This document shows positions 1 to 64,000 of a stretch of DNA of 64,000 bases, one piece after another. The stretch is taken from positions 45,271 through 109,270 of the forward strand of contig JAQMWT010000416.1 of assembly GCA_029834535.1 (NCBI GenBank). Reading direction: 5' to 3'. The notes under the pieces are model-generated. The model made no database searches. It was given only the letters and a program-made list of their open reading frames with translations, and was not told the DNA's origin. The DNA is from Chrysophaeum taylorii. Taxonomy: Eukaryota; Sar; Pelagophyceae; Pelagomonadales; Pelagomonadaceae. Each line of letters begins with the position of its first letter. The first letter of the stretch is position 1. Both the position numbers and the translations under genes were made by a program.

Positions 1-1039
1 GTGGGTGCCCACGACGGATTGCACGTTCCGGTATCGCGACGGGCACCTCGTTGGCACGTTCAACAACTCCAGTGACCGCCTCTTTGGCTCCTTCTTTTCC
101 GTCGGCGCCGCCGCAGACGCCGCCGCCTTCTGCTGCAACTCCGCGCGCCGCGCCGTCACCAACAACTTTTTCGTCGTTTCCGCCGCCTGTTCCGCCGAAA
201 CCAAAGAAGCCTCTGACAGTCGAAGGTGCTACGAGTCGCCTGCTTCCTCCTCCGCCTTCCGCTTGCGAATCATTGCGTCCACCTCTTCTGCATTTTCGCG
301 CATCGTGAGATGCCCGTTTTCTTGTGGCATTGGCACACTCTAGTGGTAATGATATTGATGAAATCGCCAAACTTCAACAAGCCACAGGAGGTGCCACGTA
401 GGCCCGACGTGATGGACGACGCGGCGCATTTGGCGCAAGTAGCGCGCCGCTTCGGGTTAAGCTTAGAAGCTTTTCTCGGCGCGATCGAAAGTGCGCGTCG
501 CGGCAGTCAAGCGCCTGATGATGTCCGTGACGTCGCCGAGAGAGAGTCTGAAACGCTCTCAGAGGGAGACGAAGATTCGATTCGCGCAGCACACGCCTGA
601 TGCCCGCCGCGAAGACGATTTCCGGAGGGAGTCGGCCGATTTTCAGAGGGAGTCGGCCGTTCCTCGTCGTGGTGACGCGAGTCGCGAAACCAGTCGGGTC
701 GCGGGTCGGTATTGGAATCTTGGATCCGACAACTTGCGAGGTCGGGAGGGAGTGGCCAACGGGGGGGCGAGCACTTTTCCTCGCGGCCGAGGCGGTCCGA
801 GACGTCGAGGCACACGCCGGTACCAAGACCGGGAACCCAGCTGGCACGACTCAAGCAGCATCGCGTTGAACGCGGTTTTGTGCATCCGTCCGCTCCTAGA
901 AGACGCCGGGTGGTCTGTACGGGACCTTTACCGACAAGCTCGAGGACAAACGGGGAGCCGAGTGCTACTAGCCTGCATGGCGATCTTCCTATTATGGAAC
1001 AGACGCTCACCCGAACCGAATTTTCGCTCGTTTTAGGTC
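1..1039. other. No recognisable gene
   Basis: Short overlapping open frames occur on both strands, but none shows a domain, a consistent coding frame or a repeat shared with the rest of the window. Frames in this GC-rich stretch stay open by composition. It may be the 5' part of the decayed locus that follows. Confidence 0.4.
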
Positions 1040-2997
1040 GTGAGGGGAATCCTATTGCAGTCTGAGTTCTTTGGCGTACAGAGCGCCCCCGACGACTTGT
1101 TCACCCTTCGAGGACTTGATGCGGATGGGAGGTTCGCGAACGGAATCCTGCACCGCCGCCACACAAACCCGCTCGTCAACCTGTTTGTCGAGGTTCGCTC
1201 TCGTCCCGGCGAACTTGTCCGCGACAGCCACGCACATCTACTTCCTGAGGTGCGCGTCGATTCTTTCCAAGGGCGCCTAAAGGCTGCGTTAAGCTCAAAA
1301 TCTTCAAATTCGGACCCGGTATATGTTGCCGACTCACGTCATTGCCCAGGGTTGAATGCGAGCCTCGTGTCCCAGTTGGGGCATCGAACGACCAACCCAC
1401 GCCCGAAAATCGTATTGCTACTCTATCCGGAAATTATGCCGGCCGTCATGAGGGCCATCATGCGCCCGAGAGATATGGACGAGGAGGTCGACGACGACGA
1501 CGACGACGACGACGAGGGCCGCCAGCCCATTTATCGCCGAACACGTCGGGCTCGTGAACCTGGCTTGCACGACCTCGGGCAATCACGGGGCCAGCATGCC
1601 AACCGTCCCTTTCAAGGGCCGGTCGCTGCTGAGGCCAAAAGCGAGCACCCCCCACCAACCGCGCATGGCAGCACGGATGGGCGCGAAGCTTGCCCGATCG
1701 AGGTCGACGAGTCTGACCTCGGCTCTGCAGTCGTCGACGACGTCGACGAGGATGACAGGGATAGCGCGGCGCAGGAGAAGGAGGTCCAACAAAATGTGTC
1801 TCCACCAACGGCGTCCCCTACAAAGCGCGATGCTCCGAACCAATCCCCTAGTCGCAGCGACACTGGTATCACCGGCCCCTCGCTCGAGGTACGCCACAGT
1901 ACACTCCCTTTGCCGCCATTGACCTTCCCTTGCAGCTGCCTGCGCACCAACCTCAACGACCGCACGTCGACGAGGTCGAGGAAACGTCCGGCCTGGAGAA
2001 AACAGTCTTCGACATCGTGCAGCAGCCTGGAAAGGGCGTCTACAAGTTGCGCGATTCCACCTCGATCCTCCGCCGCGGCATCGTCTTCGAAGGCAAGCTT
2101 GTCACGGTCATAGATTTTTCGAGATCAACGACGGGCTGCGGTCATTGCTTCCAGAGGACCGGCTCGCCGAGGCCCTCGGAGTCCTCGGGGGCATGACGAC
2201 CCTCAGTGTCCGCGTCATCACTCCAAATGGAGGGAACTTCCAGTCCCCCGCGCTGGGAGTCTCCTGCCACAATAGCGAGATGCACATCACAGCGGATCCC
2301 CCAAACCTGCTGTTCGAGTTGGGGCTCCGCCTCGAGCCCCTCGTGTCGTGCACGGTCCGGACGACGCTGGCGGTGAATGCTCCCAGGGGGCTCCCGCGTT
2401 GTTTGCCGATTGCGGCGAACTTTGATACGAGTGTGCAGGTCCGTGCAACTTCCCTATGGGTGATTTCGAGTCAAGTTTATGAGCATACAGGTTGACTGTG
2501 CCCCGTCCACCACAGTCGCCTTGTCTCGCCGCGCCGTTGCCGACATCTTCAACCAGAAGTTCTACGACGTCTACGCGCCAACTCTCCGTCAAAGCAACGA
2601 AGATTGGCTCGTCGCGAAGCTCACCTACGAGGTCAAGAACCCCGAGGGCATCGCGTACCAAGCGCTTCTAATTTCCGGGGGGTGCGTGCAGAACGGCGAG
2701 GTCATCGTGTACATCACCTTCCTCACTCTGCTCTGCCTCTTCTTCACCGGCCAGATCGGAATCAACAGCGCACAAACTTCCGCGATTAATGCAGGTAAAG
2801 GCCCAGGCAAGATGGCGACGCTCGTCTCAATTGCGCACCTCGCGCTTGAGCAGACTGAGAGCTTGGTGTGTACCGCGCGTCTATCAAGGTGCCACTTGAC
2901 GCTACCCGGCGTGCTGAACAGGTGCTCCAGCCTCCGTTCGATCATGGTGGTCTCCGCCTTGTGTAGGAGTTCAGGGAGCCTGCAGAAGAAGGCATGA
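1040..2997 (+). pseudogene. Unrecognised decayed coding region, part 1
   Basis: A plausible protein runs through three frames in turn. The first frame covers about 1040-1900 and carries an acidic run of Asp codons near 1490-1515 followed by a Ser/Pro/Glu-rich stretch. The second covers about 1920-2130 (contains the segment VYKLRDSTSILRRGIVFEGK). The third covers about 2130-2480, and a further frame 2479-2870. Each switch looks like a small indel or an unrecognised short intron, so it could be either a pseudogene or an intron-containing gene. I do not recognise the family. It continues into the open frame at 3085-4283 on the same strand, suggesting one original gene or one mobile-element ORF. 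No RT, integrase or transposase motif was seen. Confidence 0.4.
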
Positions 2998-3084
2998 CCC
3001 AGAGTCCGAGTTTCTGCCTTGGTTCCTCTCACATGTTCGTTATCTGCTTTTAGGGTGTGTCTGTGTGCTAGAATCCGCTCGCAT

Positions 3085-4283
3085 TCTCACACGAAATCTC
3101 GACCTCAGGCCTCCTCGCTCGCGACCGTGAAATAGGCGAAATGGACGGTAAGTGCGTGGCGGCTCTGCTGCTTTTGGAAGCCGTCGCTTCTGCCTGCGTG
3201 GAAGGCGCCGGTGCCAATGAAGGGGTTGAACCCGAATCGGCTGGCACGGGGACTTTGTTCTCCAAAAGCTTCGCGGATCGCTTGATGTTCGGCGGTTCGG
3301 ACAGCTCGGCTGATGCCCCAAAAGGCATCATGCTGCGTGCAGCCACCGATTTCCTGTCCAAGGTTCGAGAGTTGTCGCTCCCAGGGTGACACAGCTGCAT
3401 CGTCGAGGCCCTGGAGAATGTCAAAAACCAAGGTGGCCTGAACTGCGACTACAGAGCAGCCGCCGTCGTTTTTTCGGTGCTCGCGACGACGCTCTTTAGC
3501 GACAAGTACCGGAGGGAGCTGCTCCTCGCTATTTGTACCCCGGCATTAAAGCCTATGAACATCGTCGCCGAGTGCAATTTCTCCGCATGCCCACGGTCGT
3601 GGCACCGCGACATCTTCGACGCCGGTTCCTTCGGGAGATTCATTCACGAAGTGCTATGTTTGCTCGACAACTACCGCGATCACCCCGAAATTTTCGCTCC
3701 CCATCCCGACGATGGGCACGAAGCCCTAGAGGCATGTTCGCCGGTCCTTCCGCCTCTCCGGGCGCTGATATTATACTCGACCGGGACGCTCTCGCCACCC
3801 GACAAGCACAAGCCGTCGGTTCTAAAGTGGCGCCTCGTTGATGGTCACGGCAAGCCTTGGAAGGAGCAGCACAAGCCGATCTGGGCCGCAACGTGCAGTT
3901 TCGAGATCTTTATCTCCACGGGGTTCAAGGACCATGCCGAGGTGGCAAAGTTCCTCTTCGACATGTTAAAGAAATTCGATGGCAGTGATCTGTATGACAC
4001 TTGAGTCTATGGCAGCGTCATACCCCTCTCGCGCCCCGGGCGCACGCCCTCAAGTTCGCGACACCCTTCTGAAACCCGCGCTATCCTCGGCTCCCCACAA
4101 GACCTTCGACGTGCCTTGCCTTTTCCCTTTAAGGCTTTCCTCGATCATGTCGCCCGCGTGGAAACCCCAGCTACAACTCTACGTCTCCAGATCGATATGG
4201 TCACGAGTTCCCCCCTCGTAAAAGATATGAGCACTTCGTTAGGCGGGACGGGCAGGCCTAGCTCGAAGGTGCGCGGTCTGTAG
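3085..4283 (+). pseudogene. Unrecognised decayed coding region, part 2
   Basis: One frame is open from about 3085 to 4004 except for a single TGA at 3387-3389. It is coding-like on both sides of that stop (LFSKSFADRLMFGG before, LLLAICTPALKPMN after). Beyond the stop at 4002-4004 another frame carries coding-like sequence to a TAG at 4281-4283 (ALPFPFKAFLDHVARVETPA). The product is unknown: no catalytic motif, zinc finger or membrane segment was seen. The pattern of one internal nonsense codon and one frame change fits a decayed gene. It lies directly downstream of the region starting at 1040 and probably belongs to the same unit. Confidence 0.4.
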
Positions 4284-4755
4284 AGATAGAAAATTCCATT
4301 TAGGGTAAGGACCCCCCACCCTTACCTCACACTCACACTAAACAACCAAAAATCGCTGTGTCGAACACCGTGCTGCTCTTTGTGTCGTTAGAGGAGAGGA
4401 CGAAAGGCAGCACTACCACTGCCACCATTCTCTACCAGAGGCACAGTGATTTTTACTGTTCTCTAGGTTTGGACCCAGTCCGGTACTGGTAGAGAAATGT
4501 CCTCCGAAAGACATCGATCTCGATCGACGTCTCGGACAAAGACTCAGGATTTCCAGACAAGAGCTATCTCCTGAAGTTCCTGAAAGTTTTAAGACCTATT
4601 CAAGTCTCATCGCTTGCTACTGGTGAACAAGTGTGAGCAAAGTGTGAAAGGCAAACAACAACGCGCAAAACGCAACCCCGAAAACGATAGCGACTCACGA
4701 CCCACAAGTCCCGAGTCTGGAAGTAGCGACGCAACTCGCTACACAACAAGCTCTC
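4284..4755. other. Non-coding spacer with inverted repeats
   Basis: No open frame is supported here. Two structures are visible: a small hairpin about 20 bp after the preceding frame (GGTAAGG paired with CCTTACC, about 4302-4324), and a branched fold at 4428-4496 reported as a separate entry. Confidence 0.5.
4428..4496. ncRNA. Candidate three-way-junction fold
   Basis: An 11-bp perfect outer stem (TTCTCTACCAG with CTGGTAGAGAA) encloses two further hairpins. One has arms ACAGT/ACTGT around a 7-nt loop and the other GGAC/GTCC around a 3-nt loop. The 69-nt segment could fold as a cloverleaf-like junction in either strand's RNA. It is not a tRNA: no TTCGANT loop or anticodon arm of the right size is present. 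It could be a structured UTR or leader of the following Gag-like locus, or chance. Confidence 0.3.
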
Positions 4756-5127
4756 ATGCAACAGTTCAAAGCTAATTTCTTTGATCAACTCGCCGCTGAT
4801 CAAGCTATTCTCAAAGCCAAAATCGCCGCTGAAATCGCCGCTGAGTACGCTGTTCTAAGAGCCAAAATCACTGCCGCAATCGAAGCTCGAGACGAGCAAC
4901 TTGATCAAGACGTGCAACTCGATCGAGACGAGCAACTTGAACAAGCTCCCCAACCAGCTGTTCATACGGCACCCCCCTCAAGCAGAAGCGAGCTTCTCGC
5001 GAAGTCGCGACCCAAGACCCGATCATCTCGATGGTCACCCCCCCTCATGCCGACAGCCCCACCGGATATCAAACACCCCACGGCAAAGTTTCAGACCCCA
5101 CTGCCTTCCCTCCGGACCCAGGCATAG
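4756..5127 (+). pseudogene. Gag-like protein, N-terminal coiled-coil fragment
   Basis: The reading frame opens with Met and encodes Ala/Leu/Glu-rich heptad-like sequence (AEIAAEYAVLRAKITAAIEA) and a short Asp/Gln/Leu repeat (residues about 45-65), then Pro/Ser-rich sequence. This resembles the start of the Gag-like ORF at 36787-38019, which also has an acidic repeat followed by a coiled coil and a Pro/Thr-rich linker. The frame is lost near 5127 and the next coding-like stretch is in another frame, so this appears to be the 5' end of a frameshifted gene. Function is unknown; a structural (Gag-like) role is inferred from composition only. Confidence 0.4.
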
Positions 5128-5207
5128 TCAAGGTTACTCCACAACCTGGCACACCCCACATTCACGAGGACACTCCACCTTGTTCGAATATCGCACCAGC
5201 AATGTAG

Positions 5208-5708
5208 AACACTCCACCACCACCACCACTAAACATTACTCCCTTCACTCCACCAACCCCACCGGAGCCTCCACCTCCTTCACTGGAGCCTAACTCCCCA
5301 CTATCGGCGACTCCCGCTACACCATCTATTCAAGTTCCCCAACATCCTCGTCAACCCCCTCGCCGCACCACTCATCTCCTTGATGATCATGCCACCTACG
5401 GCCTTGACGGCCCCGGCACCTTCATCCCTGACCAAGCCCCCACCGCGGCTCAGGCTCCTGCCGCCCCACTGTCGGATTCTCTTGTCCGATATCCATCATC
5501 TTCCGCAAGTCACTCTCCTCAGGACTTTCCTCTCCATCCAAAATACCATGCCACCTACGGCCACGACGGCCCCGGCACTTCCATTCCTACCCCAGCTCCT
5601 TCCGCGGCTCAAGCTCCTGGCGCCCAACCATCGTACCCTCCTGACAGACCTTCATCACCTTTCGAACTTTCGACGCTGTTCCCCCGATTTGCACCTCCAC
5701 CCGCGTGA
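5208..5708 (+). pseudogene. Gag-like Pro-rich segment with duplicated ATYGxDGPG motif
   Basis: This frame has no stop between a TAG at 5205-5207 and a TGA at 5706-5708. It encodes Pro-rich sequence followed by two copies of a roughly 160-bp direct tandem repeat (starting near 5388 and 5546). Each copy begins HATYG(L/H)DGPGT and continues with an Ala/Pro/Gln-rich stretch. The motif ATYGCDGPGNF is also present in the minus-strand Gag-like sequences at 16335-16670 and 36787-38019, which links this locus to that family. The longer frame that overlaps from 5380 is a different, less plausible frame over this interval. Confidence 0.5.
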
Positions 5709-7365
5709 CTACGCATTCCACGACTACGACCATTCCACCGTCTCCACCCAAGCAAACACCCACCTCCTTTCTCAAAGTTCCAATGCACCTCCGTCTGCGC
5801 TCCAACGCGAGTTGGCCACCACTAAGGCTGCATTACGCTCCCAAACCGCTGACTTGGCCGCAACCAAGGCCACGCTCATTCGCAAGGACAGTGCTTTGTC
5901 CTCCACAGCCAACAAACTCACCATCATCGACGCCGCCCTGGCTTTCGCCCCTGCCCAGCTCGCCATCCAAGCCGACGAACTGGTCCCCACCCACGCTGAA
6001 CTCCATCTCACCCACACCCAGTTCAAGGCACTCGAAACTGCCCACGCTGACATCCGCAACTCCCACTTTGAAACCAACGCCGTCCTCCACACCATTCTTA
6101 CCTCCTTGGATGCCACCCACCCCACCCAGGATGCTGCATCGCATCTTTCACCTCCTTTCCCCATCCACAACCAACCCTCATCCCCTTCCGAACCAACCTC
6201 CAATGCCTCTCCCCCGATTCTCCCCGAGTATCATCACCACCTCCACGGATGCCCTGGACCCGGTTCTCCTGGTTCACCACCCACTCCGCCTATCTGTTCT
6301 CAACCCCCCGCCATCTCTGGCCCCTCCTCCTCCTCTGCCAAATCACTCTTCGCCTCTCTGGCACCCCCTGAACCCCCTTGCACCCGCTCGCCTTATCAGC
6401 CACCTGGTTCATTCCAACTCGACCACATCCCCGCGTCCGAGTTGCGAGGGCGTACATCCAACACCAGCGACCGTACCCCTACCACCAGCGACGATCACCT
6501 CGTGCAAAGTCCCACCAAGAAACAAGACCACCAACATCAAGAGTCGACGAGTTCCGAACTATCGAAAGACAGCTCTTTGCCTGATGGTCATGCTCACCAT
6601 CATGATGCCAAAACATGCATAAGGGCGTCTTCTCTCTTCGGGCACAACGGCCCAGGAAGCAGTCTTGTCGAAGGAACACCAAGCCACCTCTTTCCCACGT
6701 TCGACAAGTCAAAGAACAAGACACCTCGAGATGTTCCCGAGTATTATGCCTACATCGACTATGGCAATCACACCCAAGAACCTAAGGCTCCGCCGTATTC
6801 TATGCCCCAGGCACAAGAGCCGCAGGCCACTGACAACATCCCCTCGGATTCAGCCCCCTGGTATGATGCATACAGCGAAGAAGCAAGACCCACTTCACTA
6901 GTCTCGAAGATGGTCTCCTCGACCATTCCAGATCAGCCGCCTGATCCAAGCACCATCAATGATCCCGCAATGCCGTATCCACAAGGACAAGACACGCGGT
7001 CAACGGTCCCACGGTCACCATACTCGCAGGCACTCACCGCACCTGCCGGTGTCAGCTCAGATTCACCAGGCACTCCCGCGTTGTTCGACATCTCTCGATC
7101 AGCAGCTCCCGATCACTTCGAAGCTGGTTTCACCTCGCCGCCTTCTCCCCCGAAGACAGGCGCGCACTGCCGCTCACCGACGCTCGCTGCTGCACCCACC
7201 ATCCACCTTCTCGGCCGGATGCACTGGATGACACTGCTCAGCAGGTTGCATGGACCCATCTGCGACCACCATGTCACGATTCGATGGATGTCTTCGCACG
7301 AGCACCAGTCGCAGCACCTGATCACCCGCTCCCTAACTTTCGGTCGGAGGATGCACTCCTTTTGA
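5709..7365 (+). pseudogene. Gag-like coiled-coil and Ser/Pro-rich segment
   Basis: From about 5740 a frame encodes an Ala/Leu/Thr-rich coiled coil (repeated ALxxTxAxL heptads over about 130 residues). Long Pro/Ser-rich linkers follow, with a FGHNGPGSS motif near residue 80 after the linker, and then an acidic/aromatic stretch (PEYYAYIDYGNH). The coiled coil directly after the DGPG motif mirrors the order in the minus-strand family member at 36787-38019. No CCHC knuckle, protease or polymerase motif is present. I call it Gag-like by architecture only; a host low-complexity protein is an alternative. Confidence 0.4.
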
Positions 7366-8369
7366 CTGCCGATCCTTATGTCTCACCGCGACCAAGCCCC
7401 TGGAAAGCTTTCCCCATGGCTGCAGTAACAGACACAGATTTCGAGCGTTCTGAACGACCCGATCAGCCGCAAACTATGCACGATTCCATTGCGACAACTT
7501 CGGTCCTGTATGTCCCCTTGCATAGCTCTCTTCTGGACGCCACACGCTTGCGCTGCCTCCGGAAAATCGACGTTGCGCTCTCAGGAAACATTCTCCGCGC
7601 ACTATGCACAGACTCGCTCCAACTGAACCACTTCTGTAAGCATTTTCGCATCACTGGAAAGTACGACAAACGTTCCACGTCAGCTGCCGGCTCCACCACA
7701 AACATGCACCCAAGTCACGTACGTTGCCTCCCTCAAAAGCGTCTTATCGCTCAGCACGTCACTCCTCATTTGAGGACGCATGTCACATGCCCGCACCTTC
7801 GAATGCACTACACGCCTAAGGGCAACCCTGGTCACTACGGCACTCACTGCTCTGGTCCCAGCATCTCCGCTATCGAGGATGCACCCAGCAGGACTGACCC
7901 TTACATCGCCCTTGGCTCTCCTGCACTCTCCTTCGGCGATCCCTCTTTTCGAATTCCCGCACTGGACCCCAAGCATTCCAGGCAGGATACTCTCCACCAC
8001 GGGATCTCAGCTCACGCGCCCATCTGCCCTACCTTGCAGACAGGTCAGCCGCGAGCCACACCCCTTTTCGCACTGACTTCGGACCACCCGCATCACGCGC
8101 TTTTGCTCTTGGGGCATGACACGCTTTTCGATGCTCTCCGCGTCACCGCCTCCAACACCATGACACTCGTCATTTCCACCGACACTCCGCGCCGCAACGT
8201 ATCTCACGACCTTCAGATCACCAACATAAGTCGCTCGCGCCCGTACCACGTCGCGCACGCCTTACGAGGGCGTATTTCAATTGGTGACCTCACAGGTCTT
8301 TCGATGCATTTTCCGACGTCCGACTTTGAACTTACGAGTTACTTTATGGCAATCTACACAATCAAATAG
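7284..8369 (+). CDS. Unrecognised ORF, 361 codons
   Basis: An uninterrupted frame overlaps the end of the preceding one by about 80 nt and ends at TAG/TAA-rich sequence. It is rich in His, Pro, Ser and Thr and has no motif I recognise. The region from about residue 60 (LHSSLLDATRLRCLRKIDVAL) is more protein-like than the rest. It may be the C-terminal continuation of the Gag-like locus through a frameshift, since it follows without a gap on the same strand. Codon composition is similar to the neighbour. Function unknown. Confidence 0.35.
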   Translation: MDVFARAPVAAPDHPLPNFRSEDALLLTADPYVSPRPSPWKAFPMAAVTDTDFERSERPDQPQTMHDSIATTSVLYVPLHSSLLDATRLRCLRKIDVALSGNILRALCTDSLQLNHFCKHFRITGKYDKRSTSAAGSTTNMHPSHVRCLPQKRLIAQHVTPHLRTHVTCPHLRMHYTPKGNPGHYGTHCSGPSISAIEDAPSRTDPYIALGSPALSFGDPSFRIPALDPKHSRQDTLHHGISAHAPICPTLQTGQPRATPLFALTSDHPHHALLLLGHDTLFDALRVTASNTMTLVISTDTPRRNVSHDLQITNISRSRPYHVAHALRGRISIGDLTGLSMHFPTSDFELTSYFMAIYTIK

Positions 8370-8650
8370 TCCTCTGATTTGTGCTTAAGCTCATCATCAT
8401 GGTCTAGCGCGTCCCGAGGTATGTAGCACTATACACTTTACCTTTCTCGTGTAGTTCTAGATGCCGCCTGTCGTGTTCTGAGGATATAGGGAACATACCA
8501 TTTCATTCCCCGAATTAAATACTTCCAGACGTTCATGATGAGACGGGATGGTTTCCCAGGTGACTTACCACTGCTTGCTAAAGGCTCTGCAGGTTGTGGG
8601 CCCAGGCGGGTCCCTGCGAAACCATGAGTTAAACTAACTACCTAACTAAC
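8370..8650. other. AT-richer non-coding spacer
   Basis: No coding signal. It ends in a short AACTAA-type simple repeat (about 8633-8650) that abuts the R repeat and looks like the tail of that repeat in reverse orientation. Confidence 0.5.
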
Positions 8651-8880
8651 CTCAGACCTCTCCCGAGCATGGGAGCCAGGCCGGACCGACAGGTGCCAGT
8701 CCGGAATCACGGGCCTGTAGACGAGGAGCGCCGAAAGGTCGGTCGGCGGAGAGTGACCATCAAGCTTGTCGCTATGCGACGAGGAGACCGCGATGTGACT
8801 GACAACCAACTCGTCGATAACCTTCCGTCTTCGCCCCCGGCCATACCCCGTCCCACTGCGAACGTTCCGGCTGCCAACCG
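8651..8880 (-). repeat. Dispersed repeat R, copy 1 (SINE-like)
   Basis: About 230 bp nearly identical to the reverse complement of 44210-44441. Its last about 60 bp also match 21897-21960. In this copy the tail end faces left and is followed by AACTAA simple repeats. The family carries a palindrome near the tail (CCGGACCGACA / TGCCAGTCCGG here). A short open frame (MGARPDRQ...) is conserved between copies 1 and 3. No tRNA-like promoter boxes were recognised. Confidence 0.6.
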
Positions 8881-9039
8881 GCCCGCCCGGGAGGCGAATA
8901 GGTGCCAACCTACGCCGGGAGGGCGGATGCCCTCGCAAGGCTCAGGATTCATGAGGCACCGTCCTCCATCGCAACCGCAGTCGGCGATCAGGGTAAGGGT
9001 AAGTTTCAGTTTACCATGAGTTATAACGTGCACGTAACC

Positions 9040-9145
9040 TGTTACGACTGGAATGAGGCGTTAGACTAGCGATAAGAGAAAGACGTAGGGATACTGGATA
9101 CGTGGTGATACGTGGTGCAGGGGTAAGTGTCATAGCTTCTTCACA
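9040..9145 (-). repeat. Copia-1 LTR (3' LTR of truncated copy)
   Basis: Begins TGTTACGACTGG and ends CTTCACA. It matches the 96-bp LTRs at 17041-17136 and 20997-21092 but contains a 10-bp tandem duplication (GATACGTGGT). In coding orientation it reads TG...CA. It lies immediately downstream of the minus-strand RNase H remnant. Confidence 0.8.
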
Positions 9146-9333
9146 CAGGTGCTGGAAAAGAAAGAAAAGGAAAAAGGGGTAAGTGAGGTCCTCACACAGG
9201 TGCTGGAAAAAGAAAAAGGAAGAAGAGGGGGAAAAAAAAGGGGTAAGTGAGACGCTCACCGATGAGAAGCTTTGAGGAAGACGTCAATAGAGGCATTGTG
9301 GCAAGAAAGAAACAACAGAGATCAGGGCGAAGA

Positions 9334-10410
9334 TCACGAAGTGAGGTAAAGAGCACGAAGCCGGAGGAAGGAAGGAGCTTCCGTACTGCGGGTGAAAATG
9401 TCGCTAAGATTGTGAAGGCGGGGTATGAGTTTGAGATCAGTGATGTGGTTGCGATGATATTCGGCGGTACTGTAAAAGCGAATGTCAATATGGCGGGTGC
9501 GCCGTGTGAGACATTGGAGACGGACTTGGGTGACGGTGGTGCTATTAACGACATACATTGGGACTGTGTGACGAGGGAGATCAAAGTCATCAAAAAGTTT
9601 GAGAAGCCAAGAGAGCTCAGCAGTAGCAGCGTAAAGAGCGAGCAATTCAGCTTCAAAAGAAAAAAAAAAAGCGAGCAAGTAAGTACTGCGAGCGGGAGCA
9701 GTAGGCTATCATAGAGCCAGAAAGGAGAAAACAAAAACCAGTTGTGGAGTGGCGGTCATCAGGGTCGTCGGCCCAGCTGGAGTCGGAATAACCACAGAGA
9801 CGAAGGGTAGAATCGCGACCAAGAATAAGGGCAAGATCCTGAGAACCGTCGAGATAACGCAGAGTGTGGGATAAAGCGTGCCAGTGGGGTGTACCAGGAT
9901 TGTGGGAAAAACGCGCACACTGATTGACGGACCAAGTGATATCAGGGCGAGTCATGATGGAAATGAAGAGGACACAGCCAACAATACGGCGAAAAGGGAT
10001 GCGCGCCATGAAGATGTGATCTGGAGAACCAGGAGCAGGACAATCTGCCGCAGAAAGATGAAGGCCTTTGGGAGCTGGAGTTTGTTCAGGTTTACTGTTG
10101 ATGAAGCGATTTTCGGTAAGGATTTCACGGATAGCATGAGATTGGTCAAGAGTGAGGGTTTTCTGAGAGCGATCACGCGTAATGCGAAGACCAACGTAAG
10201 AGGTGAGATCAAGCTCATTGACGTCAGTGAAGGTTCGGAAACGGAGGAAAAAGGCTTGGTAATGGCCAATGCAATGACGAGGGTGCGCCACAAGAAGATC
10301 ATCAACGACAAGAACGAGACGTAGGACAACGGTAGAATTGAGCACGAGCTTGTAATGGCAAGTGTCACCAGATCCGCGAACGAAGCCACAATCATTGAGA
10401 AGGAAGCGCA
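9334..10410 (-). pseudogene. Ty1/copia RT-RNase H fragment (truncated copy)
   Basis: The minus-strand frame 10411-9653 encodes the RT palm with a VVDD catalytic box (LVLVVDDLLVAHP), the connection (FRRIVGCVLFISIMTRPDI) and the start of RNase H (YSDSSWADDPDDRHSTTG). An A/T homopolymer near 9655-9671 shifts the frame, and RNase H continues in 9678-9334 (FEAELLALYAATAEL). There MYVVNSTTV replaces the MYVDNSTTV of related copies, so a catalytic Asp is lost. The 5' side (to the right) stops abruptly at about 10410, where sequence switches to gypsy element A. Gag, protease and integrase are absent. Non-functional remnant. Confidence 0.85.
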
Positions 10411-11222
10411 ACCCCGTGGTAGTTCAGGTTTATGGGCAACAGCACCATGCGATGCAAAAGAGCCTGAGCACAGTTGAGAACCGCGTTTACGCTCGCTTGT
10501 GCAAGATTGAAGACCTCCAGCGTTCACCGCCGAAACGAGCGGGAGCTTCTACGACTTGGGGAGTCCCTACAGTTACGCCTTCTCAAAGTTCGAACAGCGA
10601 TGCCTATGAAGTGATAGCCTATGCTGCGCGCACGATGAAGGTCGAGCCTGGGCGCACTTAATGCGTGCCAGTCGCTCTTTCAGACCCCATGGAAACCGGG
10701 CAAGTTTTCGTTGCTACGTCTTCTGGATACGAGCAACCTGGGGTAGTCGATGGAATGTGTTCTTCTCCCCCCTGTGAGGATCACGACAAGTTCGCAGCTC
10801 GAGTGGCGATCTCCTCTACCCAGGATGTGCCGACCGTGATTACTCAAGGTGAAGTTCTCGCTTTGGGCGATATAGATCGCTTTGATGACGAGCTGAATGT
10901 TGAAACGGTCGACGATTTAACGAAGGATGGTGAAGCCAAATCAGACAAGGCTAACCTATCGTTCACTGTTTCGGTCGCAAGCCATCTGACTCGAGGCGAT
11001 GCGGCTCCCGAACCGATGCTTTTGAGCTCGGTGCAGAAGGCGTCTCCTTCTGCCGATAAGAAGAAGTATTCTCGTCAAGAATCGCTCGGTAACGACGATT
11101 CGACCGACGAACCGACGAGGAGGAAAAGAAATGCCGAGAAGTTACAGAAGGCGAGAATCGCCGAAGGCTTGAAAAGTCCACTGGGTGCCGATCACGTATC
11201 GCAAGGTTGTGATGCTCTTTAG
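10411..11222 (+). pseudogene. Gypsy A: post-protease beta-rich domain and linker
   Basis: Homologous to 53236-53997 of element E2. The segment YAARTMKVEPGRT..CVPVAL..TGQVFVATS resembles the beta-rich region that many Ty3/gypsy polyproteins have between protease and RT. A TAA at 10659-10661 interrupts it where E2 reads Tyr. A charged Ser/Lys/Glu linker follows to about 11178. The protease and Gag are missing because the element is truncated at 10410/10411 by the copia fragment. The frame of this part is one nucleotide off from the downstream methyltransferase frame, as in E2. Confidence 0.7.
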
Positions 11223-12112
11223 CGGCGCCGGAGGAAGTACTTTAGGACTGCAACGAGCGAATGAGTTGTGCGGGACGTCGTTTCGAGTCGTCCTTGCTCT
11301 TGACTCTTCAACAGCTGCCAACAAGATTAACCAGAAGAATTTTCTGAAGATACCTGTGGTTCAGCACACTCTCTGCGGACGATATGACTCGACCCTCCGA
11401 TTGATCAAGGCTTATTTGCCTGAAGCGGAATGGTCATCGTCGATGTGTATGGCGTCTCCACCCTGCGTTCATTCAGCACTCTGCGACTTGACTTCCAGAG
11501 ATGTTGGCAGGGGAGTTACGGCCACTAGTTGGACGATGAAGCTGTGCAAAATGGCTGGCTTCATGATGTGGCTGATTGAACAGGAGGCGTCCATTATTTC
11601 TTATATAGCGCGTTTACACCCTTACGTGTACGTCGTCAATTTTCATGATATCACGCCCACTTTGATGAGCTCTCGCGTGCGATTGTTGGTTTTCAGTCAC
11701 CCACTGCACTTGCAAGAGGCTCCGAAGACATGTGCGAATATGCAACAAGTTTGCTGCAGCTTTAGGTTACGCTCATGAACGCCACCTGCTCCAGCTGAAT
11801 AATCTCGGCTCGTCCCAAGAAGCAACAGATACGGCTTACACCGTTACGCGAGTTCCTCTTCGTTTGGGACCGCATCGCTCGGACACTCAGCTTTTGACTC
11901 TCGAGATGACGGCCGAGTTGCTCACGATGCCGCTGGGCCATGATTGGGCTAGCTTGTCTAAGACAGATTCGTTCAAACATTTAGCGTCTGTCGTCCCTCC
12001 AGACACTCTTGCGATTTTAGCAGTCGATCTGCACAACTCCGTGACCAGACGTTCCCGCCAAAATGGCGAAGTCATGCCGACCGCGTTGAGCCCGACAGAT
12101 CGATCCTTTTAG
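11179..12112 (+). pseudogene. Gypsy A: C5 cytosine DNA methyltransferase domain
   Basis: Motifs of C5-methyltransferases appear in the correct order. Motif I, the SAM-binding loop, is LFSGAGGSTLGLQRAN (about 11215). Motif IV with the catalytic Cys is ASPPCVHSA (Cys codon 11464-11466). A motif VI-like Glu is LIEQEAS (about 11572). Motif VIII is SSRVRLLV (about 11670), motif IX is TQLLTLEMTAELLTMP (about 11887) and motif X is ASVVPPDTLAIL (about 11983). A short target-recognition stretch lies between VIII and IX. In known enzymes the Cys attacks C6 of cytosine and SAM donates the methyl group. A frameshift near 11745 separates motif VIII from IX, so this copy cannot make the whole domain. It sits between the post-protease domain and RT. 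Motif VI is EQE rather than ENV, which is unusual. Confidence 0.85.
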
Positions 12113-13510
12113 TAGTATTTGCGAATTTCCGACACCACCCTTCGTCACGTACAGACTCCAGTTAAATACGCGTACTCGTGTCGTTAAGTGGGTGTCAAAA
12201 GATGATCTCCAGGATCCCACTAAATGGGAACCGCCAGATGTCCCTATGCTTCCGCTTCCAACAGATGCGCCGGGGACGGCTCATGCTTTTTCTGCTGCCC
12301 CCCCCCCGACAATCGAGAGTGGACGTTCCGCCGGATCCTGAACCCGAACAGGAGCCGAACGTAAGGAGCGAGCCGAATGTGCGCGTCAAATGTGAAAAGA
12401 TCAATAAGAGCCACCCTGAGGTGAGGTTCAAATACGAAGAAAAGTTCGATGTGCCATGGAAGGATGCGCCGCGCGACGCGGACAGTGTACCGTTACCACA
12501 GACTCCGGAGCACGTCAAGGACAATGATGCGATGAAAGTCATAACTTCGACGAAGGAAGAAGTCGAAAAGGTTGTTCGAGAACTGGGACGACAACCCGCA
12601 TCTGGATGAGGATGCGAAGATGATGTTGAGCCACTGCGTGCAATACGCGTGGGCCTTTTTTGATCCGATTATGAGACCCGTGGACTCGCCACCGGTTTCT
12701 CTACGATTTAAAGACACAACCCCACGACCGATCAAGATGACGCCTTATAGGTTGACGCCAGCAAAGCTCGAGTGTCTCAGAAAGCAGATCACTGAGTGGT
12801 GTCGCGATGGAGTCATCCGACCGGCGAACTTTCCGTGGGGATTCCCTGTACTGATACTGCCTAAGAAGGGAGCAGAGGCTGGGACGTCGAATGCTTTTCG
12901 TGCTGCTGTTGACTTGCGTCGGCTCAATGATCAGCTGGTCAACGACAGTTGGCCGAATATTCGTCAAGGTGATGCTTTGGCTTTTCTTGCCATGCGCCGT
13001 TGGCGGACGTGCATTGATATTCGAAGGGGTTATCATAACCTACGTTTGGACGCCGCCGCTCAGGACGCCGTTACGATGGTTAGTCCACTTGGAGCCCATA
13101 GTTTCTTGCGCTTGCCTCTGGGAGTAAAAACAGCAGGAGCTCTCTTCTGTAAGCACATGGCTAGCGATTTGTCCTTATTGTCGACGATATTATGATGGGA
13201 TCGGATGAACTCCACCGACATTTACAAGTCTTGATGGAAGTGCTGTGCCATTTAGCGCAGCGAGGATATAGTGGACGAACTTCGAAGTTCCACCTCCTCA
13301 AGGATGAAATCGAGTTTTTGGGACACATTTCGACTCCGGAAGGCTTGAAGCCGAGTCCCAAGACGTTAGAAGCGTTGCAGCAGAAGCCGATTCCCGGTAC
13401 GTTGCCGAACACGTCCCCGAAGACCCAGATTCGATCTTTCATCGGTATGAGCAGCTATTGCCGCCGATATGTGAAGAGTTATTCGAAGATTGAGGAGCCG
13501 CTGAGGCGAT
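12113..13510 (+). pseudogene. Gypsy A: linker and reverse transcriptase
   Basis: After a linker rich in Pro/Glu/Lys, the Ty3/gypsy RT is readable: DGVIRPANFPWGFPVLILPK, then AAVDLRRLNDQL, then FLRLPLGVKTAGALFC, then the VDDI box at about 13182. Compared with E2 and B about 30 nt are missing just before the active site (near 13170), and the linker/RT boundary near 12585 has a small indel. The thumb/connection (SFIGMSSYCRRYVKSYSKI) follows in 13192-13510. The RT would copy element RNA into cDNA; this copy is inactive. Confidence 0.85.
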
Positions 13511-14036
13511 TGTGTCTTGAAGGCGTTAAGTTTGAGTGCACGCCTGAGTGCCAAAAGCCGTGGGACACGATCATCGAAGCTTTGGTGGACTCTCGCGGAG
13601 TTTATCATCCTGACTACGATCTTCTTTTTCAGATCCGCTCGGATGCTTCCAAGGATGGTCTGGGCGCGTATCTTTTTCAGCTCGTGGAAGTCAATGACGA
13701 AACCGGCAAGGTGACACGAGAGGAACGAGTAGTTGAGTATTGGAGCCGAGCTGTGCCGAAAGAGATGCGGAACTATGAGCCTCGCCGGCTAGAGCTACTG
13801 GCGGTTATTCTTTCTCTTGAGCATTTCCGCTCTTATATCGAAGGTCACAAGACGATCCTTGAATCGGATCTTCTCAACTGGACGTCTTTACGAAGCACTC
13901 GTCTGCGCAGTTGGCTCGATGGGCGATGCGGCTCGCCAATTTTGATCCTGAATTGGGTTACAAACCAGGGAAGTCGCCGGAAATGAGTATCCCTGACTGT
14001 CTCTCTCGCAATCCTATAGATCATGTCATCGAGACG
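13511..14036 (+). pseudogene. Gypsy A: RNase H domain
   Basis: Typical Ty3/gypsy RNase H (RT_RNaseH type) with IRSDASKDGLGAYLF, then the Glu in RRLELLAVILSLEHF, and a degraded ETDHRNLTF equivalent (ESDLLNWTS) near 13865. A small deletion there moves the frame; the remainder (ARWAMRLANFDPELGYKPGK) continues from 13911 up to DCLSRNPIDH. The degraded third motif shows that this copy is inactive. Confidence 0.8.
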
Positions 14037-15590
14037 GATGAGTATGGTGAACCCTTGAACCACGCGTATCTAGTGTGCCAAGAACTTCCTCGCCCTGTCT
14101 ATGATGAAGGAGTACCCTTACCTGGGTGCCATGTCATGCTGTCATTTGTTACGACTGAGTTACCTGTGGAGGAAGAAGAAGAGGATCTCGATGATCCGAT
14201 GCAATTGGTCACGTCTCATGCTACGAGACAACGTCAGATGCAACGTCTGCAGACCCAACCTAGTATTTTCCGTGATGCCGATGATTACCAAGAGTACATC
14301 GACAAGATTCCGGATAATTTGACTTTGGAAGAGATAGTCAAAGAGCAGATCACTGATGCTATTTGCGAGGACATTCGTTATCGCATGGCTCAGGGCCATT
14401 CTCTTCGTCGGTACGGAGCCAATTATCGCTATCAAGTGGTGAAAGGAGTTTTCTACCGTGCCGCACCTGACTTGCACCCGATGATAGTCGCACCCCGAAC
14501 TTTACGGACGCGCATCATCCGATTATACCATGACACACCTCTCAATGGTGGTCATATGGGTCGTCAAAGTACAGTGCAGTCGATACTTGAACTTTTTTTG
14601 GTGGCCCCACATGTCTAATGAGGTGGGTGCTTATATTGCTGGTTGCATAGTGTGCAAGAAAGCTCGTACGCCTGAACCAAAGAGAGCAGGTCTTCTTCAG
14701 CAACCGGTGTATGAAGGTGATTGCGCCGTCCTTTGTATGGGTTTGTTCGGACCTTTGCCCAGTGCTGGTCCCGAGACATATCTGATCATCTTTTTTGATC
14801 CATTTTCTCATTTCTTGATTCTTGACGTACTACACCACATATATATTGACTGCTGAGTCTATCCTCGAGTCTTTTGTCGTCTTCTGTCGCGATTATATTA
14901 TTCAAAGGTTATCTACCTCAGAGGATTCGTACCGACAATGGGAAAGAGTTCGTCAACAAGTTGATGGAAGAGTTTTGTCATCTCTTCAATGTTCGGTGTA
15001 GTACCACGATTCCGCATCATGCCCAGGCTAATCCTGCGGAAAGGGTCAAGCGCTTTATCAAGGCTTTCCTCCGTGCGTGTCTTCAAAACCGCAAGATCAC
15101 GGACTGGCCCGAATTCGCGGAGTACATTGCTTTTTGCTACAATCGCAAGTTTATTCCGGGAACTCAGATTCCACCTTTCATGCTTCGTCTCAACCGGCAG
15201 CCTCTATTGCCAATTCGTCTCAACCGGCAGCCTCTATTGCCAACAGATTATACGACCATGGATCTTGATGTCCGCCGCCTGCCGAAAACTCGCTCCGATG
15301 TTGTGGCAGAGACTCGCGAGAGGCTGAAATTCTATACCGCTACGGTGAACGAAGCTCGCGAGAAGGCTCTTCGTAAACAACGTCTCGCTTACAATGCGGA
15401 CCATGTCGATGTGGAGTATGAAGAAGGTTCACATGTTCTGCTCTACATCCCTTTCCTTCAGAACAAGCTTCGACCGGAATGGCGCGGTCCATTCGTTATT
15501 TTGGAGCGCTTGTCTCCGGTCACTTACAGGATTGAGCCTCTTGATTCTCCTCCTGAACGCCCCTGTGATGGTTTCTCCAGTGGTCGATCG
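14037..15590 (+). pseudogene. Gypsy A: integrase
   Basis: A His-His-Cys-Cys zinc region is visible (YHDTPLNGGHMGRQ and CIVCKKA). It is followed by the catalytic core with RTDNGKEF and NPAERVKRF as second Asp and Glu. The first Asp position reads MGLFGPL, where B has MDLFGPL, so it is mutated. The core is also frame-broken at about 14600 and 14850. A GPF/Y-type module follows (WRGPFVILERLSPVTY, about 15480). A 30-bp tandem duplication at 15186-15243 repeats LNRQPLLP. Integrase inserts cDNA into the genome; this copy is inactive. Confidence 0.85.
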
Positions 15591-16048
15591 AGCTATGCCC
15601 AAACCCAAGGAGACCTTTCGGGCGGTAAGTTCGTTGTCTTTCGGATTCCAGATAACAAACGGTCCGATTGGCGAAAGAAGATTTACGTTGCTGAAGTTTA
15701 TGAGTCCTATGATTTTGTGAATGATCGAGTCGCTCTGCATTTTTATGCTGATCTTGGTCCCCATGACAAGGTTTCTTATTACAAGCCTAGCTCACATCTC
15801 TCTACTCGCAAGCTTAAGCCGGAATATTAGGACGTGGACGGTGCCAGTTTCACCGACAAGTCCAAGGTCAACAACAGTACCACTCCTTGTGTCACCGACT
15901 TCGCCCTGCATGAGATCGATGTGTTGATTCCTAAGTTCACTTTGCATAGTGGACGCGTTCCCGAGCCTGTTGTTGAACGTGTCTACAAGAAGATTCGTTC
16001 CCGAGATGCTCATTCAGCCAAGGCCCGTGATTCTCGCCGGACTCGCTG
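15591..16048 (+). pseudogene. Gypsy A: conserved C-terminal domain after GPF/Y module
   Basis: About 130 residues downstream of the GPF/Y module are conserved in A, B and E2, and the last third also in E3. Landmarks are RKKIYVAEVYE, RVALHFYADLGPHDKVSYYKP and HEIDVLIPKFTLHSGRVPEP. It is not a recognisable chromodomain (no aromatic cage pattern). Here a TAG at 15828-15830 interrupts it. Its position suggests a targeting or chromatin-binding role, but that is only inference. Confidence 0.6.
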
Positions 16049-16079
16049 AGGGCAGCTCGTATTCTCACCAGGGGAGTCC

Positions 16080-16402
16080 TGTGGCGGCAACTCCTGACCG
16101 CTAAGGCTTACCCTCCCTTCTCGAGGCTTGATACCCGTTCAACGGGACGCCTTTTCCTACTTTCCTAGTGACATCATACCTCTCCCTCATGAGAAGCGTA
16201 TCTTGCAGCATTCTTGTAGCATTTTTGCTATCATATACCATCTCTCCATCTTGTTGAGAGGCTTGGTGAGCGTGAGCAAGGTGTGTGGCGAGCATGTCCG
16301 ACCCCGAGTCCGTGTTTTCCTCGTCCAGTGAGGTCTAGGACGAGTCGGTGAGTACCCCCTTTGTCACCCGGGGGTCGGGAGAGGTTTCTTTCTGTGCCGC
16401 CA
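16080..16402 (+). repeat. Gypsy A 3' LTR
   Basis: Begins TGTGGCGGCAACTCC and ends TGTGCCGCCA. It is preceded by a purine-rich CAGGGGAG tract that fits a polypurine tract. It matches the E2 LTRs (38079-40898 split, and 58762-59078) over its length. About 323 bp. The element's 5' LTR is missing because of the 10410 truncation. Confidence 0.85.
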
Positions 16403-16670
16403 TAGGTGTCGTGAGGATCGCGAAGGAGGCTTCTTGGGCGGAAAGATGAGATTTTGCTTGGGCGAGGTCAGATTTGGTTTCGTCGTGAGCGCGGGCTTCA
16501 GCGTCAAGGCGGGCGTTGGCGCGGGCGAGTGCGGTTTGGGTTGCGATCACGGCGTCGTATAGAACTTCGGGGTTCATAGAGGAGGGAGGAAGGGTGGTGT
16601 TGTCGGAGAAGTTGCCAGGGCCGTCACAACCATACGTGGCGTAGTTGCGCGGTGACCCCCCCCACCACAC
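16403..16670 (-). pseudogene. Gag-like fragment with ATYGCDGPG motif
   Basis: The minus-strand frame reads NYATYGCDGPGNFSDN, then a coiled-coil stretch (ALARANARLDAEARAHDE). It matches 36787-38019 up to LDAEAR, then differs. The sequence is cut by the gypsy A LTR at 16402. It is bounded on the right by a C/G homopolymer run and foldback module H4. Remnant of the same family as 4756-8369. Confidence 0.6.
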
Positions 16671-16710
16671 CCCCCCCCCTCTCTATATCGCTAACACGCC
16701 CAAGAAGCCC

Positions 16711-16810
16711 GTCACCTGACACTGTCAAGTGCTGTCCATGCGTCGAAGGAGACAGGACGCACAGAGGACAAGCACTTCTACCACTGCGACAAGGATTCCG
16801 CCCAGGTGAC
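16711..16810 (-). repeat. Foldback module H4
   Basis: A 100-nt unit begins GTCACCTG and ends CAGGTGAC, with an inner GCGTC/GACGC pairing. It is nearly identical to the modules at 30375, 31258 and 32101 and related to that at 59213. Orientation is inverted relative to 30375. A C-rich homopolymer follows on the left. Confidence 0.75.
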
Positions 16811-17040
16811 ATCAAATTTTCTGTCTCTAGTCTGGCCGGCCTCGAGAAAGTGGCCGATTTTCTTGAACCACGTCGCAAAGTCGACGCGTGTCGACGGGTT
16901 GAGGTGGGCCGGCTCGCTCTTGGGATTATGATTTACGTACCCAGGGATTAAAAATCATGTTGATGGAATCGACAGCTACGAATCGAAGATCCGACGACCG
17001 TCCGACGACCGTCCGACCACTATATAATATATTAAATAGT
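16811..17040. other. Non-coding flank with copia-LTR-like start
   Basis: No gene. The segment TGGAATCGACAGCTACGAATCG (from about 16965) closely matches the end sequence at 59734 of the minus-strand copia at the window end. It may be a relic LTR edge of that lineage. The last 5 bases (ATAGT, 17036-17040) are the target duplication of the copia that follows. Confidence 0.45.
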
Positions 17041-17136
17041 TGTTACGACTGGAATGAGGCGTTAGACTAGCGATAAGAGAATGACGTAGGGATACTGGAT
17101 ACGTGGTGCAGGGGTAAGTGTCATAGCTTCCTCACA
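17041..17136 (-). repeat. Copia-1 3' LTR
   Basis: Direct partner of 20997-21092; TG...CA ends in either strand. Next to it inside the element are two copies of a pyrimidine-rich unit (in coding sense, CTTACCCC then T/C-rich, then CCAGCACCTG), so a normal purine-rich polypurine tract is not seen. Confidence 0.9.
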
Positions 17137-17319
17137 CAGGTGCTGGAAAAGAAAGAAAAGGAAAAAGGGGTAAGTGAGGTCCTCACACAGGTGCTGGAAA
17201 AAGAAAAAGGAAGAAAAGGAAAAAGGGGTAAGTGAGACGCTCACAGAGGAGAAGCTTTGAGGTAGACGTCAATAGAGGCATTGTGGCAAGAAAGAAACAA
17301 CAGAGATCAGGGGGGAAGA

Positions 17320-18801
17320 TCACGAAGTGAGGTAAAGAGCACGAAGCCGGAGGAAGGAAGGAGCTTCCGTACTGCGGGTGAAATTATCGCTAAGATTGTG
17401 AAGGCGGGGAATGTGTTGGAGATCAATGATGTGGTTGCGATGATATTCGGCGGTACTGTAAAAGCGAATGTCAATATGGCGGGTGCGCCGTGTGAGACAT
17501 TGGAGACGGACTTGAGTAACGGTGGTGCTATTATCGACATACATTGGGACCGTGTGACGAGGGAGATCAAAGTCATCAAAAAGTTTGAGAAGCCAAGAGA
17601 GCTCAGCAGTAGCAGCGTAAAGAGCGAGCAATTCAGCTTCAAAAGAAGAGCGAGCAAGTAAGTACTGCGAGCGGGAGCAGTAGGCTATCATAGAGCCAGC
17701 AAGGAGAAAACAAAAACCAGTTGTAGAGTGGCGGTCATCAGGGTCGTCGGCCCAGCTGGAGTCGGAATAACCACAGAGACGAAGGGTAGAATCGCGACCA
17801 AGAATAAGGGCAAGATCCGGAGAACCGTTGAGATAACGCAGAGTGTGGGATAAAGCGTGCCGGTGGGGTTTACCAGGATTGTGGGGAAAACGCGCACACT
17901 GATTGACGGACCAAGTGATATCAGGGCGAGTCATGATGGAGATGAAGAGGACACAGCCAACAATACGGCGAAAAGGGATGCGCGCCATGAAGATGTGATC
18001 TGGAGAACCAGGAGCAGGACAATCTGCCGCAGAAAGATGAAGACCTTTGGGAGCGGGAGTCAGTTCAGGTTTACTGTTGATGAAGCGATGTTCGGTAAGG
18101 ATTTCACGGATAGCATGGGATTGGTCAAGAGTGAGGGTTCTGCGAGGGCGATCACGCGTAATGCGAAGACCAACGTAAGAGGTGAGATCAAGCTCATTGA
18201 CGTCAGTGAAAGTGCGGAAACGGAGGAAAAAGTCTTGGTAATGGACAATGCAATGACGAGGGTGCGCCACAAGAAGATCATCAACGACAAGAACGAGACG
18301 TAGGACAACGGTAGAATTGAGCACGAGCTTGTAATGGCAAGTGTCACCAGATCCGCGGACGAAGCCACAATCAGTGAGAAGGAAGCGTTCCAAATAAAGC
18401 CACCAATTGCGACAAGCTTGTTTGCAACCATACCAAGAGCGACGGTGCTTGTAAACGATTTTGGAACCATCGGTGGGTTGGCGAGGAGCATAGCCTTCGG
18501 GTGGCCAGACATAGATGTCTTCGTCAATGGGAGCTTGGATAAAAGCGGAGCTGACATCCAACTTGTGCAAATCCCAGTCATGAACAGCGACAAAGGTTAG
18601 AAAGAAACGGATCGTGACGATGTTGGCAACCGGTGAGTAGGTGTCATGATAATCAATGCCGTGAACCTGGGTGTAACCGCGGACGACGAGGCGAACCTTG
18701 TATGATTTGAAGCGGCCAGAGTCATACTTCTTGCGGAGGATCCACTTGAGGGTACAAATGTTGCCAGAAAAGTCGAATGAAGGCGAACAACATCCCAGCA
18801 A
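17320..18801 (-). pseudogene. Copia-1 RT and RNase H
   Basis: A 493-codon uninterrupted minus-strand frame. It starts in the RT N-terminal region (CTLKWILRKKYDSGRFKSYK, GYTQVHGIDYHDTYSPVA). It continues with the first catalytic Asp in KLDVSSAFIQAPID, the RRSWYGCKQACRNWW block and the VVDD box, where most copia RTs have YVDD. RNase H follows with YSDSSWADD, FEAELLALYAA and MYVDNSTTV. The frame begins just after a frameshift that separates it from 18597-19055. RT and RNase H look intact, so the defect is upstream. It would act on cDNA synthesis inside virus-like particles. Confidence 0.9.
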
Positions 18802-19055
18802 CCAAGCTGACCAAGGGAGCTATACTCTTTGGCGATGGCTGGCAACCAGCCAGGACGCTCAGGATTGGTCTGAGCTAAAGCTTCACGTAAATGGGTGGAA
18901 GTAATGGTAGTTTCGTCAATGTATGAATACTGAGAGGTTTCTTCGGAAGCAGAGTAATAAACATGTGCATGGGGATCAACAAGGGTGTTAGCTAAACAAA
19001 GGGGAAGGAAGACATAATGAACTAACAAACGAAAGCTAACATAAGAGACATACAA
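18597..19055 (-). pseudogene. Copia-1 integrase-RT junction segment
   Basis: Contains the conserved start of copia RT (NPERPGWLPAIAKEYSSLGQ, then GCWDVVRL). After that the frame is lost near 18790, and RT continues in the frame that ends at 17320. It is preceded by a Ser/Leu-rich stretch that links to the integrase C-terminus. One small indel separates it from the downstream RT frame. Confidence 0.8.
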
Positions 19056-19711
19056 AGAGTTACAGGAGGAAACAGAAGCGACAGAGGAAACAGAATCGAC
19101 ATTGTGACAGGATGAAACAGAATCGCCCGTATAAAAGTTTGTTGGTTGTTGAACGCGCGTTGGTCGACTTTGCGCGGTCGGCCCCGTCTGGCTCGACGTA
19201 ATGGTGCACGTTTCGTATTGTCCGGTAACATTTGTGTATTGTCCAGTGACGGTTGAGATTTTGTTTCAGGGGTGATCAGTCCCGATAAGGCCGGCTCCTG
19301 AGCATCAAAAACAGAAGACAAGGGCGCAACAGCGGAAGATAAACGAGGGTCGTAATAAAATAAGTCAGGAAAACGAGAATCCACAAGAGACGGAGGAAGG
19401 GGTTGAGAGGACAGAGACTTACGCAGAGCAAAATTTTCGTCAAAAACAACATCAATCGAGGTGTGGATGACAGGACCTGTGGGGCGTTGAAGCAATATGC
19501 GATATCCAGGGCCTGCAGAGGGATACCCAATGAAGATACCGGTTATAGCTTTGGTAGGCCATTTGTCGCCAGTAAGAATTGCAGCAGGACAGCCCCAAAC
19601 ACGAAGAAAATCAACACGGGGGAGAGTTTCATGTAGCATTTCATATGGCGTCATATATCCAGGATTAGAGGCATTTGGCATACGCTCAGAGATGAAGTCA
19701 GCCGTTTCCAT
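19022..19711 (-). pseudogene. Copia-1 integrase C-terminal part
   Basis: Begins at the end of the integrase core. Conserved landmarks are MTPYEMLHETLPRVDFLRVWG, shown here in part, and IGYPSAGPGYRILL, followed by VVFDENF. The catalytic DDE residues that should lie upstream are absent, because Gag sequence ends immediately before (about 19760). The tail contains a basic stretch RRARRGRPRK. Non-functional integrase. Confidence 0.85.
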
Positions 19712-19759
19712 GGCCCAACGCCAAAAATGGGTATGCGGGAACGCGACATGGATACCATG

Positions 19760-20919
19760 AGGGGCGGAAAGAGTGGGTGCAGGAGAAGGAAGACAGCGGT
19801 TGAAGGCGGGACAGAGGGTGTGGTGGAGGGTGGCAACGCAAGGAGCGGCGGAGAGGATTGAGATGGAGGCAAGAGTGGAATGGGGGCGGAAAGATGATTG
19901 TGGTAGAAGGGTGGATGGGGTCGAGGTGGGTATTGGGGAGTTGACCGACGTGGGTATTGATATTGATGCCGAGGGCGGGCGGTGGCTTGTGAGAGCAAAT
20001 AGCGCTGGCGCTTATGACAATCTTTCTGGTGATGGCCAGGAATACCACAAAAGTGACAAAGATCAGTATGGCGTGGGCGCTTGCCATGGAAACCACGGGA
20101 AAATGAAGATGAAGGTCGGTTACGGAAAGATGTTCGAAAAGATGGGCGAGGGCTAGAACGTTGTTGGGAGCGCAAAGCATTGAAGCGATGAAGGTATTTA
20201 TCAGAAGGATGGTTGGGACGACCGTAAAAGTTGGAACGTTCACGATGACGGGGACTTTCACGGAACGTAGCATGGACAAGCGCAGACTTGGTCTGAAGAT
20301 AATCAAAAACTTTACTGTGGAGGCGATCAACGAAACCATCATATGTGCGCAGTTTAGGATCAAGTGCGATGAGATCCTTAGACAAGATCGAGTCGGGGAT
20401 TTTCGTCTGAAGCAATTGCAATGCAAGTGTGTCAGGGAAATCTTGATGATGCCGAGCAACTTGAACACCGGTGATGAACTTGTTAAGAAAAGACTCAAGT
20501 TCATCGATATTGTTGCACACCAAGGAATGCAGTGAAGCAATTGCAGACTGAGCGACACGATCTCCATGGCCCATGTAAACATCAGTAATGCGCTTGTAAA
20601 GCCGCGTGAAGTTCATATCGCGGTTTTCACGGATATCCGCACGATCAGTATCATGCATTGGTAGTGCCATGAACAGTGCACTGTACCAGCGTTGCTGCTT
20701 AAGACCAAATTCTTCTTCAGAGCAGCCAGAGGCGGAAATGCTATTCCAAGTGTCAGTGGTCAAGATAATGCGATCACCGGTGGAAATGATCATGTTTGCC
20801 AGGCGCCGGGTCCATTGGTGGAAAAGATGTCGCTCACCACTGAAGGCATCGAGTTTTTGCGAAAGCTTGCTATCTTTAATTTCGATCGAGGACATGATAA
20901 ACGATAACGAACCGAACAC
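19760..20919 (-). pseudogene. Copia-1 Gag
   Basis: The frame starts near 20919 (or at the internal Met of MSSIEIKDSKLSQKLDAFSG) and encodes a copia-type capsid (QWTRRLANMIISTGDRI, FLNKFITGVQVARHH). An Arg/Ser-rich region follows, then one CCHC zinc knuckle CHFCGIPGHHQKDC (20017-20058), then a Pro-rich tail. The protease that should follow is deleted. Gag packages element RNA in cytoplasmic particles. The capsid and knuckle appear uninterrupted. Confidence 0.88.
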
Positions 20920-20996
20920 GTAGCAATGAACTGAAGCCGAGGAGGTGTCGCCACGAAGTCAAGCAGAGGCTCGACCGTGGAGAACACCTGCTGCCA

Positions 20997-21092
20997 TGTT
21001 ACGACTGGAATGAGGCGTTAGACTAGCGATAAGAGAATGACGTAGGGATATTGGATACGTGGTGCAGGGATAAGTGTCATAGCTTCCTCACA
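20997..21092 (-). repeat. Copia-1 5' LTR
   Basis: Partner of 17041-17136, with two mismatches. The target duplication ATAGT follows at 21093-21097. At 96 bp it is unusually short for a copia LTR; three other copies in the window share the length. Confidence 0.9.
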
Positions 21093-21123
21093 ATAGTCAT
21101 GTTAGGTTGAAGCTTTAGATATC

Positions 21124-21978
21124 TTGCCGATCTTAGCATATCTTGCGTGCTTGCCAGGGAGAAGTGATGGCGACGCCTCGTGGGACGAGCCACGGCGTCT
21201 CGTGCCTAAAGAGCGCCGCGACACCGAGGGACGCGCGCGGCTTGCGCGGCGTCGCCCGAGCGAAGCTGAGAAGCAGAAGAAGCACCGCGACCTCGACGCG
21301 GACCAAAAGCGACATCGCGTGGGAGCGTGCGGCTATACTAGGAAAAGGACCGCGACCGAGCGCGAGAGCGTCGTGCTACCCGGCAGCCGCAACGGTAGGA
21401 AAAGGACCACGAGCGCGCGCGACAGCGTCGTGCTACCGCGCGGCCGCAACACGATTGAAATGGAACGTTCCACCGTCGTCTACTATTCCTCCGAAGAACT
21501 CGTCGTGACGCCTCAGAAAGTAGAACCGATGGAAAGCGCCGAAGAAATGATGGCGACACCTCAGGAACTCGCGGATGAGCAACGGCGTGTTTCTGGGGAG
21601 AATCACCGCGACGTCGACGCGAAGCAAAAACGCGAGCGTAGTGTCGCCGCAATGGCGCAAGACAAGGAAAAGAACGTCAAAGATCGCGACAGCGTCGTCT
21701 TGCCGCGCTGCCGCAACACAAAGAAAAAGAACGCGACCGAGGACGACAGCGTCGCGCTGCGGCGCTCGCTGACGACAAAGACAGGGGACGTGAGCGATCG
21801 CGACAGCGTCGCGCTGCGGCGCTCCCTGAAGACAAGGAAAAAGAACACGAACGAGCGCGACAGCGCCGCGCTGCGGTGCTCGCTGACATTTTCCTCTGTG
21901 ATCCCGGACCGGCACCTGCCGGTCCGGCCTGGCTCCCATGCTCGGGAGAGGTCGGAAGTTAGTTCGTTCGTTAGTTGA
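21124..21978 (+). CDS. ORF made of about 22-residue Arg/Lys-rich repeats
   Basis: An uninterrupted 284-codon frame. At least six copies of a unit like (K/R)xxxxxRDSV(V/A)L(P/R)RxxxT occur, mainly residues 75-100 and 185-260, reflecting a DNA repeat of roughly 66 bp. The middle part has Glu/Met-rich sequence (VEPMESAEEMMATPQELADE). The last about 25 codons run into repeat R copy 2, so the true gene end is probably lost. The opposite strand is also open over the repeats because of their composition, so the coding strand is not certain. No known family recognised. Confidence 0.35.
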   Translation: MPILAYLACLPGRSDGDASWDEPRRLVPKERRDTEGRARLARRRPSEAEKQKKHRDLDADQKRHRVGACGYTRKRTATERESVVLPGSRNGRKRTTSARDSVVLPRGRNTIEMERSTVVYYSSEELVVTPQKVEPMESAEEMMATPQELADEQRRVSGENHRDVDAKQKRERSVAAMAQDKEKNVKDRDSVVLPRCRNTKKKNATEDDSVALRRSLTTKTGDVSDRDSVALRRSLKTRKKNTNERDSAALRCSLTFSSVIPDRHLPVRPGSHARERSEVSSFVS

Positions 21979-21980
21979 GC
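21897..21980 (+). repeat. Dispersed repeat R, copy 2 (tail end only)
   Basis: The last about 60 bp of the R family followed by a GTTAGTTCGTTCGTTAG tail. It contains a perfect 11-bp inverted repeat with a 2-nt loop at 21904-21927 (CCGGACCGGCA / TGCCGGTCCGG). Confidence 0.65.
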
Positions 21981-22401
21981 CTCGGAGCTGCTAACAATAA
22001 TATTAATTATAGTATACCCTGCCTGGCGATGCGCGCCTCAGTTGCCGAGGATGACGACACCACACCCATCCCAGGCATATCGCACACGTTGGTGTACGGC
22101 TACAATCCCGACAAGACATACTGGGGCCTCAAACCCGAAAAAGAGCCCACCATCCGCACCCTTCTCGAACACGCCGGAATCTCCCTCGAAAAAACCAGCA
22201 TCCAGCCCATCTCCTAACCACCCTCATCTCCCATCAATGCCCGTCTCGAACACAAACTTTCTCCCAACACCTTCGCAAAACCCTCATCGCATTCATTACA
22301 ACCCCCAGCATTAGCCCTACGTGGCAAAAAAAGTCCACCCCCTCGCCAAACCCTCGTCGCATTTATTCAACGGATAGCCCCCATCAACAGCCCCAACGTT
22401 A
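21975..22401 (+). other. Short ORF fragment and Pro-rich spacer, unrecognised
   Basis: A short frame to 22217 contains a protein-like stretch (VYGYNPDKTYWGLKPEKEP, then LLEHAGISLEKTS). Pro/Asn/His-rich sequence follows without a recognised domain. It may be a fragment of an old gene; nothing else is visible before the LTR at 22402. Confidence 0.3.
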
Positions 22402-22540
22402 GCACCAGCCTGTCCCAGTGACACGCCACTGACACGCCACGCACGCGCCACGCACGCGCCACGCACGCGCCACGTCGCCTTTCCTGACACTAGGTCACAT
22501 GCCACGTTCACTTCATACACACATGACACTCATGCGGTTA
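22402..22540 (+). repeat. Copia-2 5' LTR
   Basis: Matches 27541-27668. It has one extra copy of an 11-bp unit (GCACGCGCCAC), which accounts for the length difference. It ends ...CATGCGGTTA, next to TGAGGCCCATG, which could be the primer binding region. Confidence 0.8.
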
Positions 22541-22580
22541 TGAGGCCCATGTTGTTCGTGTTCTAGCACGACGCTACCAC

Positions 22581-23250
22581 TTGCGGGCGAGTGTCATGTC
22601 GGCCACCGAGCTCAAGGATGCACGGAAGCGCCTGCCGGACATCGTCAGCCAGCTCCGCACTTTCAACCCCGACGGTGATGCGGTGGAGGACGCGACGCAC
22701 CTGCGACAATTCGAACAGGACGTCGTGGACTACGTCCAGTTCCTGGGTGATGATACCGGCTCCATCAGGCTCCCGCCGTTGACGCCCGATGCCGACCTGT
22801 TCCTGCTTTGCCTCCTGCGCCGCGGCACCGCGGCGGAGGCGCAGCGCATTGTCGACCGCTGCCAGACAGGTGCCGACGCTTTGGACCGCCTACGCCACCG
22901 CTTCGCCTTCAACAGCAAGACCGAACTCCGCCAGCACCTGCACGATCTGTCCTTCGTCTCGTTCGGCACACCCGACCTTCACCTCGCGGCCTTCGAGCGT
23001 AACATCACGGCCCTTGAGGCGTTGGGCGACACATTCACCGACACGGATCGAATGCTCTACTTCCTCGAGGGCCTCAAGGAACCCAAAGGGGGGGGTGACC
23101 TGGCGGAGGCCCACCGTCTCCTCGCGATTGAGTCCGCCCGGACAGGCACCTCGTACGACACCTTCATCAAGGTCTTTACCACGTACTGCCGCAACGCCGA
23201 TATCAGCCGCGGCGGCTCTCGCGCACGCGCCCGCCAGACCGCCGCGCAAA
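22581..23250 (+). CDS. Copia-2 Gag capsid
   Basis: Frame from an ATG at 22581 or, more likely, ATG 22596 (MSATELKDARKRLPDIVSQL). It encodes a helical capsid of about 210 residues (LRRGTAAEAQRIVDRCQTGA, FERNITALEALGD, RMLYFLEGLKEP). Beyond about 23215 this frame turns to low-complexity Ala/Thr/Arg. The coding signal moves to another frame, which contains the zinc knuckles, so a -1 shift (programmed or mutational) is needed. It packages element RNA. Confidence 0.75.
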
Positions 23251-24688
23251 CTGCTGCCCGCCCGGCCGCACCACGCTCAACTACGACTTCCGCCCGGACT
23301 GGACCCCAGTCCCGTTCTGCAACAAGTGCTACGGGCTCTTTCACACCGACCGCATATGCCCTGCCAACATCACGAGCCGTATGCCGTGCGCAATCTGCCG
23401 CTTCCCCACCCACCCCACCAACGACTGCCCGCTCAAGGTTCCCGGCTGGCAGCCCGGGGACGTCCTCTCGGTCCGCGACCTCCGCAAGTTGAGGGCTTTC
23501 CGGTACCGGGGCGCGCCACCCGCCCGCCCGGCCGCGCCGCCCGCCCCGCCAACTGAGGCGCCGCCCGCCCCGCAGGCCCCTCCGCATGCCCCGCAGGCCC
23601 CTCCACCTGAGCCCGCGCCGACAGCTGCCGCGGCCGCCCGCCGCACCACCGACGCCGGCCGGACCGGCTACACCATCGGCGCGCGCGCCTTTATGGCGCG
23701 CGGCGTCGAGCCACTGTTGGTCTCTCCCGGCGCCCTTCACCTGACGTTGCCGTTGCTCTTCGCGGCCGCCGCCGGGGCTATGCTCGGTCCCTGGCTCGAA
23801 GGCAGTGTTGCGCTGACCGCTCTCCTCCTTGTCCCCGGCCTTGCATGCATCCTCCGCACTGTCCCGTTCCCGCTCCTGTGCCGCACCACGGCGCGGGCAG
23901 CCCGTGCCCGCGCGGCGCCGCCAGACGACTACGAGGAGTGGCTCGTCGACTCAGCCTGCGACAACCACACACGGCCCGAGTACAGCACGGTGGTCTCCTA
24001 CACGAAGACGTGGCTGTCCTGGCTCCCGGGCGGCTTCTTCGACGGTGGGCGCCACAGCCACGCTGTCAGCGGACACGTTATCGAGAATGTCACGCTCCAG
24101 ACTACAGACGGACACATCGACGTCACCATCGCTGCCGCCATTACGCTCTCGCTCCCGCGGCTCTTCTCGGTCGACCAGTTCGACAAGAGCGGGGGGCGCT
24201 TCATCAGCGGGTCGCGCCCTCGCCTCGAGACGAGCGACGGCAAGATCATTCCCCTTATCAAGCGGGGAAAGGACTACGTGCTCATCACCCGGCGCACGGG
24301 GACCGAACCGGCGACGGCCGGTATTGCGGCCGTCACCGCCGCGCCCCCCGCCGCCGCCGCCGTAGCCGCCGCCGTTGCCGGACGCCGTCTCGCGCCGCGC
24401 GGCTTGTTTGGCTCGGCTTTCGTCTCCTCCCTCGTCGCGTCCGCGGTCTTGGCCGGCGCTATGGCTGCTGTGGCGTCGAGCCACGCCGTTGGGGCGGCAA
24501 TGCTGCAGCACCCGAGCGCACGGCCGGTCGACCCGGTCCTCATGCCGGGCCTCAGCCTCGACGACGTCAGCGCCCATCAGATGCTCGGCCACGCCAGCGA
24601 TGACCGCCGGGACGCCGCCCTGAAGCGGCTCGGCCTTCCCGCTGTCGGGCAAAGGCGGCACCCCACATGCTGCACCCTCGGCCGCTGA
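23230..24688 (+). pseudogene. Copia-2 nucleocapsid, protease and pre-integrase domain
   Basis: Read in one frame, two CCHC knuckles appear: CNKCYGLFHTDRIC (about 23310) and CAICRFPTHPTNDC (from 23387). A Pro/Ala-rich spacer, a hydrophobic stretch, the protease (EEWLVDSACDNHT, where copia proteases usually have DSGA) and a gag-pre-integrase motif (HQMLGHAS and CCTLGR) follow. The frame ends at a TGA (24686-24688) exactly where copia elements have GKxxR. Coding sequence continues in the same frame after the stop, so this is a single nonsense change. Protease would process the polyprotein. Confidence 0.78.
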
Positions 24689-25310
24689 CGCAAGGCGCCC
24701 ACGCATTCCACTACGACGAGCGCGACCACGGCACCCGACGGGGCCGTCGTTGAGGTCGACTTGCAAGGCCCCTTCAACCCGCCGACGCTCGGAGGGGCGC
24801 GGTATGGCCTCGACTTCGCCTTTCGGCGCCCGGCTCGCCTGGCGAGCTCGCTCATTGCCAAGAAGAGCGACGCGGCGGGGGAGCTCCCCGTGCTCATCGC
24901 GTCCGCGCGCGCGGCTGGGCTGCGCCCAACTACCCTCCGCGCGGACTTGGGGGGCGAGCTCGACAATCCGCACTTCCGTTCTGCGGCCGCCGCAACCGGC
25001 CTCGCCGTCGAGTACGTCGTCCCCGAACGCCACGTCAACGCCGCCGAGAACGCCCACATCCGGATTCTGGACGTGGCGCGTGCCAACGACGTCTTGGTCC
25101 GGAACGTGCTCCATCCCAAATTCAGGGGCCACTCCTACCTCTACGCCGTCCGCCAGGTGAACGTCGTCGGCGGCTACATCGGCGAGCACGAGGACATTAG
25201 CGGCATGGCGCCCTACGGCCCGCTCGTTGCCTACCGCGTCGACGCCGCGAAGAACGCCGAACGCGCCTTGATCGGGATATACCTAGGATGTCGAACCGAG
25301 CCGGCCCCGG
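24689..25310 (+). pseudogene. Copia-2 integrase core
   Basis: Same frame as the upstream segment after the TGA. Catalytic residues are VEVDLQGPF (first Asp), LRADLGGELDN (second Asp) and VNAAENAHI (Glu). GYIGEHEDISGMAPYGPLVA and IGIYLGC mark the integrase C-terminus. The frame then changes near 25300 to that of RT. It joins cDNA ends to target DNA. Confidence 0.82.
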
Positions 25311-27396
25311 AGCCGTCTACGTTGTTCCAGCGCCGCGACCGGGCTACGTACAGGACGACCTTCGCCTCGTGCGCACGACCGCGACCGTCCGCTTCCTCGC
25401 CGCACCGGGCACGCCTGTTACGACTGACGTGCTCCGCACCACCCTCAACAGCTTGCGTGAAGCGGCCACCGCCCCGCTCGCGGACGCCGATCCCCCGGCA
25501 CGGCCACCCCCCCCGCCCCCTAGCTTGACCCAAGCCTGCAAGATTGCGCGGGCGCACGCGACCGCCACGTCGGCCGGCGAACCCGCTCCCGACCACGCCC
25601 CGCTACCGGGCCTAGGCTTGTTCGACGACGACCAGGACCCTGCCTTATGGCACGAGGCGCCGCCCTCGACCTTCGTCGACGACTACGGACCCCCCGACCC
25701 GACGGCTCCCCGATCTCTTCGGGAGGCCCGTGGCCGCCCGGACGCGCCTGGCTGGACGGCGGAAGTCCTCAAGGAACACGGCGCCTTCTTCCAATTCGAG
25801 GCTATCCGCGTTGTCGCCGCCCGTAACGTCCCTGATGACGCCGTGGTCGTCGGCTGCATTATCGCCCTCGCCGTCAAGCGCGATGGCACGCAGAAGGAGC
25901 GCTCCTGCTACGACGGGGCTCAGGCCAAACGGACCGAGGCTGCGCACGCGCTCGCCGTCCCGGAGGACCACGACGATGCGCCTTGTAGCGTAACTGCGGT
26001 CTCACCCTCGTACGCGTCGCCATGCGCTGACAACAACGCCGTGCTCGTCTTCGAGGCCGTCTGCAACCGCTACGGCAATGTTGCCTGCGCCGGGGACGCT
26101 CGGTGCGCCTACCTCCAATCCCACCCACTCCTGCCTCATGAACGCCGCTACATGCGCCCGCCTCGCCACATTGGCGACTACATGGTAGACCTTCCTCCTG
26201 ACCAACGATACGACCCGGCTCGGTCGCTGTGGCTCACGCTCAAGCCTGTCTACGGCCAGCCCCATGCGGGTCGCATGTGGTATGAGACGTTCGTCGAGTA
26301 TCTCGGCCTTCTTGGCTTCCTCGAATCGCCGTACCACCCATGCTTCTTCTACCGCTATGAAGATGCTGGGCCGCCGACGGTACTCATCAGCGTTGTCGAC
26401 AACATTCCGCTCGCGGGCCAACCGGACGCCGTGGCTGAAGTGCGCGCTGCGCTCAGCGACCGTTTTGTCATGACGTGGGACGACGTCGCTCGCGACATCT
26501 GCGGCATCACCCTCGACTACCGTGCCGATGACTCTGTCTTCGCTCACCAGCGCCCGTACATCGACAAGGTCCTCGGCCACCTCGGCTACGGCTCGATCAC
26601 GGTTGGGCCTGCCACACCGATGCACCTGGACTTCAACGTCGACCCCAACGTACCCGACAAGACGGCCGACGGCGGCGACGTCCGTGCCGCGCTCGCCATC
26701 AACCCACGCGAGGCCATTGGCCTACTCATGTTCACGCGGGCGACGTTGCCCACCTTCGCGCGCACGGTTCACGTCCTGGCCACCGCCGTCAACGTGTGGT
26801 CCGAGCGCCACGCTCGGGCCCTCGACCGCGCCCTGCGCTGGCTCGCGGCGCACCGGGACCTTGGCATCCTGTTTTCTGCTGCCTACCGGGGCGCCTTCCA
26901 CCTCGCCGCTTACGCGGACGAGAGTCTCGGCTGTGAACTCGCTCGCGGTGCGCGCGGCTCTGCCCTCTCGCGCCTCGGTGGTGCCGTTCTCCTCCAGGGG
27001 GCCTGCGTCTCCGGGGCCAGTCGGCGCGTCTCTGCGACGTGCCACAGCACGCCGGAGATTGCCATCTTAGCCCTGTCTCACACTGTCCGTCGCCTTCTTG
27101 GCGTGCGCCATCTCATCCAGACCCTCGAGGGGGTCCGGCCGCCCCGCACCACGGTATGGTGTGATATCCAACCGGCACTGAAGATCGTCCGTCACCATCT
27201 TCTGTCGCCCAACTTGCGCCATCTGCGTATCGCCATCAATGCCCTAATTTGCGCAGTTGATACGTACGACTGTGCCTACAAGTACGTCAAGACGAAGCTC
27301 ATTTGCGCCAACGTCTTCGTTTCTAACGAGGACGCTGACCTCTTCGACCGCGATACTGCCTTCCTCACCGGTCATGCCACCCCTGACCTCGCCTAG
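25288..27396 (+). pseudogene. Copia-2 RT and RNase H
   Basis: A 702-codon open frame. RT has AGDARCAYLQSHPL (first catalytic Asp), LKPVYGQPHAGRMWYETFVE and, at 26392-26403, VVDN in place of the usual YVDD. The second catalytic Asp is therefore Asn. RNase H retains AYADESLG, STPEIAILA and VWCDIQPALKI. The Asn change alone should disable polymerisation, although the frame is otherwise long and clean. It ends 145 bp before the 3' LTR. Confidence 0.85.
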
Positions 27397-27540
27397 ACTC
27401 CTTTACCTTCCCTTGTCCTGGGGAGGTCCTACCTCGCTCTGTTCTTGTCCTCTTTCTCGCGCCCTTCTGATGCGCTTCGCTCCTTTCACGTGCCTCCTGC
27501 AGCCCTCTCTTCGCACCTGATCGCTTCGCCGGATGGGGAG

Positions 27541-27668
27541 GCACCAGCCTGTCCCAGTGACACGCCACTGACACGCCACGCACACACCACGCACGCGCCA
27601 CGTCGTCTTTCCTGACACTAGGTCACATGCCACGTTCACTTCATACACACATGACACTCATGCGGTTA
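27541..27668 (+). repeat. Copia-2 3' LTR
   Basis: Partner of 22402-22540, one 11-bp unit shorter. Preceded by a G-rich purine tract. No unambiguous target duplication was found: GTTA occurs at the left flank and at the LTR end. Confidence 0.8.
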
Positions 27669-27691
27669 ACCGATCTTAATTTAGGGTACCC

Positions 27692-29380
27692 CTATGGGAC
27701 GAAAGAAGTCGCCTGTTGGGACGAAGTGTTCAACGGTGCTACGTGGCTGCAACCCTGCCCTGACTCGCTTGAAAACCGCTCTAAAATGAGGAACGCGTGT
27801 GGGGTGGTTGGGGTGGGGTGGCAGACGCGCCTGGAATCGTGGGAATTCACGAGGTTAGGTAACGGCAGCGCGCTTAGTTGCGGCCGCGGCCGCGGCCGCG
27901 GCCGCGATGTCCAGCAGGCTTCGCGCTCAACGCCTCTCCGCCGTGCGCTTTGGCACCGCGACCACGGCCGTGCTTGCGCATTCAAGAGGATGCTCTTGGT
28001 GCTGACAACGACGACGATGCGGGTATCCGAGTCGCCGATCTCCAGGGTGCGATGCAAAAGAATTGGGTCGTGGTCGCCGATCATGTCGAGCATGCTCACG
28101 AAGGCGCCGAGGTCACGACCGTCAACCATCGCCTCCGTGTACGCGACCATGTCGCCCAAAGACAGGCTACTGAGCAGCTTGATGCGCATACGGCGGACGA
28201 AGCGCATCAGTTGCCTCCGATTCTTGTTGCCCTTGTGCAACTTGAACTGGTCCTTGTGAATAAGGCCGGTCGGGGTCCACGAGCCACTGGCGGATGGGCA
28301 TGGCGCGGGGTTTGGGGTCGGCGCCGAAGCGCGCCAGGATAGGGCCCTTGAGCAGCCGCGGGAGACCTCGACATTGTCGGGTGTCGCTGAGGTCGCTGGC
28401 GTGGTTCTGGTGCTCGCCGCTGAAGTAGAGCTCAACCTGACCAGTGGCGATGTGGCAATCGAGCTTCACCCTGGCCGGGCAGCACGGATTGTTCTTGCGA
28501 ACTCGCAGCCTATATATAGCATCACCTTGCTATGATCTGCACTGAGAGCGGTGGTCCCCGAGACTCCCACCTCGAATGGCTCAGAGAACGCACCTCGAGT
28601 TCGTTCTTAATGTGCGCGGGTCGCTCGCCAGTCTCGTACTAGCCGGTGTGGTTCTTGGTAGCGTTGATCCTGTAATCACCAGCGGCGACTACTGCGAGCT
28701 CGTACTTGCCGCTTGCTACCATGCCTCGCGGCTTGCGGTGCGAGCCGTCCTTGTTGTGGGTGACCTTGGTGGAGGCTTCCGACAGGGGCTCGATCTCGTC
28801 GTCCTCGTCGTCATCGTCGTCCTCATCGCCGTCCTCCTCGTCGTCGTCCTCCTCGACCTCCTCGTCATCCTCGACCTCATCGTTGTCGACCACGACCTCC
28901 CAACCTGCTTCCATGGGCTCGGTGCCCATGGCCATAAGCTCGTCGTCCTCCTCCTCCTCCTCGCCAAAACGGGGCCGCCGCGCAGAGTGCGTCATCTCAA
29001 CCGCGCTCTCGTCTCTTGTATCGAGTGTCTCCCCGCGGCTGCTGCGCTGGTGCGGCGGGGTTTGGCGTCGTTTGCTTGGATGGTTCACGCGCGCGCTCCT
29101 TGCGGTGAACGTCGACTCCGATGATGGTTCCCAGCCGCTTCGCAATACCGGCAAGGCCAACATTCCTCATCTCATTGCTGAAATCCCAGCCGAATGCGTC
29201 GCATGCATCGCGCACCATCTCAAGCACACAGGACGTTCCGTCGCACTCTTTCCCGTGAGCATCTTCAAAGCAGCGGCAAACACCTCGTTGAGTGGTCGCA
29301 GCGGTCGCTCCCCCATGCTGAGCGCTGACCGGGGTATTTGTGTAGCGTGCGCCATCGGGCCACACGTGCTCACTCACCAT
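27692..29380 (-). pseudogene. Decayed gene with FLYWCH/GCM-like zinc finger
   Basis: On the minus strand the coding signal runs from about 29380 leftwards. A Cys-rich N-terminal part comes first (CRCFEDAHGKECDGTSC), then a strongly acidic run (about 28790-28930). Near 28515-28395 a finger-like segment combines NPCCPARVKL, CHIATGQVEL and GEHQNH. This matches the C...C...HxH pattern of FLYWCH/WRKY-GCM fingers found in Mutator-like transposases and regulators. In another frame follow KDQFKLHKGNKNRR and SLGDMVAYTEAMVDGRDLGA (about 28240-28070). Several frame changes show decay. No DDE triad was found, so the transposase origin is inference. Confidence 0.4.
27878..27906. repeat. GCGGCC simple repeat
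   Basis: Short tandem run of GCGGCC units (NotI-like) within the decayed minus-strand gene. Confidence 0.8.
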
Positions 29381-29483
29381 GCCACGTGTGCCCCAGGAGT
29401 GACGTCACGACTTCAACCCATGGGCGTACAGGAGTGACGCCACGACTTCTATCGTCCCATGGGCGTACCCAAAAGGATCGGTC

Positions 29484-29740
29484 AAGTTTGGTCAACAAGT
29501 TCGGTCAATTTCTTCAAGTTTGCTCGATTTGATGCATGTTCAAGGGAAAATTCACAAGCTTGGTCACTTTCAATAGAAGTTTGATCAGTTAAGTTTGGTC
29601 ACTCCGAAGTTGCATTAAGTTTGATCAATCAGCCCTTCAAGTTTGATTAATAACCTTGTAAGTTTGGTCAACAAGTTTGATCACTACTCCTCAAACTCCC
29701 ACGGTAGTGACCAAACTTTGGCTTTGATAATCAAACTTAA
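29484..29740. repeat. Cluster of AAGTTTGRTCA motifs
   Basis: Eleven direct, partly degenerate copies start at 29484, 29498, 29516, 29556, 29577, 29591, 29607, 29617, 29639, 29660 and 29673. Two inverted copies (TGACCAAACTT near 29708, AATCAAACTTA near 29729) follow. Spacing is irregular (10-40 bp). A smaller group of similar motifs lies at 59639-59700. Confidence 0.7.
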
Positions 29741-29962
29741 GGAGGCTTTTTAAGGGGGCGCGTGAGCGCTTTTGGGGCGAAAATGTTTTAAAAACGAGAG
29801 CTAGATGGTGCAGCTACGCAGAATCTACCGTGGCGTTACACGCGAGCATGGGCACCCCCCCATGACCGCCTTAGAAGGAGATCCTAAGAGAGCGCGGCGA
29901 TGCGCAAGGAGAGCGGGTAGCGACGCGCGGCCTCGAGAGCAGATTCGCACGGCTTGGCGTAC

Positions 29963-30320
29963 TTAAGCTGGGCCCATTCTCGTGCCTTCCATCGTTCGTA
30001 GAAGCCACCCAAACCGCGACTCACCACGGTGGTGTTGCCGTGGTCGTACGTCATTCTTCAGCAACAAGCGGACATCGGACACCAGACTTACATGGTCTGC
30101 GTGAGACGGATCACCCCATTCTGCATCCCAAAATCCGAGAGGGAGCGCGTCTTTGATAATCGACTCGGGGTCGAGAACGCGAAACTCGACGACCTCGAGA
30201 AAATGCGCGCGCAACGCCCCTGGCGCACCCAAAGACTGTAGTCCCACACTTGTGCGGGACCGTACAGGACCACGTTCAGGAGTTCCTCACCGTCGCATAC
30301 GATCCGGAGTTACCTGTCCA
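29963..30320 (-). pseudogene. Unrecognised decayed coding fragment
   Basis: On the minus strand a coding-like stretch begins near 30310 (DGEELLNVVLYGPAQVWDYS). It switches frame near 30200 and continues (RAHFLEVVEFRVLDPESI, DALPLGFWDAEWGDPSHAD) to a stop at about 29963. I recognise no family. It may be related to the decayed minus-strand gene to its left, since orientation and composition agree. Confidence 0.35.
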
Positions 30321-30374
30321 GCTTGGACATAGGACGGCAACGCGAACACGTGCCGTAGAGACAGAAAATTTGAT

Positions 30375-30474
30375 GTCACCTGGGCGGAGTCCTTGTCGCA
30401 GTGGTAGAAGTGCTTGTCCTCTGTGCGTCCTGTCTCCTTCGACGCAGGGACAGCACTTGACAGTATCAGGTGAC
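30375..30474 (+). repeat. Foldback module H1
   Basis: A 100-nt unit, GTCACCTG...CAGGTGAC, with an inner AAGTGCT/AGCACTT pairing. It is followed by a conserved tail (about 60 nt), a run of G (from about 30512) and ATGGCGAAAATGAAATTTTC. Confidence 0.75.
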
Positions 30475-30565
30475 GGGCTTCTTGAGCGTGTAGTGTGTTA
30501 GCGATATAGAGAGGGGGGGGGGTGTGGGGGGGGGGATCATGGCGAAAATGAAATTTTCTACCTCT

Positions 30566-31235
30566 ACGCCCTCACAGAGCGAACTCGGGAGGAGGAGCTC
30601 TGGACCAAGAAAGGTCGACGAAGGAAAAGAGCGGACGGCGGGGAAGTAGCCGAAGAGGTTGCGGTCGTGAGAAGCTTGGTGGTTGGGCTTGGTGGCGGGC
30701 GACGGAGTCGTCCATGGAATCAGGGGAAGGGTCGGGGAAAGGTGCGTTGTAGTAGTTGTGGTCTTCGTCGTAGAGGCTGTATGAGGCCGAAAGTTCGATT
30801 CATGGGGGGTGGGTGATGCGGGCGGTGAGGTGTTGGAGGGTGGATTCGGCTAGAAGAAGGCCTGGAGGGGTGTAGGTGGTAAGGGGGCCGGGTCCTTTGT
30901 GTGGGAAGAGGGTATGTTTGAGTGGGGAGTCGCCGTAAGGTGGAGGTGGGTTACATGGTGGAGGCGAAGGAATGCGGTCCGGAGGGGACTTGGGGAAAGG
31001 AGTGTCGTGTGCGGGAGGAATAAGATGGTGTGAGGAGGCCGGGGTTCCGGGTCCGGGGCCGGGAAAGTGGAAGAGGGGTGGGTCGTGAGAGAGGTTGAGG
31101 GGAGTGACGCCCTCAGAAGAGGAACGTGGGGCGGAAGGGAGAGTCGGAGCGACAGTGGGTGTGGGAGCGAAAGGGGTAGGCGGTGAAGGAACAACTTGCG
31201 GCTGTGGTGCCGGTGGGGATATGGTGTCGGTGCAT
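30566..31235 (-). pseudogene. Pro-rich reading frame, duplication unit 1
   Basis: On the minus strand the plausible frame reads Pro/Ser/His-rich text containing LKHTLFPHKGPGPLTTYTPP and RTFGLIQPLRRRPQLLQRTF. The second duplication unit has the same peptide with a few changes. The xGPG pattern recalls the Gag-like family (FGHNGPG, YGCDGPG). Frameshifts are present and no start or domain can be fixed. Confidence 0.35.
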
Positions 31236-31257
31236 GGGTAGAGACAGAAAATTAGTT

Positions 31258-31357
31258 GTCACCTGGGCGGAGTCCTTGTTGCAGTGGTAGAAGTGCTTGT
31301 CCTCTGTGCGTCCTGTCTCCTTCGACGCAGGGACAGCACTTGACAGTGTCAGGTGAC
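31258..31357 (+). repeat. Foldback module H2
   Basis: 100-nt copy of H1. Directly after it a 30-bp segment (GTGACGGGCTTCTTAAGCGTGTACGTAATG, about 31352-31410) is tandemly duplicated. Confidence 0.75.
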
Positions 31358-31478
31358 GGGCTTCTTAAGCGTGTACGTAATGTGACGGGCTTCTTAAGCG
31401 TGTACGTAATGTGTTTTAGCGAGAGAGGGAAGGGTGTGTGTGTGGGGGGGTCATGGCGAAAATGAAATTTTCTACCTC

Positions 31479-32095
31479 TACGCCCTCACAGAGCGAACTC
31501 GGGGGGAGGAGCTCTGGACCAAAAAAGGTCGAAGAAGGAAAAGAGCGGACGGCGGGGAAGTAGCCGAAGAGGTGTGGTCGTGAGAATTGGGTTTGGTGGC
31601 GGGCGACGGAGTCGTCCATGGAATCAGGGGAAGGGTCGGGGAAGGTGCGTTGTAGTAGTTGTGGTCTTCGTCGTAGAGGCTGTATGAGGCCGAAAGTGCG
31701 AATCATGGGGGGTAGGTGAGGCGGGTGGTGAGGTGTTGGAGGGTGGATTCGGCTAGAAGAAGGCCTGGAGGGGTGTAGGTGGTACGGGGGCCGGGTCCGT
31801 TGTGTGGGAAGAGGGTATGTTTGAGTGGGGAGTCGGCGTAAGATGGAGGTGGGGCACATGGTGGAGGCGAAGGAATGCGGTCGGGAGGGGACTTGGGGAA
31901 AGGAGTGTCGTGTGCGGGAGAAATGAGATGGTGTGAGGAGTCCGGGGTGCCGGGTCCGAGGAAGTGGAAGAGGGGTGGGTCGTGATCGAGGTTGAGCGGG
32001 TTTGCGCCCTCAGAATAGGAACGTGGGTCTGAATGGAGAGTCGGAGCGACAGCGGGTGGTGGAGCGAAAGTGGGTGTTGGCGCGAAAGCTCAATG
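31479..32095 (-). pseudogene. Pro-rich reading frame, duplication unit 2
   Basis: Counterpart of 30566-31235, with LKHTLFPHNGPGPRTTYTPP and the same RTFGLIQPLRRRPQ block. Differences between units are scattered substitutions and small indels, so the duplication is not very recent. No function assigned. Confidence 0.35.
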
Positions 32096-32100
32096 AGCCC

Positions 32101-32200
32101 GTCACCTGACACTATCAAGTGCTTTCCCTGCGTCGAAGGATACAGGACGCACAGAGGACGAGCACTTCCACCACTGCAACATGGACTCCGCCCAGGTGAC
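32101..32200 (-). repeat. Foldback module H3 (inverted)
   Basis: 100-nt copy in reverse orientation. On its right the ATGGCGAAAATGAAATTTTC segment (32264-32283) recurs in the + orientation, so module and trailer are not always in the same relative orientation. Confidence 0.75.
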
Positions 32201-32371
32201 AACTAATTTTCTGTCTCTATTTTAGCGAGAGAGGGAAGCGGGGGTGTGGTGGTGGGGGGGGTCATGGCGAAAATGAAATTTTCTACCTCTAATGGGTGTA
32301 CCAGGGTCGTAACCGTAGATGGAGTAGGTGTGCGGGGTGATACGAGGAGCATCCGGGTGGATAGGCGGTGC

Positions 32372-32612
32372 GTTCTGATGATGTCAGTTTTCTATATGAC
32401 ATCATCTTCCCTGATTTCTGTGATTCAAGTGTTCTTGATCATAAAGCAACAGCCGATCCTCAAGTTGTGAGGACCAGGCACGGAAGTTGTTTGTGGTTGT
32501 GTGGCGGGAGAACGGCCATCCTCGTCCAGTGACTCCACCAAGGGCACGGACGCGAGCGGCGAGCCAGGATTCGAAGGCACGCCAGGTAGCCCCAAAATTC
32601 TCCTTACGCCAC
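32372..32612 (-). repeat. 241-bp repeat flanking gypsy B, left copy
   Basis: Nearly identical to 36757-37000. It contains a 10-bp perfect hairpin (GATGATGTCA / TGACATCATC). On the minus strand it encodes about 70 residues (ATWRAFESWLAARVRALGG, AWSSQLEDRLLLYDQEHLN) ending at a stop. The join to gypsy B sequence is abrupt at 32612/32613. Confidence 0.75.
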
Positions 32613-32633
32613 ATGTGGCGGAGGATATGCTCA

Positions 32634-34109
32634 GGCGAAGCTTTGCCGTCAGCGTTGAGTCCTGCAGACCGACCGTTTGATTATTATTTGCAAATTGATG
32701 AAACCACCCTTCGTCACGTACAAGTTCCGCTGTTAAACACGCGCACACGTGTCGTAAGGTGGGTGTCGACTGATGATCTCCAAGATCGCACCAAATGGAA
32801 ACCTCCAGAGGTACCGTTGATTCCGCCTGCAACAGATGAGCCGGGGAAGTCACATGCTTCTTCTGCTGCCCCCCCCCGACAACCAAATTTGGACGTTCCG
32901 CCAGATCCTGAGCGAGATCGGGAACCAAAGATTAAGAGCGAGCCGAGTGTTCGTGTGAAAGGCGAGAGGATCAACAAAAGCCACCCGGAAGTGAGACTAA
33001 AATATGAGAAAAAGTTCGATGTGCCATGGAAAGATGCGCCGCGCGATGCTGAGGGTGCACCGCTGCCGCAAACTCCCGAGCATGTCAAGGATAACGAGGC
33101 TATGAAAGTTCAAGTTCCTACGAAGGAAGAAGTTGACAAGGTTGTTCAGGAGCTGGGAATTCCTGACAATCCGCACTTAGATGACGAGGCGAAACTGATG
33201 CTCCGTCACTGTCTGCAATATTCTTGGGCCTTTTTCGACCCGATTATGAGACCTGTAGACTCACCTCCAGTGTCTCTACGATTCAAAGACGCGAATCCGC
33301 GACCGATTAAGATGGCGCCCTACCGATTGACGCCTGCGAAGCTCGATTGTCTCCGCAAGCAGATCAGCGAGTGGTGCCGGGATGGAGTCATTCGTCCGGC
33401 CAACTCACCTTGGGGCTTTCCTGTGTTGATGCTTCCGAAGAAGGGAGCTGAGATTGGAACGTCAAACGCGTTCCGTGCTGCAGTTGACTTACGTCAGCTC
33501 AACGATCAATTGGTCAATGACAGTTGGCCGAACATTCGACAAGATGATGCTTTAGCCTTTCTCGCGATGAGACGATGGCGGACATGCATTGATATTAGAT
33601 GGGGATACCACAACCTTCGTCTGGATCCGGCAGCGCAAGACGCTGTCGCGATGGTTAGCCCACTTGGCGCTCATAGTTTCTTGCGATTACCTCTAGGTGT
33701 GAAGACGGCCGGAGCTCTTTTCTGCAAGCAAATGGCGAGCGACCTTTCGAAATGGATGTATCAAGACTTGGTTGCGTTTGTTGACGATATTATGATGGGA
33801 TCCGACGATCTTCATCGACATTTGCAAGTTTTGATCGAAGTGATGTGTCATTTGGCACAGAGAGGGTACAGCGGTCGAACCGCGAAGTTCCACCTTCTCA
33901 AGAATGATATAGAATTTCTGGGACACATGTCTACCCCAGAAGGCTTGAAGCCGAATCCGAAGACGCTGGAAGCACTGCAGAAGATGCCGATTCCAGGTAC
34001 TTTGCCGAATACTTCCCCGAAGACCCAGATACGCTCTTTCATCGGCATGAGTAATTACTGCCGGCGATATGTGAAGGGCTACTCGAAGATCGTGGAACCG
34101 CCGAGATGA
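32634..34109 (+). pseudogene. Gypsy B: linker and reverse transcriptase
   Basis: Continuous frame from the linker (DDLQDRTKWKPPEVPLIPP, KKFDVPWKDAPRDAEG) through complete RT: RPANSPWGFPVLMLPKKGAE, AAVDLRQLNDQL, RLPLGVKTAGALFCKQM, FVDDIMMGSDD with both catalytic Asp, and the connection SFIGMSNYCRRYVKGYSKIV. It ends at a TGA (34107-34109) where A and E2 have an Arg codon (CGA), a single-base nonsense change. This is the best-preserved RT of the family in the window. Confidence 0.9.
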
Positions 34110-34640
34110 TTATGCCTCGAAGGTGTAAAGTTCGAGTGGACGCCCGAGTGTCAGAAAGCTTGGGATACGATTAATGAAGCTTTGGTTGATTCCCGCGGAG
34201 TCTACCACCCCGATTATGATCTGCCTTTTCAGATCCGATCCGATGCTTCCAAGGATGGACTTGGAGCGTATCTCTTCCAGATTGTCGAAGTCAAGGACGA
34301 TGCCGGAAGAGTGACTCGAGAAGAACGAGTGATTGAATATTGGAGCCGAGCTGTGCCGAAGGAGATGCGCAATTACGAGCCCCGTCGGTTAGAGCTGCTG
34401 GCAGTTATACTTTCTCTAGAGCACTTTCGAGCCTACATCGAAGGGCACCGTACTGTTTTGGAGACCGATCACCGAAATTTGACGTTTTTACGTAAGGTGA
34501 CGCACTCGTCTGGGCAGCTTGCTCGTTGGGCGATGCGCCTCGCCAATTTTGACCCTGAACTTGGTTACAAGCCGGGAAAGTCACCGGGAATGAGTATCCC
34601 TGACTGTCTCTCTCGCAACCCGGTAGATCATGTCATCGAG
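34110..34640 (+). pseudogene. Gypsy B: RNase H
   Basis: Same frame after the TGA. It has IRSDASKDGLGAYLFQ, EYWSRAVPKEMRNYEPRRLE with the catalytic Glu, and ETDHRNLTFLRK. The tether ARWAMRLANFDPELGYKPGK and DCLSRNPVDH follow. All the acidic residues expected for this RNase H type are present. It degrades element RNA in the RNA/DNA hybrid. Confidence 0.9.
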
Positions 34641-36150
34641 ACTGACGAGTTTGGAGAACCTTTGAACCACGCTTATTTGGTGTTCCAAGAGCTTCCCCGA
34701 CCTGTTGATGACCGAGGAGTTCCCGCCGCCGGCTGCCACTTCATAATGTCGTTTATTACGACCGAACTGCCGGAAGACGAGGAAGAAGATCCTGAAAAGG
34801 ATCCGATGAAACTGGCTACGTCTCACGCTACGAGACAACGTCGGAAGAACCGTGCGCGCGATGCGCCACAGATCTTCAAGGACGCAGCCGCTTACAAGGA
34901 TTATATCGATAAGATACCCGATAATATGACGCTCGCTGAGATTGCACGTGAGCAAGAATCTGATGCTACTTGCGAGGATATTCGCTACCGAATGGCCCAA
35001 GGTCAGACGCCGCGACTCTCCCGAGCGAACGAACGATACGAAGTCGTTAAAGACGTTCTTTACCGCATTTCTGCTGATTTGCACCCGATGATTGTTGCAC
35101 CTGCTACGTTGCGCAAGCGCATTATTCGACTCTACCATGACACTACGGTTAACGGTGGTCATATGGGACGTCACAGTACCGTCCAGGCTATCCAAGAACG
35201 ATTTTGGTGGCCTCACATGTCGAACGAAGTTGGAGTCTTCATTGCTGAATGTTTTTAGTTTGCCAGAAAGCTCGTACGCCTGAGCCGAAACGAGCTGGAC
35301 TCTTGCAGCAGCCTGTCTACGATGGTGATGGTGTTGTTCTTTGCATGGATTTATTTGGACCCTTGCCCAGCGCTGGTGGTACCGAGACGTATCTTCTAGT
35401 ATTTTTTGATCCGTTCTCGCATTTCTTGATTCTGGATGTTTTGAACGATGAGACTGCTGAGTCTGTCCTCGAGTCTTTTGTCATTAACATTCTCCTCAAG
35501 GGCTACTTGCCCCAGATGATTCGTACCGACAACGGTAAAGAGTTCGTGAACAAGTTGATGCGCGAGTTTTGCCATCTCTTCAACACACGATACCAAACTA
35601 CGATTCCCTATCATGCCCAGCCGAACCCGGCTGAGCGTGTCAACCGATTTATCAAGGCCTTCCTCCGTGCTTGCCTTCAGGGCCGGAACCTCACGGATTG
35701 GCCTGACTTTGCTCATTATATTGCGTTTTGTTATAACCGCAAGTTTATTCCAGGCACGCAGATTTCTCCCCTTATGCTGCGCCTGAACCGTCAGCCGATG
35801 CTGCCGACCGACTACACGCTTATGGATTTTGATACGCGATTATTGCCGAAGACTCGCGCTGATGCAGTCGCCGAAACTCGTGAACGATTGAAGTATTATA
35901 CGAAGATCGTCCGCGAGGCTCGTGATAAAGCTTTGAAGAAACAACGATTGGCTTACAATGCTGATCATGTTGATGTTGAATACAAGGAAGGATCGCACGT
36001 TTTGCTCTACATTCCTTTCCTTCAGAACAAACTTCAACCGGGATGGCGAGGGCCGTTTATTATCAAGGATCGCCTTTCCCCGGTCACCTATTGGATTGAG
36101 TCTCTCGACTCTCCGCCCGAAGAACGACGTGTTCATGTAAGTCAGATCAC
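34641..36150 (+). pseudogene. Gypsy B: integrase
   Basis: A variable acidic spacer is followed by the zinc region (YHDTTVNGGHMGRH; CFVCQKA) and the core triad: MDLFGPLPSA (Asp), RTDNGKEFVN (Asp) and NPAERVNRF (Glu). Then come VLLYIPFLQNKL and the GPF module (GWRGPFIIKDRLSPVTY). A one-nucleotide insertion in a T run near 35252 creates a stop at 35256-35258 and splits the zinc region. The core itself is uninterrupted in the frame 35249-36274. Confidence 0.9.
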
Positions 36151-36643
36151 GCCTGTGATGGTACCTCCGATCGTTGATCAAGCCATCCGCAAACCCGAAG
36201 AAACCTTCCGTGATGATTATCAGCACGGTAAGTTTGTTGTTTCCCGGATTCCCGACAAGAAGCGCTCTGATTGACGCAAGAAGATTTATGTTGCTGAAGT
36301 TTATGAGCCTTGCGATTACCAAAATGATCGTGTTGCTCTACATTTCTATTCCGATTTGGGTCCGAACGATGATGTCGCTTATTTCAAGCCGACCTCTCAC
36401 CTTTCGCACCGCAAGCTCAATCCCGAGTTCAAGGACGTTGAAGGTCGAAGTTTCACCGACAAGTCCAGAATTTCTTCCAACACAACTCCGTGTGTCACGG
36501 ATTTCGCTCCGCACGAGATTGATGTGTTGATCCCCAAGTTTACTTTACGCAGTGGCCGAGTTCCTGAACCGGTCATCGCCCGCGTTTACCAGAAGATTCG
36601 TTCACGAGATGCTCGTAAGGCGAAGCCGCGCTCCTCGCGCTAG
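36151..36643 (+). pseudogene. Gypsy B: conserved C-terminal domain
   Basis: TGG to TGA at 36272-36274 interrupts RSDWRKKIYV. After it, RVALHFYSDLGPNDDVAYFK, SHLSHRKLNPEFKD and HEIDVLIPKFTLRSGRVPEP continue to a TAG at 36641. The domain is collinear with A and E2 and ends in a basic Arg/Lys/Ser tail. Family unknown. Confidence 0.65.
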
Positions 36644-36684
36644 CACCTCGCTGGGGCAGCTCGAATTCTTACCAGGGGAGTCCT

Positions 36685-36756
36685 GTGGCGGCAACTCCCG
36701 CCTCCTAAGGCTTACCCCTCTTCTAGGCCCCCCCCTTTTCAGGGGCACCCTACTCC
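36685..36756 (+). repeat. Gypsy B 3' LTR, truncated
   Basis: Starts TGTGGCGGCAACTCCC after a CAGGGGAG purine tract. It is cut after about 72 bp by the 244-bp repeat. Confidence 0.8.
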
Positions 36757-38019
36757 GTTCTGATGATGTCAGTTTTCTATATGACATCATCTTCCCTGAT
36801 TTCTGCGATTCAAGTGTTCTTGATCATAAAGCAACAGCCGATCCTCAAGTTGTGACGACCAGGCACGGAAATTGTTGTTTGTGGTTGTGTGGCGGGAGAA
36901 CGGCCATCCTCGTCCAGTGACTCCACCAAGGGCACGGACGCGAGCGGCGAGCCAGGATTCGAAGGCACGCCAGGTAGCCCCAAAATTCTCCTTACGCCAC
37001 ACGCGGGCTTCGGCGTCAAGGCGGGCGTTGGCGCGGGCGAGTGCGGTTTGAGTTGCGATCAATGCGTGGTAGAGAACTTCGGGGTTCATAGAGGAGGGAG
37101 GAAGGGTGGTATTGTCGGAGAAGTTGCCAGGGCCGTCACAACCATAGGTGGCGTAGTTGCGCAGGTGGAGGCGTTGGTCTTCGGAGAGGAGTGTGTCATG
37201 TACCGGGGTAATAATGGCAGTGGTGTCCGAGATGGGGACTTGAGTGTGGAGTGGTGGTGGTGTGTTCGATGAAAGCGAACAAGGTGATGGGGATGGGGTG
37301 GTGCCTGGAGAGGCAGACGAAGGTGGGGTTGTGGTTGGGGTGACGACCGGGATGGTCGGTGGGACGATCGGGACGGTCGGTGTGGTGACCGGGGTGGTCG
37401 TGGCTTTGGGTGGTGTGACCGGAGTGGTCAGAGGTGTTGATGGTGCAGAAGCGGCGGCTATAGTTGGAGGAGCTTGCGGGACGGTCGGTGCGGTGACCGG
37501 GGTGGTCGTGGCTTTGGGTGGTGTGACCGGAGTGGTCAGAGGTGTTGATGGTGCAGAAGCGGCGGCTATAGTTGGAGGAGATTGCGGGACGGTCGGTGCG
37601 GTGACCGGGGTCGTCGGGGCTTGTGGGGTTGAAGCAGGAGCGGCGGCAACAGCGAGAGGAGCTGCGGCGGCTGGAGGGGGGGTGTTGCTGGTAAGAGCGG
37701 CGAGTTGGTTCTGGAGCTGAGTCTGTAGCTGATGGAGCTCCTGCTGAAACTGTTGCCGAAGCAGAGCTCGCTCAGCGGCGTGAGCAGCGGCTAGCCGGTC
37801 GAGTTCGGCACGGTCGGCGTCGAATAGGGCACGGAGGATGGCGATTTTCGCGGCGAGTTCGTCGAGTTCATCATCGTCGAGTTCATCATCGTCGAGTTCA
37901 TCATCGTCGAGTGCAGCATCGTCGCTGGCATGGGCGTCGTCGCTGGCATGGTCGGCGGCGAAAGCGTCTTCTAGTGGCGCGATCGCTTGGTGCGGATCTT
38001 GGTCGTGGTTGCGCGACAT
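36757..38019 (-). CDS. Gag-like ORF with ATYGCDGPG motif
   Basis: A 410-codon minus-strand frame from ATG at 38019 (MSRNHDQDPHQAIAPLED). The order is: an acidic repeat (three DDDELDD-type units), a coiled coil (residues about 55-95), a Pro/Thr/Ala-rich linker with two near-identical about 120-bp tandem repeats (37380-37620), NYATYGCDGPGNF, a second coiled coil to LDAEAR, and a C-terminal part encoded by the 244-bp repeat. It is unbroken. A structural protein of a non-autonomous retroelement is a possibility by architecture; a host protein cannot be excluded. Related pieces lie at 5208-7365, 16403-16670 and 32372-32612. Confidence 0.5.
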
Positions 38020-38078
38020 CTTGTGCTGCGAGTCTCTGGACGTGGTTGGGGTTTGTGGGTCTTGACTTGAGTTGGGGG
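38020..38078. other. Upstream flank of Gag-like ORF, left flank of E2
   Basis: 59 bp between the ATG of the minus-strand ORF and the E2 LTR, ending in GTTGGGGG. Right of E2 the sequence starts TAGGGGGGGG, so a target duplication within the G run cannot be placed with certainty. Confidence 0.5.
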
Positions 38079-38179
38079 TGTGGCGGCAACTCCTGACCGC
38101 TAAGGCTTACCCCCCCTCTCTCGCGGCTTGATACCCGTTCAACGGGACACCTTTCCCGATCTTTTAGTGACATCATACC
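38079..38179 (+). repeat. E2 5' LTR, left part
   Basis: TGTGGCGGCAACTCCTGACC onward, matching 58762-58861. It stops at ATACC, the target duplication of the copia inserted at 38180. Confidence 0.88.
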
Positions 38180-38277
38180 TGTGAGGAAGCTATGTGACAC
38201 TTACCCCTGCACCACGTATCCAGTATCCTTACGTCTTTCTCTTATCGCTAGTCTAACGCCCCATTCCATTCGTAACA
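38180..38277 (+). repeat. Nested copia 5' LTR
   Basis: TGTGAGGAAGC...CGTAACA, about 98 bp, followed directly by TGGTAGCAGGT (38278-38288), a likely primer binding site. Confidence 0.88.
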
Positions 38278-38288
38278 TGGTAGCAGGT

Positions 38289-38344
38289 CCTGAGAACCGT
38301 TGAGATAACGCAGAGTGTGGGATAAAGCGTGCCAGTGGGGTTTA
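38289..38344. repeat. 56-bp inverted repeat, left arm
   Basis: Reverse complement of 39903-39958 with one mismatch. It marks both edges of the inverted segment and duplicates the start of RNase H. Confidence 0.88.
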
Positions 38345-39893
38345 CCAGGATTGTGGGGGAAACGCGCACACTGATTGACGGACCAAGTGATATCAGGGCG
38401 AGTCATGATGGAGATGAAGAGGACACAGCCAACAATACGGCGAAAAGGGATGCGTGCCATGAAAATGTGATCTGGAGAACCAGGAGTAGGACAATCAGCC
38501 ACAGAAAGATGAAGACCTTTGGGAGCGGGAGTGAGTTCGGGTTTACTGTTGATGAAGCGATGTTCGGTAAGGATTTCACGGATAGCATGGGATTGGTCAA
38601 GAGCGAGGGTTCTCCGAGGGCGATCACGCGTAATGCGAAGACCAACGTAAGAGGTGAGATCAAGTTCGTTGACGTCAGTGAAAGCGCGGAAACGGAGGAT
38701 AAAGGCTTGGTAATGGCCAATGCAATGACGAGGGTGCGCCACAAGAAGATCATCAACGACCAGAACGAGACGTAGAAGGACGGTAGAATTGAGCACGAGC
38801 TTGTAATGGCAAGTGTCACCAGATCCGCGGACGAAGCCACAGTCATTGACGAGAAAGCGTGCCAAATAAAGCCACCAAGTACGACAAGCTTGTTTGCAAC
38901 CATACCAAGAGCGACGGAGCGTGTAATTGATTTTGAAACCATCGGTGGGTTGGCGAGGAGCATAACCTTCGGGTGGCCAGACATAGATGTCTTCGTCAAT
39001 GGGAGCTTGGATAAAAGCGGATTTGACATCCAACTTTATGCAAATCCCAGTCGTGAATAGCAACGCCTGACAGAGGCTTGTATGAAAGCAGAGATGACAT
39101 CTACAGGACGGCACGTGTCGTGGTAAGCAATGCCGTGAACCTGCGTGTAACCGCGGACAACGAGGCGAGCCTTGTACGATTTGAAGCGGCCAGAGTCATA
39201 CTTCTTGCGGAGGATCCACTTGAGGGTACAAATGTTGCCAGGAAAAGTCGAAGGAAGGCGAACAACATCCCAGCAACCAAGCTGACCAAGAGAGCTGTAT
39301 TCTTTAGCGATGGCTTGCAACCAGCCAGGACGCTCAGGATTGGTCTGAGCTAAAGCTTCACGTAAATGGGTGGAAGTAATAGTAGTTTCGTCAAGGTCTG
39401 AATACTGAGACATTTCTTTGGAAGCAGAGTAATAAACGTGTGCATGGGGATCAACAAGGGTGTTAGCTAAACAAAGGGGAAGGAACACATTATGAACTAA
39501 CAAACGAAAGCTAACAGAAGAGACATACAAAGAGTTACAGGAGGAAACAGAAGCGACAGAGGAAACAGAATCAACATCGTGACAGGATGAAACAGAATCG
39601 ACATTGCGTTGTTGACAAACGCCAGTATGAAAGTTTGTTGGTTGTTGTAATGCGCTTTGGTCGACTTTGCGCGGTCGGCTCCGTTTGGCGCGACTTTGTT
39701 TTGCACTTTCTGTTGTTTTCTCTCTTTGGTGCTCTTTTGCACTTTCTGTTGTTTTCTCTCTTTTGCACTTTCGGTTGTTTTCTCTCGAGCTCGTAGAATG
39801 GTCGGTTCACGTGATGGGGTGATCAGTCCCAGTGAAACCGGCGCATTCTCATCAAACAAGGGGCAAGGGGCAACAGCGGAAGAAGAAAAAAAA
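38289..39893 (-). pseudogene. Nested copia RT segment (inverted)
   Basis: The minus strand carries the integrase C-terminal tail/RT start (NPERPGWLQAIAKEYSSLGQ, LKWILRKKYDSGRFKSYKAR). After a frame change come LDVKSAFIQAPIDEDIYVWP, RRSWYGCKQACRTWW, LVLVVDDLLVAHP and the RNase H edge RYLNGSQD. A Lys/Gln-rich repeat (KERKQQKVQ twice) lies at its far end (about 39700-39790). It is in the wrong orientation relative to its own LTRs, so it cannot be expressed from them. Confidence 0.85.
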
Positions 39894-39902
39894 CCATTGA
39901 GA

Positions 39903-40467
39903 TAAACCCCACTGGCACGCTTTATCCCACACTCTGCGTTATCTCAATGGTTCTCAGGATCTTGCCCTTATTCTTGGTCGCGATTCTACCCTTCATCTCT
40001 GTGGTTATTCCGACTCCAGCTGGGCCGACGACCCTGATGACCGCCACTCTACAACTGGTTTTTGTTTTCTCCTTGCTGGCTCTATGATAGCCTACTGCTC
40101 CCGCTCGCAGTACTTACTTGCTCGCTCTTCTTTTGAAGCTGAATTGCTCGCTCTTTACGCTGCTACTGCTGAGCTCTCTTGGCTTCTCAAACTTTTTGAT
40201 GACTTTGATCTCCCTCGTCACACGGTCCCAATGTATGTTGATAATAGCACTACCGTCACCCAAGTTCGTCTCCAATGTCTCACACGGCGCACCCGCCATA
40301 TAGACATTCGCTTTTACAGTACCGCCGAATATCATCGCAACCACATCATTGATCTCAAACACATACCCCGCCTTCACAATCTTAGCGACATTTTCACCCG
40401 CAGTACGGAAGCTCCTTCCTTCCTCCGGCTTCGTGCTCTTTACCTCACTTCGTGCTCTTCGCCCTGA
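39903..40467 (+). pseudogene. Nested copia RNase H
   Basis: The frame is open from the inversion edge: RYLNGSQDLALILGRDSTLH, CGYSDSSWADDPDDRHSTTG, FEAELLALYAATAEL, MYVDNSTTVTQ with the catalytic Asp, and RTRHIDIRFYSTAEYH, to the C-terminus. It is in correct orientation to the LTRs and in itself intact, but separated from RT by the inversion. Confidence 0.88.
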
Positions 40468-40579
40468 TCTCTGTTGTTTTCTTTCTTGCCACAATGTCTT
40501 TATGACGTCTTTTTCAAAGCTTCTCCTCTGTGAGCACCTCACTTACCCCTTTTTCCTTTTCTTTCTTTTCCAGCACCTG

Positions 40580-40675
40580 TGTGAGGAAGCTATGGCACTT
40601 ACCCCTGCACCACGTATCCAGTATCCTTACGTCTTTCTCTTATCGCTAGTCTAACGCCTCATTCCATTCGTAACA
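40580..40675 (+). repeat. Nested copia 3' LTR
   Basis: 96 bp, TGTGAGG...CGTAACA, followed by target duplication ATACC (40676-40680) and resumption of the E2 LTR. Confidence 0.9.
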
Positions 40676-40680
40676 ATACC

Positions 40681-40898
40681 TCTCTTTTGTGAGAAGCATT
40701 CTTGCTGTATTCTTGTAGTTTCCTTGCTATCATATTCCATCTCTCCATCTTGTTGAGAGGCTTGGTGAGCGTGAGCAAGGCGTGTGGCGAGCATACCCGA
40801 CCCCGAGTCCGTGTTTTCCTCGTTAAGTGAGGTATAGGACGAGTCGGTGAGTACCCCCTTTGTCACCCGGGGGTCGGGAAGGTTTTTCTGTGCCGCCA
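40681..40898 (+). repeat. E2 5' LTR, right part
   Basis: Continues the LTR from TCTCTTTTGTGAG to TGTGCCGCCA, collinear with 58862-59078. Confidence 0.88.
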
Positions 40899-41364
40899 TG
40901 CGTGGTGGAGGATACGAGATCGTGCGACTACATCGGTCGCCGACGAGCGAGTGCTGCCGTACGTGTTGTATTACGAGGACCGGATTTGTACGTGCGCCCT
41001 GATCAAGCACACGGAGTTCCATTGGACCGGTTTGCGTTGAGAATATACGCGAAAGTTGTTTGTGTTCGTACGATCCGAGTGACGACGAACACGCGTGCGA
41101 GTTGGAACTCGCAGCGCATTCTCCCGGGAATTGATTTTGGTATAGCTGAACGGTGGAAGCTGTTTAGCGAGTGGGATCGCTACCCACGGGCATTTTTGAA
41201 TTGCCAGCGGATTGGAATTCCGTGAGTGCTGTTTTTACAGCGACAGATAGCGTTGTTGGAATCAACGTGAATTACTTCGAGTGATCGGATCCGGACGTGT
41301 TTCGAGATTCTTGATCGATATTTAATACGGTATGGAGATAAACGCAGACGTGCGTGAGGAAGAA
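40899..41364 (+). other. E2 leader with candidate primer binding site
   Basis: Four bases after the LTR, TGGTGGAGGATACGAGATCG (40903-40922) could pair with a tRNA 3' end finishing CCACCA. No certain ORF follows, although a frame to 41225 looks weakly coding. Interrupted at 41364 by insertion of E3 (target duplication AGAA). Confidence 0.5.
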
Positions 41365-41695
41365 TGTAGTGGTTTTCTTAGAAACCCGCCCCTCCTGGCC
41401 GGACCGGGGGCCTCAACAACCCTTCCTCCCAACCCGAACCGCGGGTGAAACCACCACACGCCCGATCTCAGCGCAATACCTCACGCCATCACGAAATCGG
41501 ACAATCAAATGAGGGTAATATCAAGAAGACAGCAAGAAAGCAATACAAATGCCTGGTACATAGGGTTCAGTGGAAGCGCAGGTGAGGGTGTCAAGATGAC
41601 ACCCCCCCCCATAATTGCAAGGTCAGTACCAGGGCAACAATCAGGGTAAGTCATGTGGCAGGCAGGCAAGTGGGGGAATGGGCGTTACTGCCACA
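41365..41695 (-). repeat. E3 3' LTR
   Basis: Direct partner of 49731-50060. Contains a run of C (about 41609) and the palindrome GTGTCAAGATGACAC. Confidence 0.9.
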
Positions 41696-41872
41696 TAAGC
41701 CCCCTACTTGAGATGAAGTCGTCCTCGACTTCAAAGGGTGACGAAGGTCACGCTCACGAATGGTACGATAAGCTCGGTGAGCTACATCAGCAGGAACTTT
41801 GTTGCTGTGGAGGCTGAAGTTACTGACGAGGACATCAATTTCATTCAGGCGAAAGCCAGGCACAAGGTTCAC
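41696..41872 (-). pseudogene. E3 C-terminal domain remnant
   Basis: The minus strand reads RLNEIDVLVSNFSLHSNKVP and HRAYRTIRERDLRHP, matching HEIDVLIPKFTL..SGRVPEP..RVYQKIRSRDARK of B. This shows that the element once had the same C-terminal domain. It ends near the LTR. Confidence 0.65.
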
Positions 41873-42508
41873 AGCCGTCCATATTCGTTCGTAGGCGAGT
41901 GAAGCTACCCCCGTCAGGGTCTTTGTCTTCTGGTCTTAAGCGTCGTTCTTCAGCAGGAGCGGTCGCAGAACAAACGTCAGTCTCCTCTAGTTTCTATGGT
42001 GTGGCTTCTCGCGTATATCAACGGCTATCTCGAACACCAAAACTTCTCGTCGAGCAGCAAAATTTGCCGGCTACTGTTCGACTCGCGCGGTTCACCGGTG
42101 CGACGGACTTACACGGCACAAGCCTTTTGCCTCGCCAGAGACTATGGTTGCTCTCAGAGACTATGGTTGGTCTCTCCGGCCTTCTTTCTGCCTCTTTTCG
42201 GAGACTGTGGGTGGTCTCCTGGGCTCGCTTTTTGTCTTGAGACGCACAAAAATCCGCTCAACGTCCGAGTAGTAATCCGTCAGCTTGTTCTTTCGCTATC
42301 TCATCCTCCGCTTGATCCGAAAAAGGGAGACGTTCGACGGAGTCAACTGGCTCAGATTCGTACGAGAATTGAGGCGGTTGTACGTTCTGTCGCGTACTAA
42401 CTGCTACCATAGCTGCGGTGGGTCCGCTGTCCGTCAGCATAGGCATCGTCACCGAAGAGAAGGTGAAGCAAGCGGTGCCAGGGACATCGGTGGGGATTTC
42501 TTGGGAAA
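41873..42508 (-). other. E3: spacer where integrase should be
   Basis: From 42508 to 42258 a minus-strand frame matches in position the acidic spacer that precedes integrase in A/B/E2 (it ends DEIAKEQADG, compare EEIAKEQITD). From 42257 to 41873 there is no integrase motif; a short repeat GAGACTATGGTTG(G/C)TCTC occurs at about 42138-42175. Integrase appears to have been replaced or deleted. Confidence 0.6.
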
Positions 42509-43465
42509 TCAAAAAAGCTTCATTGATCGGTTCCCGTCTTCATCTTTCTCGATCAATTTGTCGATAGGGTTGCGCGACAGACAATCCGGAATACGCATGC
42601 CAGGGGAGCTTCCAGGTTTGTATCCGAGCTCCCGGTCGAACGCAGCAAGCCGCATAGCCCATCGTGCTAACTGTCCAGACGTATGATTCGAATCCCGCAG
42701 AAACGTTAAATTACGATGATCCGCCTCTAACTTCGTATGATGACCTTCGATATAAAATCGGAAATTTTCGAGAGCAGAGAGTACTGCGAGGAGTTCCAGG
42801 CGCCGAGGATCATACTTCCTCATCGACTTAGGCACGGTTCGACTCCAGTACTCGATAACTCTCTCTTCGATTCTTTCTCTTCCATCGTCGTCAACGACTG
42901 GTACTTTTTGAAATAGGTAAGCACCCAACCCATGCGCGGGAGCATCAGTTCGAATGTAAAAAGGCAACGAGTAATCAGGATGGTAGACGCCCTTCGACGT
43001 GACAATAGCCTCGATGATGGCATCCCAAGCTTCCTGACACTCTTTCGTCCACTTGAATTTCACGTCCGGCAACGTCAGTTGTCTTAATGGCTCTGCAACT
43101 TTCGCAAAATTCCTTACATAACGCCGGCAAAAGGTCCCCATTCCAAAGAAAGATCGCACTTGCTTCTTAGGGTCAGCATCCGACAAAGTGCCAGGAATTG
43201 GCATGTGTCTGATGGCTTCTAAAGATCTTGGTGATGGAAAAAGTCCGTTCGGGGTAGATAAATGACCCAAAAACTCAATGACTTCTTGCATAAAATGAAT
43301 CTTCTTGATCTTGGCGCTGTACCCCTTCAAGGCGAGATGGGGAATAACTTGCACAGGGCACTGCAAGTGATTCTTTGTATCTGCGTGACCGGCGAGAATA
43401 TCGTCGATATATGCCACGAGATCACGATATAGCCATCGCGATAAGTCAGTGTTAGTTGCTTGCAA
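42509..43465 (-). pseudogene. E3 RT (C-terminal) and RNase H
   Basis: The frame carries YIDDILAGHAD (RT active site), FFGMGTFCRRYVRNFAKV (connection), IRTDAPAHGLGAYLF, YDPRRLELLAVLSALENF, ADHRNLTFLRDSNHTSGQLA and DCLSRNPIDKL. All RNase H acidic positions are retained. A small indel near 43470 separates it from the N-terminal RT frame. It aligns with A/B/E2 throughout but with many substitutions. Confidence 0.88.
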
Positions 43466-44200
43466 AATAAACTTCCGGCTGGTTTGACTCCCAAAGGTAG
43501 ACGCATGTAGCTGTACGCTCCCAGAGGACTAGTGAAGGTGACCACATCTTGTGCATCCAGCGACAATCGTAAATTGTGATAGCCCCAACGAATGTCCAAA
43601 CTGGAACGACAAAACTTGTCAATGAGAAACATCAACGCGTCAGCCATGCTCACACTCGGCCAGCTATCATCCTTGAGCAATGCATTGAGGCGCCGTAGGT
43701 CGACAGCTGCTCTGTAAGCATTGGAAGTGCCAGGCTCAGCACCTTTCTTGGGAAACATCAAAATAGGGAAACCCCGTGGAGAATTCGCGGGACGAATAAC
43801 TCCGTCTCGGGTCCATGCTTCAATCTGCATCCGCAAACATTCAATCTTTTCTTTCGACAACCGATATGGCGATATGGCGAGAGTTTGACGGGAGTCGGGT
43901 TCTCTTCTTTGAACCGGAGCGTCACTTCAGGTGAATCAACAGGTCTCATCACGTCATCGAAAAATGCCCACGAATACGAGATTAAATGCTTCATCATCAG
44001 CTTCTCGTCATCATCTAAGGCAGGATGCTCTGTAATACCCAATTCAGTCATGACCTCTTCGACCTGCGCGACGGTCGGAGGGATGACCTGCATGCTCACC
44101 TGATCCGCTAAATGAGGAGGCATCACCGGTGAAGGTTGACCATGTTCGTCGTGAGGCGCGTCCGCCCACGGAACGTCGTACGTATTGAAATACGCTGGTC
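43466..44200 (-). pseudogene. E3 RT N-terminal part
   Basis: The linker end YDVPWADAPHDEHGQP (about 44180-44130) corresponds to FDVPWKDAPRDA of B. Then VAQVEEVMTELGI, MRPVDSPEVTLRFKEENPTP, RDGVIRPANSPRGFPILMFP, AAVDLRRLNALLKD and MRLPLGVKPAGSLFCKQ follow. A frame change lies near 43870, in a duplicated GATATGGC. Gypsy RT fingers and palm are otherwise readable. Confidence 0.85.
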
Positions 44201-44209
44201 GCTCTTTCG

Positions 44210-44441
44210 CGGTTGGCAGGCGGAACGTTCGCAGCGGGACGGGGTATGGCCGGGGGGCGCAGACGGAAGGTTATCGACGAGTTGGTTGTCAGTCACATCG
44301 CGGTCTCCTCGTCGCATGGCGACAAGCTTGATGATCACTCTCCGCCGGCCCACCTTTCGGCGCCCCTCGTCTACAGGCCCGTGATTCCGGACTGGCTCCT
44401 GTCGGTCCGGCCTGGCTCCCATGCTCGGGAGAGGTCTGAAG
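44210..44441 (+). repeat. Dispersed repeat R, copy 3
   Basis: Inserted in the methyltransferase-RT linker of E3. Same sequence as 8651-8880 reversed, ending in GAGGTCTGAA and a GTTAGTTTAGTTAGTT tail (44441-44456). The palindrome is CCGGACTGGCT / TGTCGGTCCGG. The element's own coding sequence resumes on both sides. Confidence 0.7.
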
Positions 44442-44456
44442 TTAGTTTAGTTAGTT

Positions 44457-44766
44457 CTTCTTCATCAGCTGCGGAGGGCTGGTTATCGACTTGGTTGCTC
44501 TGCATAACAGCAGTGGCGACGGTGCCCCCCGCAAAAGATGAAGCCGTCCCAGGCGATGTAACTGAAGGCGGTGGCGGGGTGGTGGTGGCAGCAGCGGATG
44601 GTGCAGGACTCGCAGAAGAATAGAGTTCATCGGGCGCAATCCATGATACACTTCGAGTGGCAGGGTCGAGCGTTGGAATGCGCGACTCTACAGCAAAAGG
44701 TGAAAACCGTATAATATGGTGATCAGGTTGGGCTAGCGTAGTCGTCGCAATATTCCGCAACTTACC
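44457..44766 (-). pseudogene. E3 linker between methyltransferase and RT
   Basis: The minus strand reads ATRSVSWIAPDELYSSASPA, matching TRTRVVKWVSKDDLQDPTKW of E2, followed by Ala/Pro/Thr-rich sequence. The frame then enters repeat R, which destroys the linker. Confidence 0.7.
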
Positions 44767-45660
44767 CTAATTTCGAGGTGAAGGTTCAAACGAATTGTGC
44801 ACTGCTAGCGCAATCCGCGTCATAGTCGCGGGTGGCACCATACTGCCAAGCATCTTCATAGCTACTGTCTCGGAAACTGTTGCACCCCATTGCCACGTAG
44901 CAGGAACGGTCATAATTTCCTGGTGCACCTGCAACGTGAGTGGACGGGTGTTCGAGAAATGAGGTCCTAAGCGGAGCTTATTGCGCGTCACCGTGAAGGC
45001 AGGGCCGATAGCCGGGCGCGTAGATGAGAAACTGCTCACTATAATGAGCGGGTGACCACCTGTAAATCCCAACGCTGGGCCAAAACGGTCTCGTAAATTC
45101 GGTGGTACACGCGATAATAACGGCAGTTCCAAGCGAACATTGCAAGCAAGTAGGCGCGTGCGCGAGCACAGCAGCTCTGGCGTGAAACTATGAAAATCAA
45201 CAATACGCGGCACATAAAATTGGTGATGCACAAAAGGGATCACTGATGGTTCCTGCTCGAGTGTCCATCGTCCAATCACATAAGGTGCGTTGCGGAAATG
45301 AGCAGACGCAAGAAATGAAGGCGCCGTTGCGTGAGTCCCTGTAGTGCAAATTGGCAGTCGATCCATAGATACGGCGGACTGGCGTGAAAATACGCTTACA
45401 ATCTATGTAAAGGGCGACACACCGCAAGTCGCAATCCTCTCCCCAAGATCAGGCGACAAAGCAAGGAATCGAGAAAAAAGAGTTCAAGAGTGGCTCGGGC
45501 TTGAGGCCAAGCATCCAAAGCCAGGACCAATTGCTGGTGAACAGCGCATCAAACGGACGACAACGGATAGACACCACATCCAACAAAGGTAGAAAACGAC
45601 AAAGCAAAGTAGGTGATGGTATCCAAACCAAGGAGGCTAAGTGCGATAAAGCTCCTTAAC
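44767..45660 (-). pseudogene. E3 methyltransferase remnant (motifs VIII-X)
   Basis: The frame 45366-44767 contains a motif VIII-like CSRTRLLACNV (about 45150), AFTVTRNKLRLGPHFSNTRP leading to motif IX (RPLTLQVHQEIMTVP, about 44930) and motif X (LGSMVPPATMTRIALAVHNS, about 44800). The segment between VIII and IX is longer than in A/E2. Upstream (45660-45370) the frame is broken. A weak motif I-like stretch may be present, but the PPC motif was not found. Catalysis is lost; the shared C-terminal half shows common origin with the A/E2 domain. Confidence 0.7.
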
Positions 45661-46611
45661 AGTCCCATCCTATCTGGAGTTTCTTGTACTTTTTCAGGAG
45701 TAACCTGGATATCCCTCTGTCACTCAAGCATCCCCTCGACTTTTTTTTTTCAACAGCAGCCGTAAGAGTGGCATGACACACGTCATCAGTGGCTTCTAGC
45801 TGCATGTTGACACATCCTTCATGCGGTATGATCTCGACTTCGACCACCGGGACTTCGGGGTCGATACCAATGGGTTCTCGACTTCGGGGTCGATACCAAT
45901 GGGATCGTCACCAATGTGCTCCACAGCCACATGAACTTCGTTGGGCTCATCGGCACAATACGATGAATAGGAACCAGGTACAAGGCGGAGATCTTTGATG
46001 AGTGACCAATAAGGTCGGAATACGTGACTCTTTTCCAGCGGCACATCGCACTCCATCTCCAAGAAGTACGGTTGGTTTGGAAGAAGAAATCGAGTACTCG
46101 TCACGTACGCGAAATGAGGGATGATATCTTCCTCGTCTGCAGGGCATTCACGTTGGTCTTCAGCTTTTCCAGCAGTCTGATCACCGGAAGGAATGTGATG
46201 GTGGTTCGCTCTGATACGAATAGAGCGCAATAGACTGTCATAACTCCACGGTTTACCAACTGGCGTCCAAGTTTGGATGTTTCCGTGCACAGCAAGCTTA
46301 GCTGTCGGGAACATCTGCACTACCTGCGGAGTCGCATCGAATGCATCATTGTAAAGGACAATTCCATGCTGGTCTTGTGGCGAGGCGGAAGTCCGATTCT
46401 TGAGAACTCCAATGGTCACTTCAGAACGCCGAAAAATAGCTCTGTCGCATAATCCAAAATCGTACCCAAGAGTCGTAGTTCTCGTGCTCCTAATAGTAAC
46501 TGCCCATTCGTTTGACCAACGAAGAACATGAGCAGCATGGATGTCGTCGGCACCAAGGAGATCCGGAGGATGACCCATTCTCGAATAGCAGCTCCCGACC
46601 TCCTGACCCAT
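45661..46611 (-). pseudogene. E3 post-protease beta-rich domain
   Basis: The minus-strand frame to 45796 includes FPTAKLAVHGNIQTWTPVGK and HFAYVTSTRFLLPNQPYFLE followed by PLEKSHVFRPYWSLIKDLRL. It corresponds in place and pattern to 10411-11222 and 53236-53997. A 28-bp tandem duplication near 45840-45895 repeats EVENPLVSTP-coding sequence out of phase. Role unknown; it is typical of gypsy polyproteins between protease and RT. Confidence 0.65.
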
Positions 46612-46994
46612 TTAGAGTACGAATCGTAGGAGTGGCTGACGATAGATGATTTTGCCGTCACGATCAAGTTTGCGATAACAAGCGGTGATCGATGGGAATC
46701 AGCCATGCCATCCAAACCGGCAGCGATGATGGAATATTTCGAACCATCTTGCGAAGAGATAGCCACTGGCACATACGTCAAAGAGGCGGATCTCGTGCCA
46801 TCGTGCCTTACGGCTTTATTTTCACGATGGTCGGGATCCTGAGTGATATTCGACGCAGTCTGAGGGCGAAAATTCTCGAAATCCGAAGAGATAGAAGGGT
46901 GAGCAACATAACGCTCGGCACAGTCGTCCCTCGGTGGCACTATATCCATGGCAACCAAGGTATCTTGTCCCACACGAACAATCGTATACCCCAA
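46416..46994 (-). pseudogene. E3 protease
   Basis: Retropepsin-like order: a strand (YVPVAISSQDGSKYSIIAAG), the active-site loop LDGMADSH, and the C-terminal GQLLLGARELRLLGTILDYA, like the LLGxDxL of retropepsins. The loop has DGMAD where the family normally has D(T/S)GAD. E2 has the same DGMAD. The frame changes near 46610. It would cleave the polyprotein if active. Confidence 0.65.
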
Positions 46995-47699
46995 TTCGTC
47001 ACGATTATCTTCGTCTTCCGAGAGAGAACTCTAGATGCAACTCCAGTCACTTCGGTACTTTGCTCCTGCTCCTCCACCCATGCATCTTCAGTGATGACCA
47101 AAAAGGCGACACCATCATTGTGCTGGCTAGTTCTCTCTGAGACTGTCGCCCTCTACCGGCGGGAGCCGTCTGCTGCCTGACGAATCAAGTTCATCGTGTT
47201 GAGAGCCGTAGTCAGATCCCAGGCGCACCGAGGTCTGAGCGGTCCGCTGCACTGCGGGCTGCCTTCGGACCACCTGTTAGAGCTGCAACCAAACGCTGCT
47301 GAGTGCCTGCAACCAGCTGCTGTTGACCTGCACCTGGCACCTGTGCTGCTGTGTAGACCACCTGCGGCTGTTGCACAACGCGCGGCGCCAGCTGAGTCAC
47401 TGAAGCCTGTCCTGCTGCAGCTAAAAGCGTCCGTCGGTATTGCTCCTGTCCCTCTGGCGTTGCTGGAAACCCGCAGCCGTCAACGTCTGAGCAGCACGCC
47501 TCTTCCTCGAGGGATTGTCCGGCACAGGACATACACCGTTGTCGTGGTAAAAATACCATGCCGGCCGCAACTGAGGCACGTCAAATTGCTGACGCGTATG
47601 GTTATCTATCCCCTGTGGTAGCCAGGTTCCAACTCCCGAGTCAAACATAACCAACCCGTTGGACTGGCTGCAACTGCTGCCCTGCTGCTGCTGCTCTCT

Positions 47700-49150
47700 C
47701 CTCATTCGTGGTGCGTGCTCCTTTCCTTTCTCCTTCTTAATCGCATCTTCGATGTTAGTAGGGTTGGCTTCCAGAATCTTGGAAATTTGATGGTCAATTG
47801 AATGACATCGTTGAGGTGAGAGTAGATGCTTTCATATGCGGTGAGGCCTGAGCGTTCGACGCTCGTCCGCAAGCGCTCAGAATTGAGACCAGCAATAAAA
47901 TGCGAACGGAACGCAGCCGGATCAGTATCACGACCTGACATTGCTCTCCACTGGCCGAATTTCTGCACCCATCGCGCGATACTTATTCAATGACAAATTC
48001 CCTGCCGTAAATTGAACCATTCACGTTCAAGCTCCTCAACCGTAGCCCGAGGTGGACAAGGAAGCTTCGTCGCCTCTTGCATAGCATCCAGACAGTCCTC
48101 ATCATGCTGGCGCAACTCTTTCATTGTGATGGTCCCATCCTTGTATTGTTTCCACATCTGCGGCCGTTCAACTTCCCACTTGCGATGAGCTTCCATAGGG
48201 GCGAGTTGATACTCGCCTCCAATCACATTCATCGCTATTGAGGGTTTATCAATATCAATCTTGCCTTCCATCATACGCCGCAATTGCATCCACCACGCGT
48301 CCACCTCATCACGGTCCTTGGTAATTTGCCCCGTGAGATTCGAAAATGTGATACGTGTCATACCAGCAGCTCCCTTTGATTGACAGTATCTTTCTTCGTC
48401 ACGAGGACGCGCCGAACCGGGGTCAGTATGATGGTGCGGGGTAGGCTCCGGTCGACTTCGCGGTGGCTGATCGTCGGTCAGTGCCGATACAGCGTCATCG
48501 TCGTCGGGCGTAACACGCGTAGCATTCGGAGAGGTTGGCCGTGCCTCTCGAGCATGCGCCCGCATGATTCTCCATCATTCGCCGAAGTCGATCGTTGTCG
48601 ATCCGCTGTCGCTCCACTTCTGAGCGTTGTTTTTGAGCGTCGCGGCGGGTGTTCTCAAGTTCACGTATGATTTGCTCCATCTGCGACTGGTACATCTCGA
48701 ATCGTTCGTTGATGGTCTGCAGAACCCGGGGTCGACATCCCCGCGAAAATCTGTCGCTCTCGTATTCACCGATGGTGGCCTAGGAGGTGCACTCTCCTCT
48801 GGTCCACGCATCGCCGTAAACGGTCCGTTCCGCTCGAGATGACCCGTAGTATTCATCGCACTCGTAGGGTCGTGCGTACAACGTCGGCTCACCTTGTCTT
48901 GAAGTTGCGTCTGACGCAACCGTAGCTCCCTTCGCCGCCGCGTGGATCCGAAGGATGACCACGCTTGGCTGTCGAGGCTATCATAGATCTTGCCTCTCTT
49001 CCGATGCCGCTTTCCTCGGCTTCCTGTCGTTGAAAGGGCGTACTGAACGGTGTTCTTCCAATAGACGCAAATGGTCCTGCACTGAATCGTTGCAGACGCC
49101 CTGTGCGTCCCGGAAGCCACTGCGATCGTTCTGTCATTGGCCTCTACCAC
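47700..49150 (-). pseudogene. E3 Gag
   Basis: Pieces in several frames. A coiled coil at about 48695-48495 (QIIRELENTRRDAQKQRSEV) is the counterpart of E2's coiled coil at 50213-50500. A capsid-like helical region spans 48565-47987 (RDEVDAWWMQLRRMMEGKID, KLPCPPRATVEELEREWFNL). A second part is 47968-47702 (AFRSHFIAGLNSERLRTSVE). A Gln-rich tail with WYFYHDNGVCPVPDNPSRKR (near 47590) follows. No classical CCHC knuckle was seen. Frameshifted, non-functional. Confidence 0.65.
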
Positions 49151-49707
49151 CGCGATTTGCCCGGATAATAGGTTTGTTCCGACGTTATCAACTACTTGTT
49201 GTATTCTTCGTCAGACGACAATTGCCGGCAGCCGTCTGACTACTGCGCGCTGTACCGGCGCTGGTCTTGCGAAGCAGTAGGCCTGCGAAGACCATGGACG
49301 GCTCTGCGTAGCGTCGCCGTCAGGGAGGTGGTCTGCCTCGCGCGAGCTTGCTAGTTATGTCTTATAACAATGCTCCTTTACGATATGACGATATGCGTGC
49401 AAGTATGCAAAATGAGTATGGACGGCCTCTCCGGTGTAATCGTCGCCGTCAGGAGGTGGTCTGCCTCGCGCGAGCTAGTTAGGTCTTATAACAATGCTCA
49501 CGATATGACGACGATATGCAAAAGTATGCAAAATGAGTCGTAGTGACTCCGCTCCCCGTCGATCCGAATCACGTAAAATGAACCCCGCGGCGGTACCCGT
49601 GATCCCTCTGATCTTCACCCACAAATGCGTCGGCTTCGCACTCACTGACCGTCACGAACCGACTCGCCGCCGAAAAACAGGAGATCGATAGTCCGGGAGT
49701 TGGACTA
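49151..49707. other. E3 5' untranslated region
   Basis: No supported gene. It holds two imperfect copies of about 95 bp (CTCGCGCGAGCT...TCTTATAACAATGCT... near 49335 and 49465). Confidence 0.5.
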
Positions 49708-49729
49708 TCGATTCCCGTGTCTGAGACCA
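49708..49729 (-). promoter_or_regulatory. E3 primer binding site
   Basis: On the minus strand, one base after the 5' LTR, TGGTCTCAGACACGGGAATC (plus GA) is complementary to a tRNA 3' end. Its complement has the T-loop text TCGATT, a T-stem half CCCGT, an acceptor half GTCTGAG, discriminator A and CCA. The tRNA identity is not determined. Confidence 0.7.
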
Positions 49730-49730
49730 C

Positions 49731-50060
49731 TGTAGTGGTTTTTCTCAGAAACCCGCCCTCCTGGCCGGACCGGGGCCTCAACAACCCTTTCTCCCTACCC
49801 GAACCGCGGGTGAAAACCACCACACGCCCGATCTCAGCGCAATACCTCACGCCATCACGAAATCGGACAATCAAAAGAGGGTAATATCAAGAAGACAGCA
49901 AGAAAGCAATACAAATGCCTGGTACATAGGGTTCAGTGGAAGCGCAGGTGAGGGTGTCAAGATGACACCCCCCCCATAATTGCAAGGTCAGTACCAGGGC
50001 AACAACCAGGGTAGGTCATGTGGCAGGCAGGCAAGTGGGGGAGTGGGCGTTACTGCCACA
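49731..50060 (-). repeat. E3 5' LTR
   Basis: Partner of 41365-41695. AGAA follows at 50061-50064, matching 41361-41364. Confidence 0.9.
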
Positions 50061-51560
50061 AGAATCTCCTCCAGTTCTTCCCGCCGCCCCTGAGATAGGC
50101 CGCGAGGAAGGTGAATTAAGAGAGGCCAAGGCAGTCGACGTTGCTGACGTGCCCCCTGATGTGCCTCCGGATGCTGCCATTTTTTCGCCGTTGAGTCCAA
50201 CGACTCCGGATCGTGGCTAGCGTGTTACTATTGTGCGGATCTGCAGCCCGAAGTCGACTTCGTGAAGACCTCGAGCGGAGACGTCGCGAAAATGAACGAT
50301 TAGCTGAGCTTTTTGCTCGTCAAAGGGCTGAAGCGAAAGAGGAAGCGGCTCGACGAGAAGTTGATATGCTCAATGATGCATTACAGCAAGAGATCGAGAC
50401 CTCGAAGACCCTACGCGAAGAGGTTGAACGATTTCGTCGTGAACGAGATGAATTGTTAGCCGAACGTACGCGTCGGGAGAGCGCCGCGAACGACCCGTGA
50501 GTCGACCCGAACCGGAAACGCCCGTGAGGCCGCCTGAACCGGAAAGGAACACTGAAACGGGAATGAACCTCCGCCCCGAGTCGATACGGAGAATGAGGGT
50601 AGGGCGGACATTGAGAATGAAAGTACGAAAATTTAACGGGAATTATCGCGGGAATATCGCAGACGGTTGCCAACGCCTTCGGAAAGGGCAACTTGAGCCG
50701 ATCCCATCGACCCACTTCCAGTTTGAAGCCTGATACTTCAAACTCGTCATCGACGGCCGAGACCAACGGCAATTCAATTTGATTCGGCGGCGATGATGCA
50801 TACTTAGCAGATGATCACTCGGTCGAGAAATTACGTTACTTACTACCTGTGCATCTACGGGACACCGTTGCACCAATTTTTGAGGAACACTTGCAGAAAT
50901 ACGAGGAGCTCTGCGATGAGCTACCACACGGTCCGTCGTTTTACTTGAAATTAGATACTGACGATGAAGAGCATGGAGTCTCGGTTCGTCGTATCCGTCG
51001 TCTTAACAAGCGTATTGCGACAAGATTTTGATTATTTTAGATCGACTTGCCGACCTCCGCGCACGCAGCAGGAGCTGCTTGACAAGCTGCGGAAGGTCAC
51101 CCAGGCTTCAGTCAAACGTATTGTACCAGACTCCAATCTGAAGCCTTGGAGTTTTGTTCCGTGTCCAGCCGCACGATGGATGATGTCGATATCCTCGACC
51201 AGCTTATCAGTGGATTGACGTCCAAGGAGTTGAGGACCCGTGTGCGGACTATGAGGAGCGGACATCCTGATAGTTACGTGACTTTTAAGTCGATGGTAGC
51301 GCTTATTACGCGGCTCGAGAACGACTTACGAAAGTTGATGGAGGAGGAGAAGGACCAAGGCCCACCTAATCCGAAATCGAATAAACCGCCGCGAGGGCGG
51401 GGAGGTCGAGCTATGGCCTCCGATCAACAAGCCAAGCAAGATGCGGATAAACCGTCTGGGAATACGGATCCGCTGATTTTACGAGATCTTTTTTTGTGGG
51501 GCAAGGTGGGTTCTTCTGGACCACCCATGATGAAGATGAACACGGAAATCGCGTAGTTTG
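50061..51560 (+). pseudogene. E2 Gag
   Basis: Resumes after E3. It contains EIGREEGELREAKAVDVADV, then a strong Arg/Glu coiled coil (50213-50500: RRRENERLAELFARQRAEAK). Short capsid-like stretches follow in changing frames (HLRDTVAPIFEEHLQKYEEL at 50849; DDVDILDQLISGLTSKELRT at 51176). A basic region (PRGRGGRAMA) may bind RNA. No CCHC knuckle was found. The frame is broken several times, so Gag is not functional. Confidence 0.65.
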
Positions 51561-52415
51561 CAACCGCGATCCGGATCGTTACTACTGTGCGATGTGGAAG
51601 CGAGTTCGTAAGCAGAAGAAGCAGCCCATATCGCGGTCCGATTGGGCAAAGCGATGATGCATCTCATGCGAACGCCACGCACGGATCGGAGCCTTCTAAT
51701 GAAATTCAAACGGCCCTCACCGATCTTGGAACCACAATGGCGACCATGGTGAGCGAGGTCAGAAGCATCAAGGATACTACGTCGTTTCTACACGACAGCG
51801 AGACGGACGATCACCTTCTAGACGATCGTCACGCCGACATCGAAGCCAGAGCCCTGATCGAAAAGCCCATACTGCTCAAGACACCGAGTCCTTGCCGTCA
51901 CCGGAGCTCTAGTCGCAATTCGCGCCGGCGCCGACGTCATCGACATTACGATGACGAGTATGACGGAGGCAGATATCAGGATAGTTCGGGACATTCGAGC
52001 GCAACTTTCGCGTTCCAATCTTTATGCGACGCGCCGCCAATGTCGGGGTTGTCTTTACCCGACGGCGCGCCCTGCCCGAGTCTCCGATGATGTTGCCGAT
52101 GTCGCTGTGACGAGCAGCCATCGTTTGCAACAGGAGCAACATACCACCAACGCTCGGATCGTTCGGTGGCCTTCTACATCGTATGTGGAAGCAATGTCAG
52201 ATGCTACTTGGGATTCTCCGCACTACTGGGAAGACTCAGATTCGGAGACCGACGAACCCATGCCGCAGGTTCCAGTGTCCCCCATTCGTCAATGTGCATG
52301 TCTTGCAGGGCAGTTCACGATGATGACGTTAGACCTTTGAGTTGACGTCGGGGACGACGTCTTCTTCCTACGGCCCCCCGAGACCGTTTTAGCCGATGTT
52401 TTAGCCGATACAGTT
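51561..52415 (+). pseudogene. E2 Gag-protease spacer
   Basis: Open frames rich in Ser, Arg, Asp and Glu (51587-52090; 51951-52340) with Arg/His clusters (RNSRRRRRHRHYDDEYDGGR). An acidic piece (YWEDSDSETDEPMPQVP) precedes the protease. No domain recognised. It corresponds in place to the 47.2-47.7 kb spacer of E3. Confidence 0.5.
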
Positions 52416-53235
52416 TTGGTCGCAGCAGAGCAGACCACAGCGGCGCCGATGGAGGAGAAGTTGACGGGAATGTCCGATTTGATGGACGAGAAACGATTAC
52501 CAGAAGAGATAAAGGAGAGATATATGTGCCTCCGATTGAGAAGTGTCAGAATTTGTTGTCAGCGAAACTGGGGAATGAAGAAGCAGCCGAAGCGGCGAGC
52601 GCCAATATAGATTCAGCGGCGAGATGTAGTACGCCAGATATAGCAGCGGTGACGATGCAGATTCCGGGCGATGCGAAACCGGAGATACGATGTCATCACA
52701 CTGCACTGTCGCCGAGCGATGGGGAAAAGATCGAGCAAGACTCATCACCATCGGTTGCCTGGACCCTGGTACCTTACGTTTATAGTGGTCATATTTATAG
52801 ACGACGAGACGGGCCGAAGTTTGCAACGACTTTAGGCGTGGATGGAATGGCTGATGTCTCTTATATTTGTCGTGGGATGGTTGAAAAACTGGAAAAGGAT
52901 AGCATCATCCTTGACCGGGGCGATCTTCCAGTCGAGCGCACTTTGTATGGGTCAGGATTGAACAAAACGACTATCCACCAATGGGTTGCATTGCGGATTG
53001 CGCTTGCGGACGACGTTGCCGTTCCAGTTGTTGCTATTGTGGCCGATACTAATCATCTATTTTTGCTGGGAGCGCGCGATATTCGGGTGTTTGGAGCCAT
53101 AGTGGACTACCCGCGGAATCGCATTGCGTTTCTACGCACACAAGTCGCTTACGGGCGCAAGAAGTTAAAGGTGCAGGATCGACGAGTAGATTCTCCGATT
53201 TTGACGTTCAGAACAACTTATGACGAGAGCAATCC
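52416..53235 (+). pseudogene. E2 protease
   Basis: Within the long frame 52526-53434: VPYVYSGHIYRRRDGPKFAT leads to the active-site loop LGVDGMADVSYI, a flap-like region and HLFLLGARDIRVFGAIVDYP, the retropepsin C-terminal pattern. DGMAD replaces the usual DTGAD while ADVSYI is normal, so the loop is clearly homologous. E3 shares the change. The frame is open over the whole domain. Confidence 0.7.
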
Positions 53236-53998
53236 CGTGGTAGTTCAGGTTTATGGACAACAGCACCATGCGATGCAACAAAGCCTGAGCACAGTTGAGA
53301 ACCGAGTCTACGCTCGCTTGTGCAAGATTGAAGACCTCCAGCGTCCACCGCCGAAACGAGCGGGAGCTTCGACGACTTGGGAGTTCCTCCAGTTACGCCT
53401 TCTCAAAGTTCGAACAGCGATGCTTATGAAGTGAAAGCCTATGCTGCGCGCACGATGAAGGTCGAGCCTGGGCGCACCTACTGCGTGCCAGTCGCTCTTT
53501 CAGAGCCCGTGGAAACTGGGCAAGTTTTCGTTGCTACGTCTTCTGGGTACGAGCAACTCGGGTAGTCGAAGGAATGTGTTCTTCTCCTGAGGATCATGAT
53601 AAGTTCGCAGCTCGAGTGGCGATATCTTCTACCCAGGATGTGCCGACCGTGATCACTCAAGGTGAAGTCCTTGCTTTGGGCGATATTGTTCGTTTTGATG
53701 ACGAGCTGAATGCTGTGACGGTCGACGATTTAACGAAGGATGGTGAAGCCGAATCTAACAAGGCTAACCTATCATTCACTGTTTCGGTCGCAAGCCATCT
53801 TACTCAAGGCAATGCGGCTCCTGAACTGATGCTTTTGAGCTCAGTGCAGAAGGCGTCTCCTTCTGCCGACAAGAAGAAGAGTTCTCGTCAAGAATCGCTC
53901 GGTAACGACGATTTCGACCGACGAACTGACGAGGAGGAAAAGAATTGCCGAGAAGTTACAGAAGGCGAGATTCGCCGAAGGTTTGAAAAGTCCACTGG
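53236..53998 (+). pseudogene. E2 post-protease beta-rich domain and linker
   Basis: VVQVYGQQHHAMQQSLSTVE, then DAYEVKAYAARTMKVEPGRT, CVPVALSEPVETGQVFVATS, RVAISSTQDVPTVITQGEVL and a charged linker (SVQKASPSADKKKSSRQESL). It spans three frames (breaks near 53395, 53560 and 53910). The last break is a one-base insertion relative to A. Homologous to 10411-11222. Confidence 0.7.
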
Positions 53999-54880
53999 GT
54001 GCCGATCACGTATCGCAAGGTTGTGATGCTTAGCGGCGCCGGAGGAAGTACTTTAGGACTGCAACGAGCGAACGAGTTGTGCGGGACGTCGTTTCGAGTC
54101 GTCCTTGCTCTTGACTCGTCAACAGCTGCCAACAAGGTTCATCAGAAGAATTTTCCGAAGATACCTGTGGTCCAGCACACGCTCTGTGGACGATATGACT
54201 CGACCCTCCGGTTGATCAAGGCTTATTTGCCTGAAGCGGAATGGTCATCGTCGATGTGTATAGCGTCTCCGCCCTGCGTTCATTCCGCACTCTGCAACTT
54301 GACATCCAGAGATGTTGGCAGGGTGTTACGGCCACTAACTGGACGATGAAGTTGCGCAAGATGGCTGGCTTCCTGATGTGGCTGATTGAACAGGAGGCGT
54401 CCATTATTTCGTATATAGCGCGTTTACACCCTTACGTGTACGTCGTCAATTTTCATGATATTACTCTGATGAGCTCTCGCGTGCGATTGTTGGTTTCCAG
54501 TCACCCACTGCACTTGCAAGAGGCTCCGAAGACATGTGTGAACATGCAACAAAAATTTGCTGCAGCTTTAGGTTATGCTCATGAACGCCACCTTCTCCAG
54601 CTGAATAATCTTGGCTCGTCCCGAGAAGCAACAGATACGGCTTACACCGTTACGCGGGTTCCTCTTCGTTTGGGACCGCATCGCTCGGACACTCAGCCTT
54701 TGACTCTCAAGATGACGGCCGAGTTGCTCACGATGCCGGTGGATCATGATTGGGCTAGCTTGTCTAAGACAGATCGTTCAAACATTTAGCGTCTGTCGTC
54801 CCTCCAGATACTCTTGCGATTTTAGCAGTCGATCTGCACAACTCCGTGACCAGGTTTCCGCCAAAGTGGTGAAGTCCTGC
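53999..54880 (+). pseudogene. E2: C5 cytosine DNA methyltransferase domain
   Basis: Motif I is SGAGGSTLGLQRAN; one codon is missing before it compared with A (MLSGAGG against MLFSGAGG). Motif IV is ASPPCVHSA with catalytic Cys codon 54275-54277. A frameshift near 54325 follows, then one frame holds LIEQEASII (motif VI position), SSRVRLLV (VIII), TVTRVPLRLGPHRSDTQPLT and LTLKMTAELLTMP (IX). After another indel near 54780 comes ASVVPPDTLAILAVDL (X). The breaks differ from those of A, so the ancestor must have been intact. It lies between the post-protease domain and RT, as in A. Confidence 0.85.
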
Positions 54881-56330
54881 CGACCGCGTTGAGCCCGACA
54901 GATCGATCCTTTGAGCAGTATTTACGAATCTCCGACACCACCTTTCGTCACGTAGAGATTCCGCTGTTAAATACGCGTACTCGTGTCGTTAAGTGGGTGT
55001 CAAAGGATGATCTCCAGGATCCCACTAAATGGGAAACGCCAGAAGTTCCTATGCTTCCGCTTCCAACTGATGCGCCGGGGACGGCTCATGCTTTTTCTGC
55101 TGGGCCCCCCCGACAATCAAAAGTGGACGTTCCGCCGGATCCTGAACCTGAACAGGAGCCGAAAGTAAGGAGCGAGCCGAATGTGCGCGTCAAAGGTGAA
55201 AAGATCAATAAGAGCCACCCTGAGGTGAGGTTCAAATACGAAGAAAAGTTCGATGTGCCATGGAAGGATGCACCGCGCGATGCGGACGGTGTACCGTTAC
55301 CGCAGATTCCCGAGCACGTCAAGGACAATGATGCGATGAAAGTCGTAATTCCGACGAAGGAAGAAGTTGAGAAGGTTGTTCGAGATCTAGGAATTCCCGA
55401 CAACCCGCATCTGGATGATGATGCGAAGATGATGTTGAGCCATTGCGTGCAATACGCGTGGGCTTTCTTTGATCCGATTATGAGACCCGTGGACTCGCCA
55501 CCGGTTTCTCTACGCTTTAAAGACGCAAACCCACGACCGATCAAGATGACGCCTTATAGGTTGACGCCAGCAAAGCTCGAGTGTCTCAGAAAGCAGATCA
55601 CTGAGTGGTGTCGCGATGGAGTCATCCGACCGGCGAACTCTCCGTGGGGATTTCCTGTACTGATGCTGCCTAAGAAGGGAGCCGAGGCCGGGACGTCGAA
55701 TGCTCGTGCTGCCGTTGACTTGCGTCAGCTCAATGATCAGCTGTCATGACAGTTGGCCGAATATTCGTCAAGATGATGCTTTGGCTTTTCTTGCCATGCG
55801 CCGTTGGCGGACGTGCATTGATATTCGATGGGGTTATCATAACTTACGTTTGGACGCCGCTGCTCAGGACGCTGTTACGATGGTTAGTCCACTTGGAGCC
55901 CATAGTTTCTTGCGCTTGCCTCTAGGAGTAAAAACAGCAGGAGCTCTCTTTGTAAGCAGATGGCTAGCGATTTGTCCACATGGATGTATAAGGACTTGGT
56001 CGCGTTTGTCGACGATATGATGGGATCGGATGAACTCCATCGACATTTACAAGTTTTGATTGAAGTGTTGTGCCATTTAGCACAGCGAGGATATAGTGGA
56101 CGAACTTCGAAGTTCCACCTCCCCAAGGATGAAATCGAGTTTTTGGACATATTTCGACCGGAAGCCTTGAAGCCGAATCCCAAGATGTTAGAAGCGTTGC
56201 AGCAGATGCCGATTCCCGTACGTTGCCCAATACGTCCCCGAAGACCCAGATTCGATCTTTCATTGGTATGAGCAACTATTGCCGCCGATATGTGAAGAAT
56301 TATTCGAAGATTGTGGAGCCGCTTAGGCGA
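54881..56330 (+). pseudogene. E2 linker and reverse transcriptase
   Basis: The frame 54889-55749 has the linker (DDLQDPTKWETPEVPMLPLP, KFDVPWKDAPRDADGVPLPQ) and RT fingers (RPANSPWGFPVLMLPKKGAE). A deletion near 55745 shifts the frame. The palm continues (CIDIRWGYHNLRLDAAAQDA) and the active site is FVDDMMGSD at about 56008. One codon is missing after VDD relative to B. The thumb/connection is broken again near 56215. Non-functional. Confidence 0.87.
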
Positions 56331-56860
56331 TTGTGTCTTGAAGGCGTTAAGTTTGAGTGGACGCCTGAGTGCCAAAAGGCATGGGACACGATCATCGAAG
56401 CTTTGGTGGATTCTCGGAGTTTATCATCCTGACTACGATCTTCTTTTCATATCCGCTCGGATGTTTCCAAGGATGGTCTGGGCGCGTATCTTTTTCAGCT
56501 CGTGGAAGTCAAGGGCGAAACCGGAAAGGTGACACGAGAGGAACGAGTAATTGAGTATTTGAGCCGAGCTGTGCCGAAAGAGATGCGGAACTATGAGCCT
56601 CGCCGGCTAGAGCTCCTGGCAGTTATTCTTTCTCTTGAGCATTTCCGCTCTTATATTGAAGGTCACAAGACGATCCTTGAAACAGATCATCGCAACTTGA
56701 CGTTTTTACGAAAGGCGAAGCACTCGTCTGGGCAGTTGGCTCGATGGGCGATGCGGCTCGCCAATTTTGATCCTGAATTGGGTTACAAGCCAGGGAAGTC
56801 GCCGGGAATGAGCATCCCTGACTGTCTCTCTCGCAATCCTATAGATCATGTCATCGAGAC
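56331..56860 (+). pseudogene. E2 RNase H
   Basis: Frame-broken at the start (about 56415-56500, where the SDASKDGLGA equivalent is damaged to VSKDGLGA). Then the long frame from 56502 reads VTREERVIEYLSRAVPKEMR, RRLELLAVILSLEHFRSYIE, ETDHRNLTFLRKAKHSSGQL and DCLSRNPIDHV. The catalytic Glu and last Asp are retained. Confidence 0.85.
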
Positions 56861-58350
56861 GGACGAGTTTGGTGAACCCTTGAACCACGCGTATCTAGTG
56901 TGCCAAGAACTCCCTCGTTCTGTTGATGATGAAGAGCACCTTTACCTGGGTCATGTCATTCTGTCGTTTGTTACGACTGAGTTGCCTGTGGAGGAAGAGG
57001 AAGAAGACCTCGATGATCCGATGCAATTGGTCACGTCTCATGCTACGAAACAACGTCAGAAGCAACGACTTCAGACCCAGCCTAGTATTTTCCGTGATGC
57101 CGATGATTACCAAGAGTACATCGACAAGATTCCGGATAATTTGACTTTGGAAGAGATAGCCAAAGAGCAGATCACTGATGCTACCGAGGACATTGTTTCG
57201 CTGGCTCAGGGCCATTCTCTTCGTCGGTACGGAGCCAATTATCGCTATCAAGTGGTGAAAGGAGTTCTCTACCGTGCCGCACCCGACTTGCACCCGATGA
57301 TAGTCGCACCCCGAACTTTACGGACGCGCATCATCCGATTGTACCATGACACACCTCTCAATGGTGGTCATATGGGTCGTCAAAGTACAGTGCAGTCGAT
57401 ACTTGAACGTTTTTGGTGGCCTCATATGTCTAATGAGGTGGGTGCTTACATTGCTGGTTGCATAGTGTGCAAGAAAGCTCGTACGCCTGAACCAAAGAGA
57501 GCAGGTCTGCTTCAGCAACCGGTGTATGATGGTGATTGTGTCGTCCTTTGTGGATTTGTTTGGACCTTTGCCCAGTGCTGGTCCCGAGACATATCTCATC
57601 GTTTTTTGATCCTTTTTCTCATTTCTTGATTCTTGACGTACTACACCATAAGACTGCTGAGTCAATCCTCGAGTCTTTGTCGCGAATATATTACTCAAAG
57701 GTTACCTACCTCAGAGGATTCGTACCGACAATGGGAAAGAGCTCGTCAACAAGTTGATGGAAGAGTTTTGTCATCTTCAATGTTCGGTATAGTACCACGA
57801 TTCCGTATCATGCTCAGGCTAATCCTGCGGAAAGGGTCAACCGCTTTATCAAGGCTTTCCTCCGTGCGTGCCTTCAAAACCGCAAGATCACGGAATGGCC
57901 CGAATTCGCGGAGTACATTGCTTTCTGTTACAATCGTAATTTATTCCGGGGACTCAGATCTCACCTTTCATGCTTCGTCTTAACCGGCAGCCTTTATTGC
58001 CAACCGATTACACGATCATGGATCTTGATGTCCGCCGCCTGCCGAAAACTCGCTCCGATGTTGTGGCAGAGACTCGCGAGAGGCTGAAGTTCTATACCGC
58101 TACGGTGAACGAAGCTCGTGAGAAGGCTCTTCGTAAACTACGTCTCGCCTATAATGCGGACCATGTTGATGTGGTGTATGAAGAAGGTTCACATGTTCTG
58201 CTCTACATCCCTTCTTCAGAACAAGCTTCGACCGGAATGGCGCGGTCCATTCGTTACTTTGGAACACTTGTCCCCGGTCACTTACAGGATTGAGTCTCTT
58301 GATTCTCCTCCCGAACGCCGTTGTGTTCGTGTTAGTCAGATTACCCCTGT
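56861..58350 (+). pseudogene. E2 integrase
   Basis: Acidic spacer (ELPVEEEEEDLDDPMQLVTS), zinc region YHDTPLNGGHMGRQ and CIVCKKARTPEPKR. A frameshift near 57550 follows. In other frames come the RTDNGK region (about 57720, damaged), NPAERVNRF (about 57825) and the C-terminal part from 57970 (LNRQPLLPTDYTIMDLDVRR) to the GPF module near 58235. Many one-base deletions. Non-functional. Confidence 0.85.
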
Positions 58351-58761
58351 GATGGTTTCTCCAGTGGTCGATCGAGCTGTGCCCAAGCCCAAGGAGACCT
58401 TTCGGGATGATTACAAGCATGTTCGTTATCTTTCGGATTCCGGATAATAAACGGTCCGATTGGCGAAAGAAGATTTATGTCGCTGAAGTTTATGAACCCT
58501 ATGATTTTGTGAATGATCGAGTCGCTCTGCATTTCTATGCTGATCTCGGTCCCCATGACAAGGTTTCTTATTACAAGCCTACTTCACCCCGCATGAGGTC
58601 GATGTGTTGATTCCTAAGTTCACTTTACGTGGTGGACGCGTTCCTGAACCTGTCGTTGAACGTGCCTACAAGAAGATTCGTTCCGAGATGCTCATTCAGC
58701 CAAGGCTCGTGCTTCTCGCCGGACTCGCTGAGGGCAGCTCGTGTTCTCACCAGGGGAGTCC
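58351..58761 (+). pseudogene. E2 conserved C-terminal domain
   Basis: RKKIYVAEVYEPYDFVNDRV and LHFYADLGPHDKVSYYKPTS are readable (58407-58590). About 100 bp that encode the middle of the domain in A and B are deleted near 58590 (SPRMRS joins directly to the IDVLIP-type end). VDVLIPKFTLRGGRVPEPVV closes it. A CAGGGGAG tract precedes the LTR. Confidence 0.65.
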
Positions 58762-59078
58762 TGTGGCGGCAACTCCTGACGGCTAAGGCTTACCCCCTCT
58801 CTCGAGGCTTGATACCCGTTCAACGGGACACCTTCCCGATCTTTTTAGTGACATCATACCTCTCTTTTGTGAGAAGCATTCTTGCTGTATTCTTGTAGTT
58901 TCCTTGCTATCATATTCCATCTCTCCATCTTGTTGAGAGGCTTGGTGAGCGTGAGCAAGGTGTGTGGCGAGCTTATCCGACCCCGCGTCCGTGTTTTCCT
59001 CGTTCAGTGAGGTCTCGGACGAGTCGGTGAGTACCCCCTTTGTCACCCGGGGGTCGGGAAGCTTTTTCTGTGCCGCCA
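58762..59078 (+). repeat. E2 3' LTR
   Basis: TGTGGCGGCAACTCC...TGTGCCGCCA, about 317 bp, pairing with the split 5' LTR. Followed by TAGGGGGGGG. Confidence 0.88.
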
Positions 59079-59212
59079 TAGGGGGGGGTGGCGTCGAAGT
59101 GAACTTCGATAGTCTGTCGAGGTCGGGACGTCGAGCTAGCGATTGTCTCCGAGTAACGCGAGACGCATGACTCAAGACGCACCGACAAGGGCCCAAACCC
59201 AGACAATTTGAT

Positions 59213-59302
59213 GTCACCTGGCGTGGAGTCCTGTCGGCAGAAGGTTTGTCCTGTGCGTCCTGGCCCTCTGACGGTAATGTGCACTTACAGTGGTCAGGTG
59301 AC
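59213..59302 (+). repeat. Foldback module H5 (diverged)
   Basis: 90-nt relative of H1-H4 with the same GTCACCTG/CAGGTGAC ends. It is followed by GGATATAGAGAGG, a short G run and ATGGCGAAAATGAAATTTTC (59359-59378). Confidence 0.7.
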
Positions 59303-59382
59303 GGACTCTTGAGAGTGTAGTGTGTTAAAGGATATAGAGAGGTGTGTGGTGGGGGGTCATGGCGAAAATGAAATTTTCACCC

Positions 59383-59733
59383 TATGCCGTTACGCCTGCA
59401 TGCCAAACAACTCGTATCGACCGTAAGTGAACACCTCCTTATCCTCCTCCGAGCATCTCGACAACCCCCGCCCCGCCGCAAGATCTCCCGCTGCTGGGCT
59501 GCACCGTCGAGCACTTTACGAGAAAAGTCGGCAATGCTGCTGCGGCGCGAAGACACGCCAAGATGACAGCCTCGCCCAGCGAACGTCACACCACCCCTGT
59601 AATTCTAACCCAAATACGAAAATGAGTTCCAAAATATGACAAGTTTGATGTGACTGTTCGAAATTTGATCACACCAAATTGAATTCGGTTTGATCACAAA
59701 AAGATGCAAGTTTTTTCACTAATATCCTGTTTA
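59383..59733. other. Non-coding spacer with AAGTTTGATC-like motifs
   Basis: No gene supported. 59639-59700 holds several AAGTTTGAT / AAATTTGATCA / GGTTTGATCA motifs like the cluster at 29484-29740. Confidence 0.5.
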
Positions 59734-60283
59734 TGGAATCAACAGCTACGAATCGAATAACAGCGCGATGGCTAGATGTGTCATGTGAACTTAGAGAGAT
59801 TTGACCCTCTCCGGGTACATGGTAGAGACTGCGTGCAGTCTTAGGCGTGTACAGACCATTCCGCTTGCCACACGCTACTACGCAATTTAGGGATTTAAGC
59901 CTAACTCCTTAAGGACATTAGGTCCCATAGAAGCGTTTACACTGACAACGAGGAACGAAGCCTCTGTTAATTAAACAGAAACCCCGTACCTGACGGTACG
60001 CACCTGGAGGCCTACTCCATGTTGGAAAAGAGCTTCAGACTGGGTTCTTCATCGCCATGAAAAATATAATTGCGGAAGGGTAAGGAAGGAAGGAGGGAAA
60101 GCCGTATACGGAGAGAAACCCCTCTTGTAGATATAGGTATGTTCCAGTGTCGCCACAATAGTAGTCGACCCCTCAACGTGAAAGCGTGGTTATGCATTTC
60201 AGACGTTCTTGAGGCGGAACTTGTGCAATATACATGAGAACAGTGAACAATGGAACAAACAACAACAAAACAGGACAAATTAA
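59734..60283 (-). other. Copia-3 3' untranslated region and LTR
   Basis: About 550 bp without ORF support. A GAGGGG tract (minus strand, about 60167) could be part of a polypurine tract. The hairpin CGTACCTGACGGTACG lies at about 59985-60001. Confidence 0.45.
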
Positions 60284-61204
60284 TTATGAGGTCGAGCGTG
60301 TTGTGATGTTGCGTAAAGAAGCGGTATCGGTATCCACAACATCAGATGTGTGGTCCAATTCATCCTCGCTGTTATCGTCCAATTCCTTTAACTCTGGAGA
60401 AGACGAATTATGATCATCGGAGGATAGGTCGTTAGCAGTGTTGGTGTTGTGCGTAGTCATTACATCACTCAAGGTGACCAAGGGTGACATAACAGACGAG
60501 AGGAAGGACATAGCAGCATCTGGTGTAAGAGCGTGTAGATCCAATTCAGGAATAACACGATCATCTGCATCAGACATAGCTGTGTGGAGGCTGTGAGCAG
60601 CTGCGTCGATTAGAACTCGCTGTGCCTCATTATACGTATCTGGAGGGAACTGTCCAATAGACGAGATAAGCGACCGAGAAATGATATGGACAAATACAGC
60701 AGAGGTCGGGATTATGGTGTTCTGATGCATTTGAAGACTTGACAAGATGTTATATAACAAAGAAACATGTTTGATGTTCTCGGTCACTTGAGTATTTAGT
60801 GTTTCGTAGGTCTCTTGCATCTGTGTGAGAGAAGTTAGTGCAAGCGATAGTTGATGTTCTCGTGCCATCAATTGCTGTTCGGTGTTAGCGAGACGCAAAG
60901 ATAAAGACCGAACCTCTTCTTTTAATTGGTGTAAAGATTCAGCCATATTGTCGTTAGCTTTATCTGGCGTGGGCTCAGCGGGTGGATTATCGATCGGCGC
61001 TGGTGACACATCTTCAGAAGAGGTATTATCAGAGAAGGTATCAATTATGTGGGATGGGTAGCCAACTTGGACTAACACGTTTTTAAATGCTAATTGTTGA
61101 TCAGGTGGAAGTTGGCGAAAGTAAGCATTAGCATGGCACCGTCTCGGAAGAAGTTGCGTCAAGTTGATGAGAAACATCGTTAACAAAGCGTTCGATGAGC
61201 ACAT
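60284..61204 (-). CDS. Copia-3 downstream ORF B (coiled coil)
   Basis: A 306-codon frame, uninterrupted. After about 45 residues the text reads YFRQLPPDQQLAFKNVLVQV, then an acidic/Pro linker, a clear coiled coil (LKEEVRSLSLRLANTEQQLM to about residue 145), helical sequence (ALTPDAAMSFLSSVMSPLVT) and an acidic C-terminal tail (DNSEDELDHTSDVVDTD). The first Met lies inside the end of ORF A (77-nt overlap, other frame). B may therefore be the continuation of A through a frameshift, not an independent start. No known family recognised. Confidence 0.6.
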   Translation of the reverse strand: MCSSNALLTMFLINLTQLLPRRCHANAYFRQLPPDQQLAFKNVLVQVGYPSHIIDTFSDNTSSEDVSPAPIDNPPAEPTPDKANDNMAESLHQLKEEVRSLSLRLANTEQQLMAREHQLSLALTSLTQMQETYETLNTQVTENIKHVSLLYNILSSLQMHQNTIIPTSAVFVHIISRSLISSIGQFPPDTYNEAQRVLIDAAAHSLHTAMSDADDRVIPELDLHALTPDAAMSFLSSVMSPLVTLSDVMTTHNTNTANDLSSDDHNSSSPELKELDDNSEDELDHTSDVVDTDTASLRNITTRSTS

Positions 61205-62333
61205 TAAGTAACTCCTCAGGATTGGTAACTACACAGGTTTTATCTTCAACGGACTGTAACAAAGACCAAGCTGCTACAAGGATCTCAAGATTTACACTCG
61301 AAATGAAGGGCAGCTGAAGTAAAAGCGGGGCGTGAGCGTCAGGGTTGACGAGAATATTAGAAGCATCGACGTTAAGGGATGTTGCTATCTGCATGATCGC
61401 CACTTTGAGCAGCTTGTTAATAGCAATGGACTTTCCAAGGCGGAGGATTATAGCTCTTATGTGGGCAGCTGGATCATTATAGCAAGAGAGTTGGAAGGGG
61501 TGCTGATTATTGCGAATTAACGCTATCCCGTGATTCGACAAGTTGCACATCACACAAATCAACAGAAAGAAAGGGCGCGGTACATCGAAGCAGTGCGATG
61601 CATGTTGCTCAGACGCGAGGTTATCCTCAATAATTTGTCGTAGCCTGTCCGTTTTAAGTTCGTCTTCAGTGCATATGATGAGTACAAGGGGTGTACCCGG
61701 CATATCGGTTTTGTTATAACATTTTGTACACGCCACATGTACTTTGACAACCCCTTTAATGGGTGGAAAGCGGTGAAAGCGAATACCTTCATTAGGTGAT
61801 ATAGCGGGGGCATTCCGAATGCGCTTTGCTTTGACGCACAGCAATGAACTGAGATATTGGACATTATCCACAAACTCTGTCTGTTGTGCTTCCGTAAGCA
61901 GCTGCTGCAAAGACTTAAGCCAACACTGAGGATCCTTATGTTGCGGAATAAGAAAGTTGGGTGGCGAAGAACCAAGAGCAGTAATGTTCCCTGACATCAT
62001 CGCCAGTGCGTCAAACTTGCAGTGTTTGAGCAGGAAATACTCAGACTTCGCTGCTTGCGATTTAGACTGTTGTTGGACAGTTGCCTTGGGCACCTTAGGC
62101 GTCACGGGCGTAGATTGATGTCCTTGAGCCACAGACAAGTAGGTTTGATGCTTCCGATTGGGAGAACTAGTCGGAGCAACGCTTGGATTTAAAGCATTAA
62201 AGGGTGGAGATAGTGACGACACGCCACCACGGCCACGGTTCAGTGTAGAATAGCGCCGGCTCGCAGCATCCTTGTTTTTAGTAGGATTCATCTTAAAAGG
62301 GATCTCCACATCGCATCTTTCATTGCATTTCAC
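61128..62333 (-). CDS. Copia-3 downstream ORF A
   Basis: A 401-codon uninterrupted frame that starts 74 bp after the RNase H stop, on the same strand; the start is MKCNERCDV or the second Met (MNPTKNKDAA). A basic Ser/Arg/Pro-rich N-terminus (residues 1-90) is followed by a globular part: LLKHCKFDALAMMSGNITAL, PQHKDPQCWLKSLQQLLTEA, GVVKVHVACTKCYNKTDMP with a CxxC pair, and LLLQLPFISSVNLEILVAAW. No polymerase, protease or membrane segment is present. It has no match to Gag, Env or transposase patterns I know. Position suggests a lineage-specific accessory protein of the element. Confidence 0.6.
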   Translation of the reverse strand: MKCNERCDVEIPFKMNPTKNKDAASRRYSTLNRGRGGVSSLSPPFNALNPSVAPTSSPNRKHQTYLSVAQGHQSTPVTPKVPKATVQQQSKSQAAKSEYFLLKHCKFDALAMMSGNITALGSSPPNFLIPQHKDPQCWLKSLQQLLTEAQQTEFVDNVQYLSSLLCVKAKRIRNAPAISPNEGIRFHRFPPIKGVVKVHVACTKCYNKTDMPGTPLVLIICTEDELKTDRLRQIIEDNLASEQHASHCFDVPRPFFLLICVMCNLSNHGIALIRNNQHPFQLSCYNDPAAHIRAIILRLGKSIAINKLLKVAIMQIATSLNVDASNILVNPDAHAPLLLQLPFISSVNLEILVAAWSLLQSVEDKTCVVTNPEELLNVLIERFVNDVSHQLDATSSETVPC

Positions 62334-62407
62334 ATTTTAGCGAGCCAGTATTCCTTTACATAGGAGGGTTAGTTTAAAGTCATTTCGGACATAGTGAAGG
62401 GTAAGGA

Positions 62408-63330
62408 TTAACCATCTTGTTGAGCTATGGGCTGTTGTAAGCCAAGTAACGTGCGAAATCTGCTGAAGAGCGGAGCTCCAAAGGGTTTAGTAAATCCATC
62501 GGCGATGTGGGTACCGGAAACATGATGTAGACGTATACGTTTTAACTGTACGTAGTCGCGAATACGGAACCAGCGTGTGCTGATAGCTTTGGCCTTAGTC
62601 GCACTGTCGGGATTATTAGATAGATGAATAGCAGAGGCAGAGTCTCCAAGTATAGGACTGTTACGTATGAACGACATGTCCGATGGGAGGGGATTGTCGT
62701 GAGCATCATAATCTAGTAGCAAGTCTTTCCCTGAAGGTTGGCGAAGATAGTGAGGATTTATAGCGAATGCCATTTCCGTTAACAATTTGCGTAACCAGAC
62801 CACATCATCGGCACACATATTAAGGGCGATAAGTTCACTCTCATGCGTAGAAGTAGCCGTGATAGGCTGTAACTTGGACTTCCAAGTGATGAGAGAACCA
62901 AACAAAAAGATGGCGTAACCGGTTGTAGACTTGCGGTCTTGTTCATAAGAGGGTGCATTGTCGGCATCAACGAACGCGACCAATGGATCAAAATTACCTG
63001 AATTGACTTGTTCTTTAGTGTAATCCAACATGGTGGCCATGTCAGTGCGATTACCGATAAGAAGTCGAAGATGGTCCATTAGAGCGGAAGAGCCAGAGTA
63101 GTACCAGAGTCGAAGATTGCGATTTTCGGGCTTGCGCAAGTAGCGGAGCGTTCCTGTTAGTACTTGAACATGTAGAAATGCTGGATTATGCATTCCTCGA
63201 GAGCAACGACTAAGACTTTGGGATAGATCAGGGCGACAGGCCAATTGGACAAACGTGAGCTTGCCGAGTAGGGTGGAGGAGGTATGAAGAACAAACTTGT
63301 CCATATCAGAAGATGGCTCTCCAGTTTTTT
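62408..63330 (-). CDS. Copia-3 RNase H and connection
   Basis: Minus-strand frame with KLTFVQLACRPDLSQSLSRC (connection), FVDADNAPSYEQDRKSTTGY (first Asp), STHESELIALNMCADDVVWL (Glu), LGDSASAIHLSNNPDSATKA (Asp), RWFRIRDYVQLKRIRLHHVS and the terminal HIADGFTKPFG. A TAA near 63329-63331 separates it from RT in the same frame, or a small indel is present. RNase H is complete and probably foldable. Confidence 0.88.
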
Positions 63331-63924
63331 ATGTGGTTGATGGTGACATCGGTGTGAAAGTGGGACGTAGCTGCATTAAAATGGGGTACTCTTCGAACAA
63401 TGCATCAAGTTTAGCCTGACAATCCAGTGATATAGAACCATCAGCTGTACGCGTTATGCGCATGCCTAGGAGAGTATGGACTTCCTCGAAGGGGTCGACT
63501 GAGTATTCCTTTTTCAGGGCCTGCTGGAATTCACGACGTAGAGTTTCCGAAGTACAAGTAATGACGACGTCGTCTACTGAGAGCGTGCAAATTAGAAATG
63601 TAGCGTCAGCTTGGACTTTAGCGTAAATGCAGGTGTCTGTTCGAAATCGTGTATAGCCTAATGAATCAAAGAAGCCGTTTATGGTTTGATTCCAAAGGGC
63701 GGGGCTCTGGCGTAATCCATAGAGAGATTTAGCTTTGGGAGACGACGGCCTTGATATTTAGTATCTTCGGGATCGAGAAGGTAAATGCCTTGTGGCAGTT
63801 TGACATAGACATGAGAGTCGATGGGAGCTTGAACAAAAGCGTTAGGGACGTCGACATGGTAGACGGGAAGTCGCAGATGAGCTGCTAGCGCCAGAACACA
63901 ACGGATGCCAGTAAGCTGTGCCAT
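63331..63924 (-). pseudogene. Copia-3 RT
   Basis: VYHVDVPNAFVQAPIDSHVY (first catalytic Asp) and LPQGIYLLDPED are in the frame 63924-63679. A one-base shift near 63730 follows, then SLYGLRQSPALWNQTINGFF, TCIYAKVQADATFLICTLSV with an SVDD box (about 63563), and LGMRITRTADGSISLDCQAK. SVDD replaces YVDD but both Asp are present. The N-terminal RT, integrase and Gag lie beyond the window edge. Confidence 0.87.
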
Positions 63925-64000
63925 AGGGCTGAATGTGTTGAAAAATCGGTGCCCAGAGAGGCTAAGAATCCTCGTAGGACCATGGGTGCTTTATGTTTAA

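Follow-up and report, generated by a model that had tools for sequence, protein, structure and literature searches.

A predicted C5 cytosine methyltransferase domain between the protease and reverse transcriptase of Ty3/gypsy retrotransposons in Chrysophaeum taylorii

As a rule, transposons are on the receiving end of cytosine methylation. Retrotransposons that carry a DNA methyltransferase (DNMT) of their own were described by de Mendoza et al. 2018 (PMC5890265) in LINE and DIRS elements of the dinoflagellate Symbiodinium and in a Gypsy element of the charophyte Klebsormidium, in agreement with the original prediction for the locus studied here, which had mentioned such elements from both groups. 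According to the portion of that paper available to us, Ka/Ks values lie under 0.2 and the DIRS type gives CG methylation in yeast; KnitGypsy-Dnmt3, the Klebsormidium element, gave no methylation in yeast, a result which the authors judged inconclusive. A later article (PMC12344493) cites the 2018 work, in the part available, for DNMT3 in LTR Copia and DIRS elements, whereas the accessible text of PMC5890265 says Gypsy.

Here, we report a Ty3/gypsy copy at positions 10405-16408 of a 64,000-nucleotide stretch of the Chrysophaeum taylorii genome (hereafter the window; contig JAQMWT010000416.1, positions 45,271 to 109,270 of the forward strand), together with its relatives elsewhere in the genome. 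The interval 11179-12112, for which a C5 cytosine methyltransferase inside the polyprotein had been predicted, was read in all three forward frames. The genome searched was a 70.8-Mb assembly of 697 contigs. Copies in which the whole domain was open formed a set of 23 sequences (15 of clade A, 8 of the sister clade C), 20 of them distinct, and are referred to as the open copies. Two profiles were used, A1 from clade A and A2 from a two-clade alignment of ten members. For element anatomy twelve long loci were fetched and, as they were picked mostly for long open frames, they are not a random sample. The chance-control model combined six sequences, five phage C5 methyltransferases plus the DNMT2-like protein of the host, none of which was picked for likeness to the domain. 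Values of dN/dS were calculated by the Nei-Gojobori method within one subfamily of 9 open copies, giving 36 pairs for the methyltransferase and 6 to 28 pairs for reverse transcriptase (RT), RNase H, integrase, protease, the linker before the methyltransferase and the N-terminal region.

A predicted C5 cytosine methyltransferase domain is encoded at window positions 11173-12100, within the pol region of the element (Table 1). The motifs quoted in the original prediction are present in the interval but are split over two frames by a frameshift at about 11708-11748, with motifs I, IV, VI-like and VIII in one frame and motifs IX and X in the other. The window copy is a pseudogene, being truncated at its 5' end at 10405, frameshifted within the methyltransferase and disturbed by several further frame changes. 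The predicted placement between the protease region and RT holds here only on the downstream side, where RT, RNase H and integrase follow, since the truncation has left this copy without protease and N-terminal region; the protease is found upstream in other copies.

Table 1. Features of the window copy, related copies in the window and the copia-like family
Feature	Position	Strand	Evidence
Methyltransferase N-terminal part, motifs I to VIII, frame 1	11173..11748	+	84% identity to residues 1436-1627 of open copy P0001; Pfam DNA_methylase E 0.0021
Motif I LFSGAGGSTLGL	11215..11250	+	Translation; glycines at domain positions 18, 20, 21, 25 in 23/23 open copies
Motif IV ASPPC, putative catalytic Cys codon 11464-11466	11452..11466	+	Cys in 23/23 copies; aligns on PCQ of known C5 methyltransferases
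Motif VI equivalent, E-Q-E replacing E-N-V	11578..11586	+	Aligned with ENV; E in 22/23 copies; EQV in metagenomic relative P0002
Motif VIII R-x-R	11674..11682	+	Both Arg in 23/23 copies
Methyltransferase C-terminal part (TRD region, motifs IX and X), frame 2	11708..12100	+	65.6% identity to C-terminal part of open copy; no Pfam match alone
Motif IX-like LTLEMTAELLTMP	11894..11932	+	Translation
Motif X-like ASVVPPDTLAIL	11984..12019	+	Translation; S-x-V-P in 23/23 open copies
Variable linker protease/methyltransferase; 5'-truncated element begins here	10405..11159	+	Comparison with other copies
Reverse transcriptase, first part	12590..13174	+	Pfam RVT_1 E 0.00044, 20.5 bits, below cut-off in broken copy; 91% to P0001
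RT end and RNase H	13171..13893	+	Pfam RT_RNaseH_2 E 1.5e-20
Integrase region (H2C2, rve), interrupted by frame changes	13896..15959	+	Pfam and copy comparison
3' LTR region of window copy	16080..16408	+	Matches outer ends of L015 and L020, and LTR edge of C5 copy
Copia-type fragment (type by eye) adjoining 5' truncation of gypsy copy	9040..10404	-	Reading of frames
Second copy, same clade as the 10405-16408 element	52592..58642	+	Protease region 52592-53377, methyltransferase 53987-54903, RT downstream; frameshifted, with stops
Sister-clade C copy	42447..46877	-	Methyltransferase fragment 44779-45300; divergent match at 44770-45402
Same-family copy with internal deletion (methyltransferase and everything before it gone except an LTR piece)	32409..37001	+	Copy comparison
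Copia-like family with own C5 methyltransferase	L039 (G000:C314:151800-158800) and L040

Taken alone, the window fragments give little signal in standard searches: the N-terminal part has a weak Pfam DNA_methylase match (18 bits against a cut-off of 22) and no PDB sequence match at E up to 10, and the C-terminal part has no DNA_methylase match at E up to 1. With the chance-control model, the window fragment scored 21.7 bits, whereas none of its 100 shuffles exceeded 1.4, and six open copies from elsewhere scored 21.4-30.2 bits; for all seven sequences the best of 100 shuffles was 2.7 or lower. The clade C fragment in the window scored 12.5 bits against a best shuffle of 0.9. The printed matches to this model cover the motif I and motif IX-X regions and not motif IV.

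A further element at window positions 17041-21092, judged copia-type by eye and with terminal repeats starting TGTTACGACTGG, gave no match to either the gypsy or the copia methyltransferase query. Pieces of this type also lie at 9040-10404 and at about 39900-40500.

Evidence on the identity of the domain came mainly from the open copies. Pfam DNA_methylase (PF00145) scored above its cut-off in 22 of the 23, the exception (L020) reaching 21.7 against 22 bits, which bears out the predicted C5 methyltransferase identity. In clade A the score was 22.5-27.2 bits in the 14 of 15 copies above cut-off, with the matched stretch confined to the motif I region; all eight clade C copies scored higher (35.4-39.9 bits), their best stretch running from motif I over PPC in six and lying at motifs IX-X in the other two. 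Compared profile to profile with six known enzymes, A2 gave a probability of 97.4% (E 1.6e-11) over 262 columns, with ASPPC placed on PCQ. The NCBIfam model dcm was matched at E up to 1 by nine of the ten A2 members, with 6.9e-5 as the best value; the single member shown in full had 18.5 bits, far below the model cut-off of 100.65. When A2 was searched against 5.8 billion proteins, 17 matches were obtained at E up to 10, and 16 of these carried a precomputed PF00145 annotation (best E 5.2e-4). The seventeenth was P0002, a metagenomic relative (E 5.6e-35). In a multiple alignment of the window piece, a second window piece, P0002 and the 16 PF00145 proteins, the motif I glycines, P96 and C98 were invariant. 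The Cys of PPC, as anticipated, falls on the catalytic Cys of known C5 methyltransferases in both the profile comparison and this alignment. We are therefore nearly certain that the gypsy domain belongs to the C5 methyltransferase family.

Residues expected of an active enzyme are largely retained. The catalytic Cys, the glycines of the motif I cofactor loop and both Arg of the motif VIII RxR were found in all 23 open copies. Motif VI of C5 methyltransferases reads ENV. At this position the open copies have Glu in 22 cases and Lys in one, the context being EQE, and the Gln of motif VIII is absent. P0002 has SPSC at the PPC position and EQV at motif VI.

More distant affinities are less clear. 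In searches of the PDB, DNMT2 chains head the list for A1 at a weak E of 0.07, with unrelated chains in the same list, and the sole match of A2 was a bacterial cytosine-specific methyltransferase (E 0.51). A tree built without a DNMT3 reference gave the gypsy domain no firm place among the DNMT families. Neither a full-length polyprotein search nor the clade A profile found relatives of the methyltransferase region at the cut-off applied, whereas A2 did at a looser one, and pattern-limited scans of IMG/VR and of one genome per prokaryote species gave no relatives; a recent viral or bacterial donor was thus not found in those collections.

The anatomy of the element is consistent across copies. 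All twelve long loci have protease, methyltransferase, RT and RNase H in this order on one strand, and integrase follows in eleven, the twelfth (L014) being cut off by the end of its contig; L010 has only a partial protease match, and several loci have broken frames. In one copy a single frame of 3067 codons spans protease, methyltransferase, RT, RNase H and integrase, so that copies with RT downstream in frame, the existence of which was in question, are indeed present in the genome. Another copy on the same contig has a frame of 3063 codons. The 3067-codon copy, the only one examined in this respect, is bounded by two direct LTRs of 336 bp that are 100% identical, suggesting recent activity; no matching 4-6 bp target-site duplication was seen beside these LTRs. 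Pfam matches in the open polyprotein P0001 comprise RVT_1, RT_RNaseH, Integrase_H2C2 and rve; its protease gave no Pfam match and was read by eye. Ty3/gypsy elements of this genome, as judged from these translations, encode, between protease and RT, a predicted C5 methyltransferase domain some 310 residues long. The layout had been expected to be unusual; a methyltransferase in Gypsy Pol has a precedent in KnitGypsy-Dnmt3 (PMC5890265, text available in part), but the order protease-methyltransferase-RT does hold in all twelve long loci here.

The usual motif of such proteases is D-T/S-G. A protease-like motif of the form VDGMADV or LDGMADS occurs in both clades (L009, L029 and window 46877-46386), and the protease region bearing this atypical motif is itself under purifying selection.

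Genome-wide, a 201-residue fragment of clade A had at least 150 matches (150 of 839 candidate places were scored and all 150 matched), with no stop within the match in 130 of the 150 listed. Sister clade C, which was reached via the divergent window copy, had at least 155 (150 of 770 candidates scored). These counts are of matches and not of insertions, because some places are pieces of one copy. Complete domains of the two clades are 40-43% identical. In a search for gypsy lineages without the methyltransferase, the 12 loci that were fetched belong to clades A and C. Four loci (L053, L055, L056 and L061) are gypsy derivatives that lack all or part of the methyltransferase, with differing deletion ends; one deletion is found at two loci with homologous flanks and is probably a single insertion. 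We found no sign that such derivatives have multiplied, and they were not taken as proof that the domain is dispensable, the shared deletion being probably one insertion.

Median dN/dS within the subfamily was 0.176 for the methyltransferase, comparable values being 0.138 for RT, 0.172 for RNase H, 0.136 for integrase and 0.231 for protease, against 0.55 for the linker before the methyltransferase and 0.70 for the N-terminal region; the pairs share copies and hence are not independent, and the values are biased towards constraint because only copies with an open domain were used, a filter that applied to the linkers as well. The linker after the methyltransferase, compared within the subfamily for three sequences only, was constrained like the domain (0.182). 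Between subfamilies, where synonymous sites are near saturation, the values were 0.062 for the methyltransferase (0.058 over 54 pairs in a wider set), 0.021 for RT, 0.033 for RNase H, 0.035 for integrase, 0.087 for protease and 0.195 for the linker before the methyltransferase. At this distance the methyltransferase thus has two to three times the dN/dS of RT, RNase H and integrase and one third of that of the preceding linker. The gypsy methyltransferase is under purifying selection, with its main catalytic residues retained. Keeping a methyltransferase of their own under such selection suggests that methylating something belongs to the life cycle of these elements.

CpG decay was considered as a footprint of self-methylation and was not seen. 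The observed/expected ratio of CpG was 1.25-1.37 in nine gypsy loci and 1.09 over the whole window, without depletion in either. Differences of the C/T type per conserved C, counted over 36 pairs, were 0.057 for CpG, 0.043 for CpA, 0.051 for CpC and 0.076 for CpT, in a test limited by coding constraint. In the nine loci of subfamily g1 (L009-L019), these differences were thus highest at CpT, and at third codon positions CpT compared with the other contexts at 0.19 versus 0.08-0.09 on the plus strand and 0.086 versus 0.04-0.075 on the minus strand. The CpT excess may come from codon bias.

A search of the genome with PF00145 returned 124 matches. These included the gypsy domains, two genes identified by eye as DNMT2-like (L021) and DNMT5-like (L022), and some 55 further places of another type, of which L023 and L024 were read. 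This other type is a copia-like family. RT was examined in one copy: a single frame of 1868 codons contains a PF00145 domain (E 3.8e-7, 30.3 bits) and, downstream of it, RVT_2 (E 6.6e-29). The methyltransferase sits between a protease-like IDGGAS motif and the RVT_2 reverse transcriptase; the protease and integrase pieces were read by eye and had no Pfam match at E up to 5. Queried with this methyltransferase, the genome gave at least 151 matches (150 of 510 candidates scored). PCQ and ENV are present in all five aligned copies (six were given and L048 was left out for a stop), and dN/dS over 10 pairs was 0.128. The copia and gypsy methyltransferases did not group in the tree, in which the copia row stands on a very long branch and its place is unsure. 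By its motifs and Pfam matches, a Ty1/copia family of this genome carries a putative C5 methyltransferase different from the gypsy one.

The host DNMT2-like gene (L021, G000:C634:7324-11301) overlaps an open frame on the opposite strand with a light-harvesting domain, the best PDB matches of which are chlorophyll a/c types; a gene of this type opposite the DNMT2-like gene indicates that the host is a red-plastid alga.

How the domain is to be understood depends on whether it is a methyltransferase at all, whether it is active and on what it acts. That the motifs are coincidental, or belong to another Rossmann-type fold, is scarcely credible: the window fragment alone and one of the 23 open copies do fall below the Pfam cut-off, and clade A matches are limited to the motif I region, but clade C matches span motif I over PPC or peak at motifs IX-X, and the profile comparison (97.4%), the PF00145 annotation of the A2 protein matches, the multiple alignment and the shuffle control all argue for a true C5 methyltransferase. 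A domain that is no longer catalytic and has been kept as a nucleic-acid-binding or targeting module would account for the change of ENV to EQE, the loss of the motif VIII Gln, the single copy with Lys in place of the motif VI Glu and the SPSC of P0002. It is nonetheless very unlikely: all 23 copies, drawn from two clades about 42% identical, retain the Cys, the motif I glycines and the two motif VIII Arg. The enzyme is probably active in young copies.

For an active enzyme, the substrate could be RNA, such as the tRNA that serves as primer or the packaged genomic RNA, methylated in the manner of DNMT2. DNMT2 chains were the top PDB profile matches of clade A, though weak ones (E 0.07), the copies show no CpG decay, and RNA methylation was raised for the LINE family in the accessible text of PMC5890265; against this, the gypsy domain did not group with the host DNMT2-like row, in a tree that gave it no firm place, and the only PDB match of the two-clade profile (E 0.51) was to a bacterial cytosine-specific enzyme. 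We regard RNA as an unlikely main answer. Action on host chromatin or on competing elements, with the domain maintained through its effect on the host methylome, appears quite unlikely: the many copies would offer a high potential dose, and such elements coincide with an unusual methylome in Symbiodinium (PMC5890265, in the part available), but selection on each element's own copy is most easily explained by a benefit in cis, and CpG in the window, at 1.09, is not depleted.

We lean towards a polyprotein-borne C5 methyltransferase that would methylate the element's own cDNA in the particle as the best explanation. The position in Pol, the purifying selection and the conserved catalytic residues favour activity inside the particle, with the element's cDNA as the simplest target, and position in Pol together with synthesis of cDNA before integration is the argument made for DIRS elements in the available text of PMC5890265. 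In such a scheme the domain would be produced within the Gag-Pol polyprotein and carried with RT and integrase into the particle, where cytosines of the new double-stranded cDNA would be methylated before integration; the element would gain because its cDNA would be protected or accepted in the host nucleus. As genomic copies show no CpG decay, the marks would have to be short-lived or in a non-CpG context. Against this explanation stand the EQE and the missing motif VIII Gln, the lack of CpG depletion and of any concentration of C/T differences at CpG, a between-subfamily constraint below that of RT, RNase H and integrase, a following linker (three sequences) constrained like the domain within the subfamily, the existence of derivatives without all or part of the domain, and the yeast result for KnitGypsy-Dnmt3 given above. 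That the element's own cDNA is the main substrate is plausible but falls just short of probable, and the mark itself may be short-lived, occur in a different context, lie on RNA or not exist. It is conceivable, and we offer it tentatively, that two unrelated superfamilies, Ty3/gypsy and Ty1/copia, each captured a different C5 methyltransferase in the same slot directly after the protease and that both were kept under selection. If true, this double capture would indicate that methylating cDNA inside particles is a general step of the retrotransposon life cycle in this host, invented more than once and possibly one that counters a host defence attacking unmethylated cDNA. As the genome is about 71 Mb in size and holds many such copies from two retrotransposon superfamilies, it becomes testable what the target of methylation is and what purpose it serves.

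In the literature searched, we found no description of a stramenopile gypsy or copia element that bears a C5 methyltransferase, nor of any genome whose gypsy and copia families carry different ones. Among photosynthetic stramenopiles, a mobile element with a DNA methyltransferase is known in Ectocarpus, namely Sola1 (PMC12477816, seen in part); there the enzyme is an accessory protein with ParB-like and N4C/N6A methyltransferase domains, encoded by a separate gene of a DNA transposon. SymbioDIRS-Dnmt3 and SymbioLINE-Dnmt of Symbiodinium, as far as the available text of PMC5890265 describes them, share with the present elements the hundreds of retrotransposon DNMTs per genome and the purifying selection on both DNMT and RT, but belong to the DIRS and LINE classes and not to Ty3/gypsy, and CG depletion is discussed for SymbioLINE whereas CpG is not depleted here. 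Another of the closest known cases is KnitGypsy-Dnmt3 of Klebsormidium nitens (PMC5890265, same portion of the text), which likewise has a C5 methyltransferase in a Ty3/gypsy Pol polyprotein under purifying selection; its repeats are DIRS-like, in contrast to the plain direct LTRs of the one C. taylorii copy examined, and its domain is assigned to Dnmt3, in contrast to the present domain, which our tree without a DNMT3 reference assigned to no DNMT family. The host lineages also differ. What is new relative to these known cases is another host group, a sole close database relative found that is metagenomic, and two retrotransposon superfamilies carrying such domains in a single genome.
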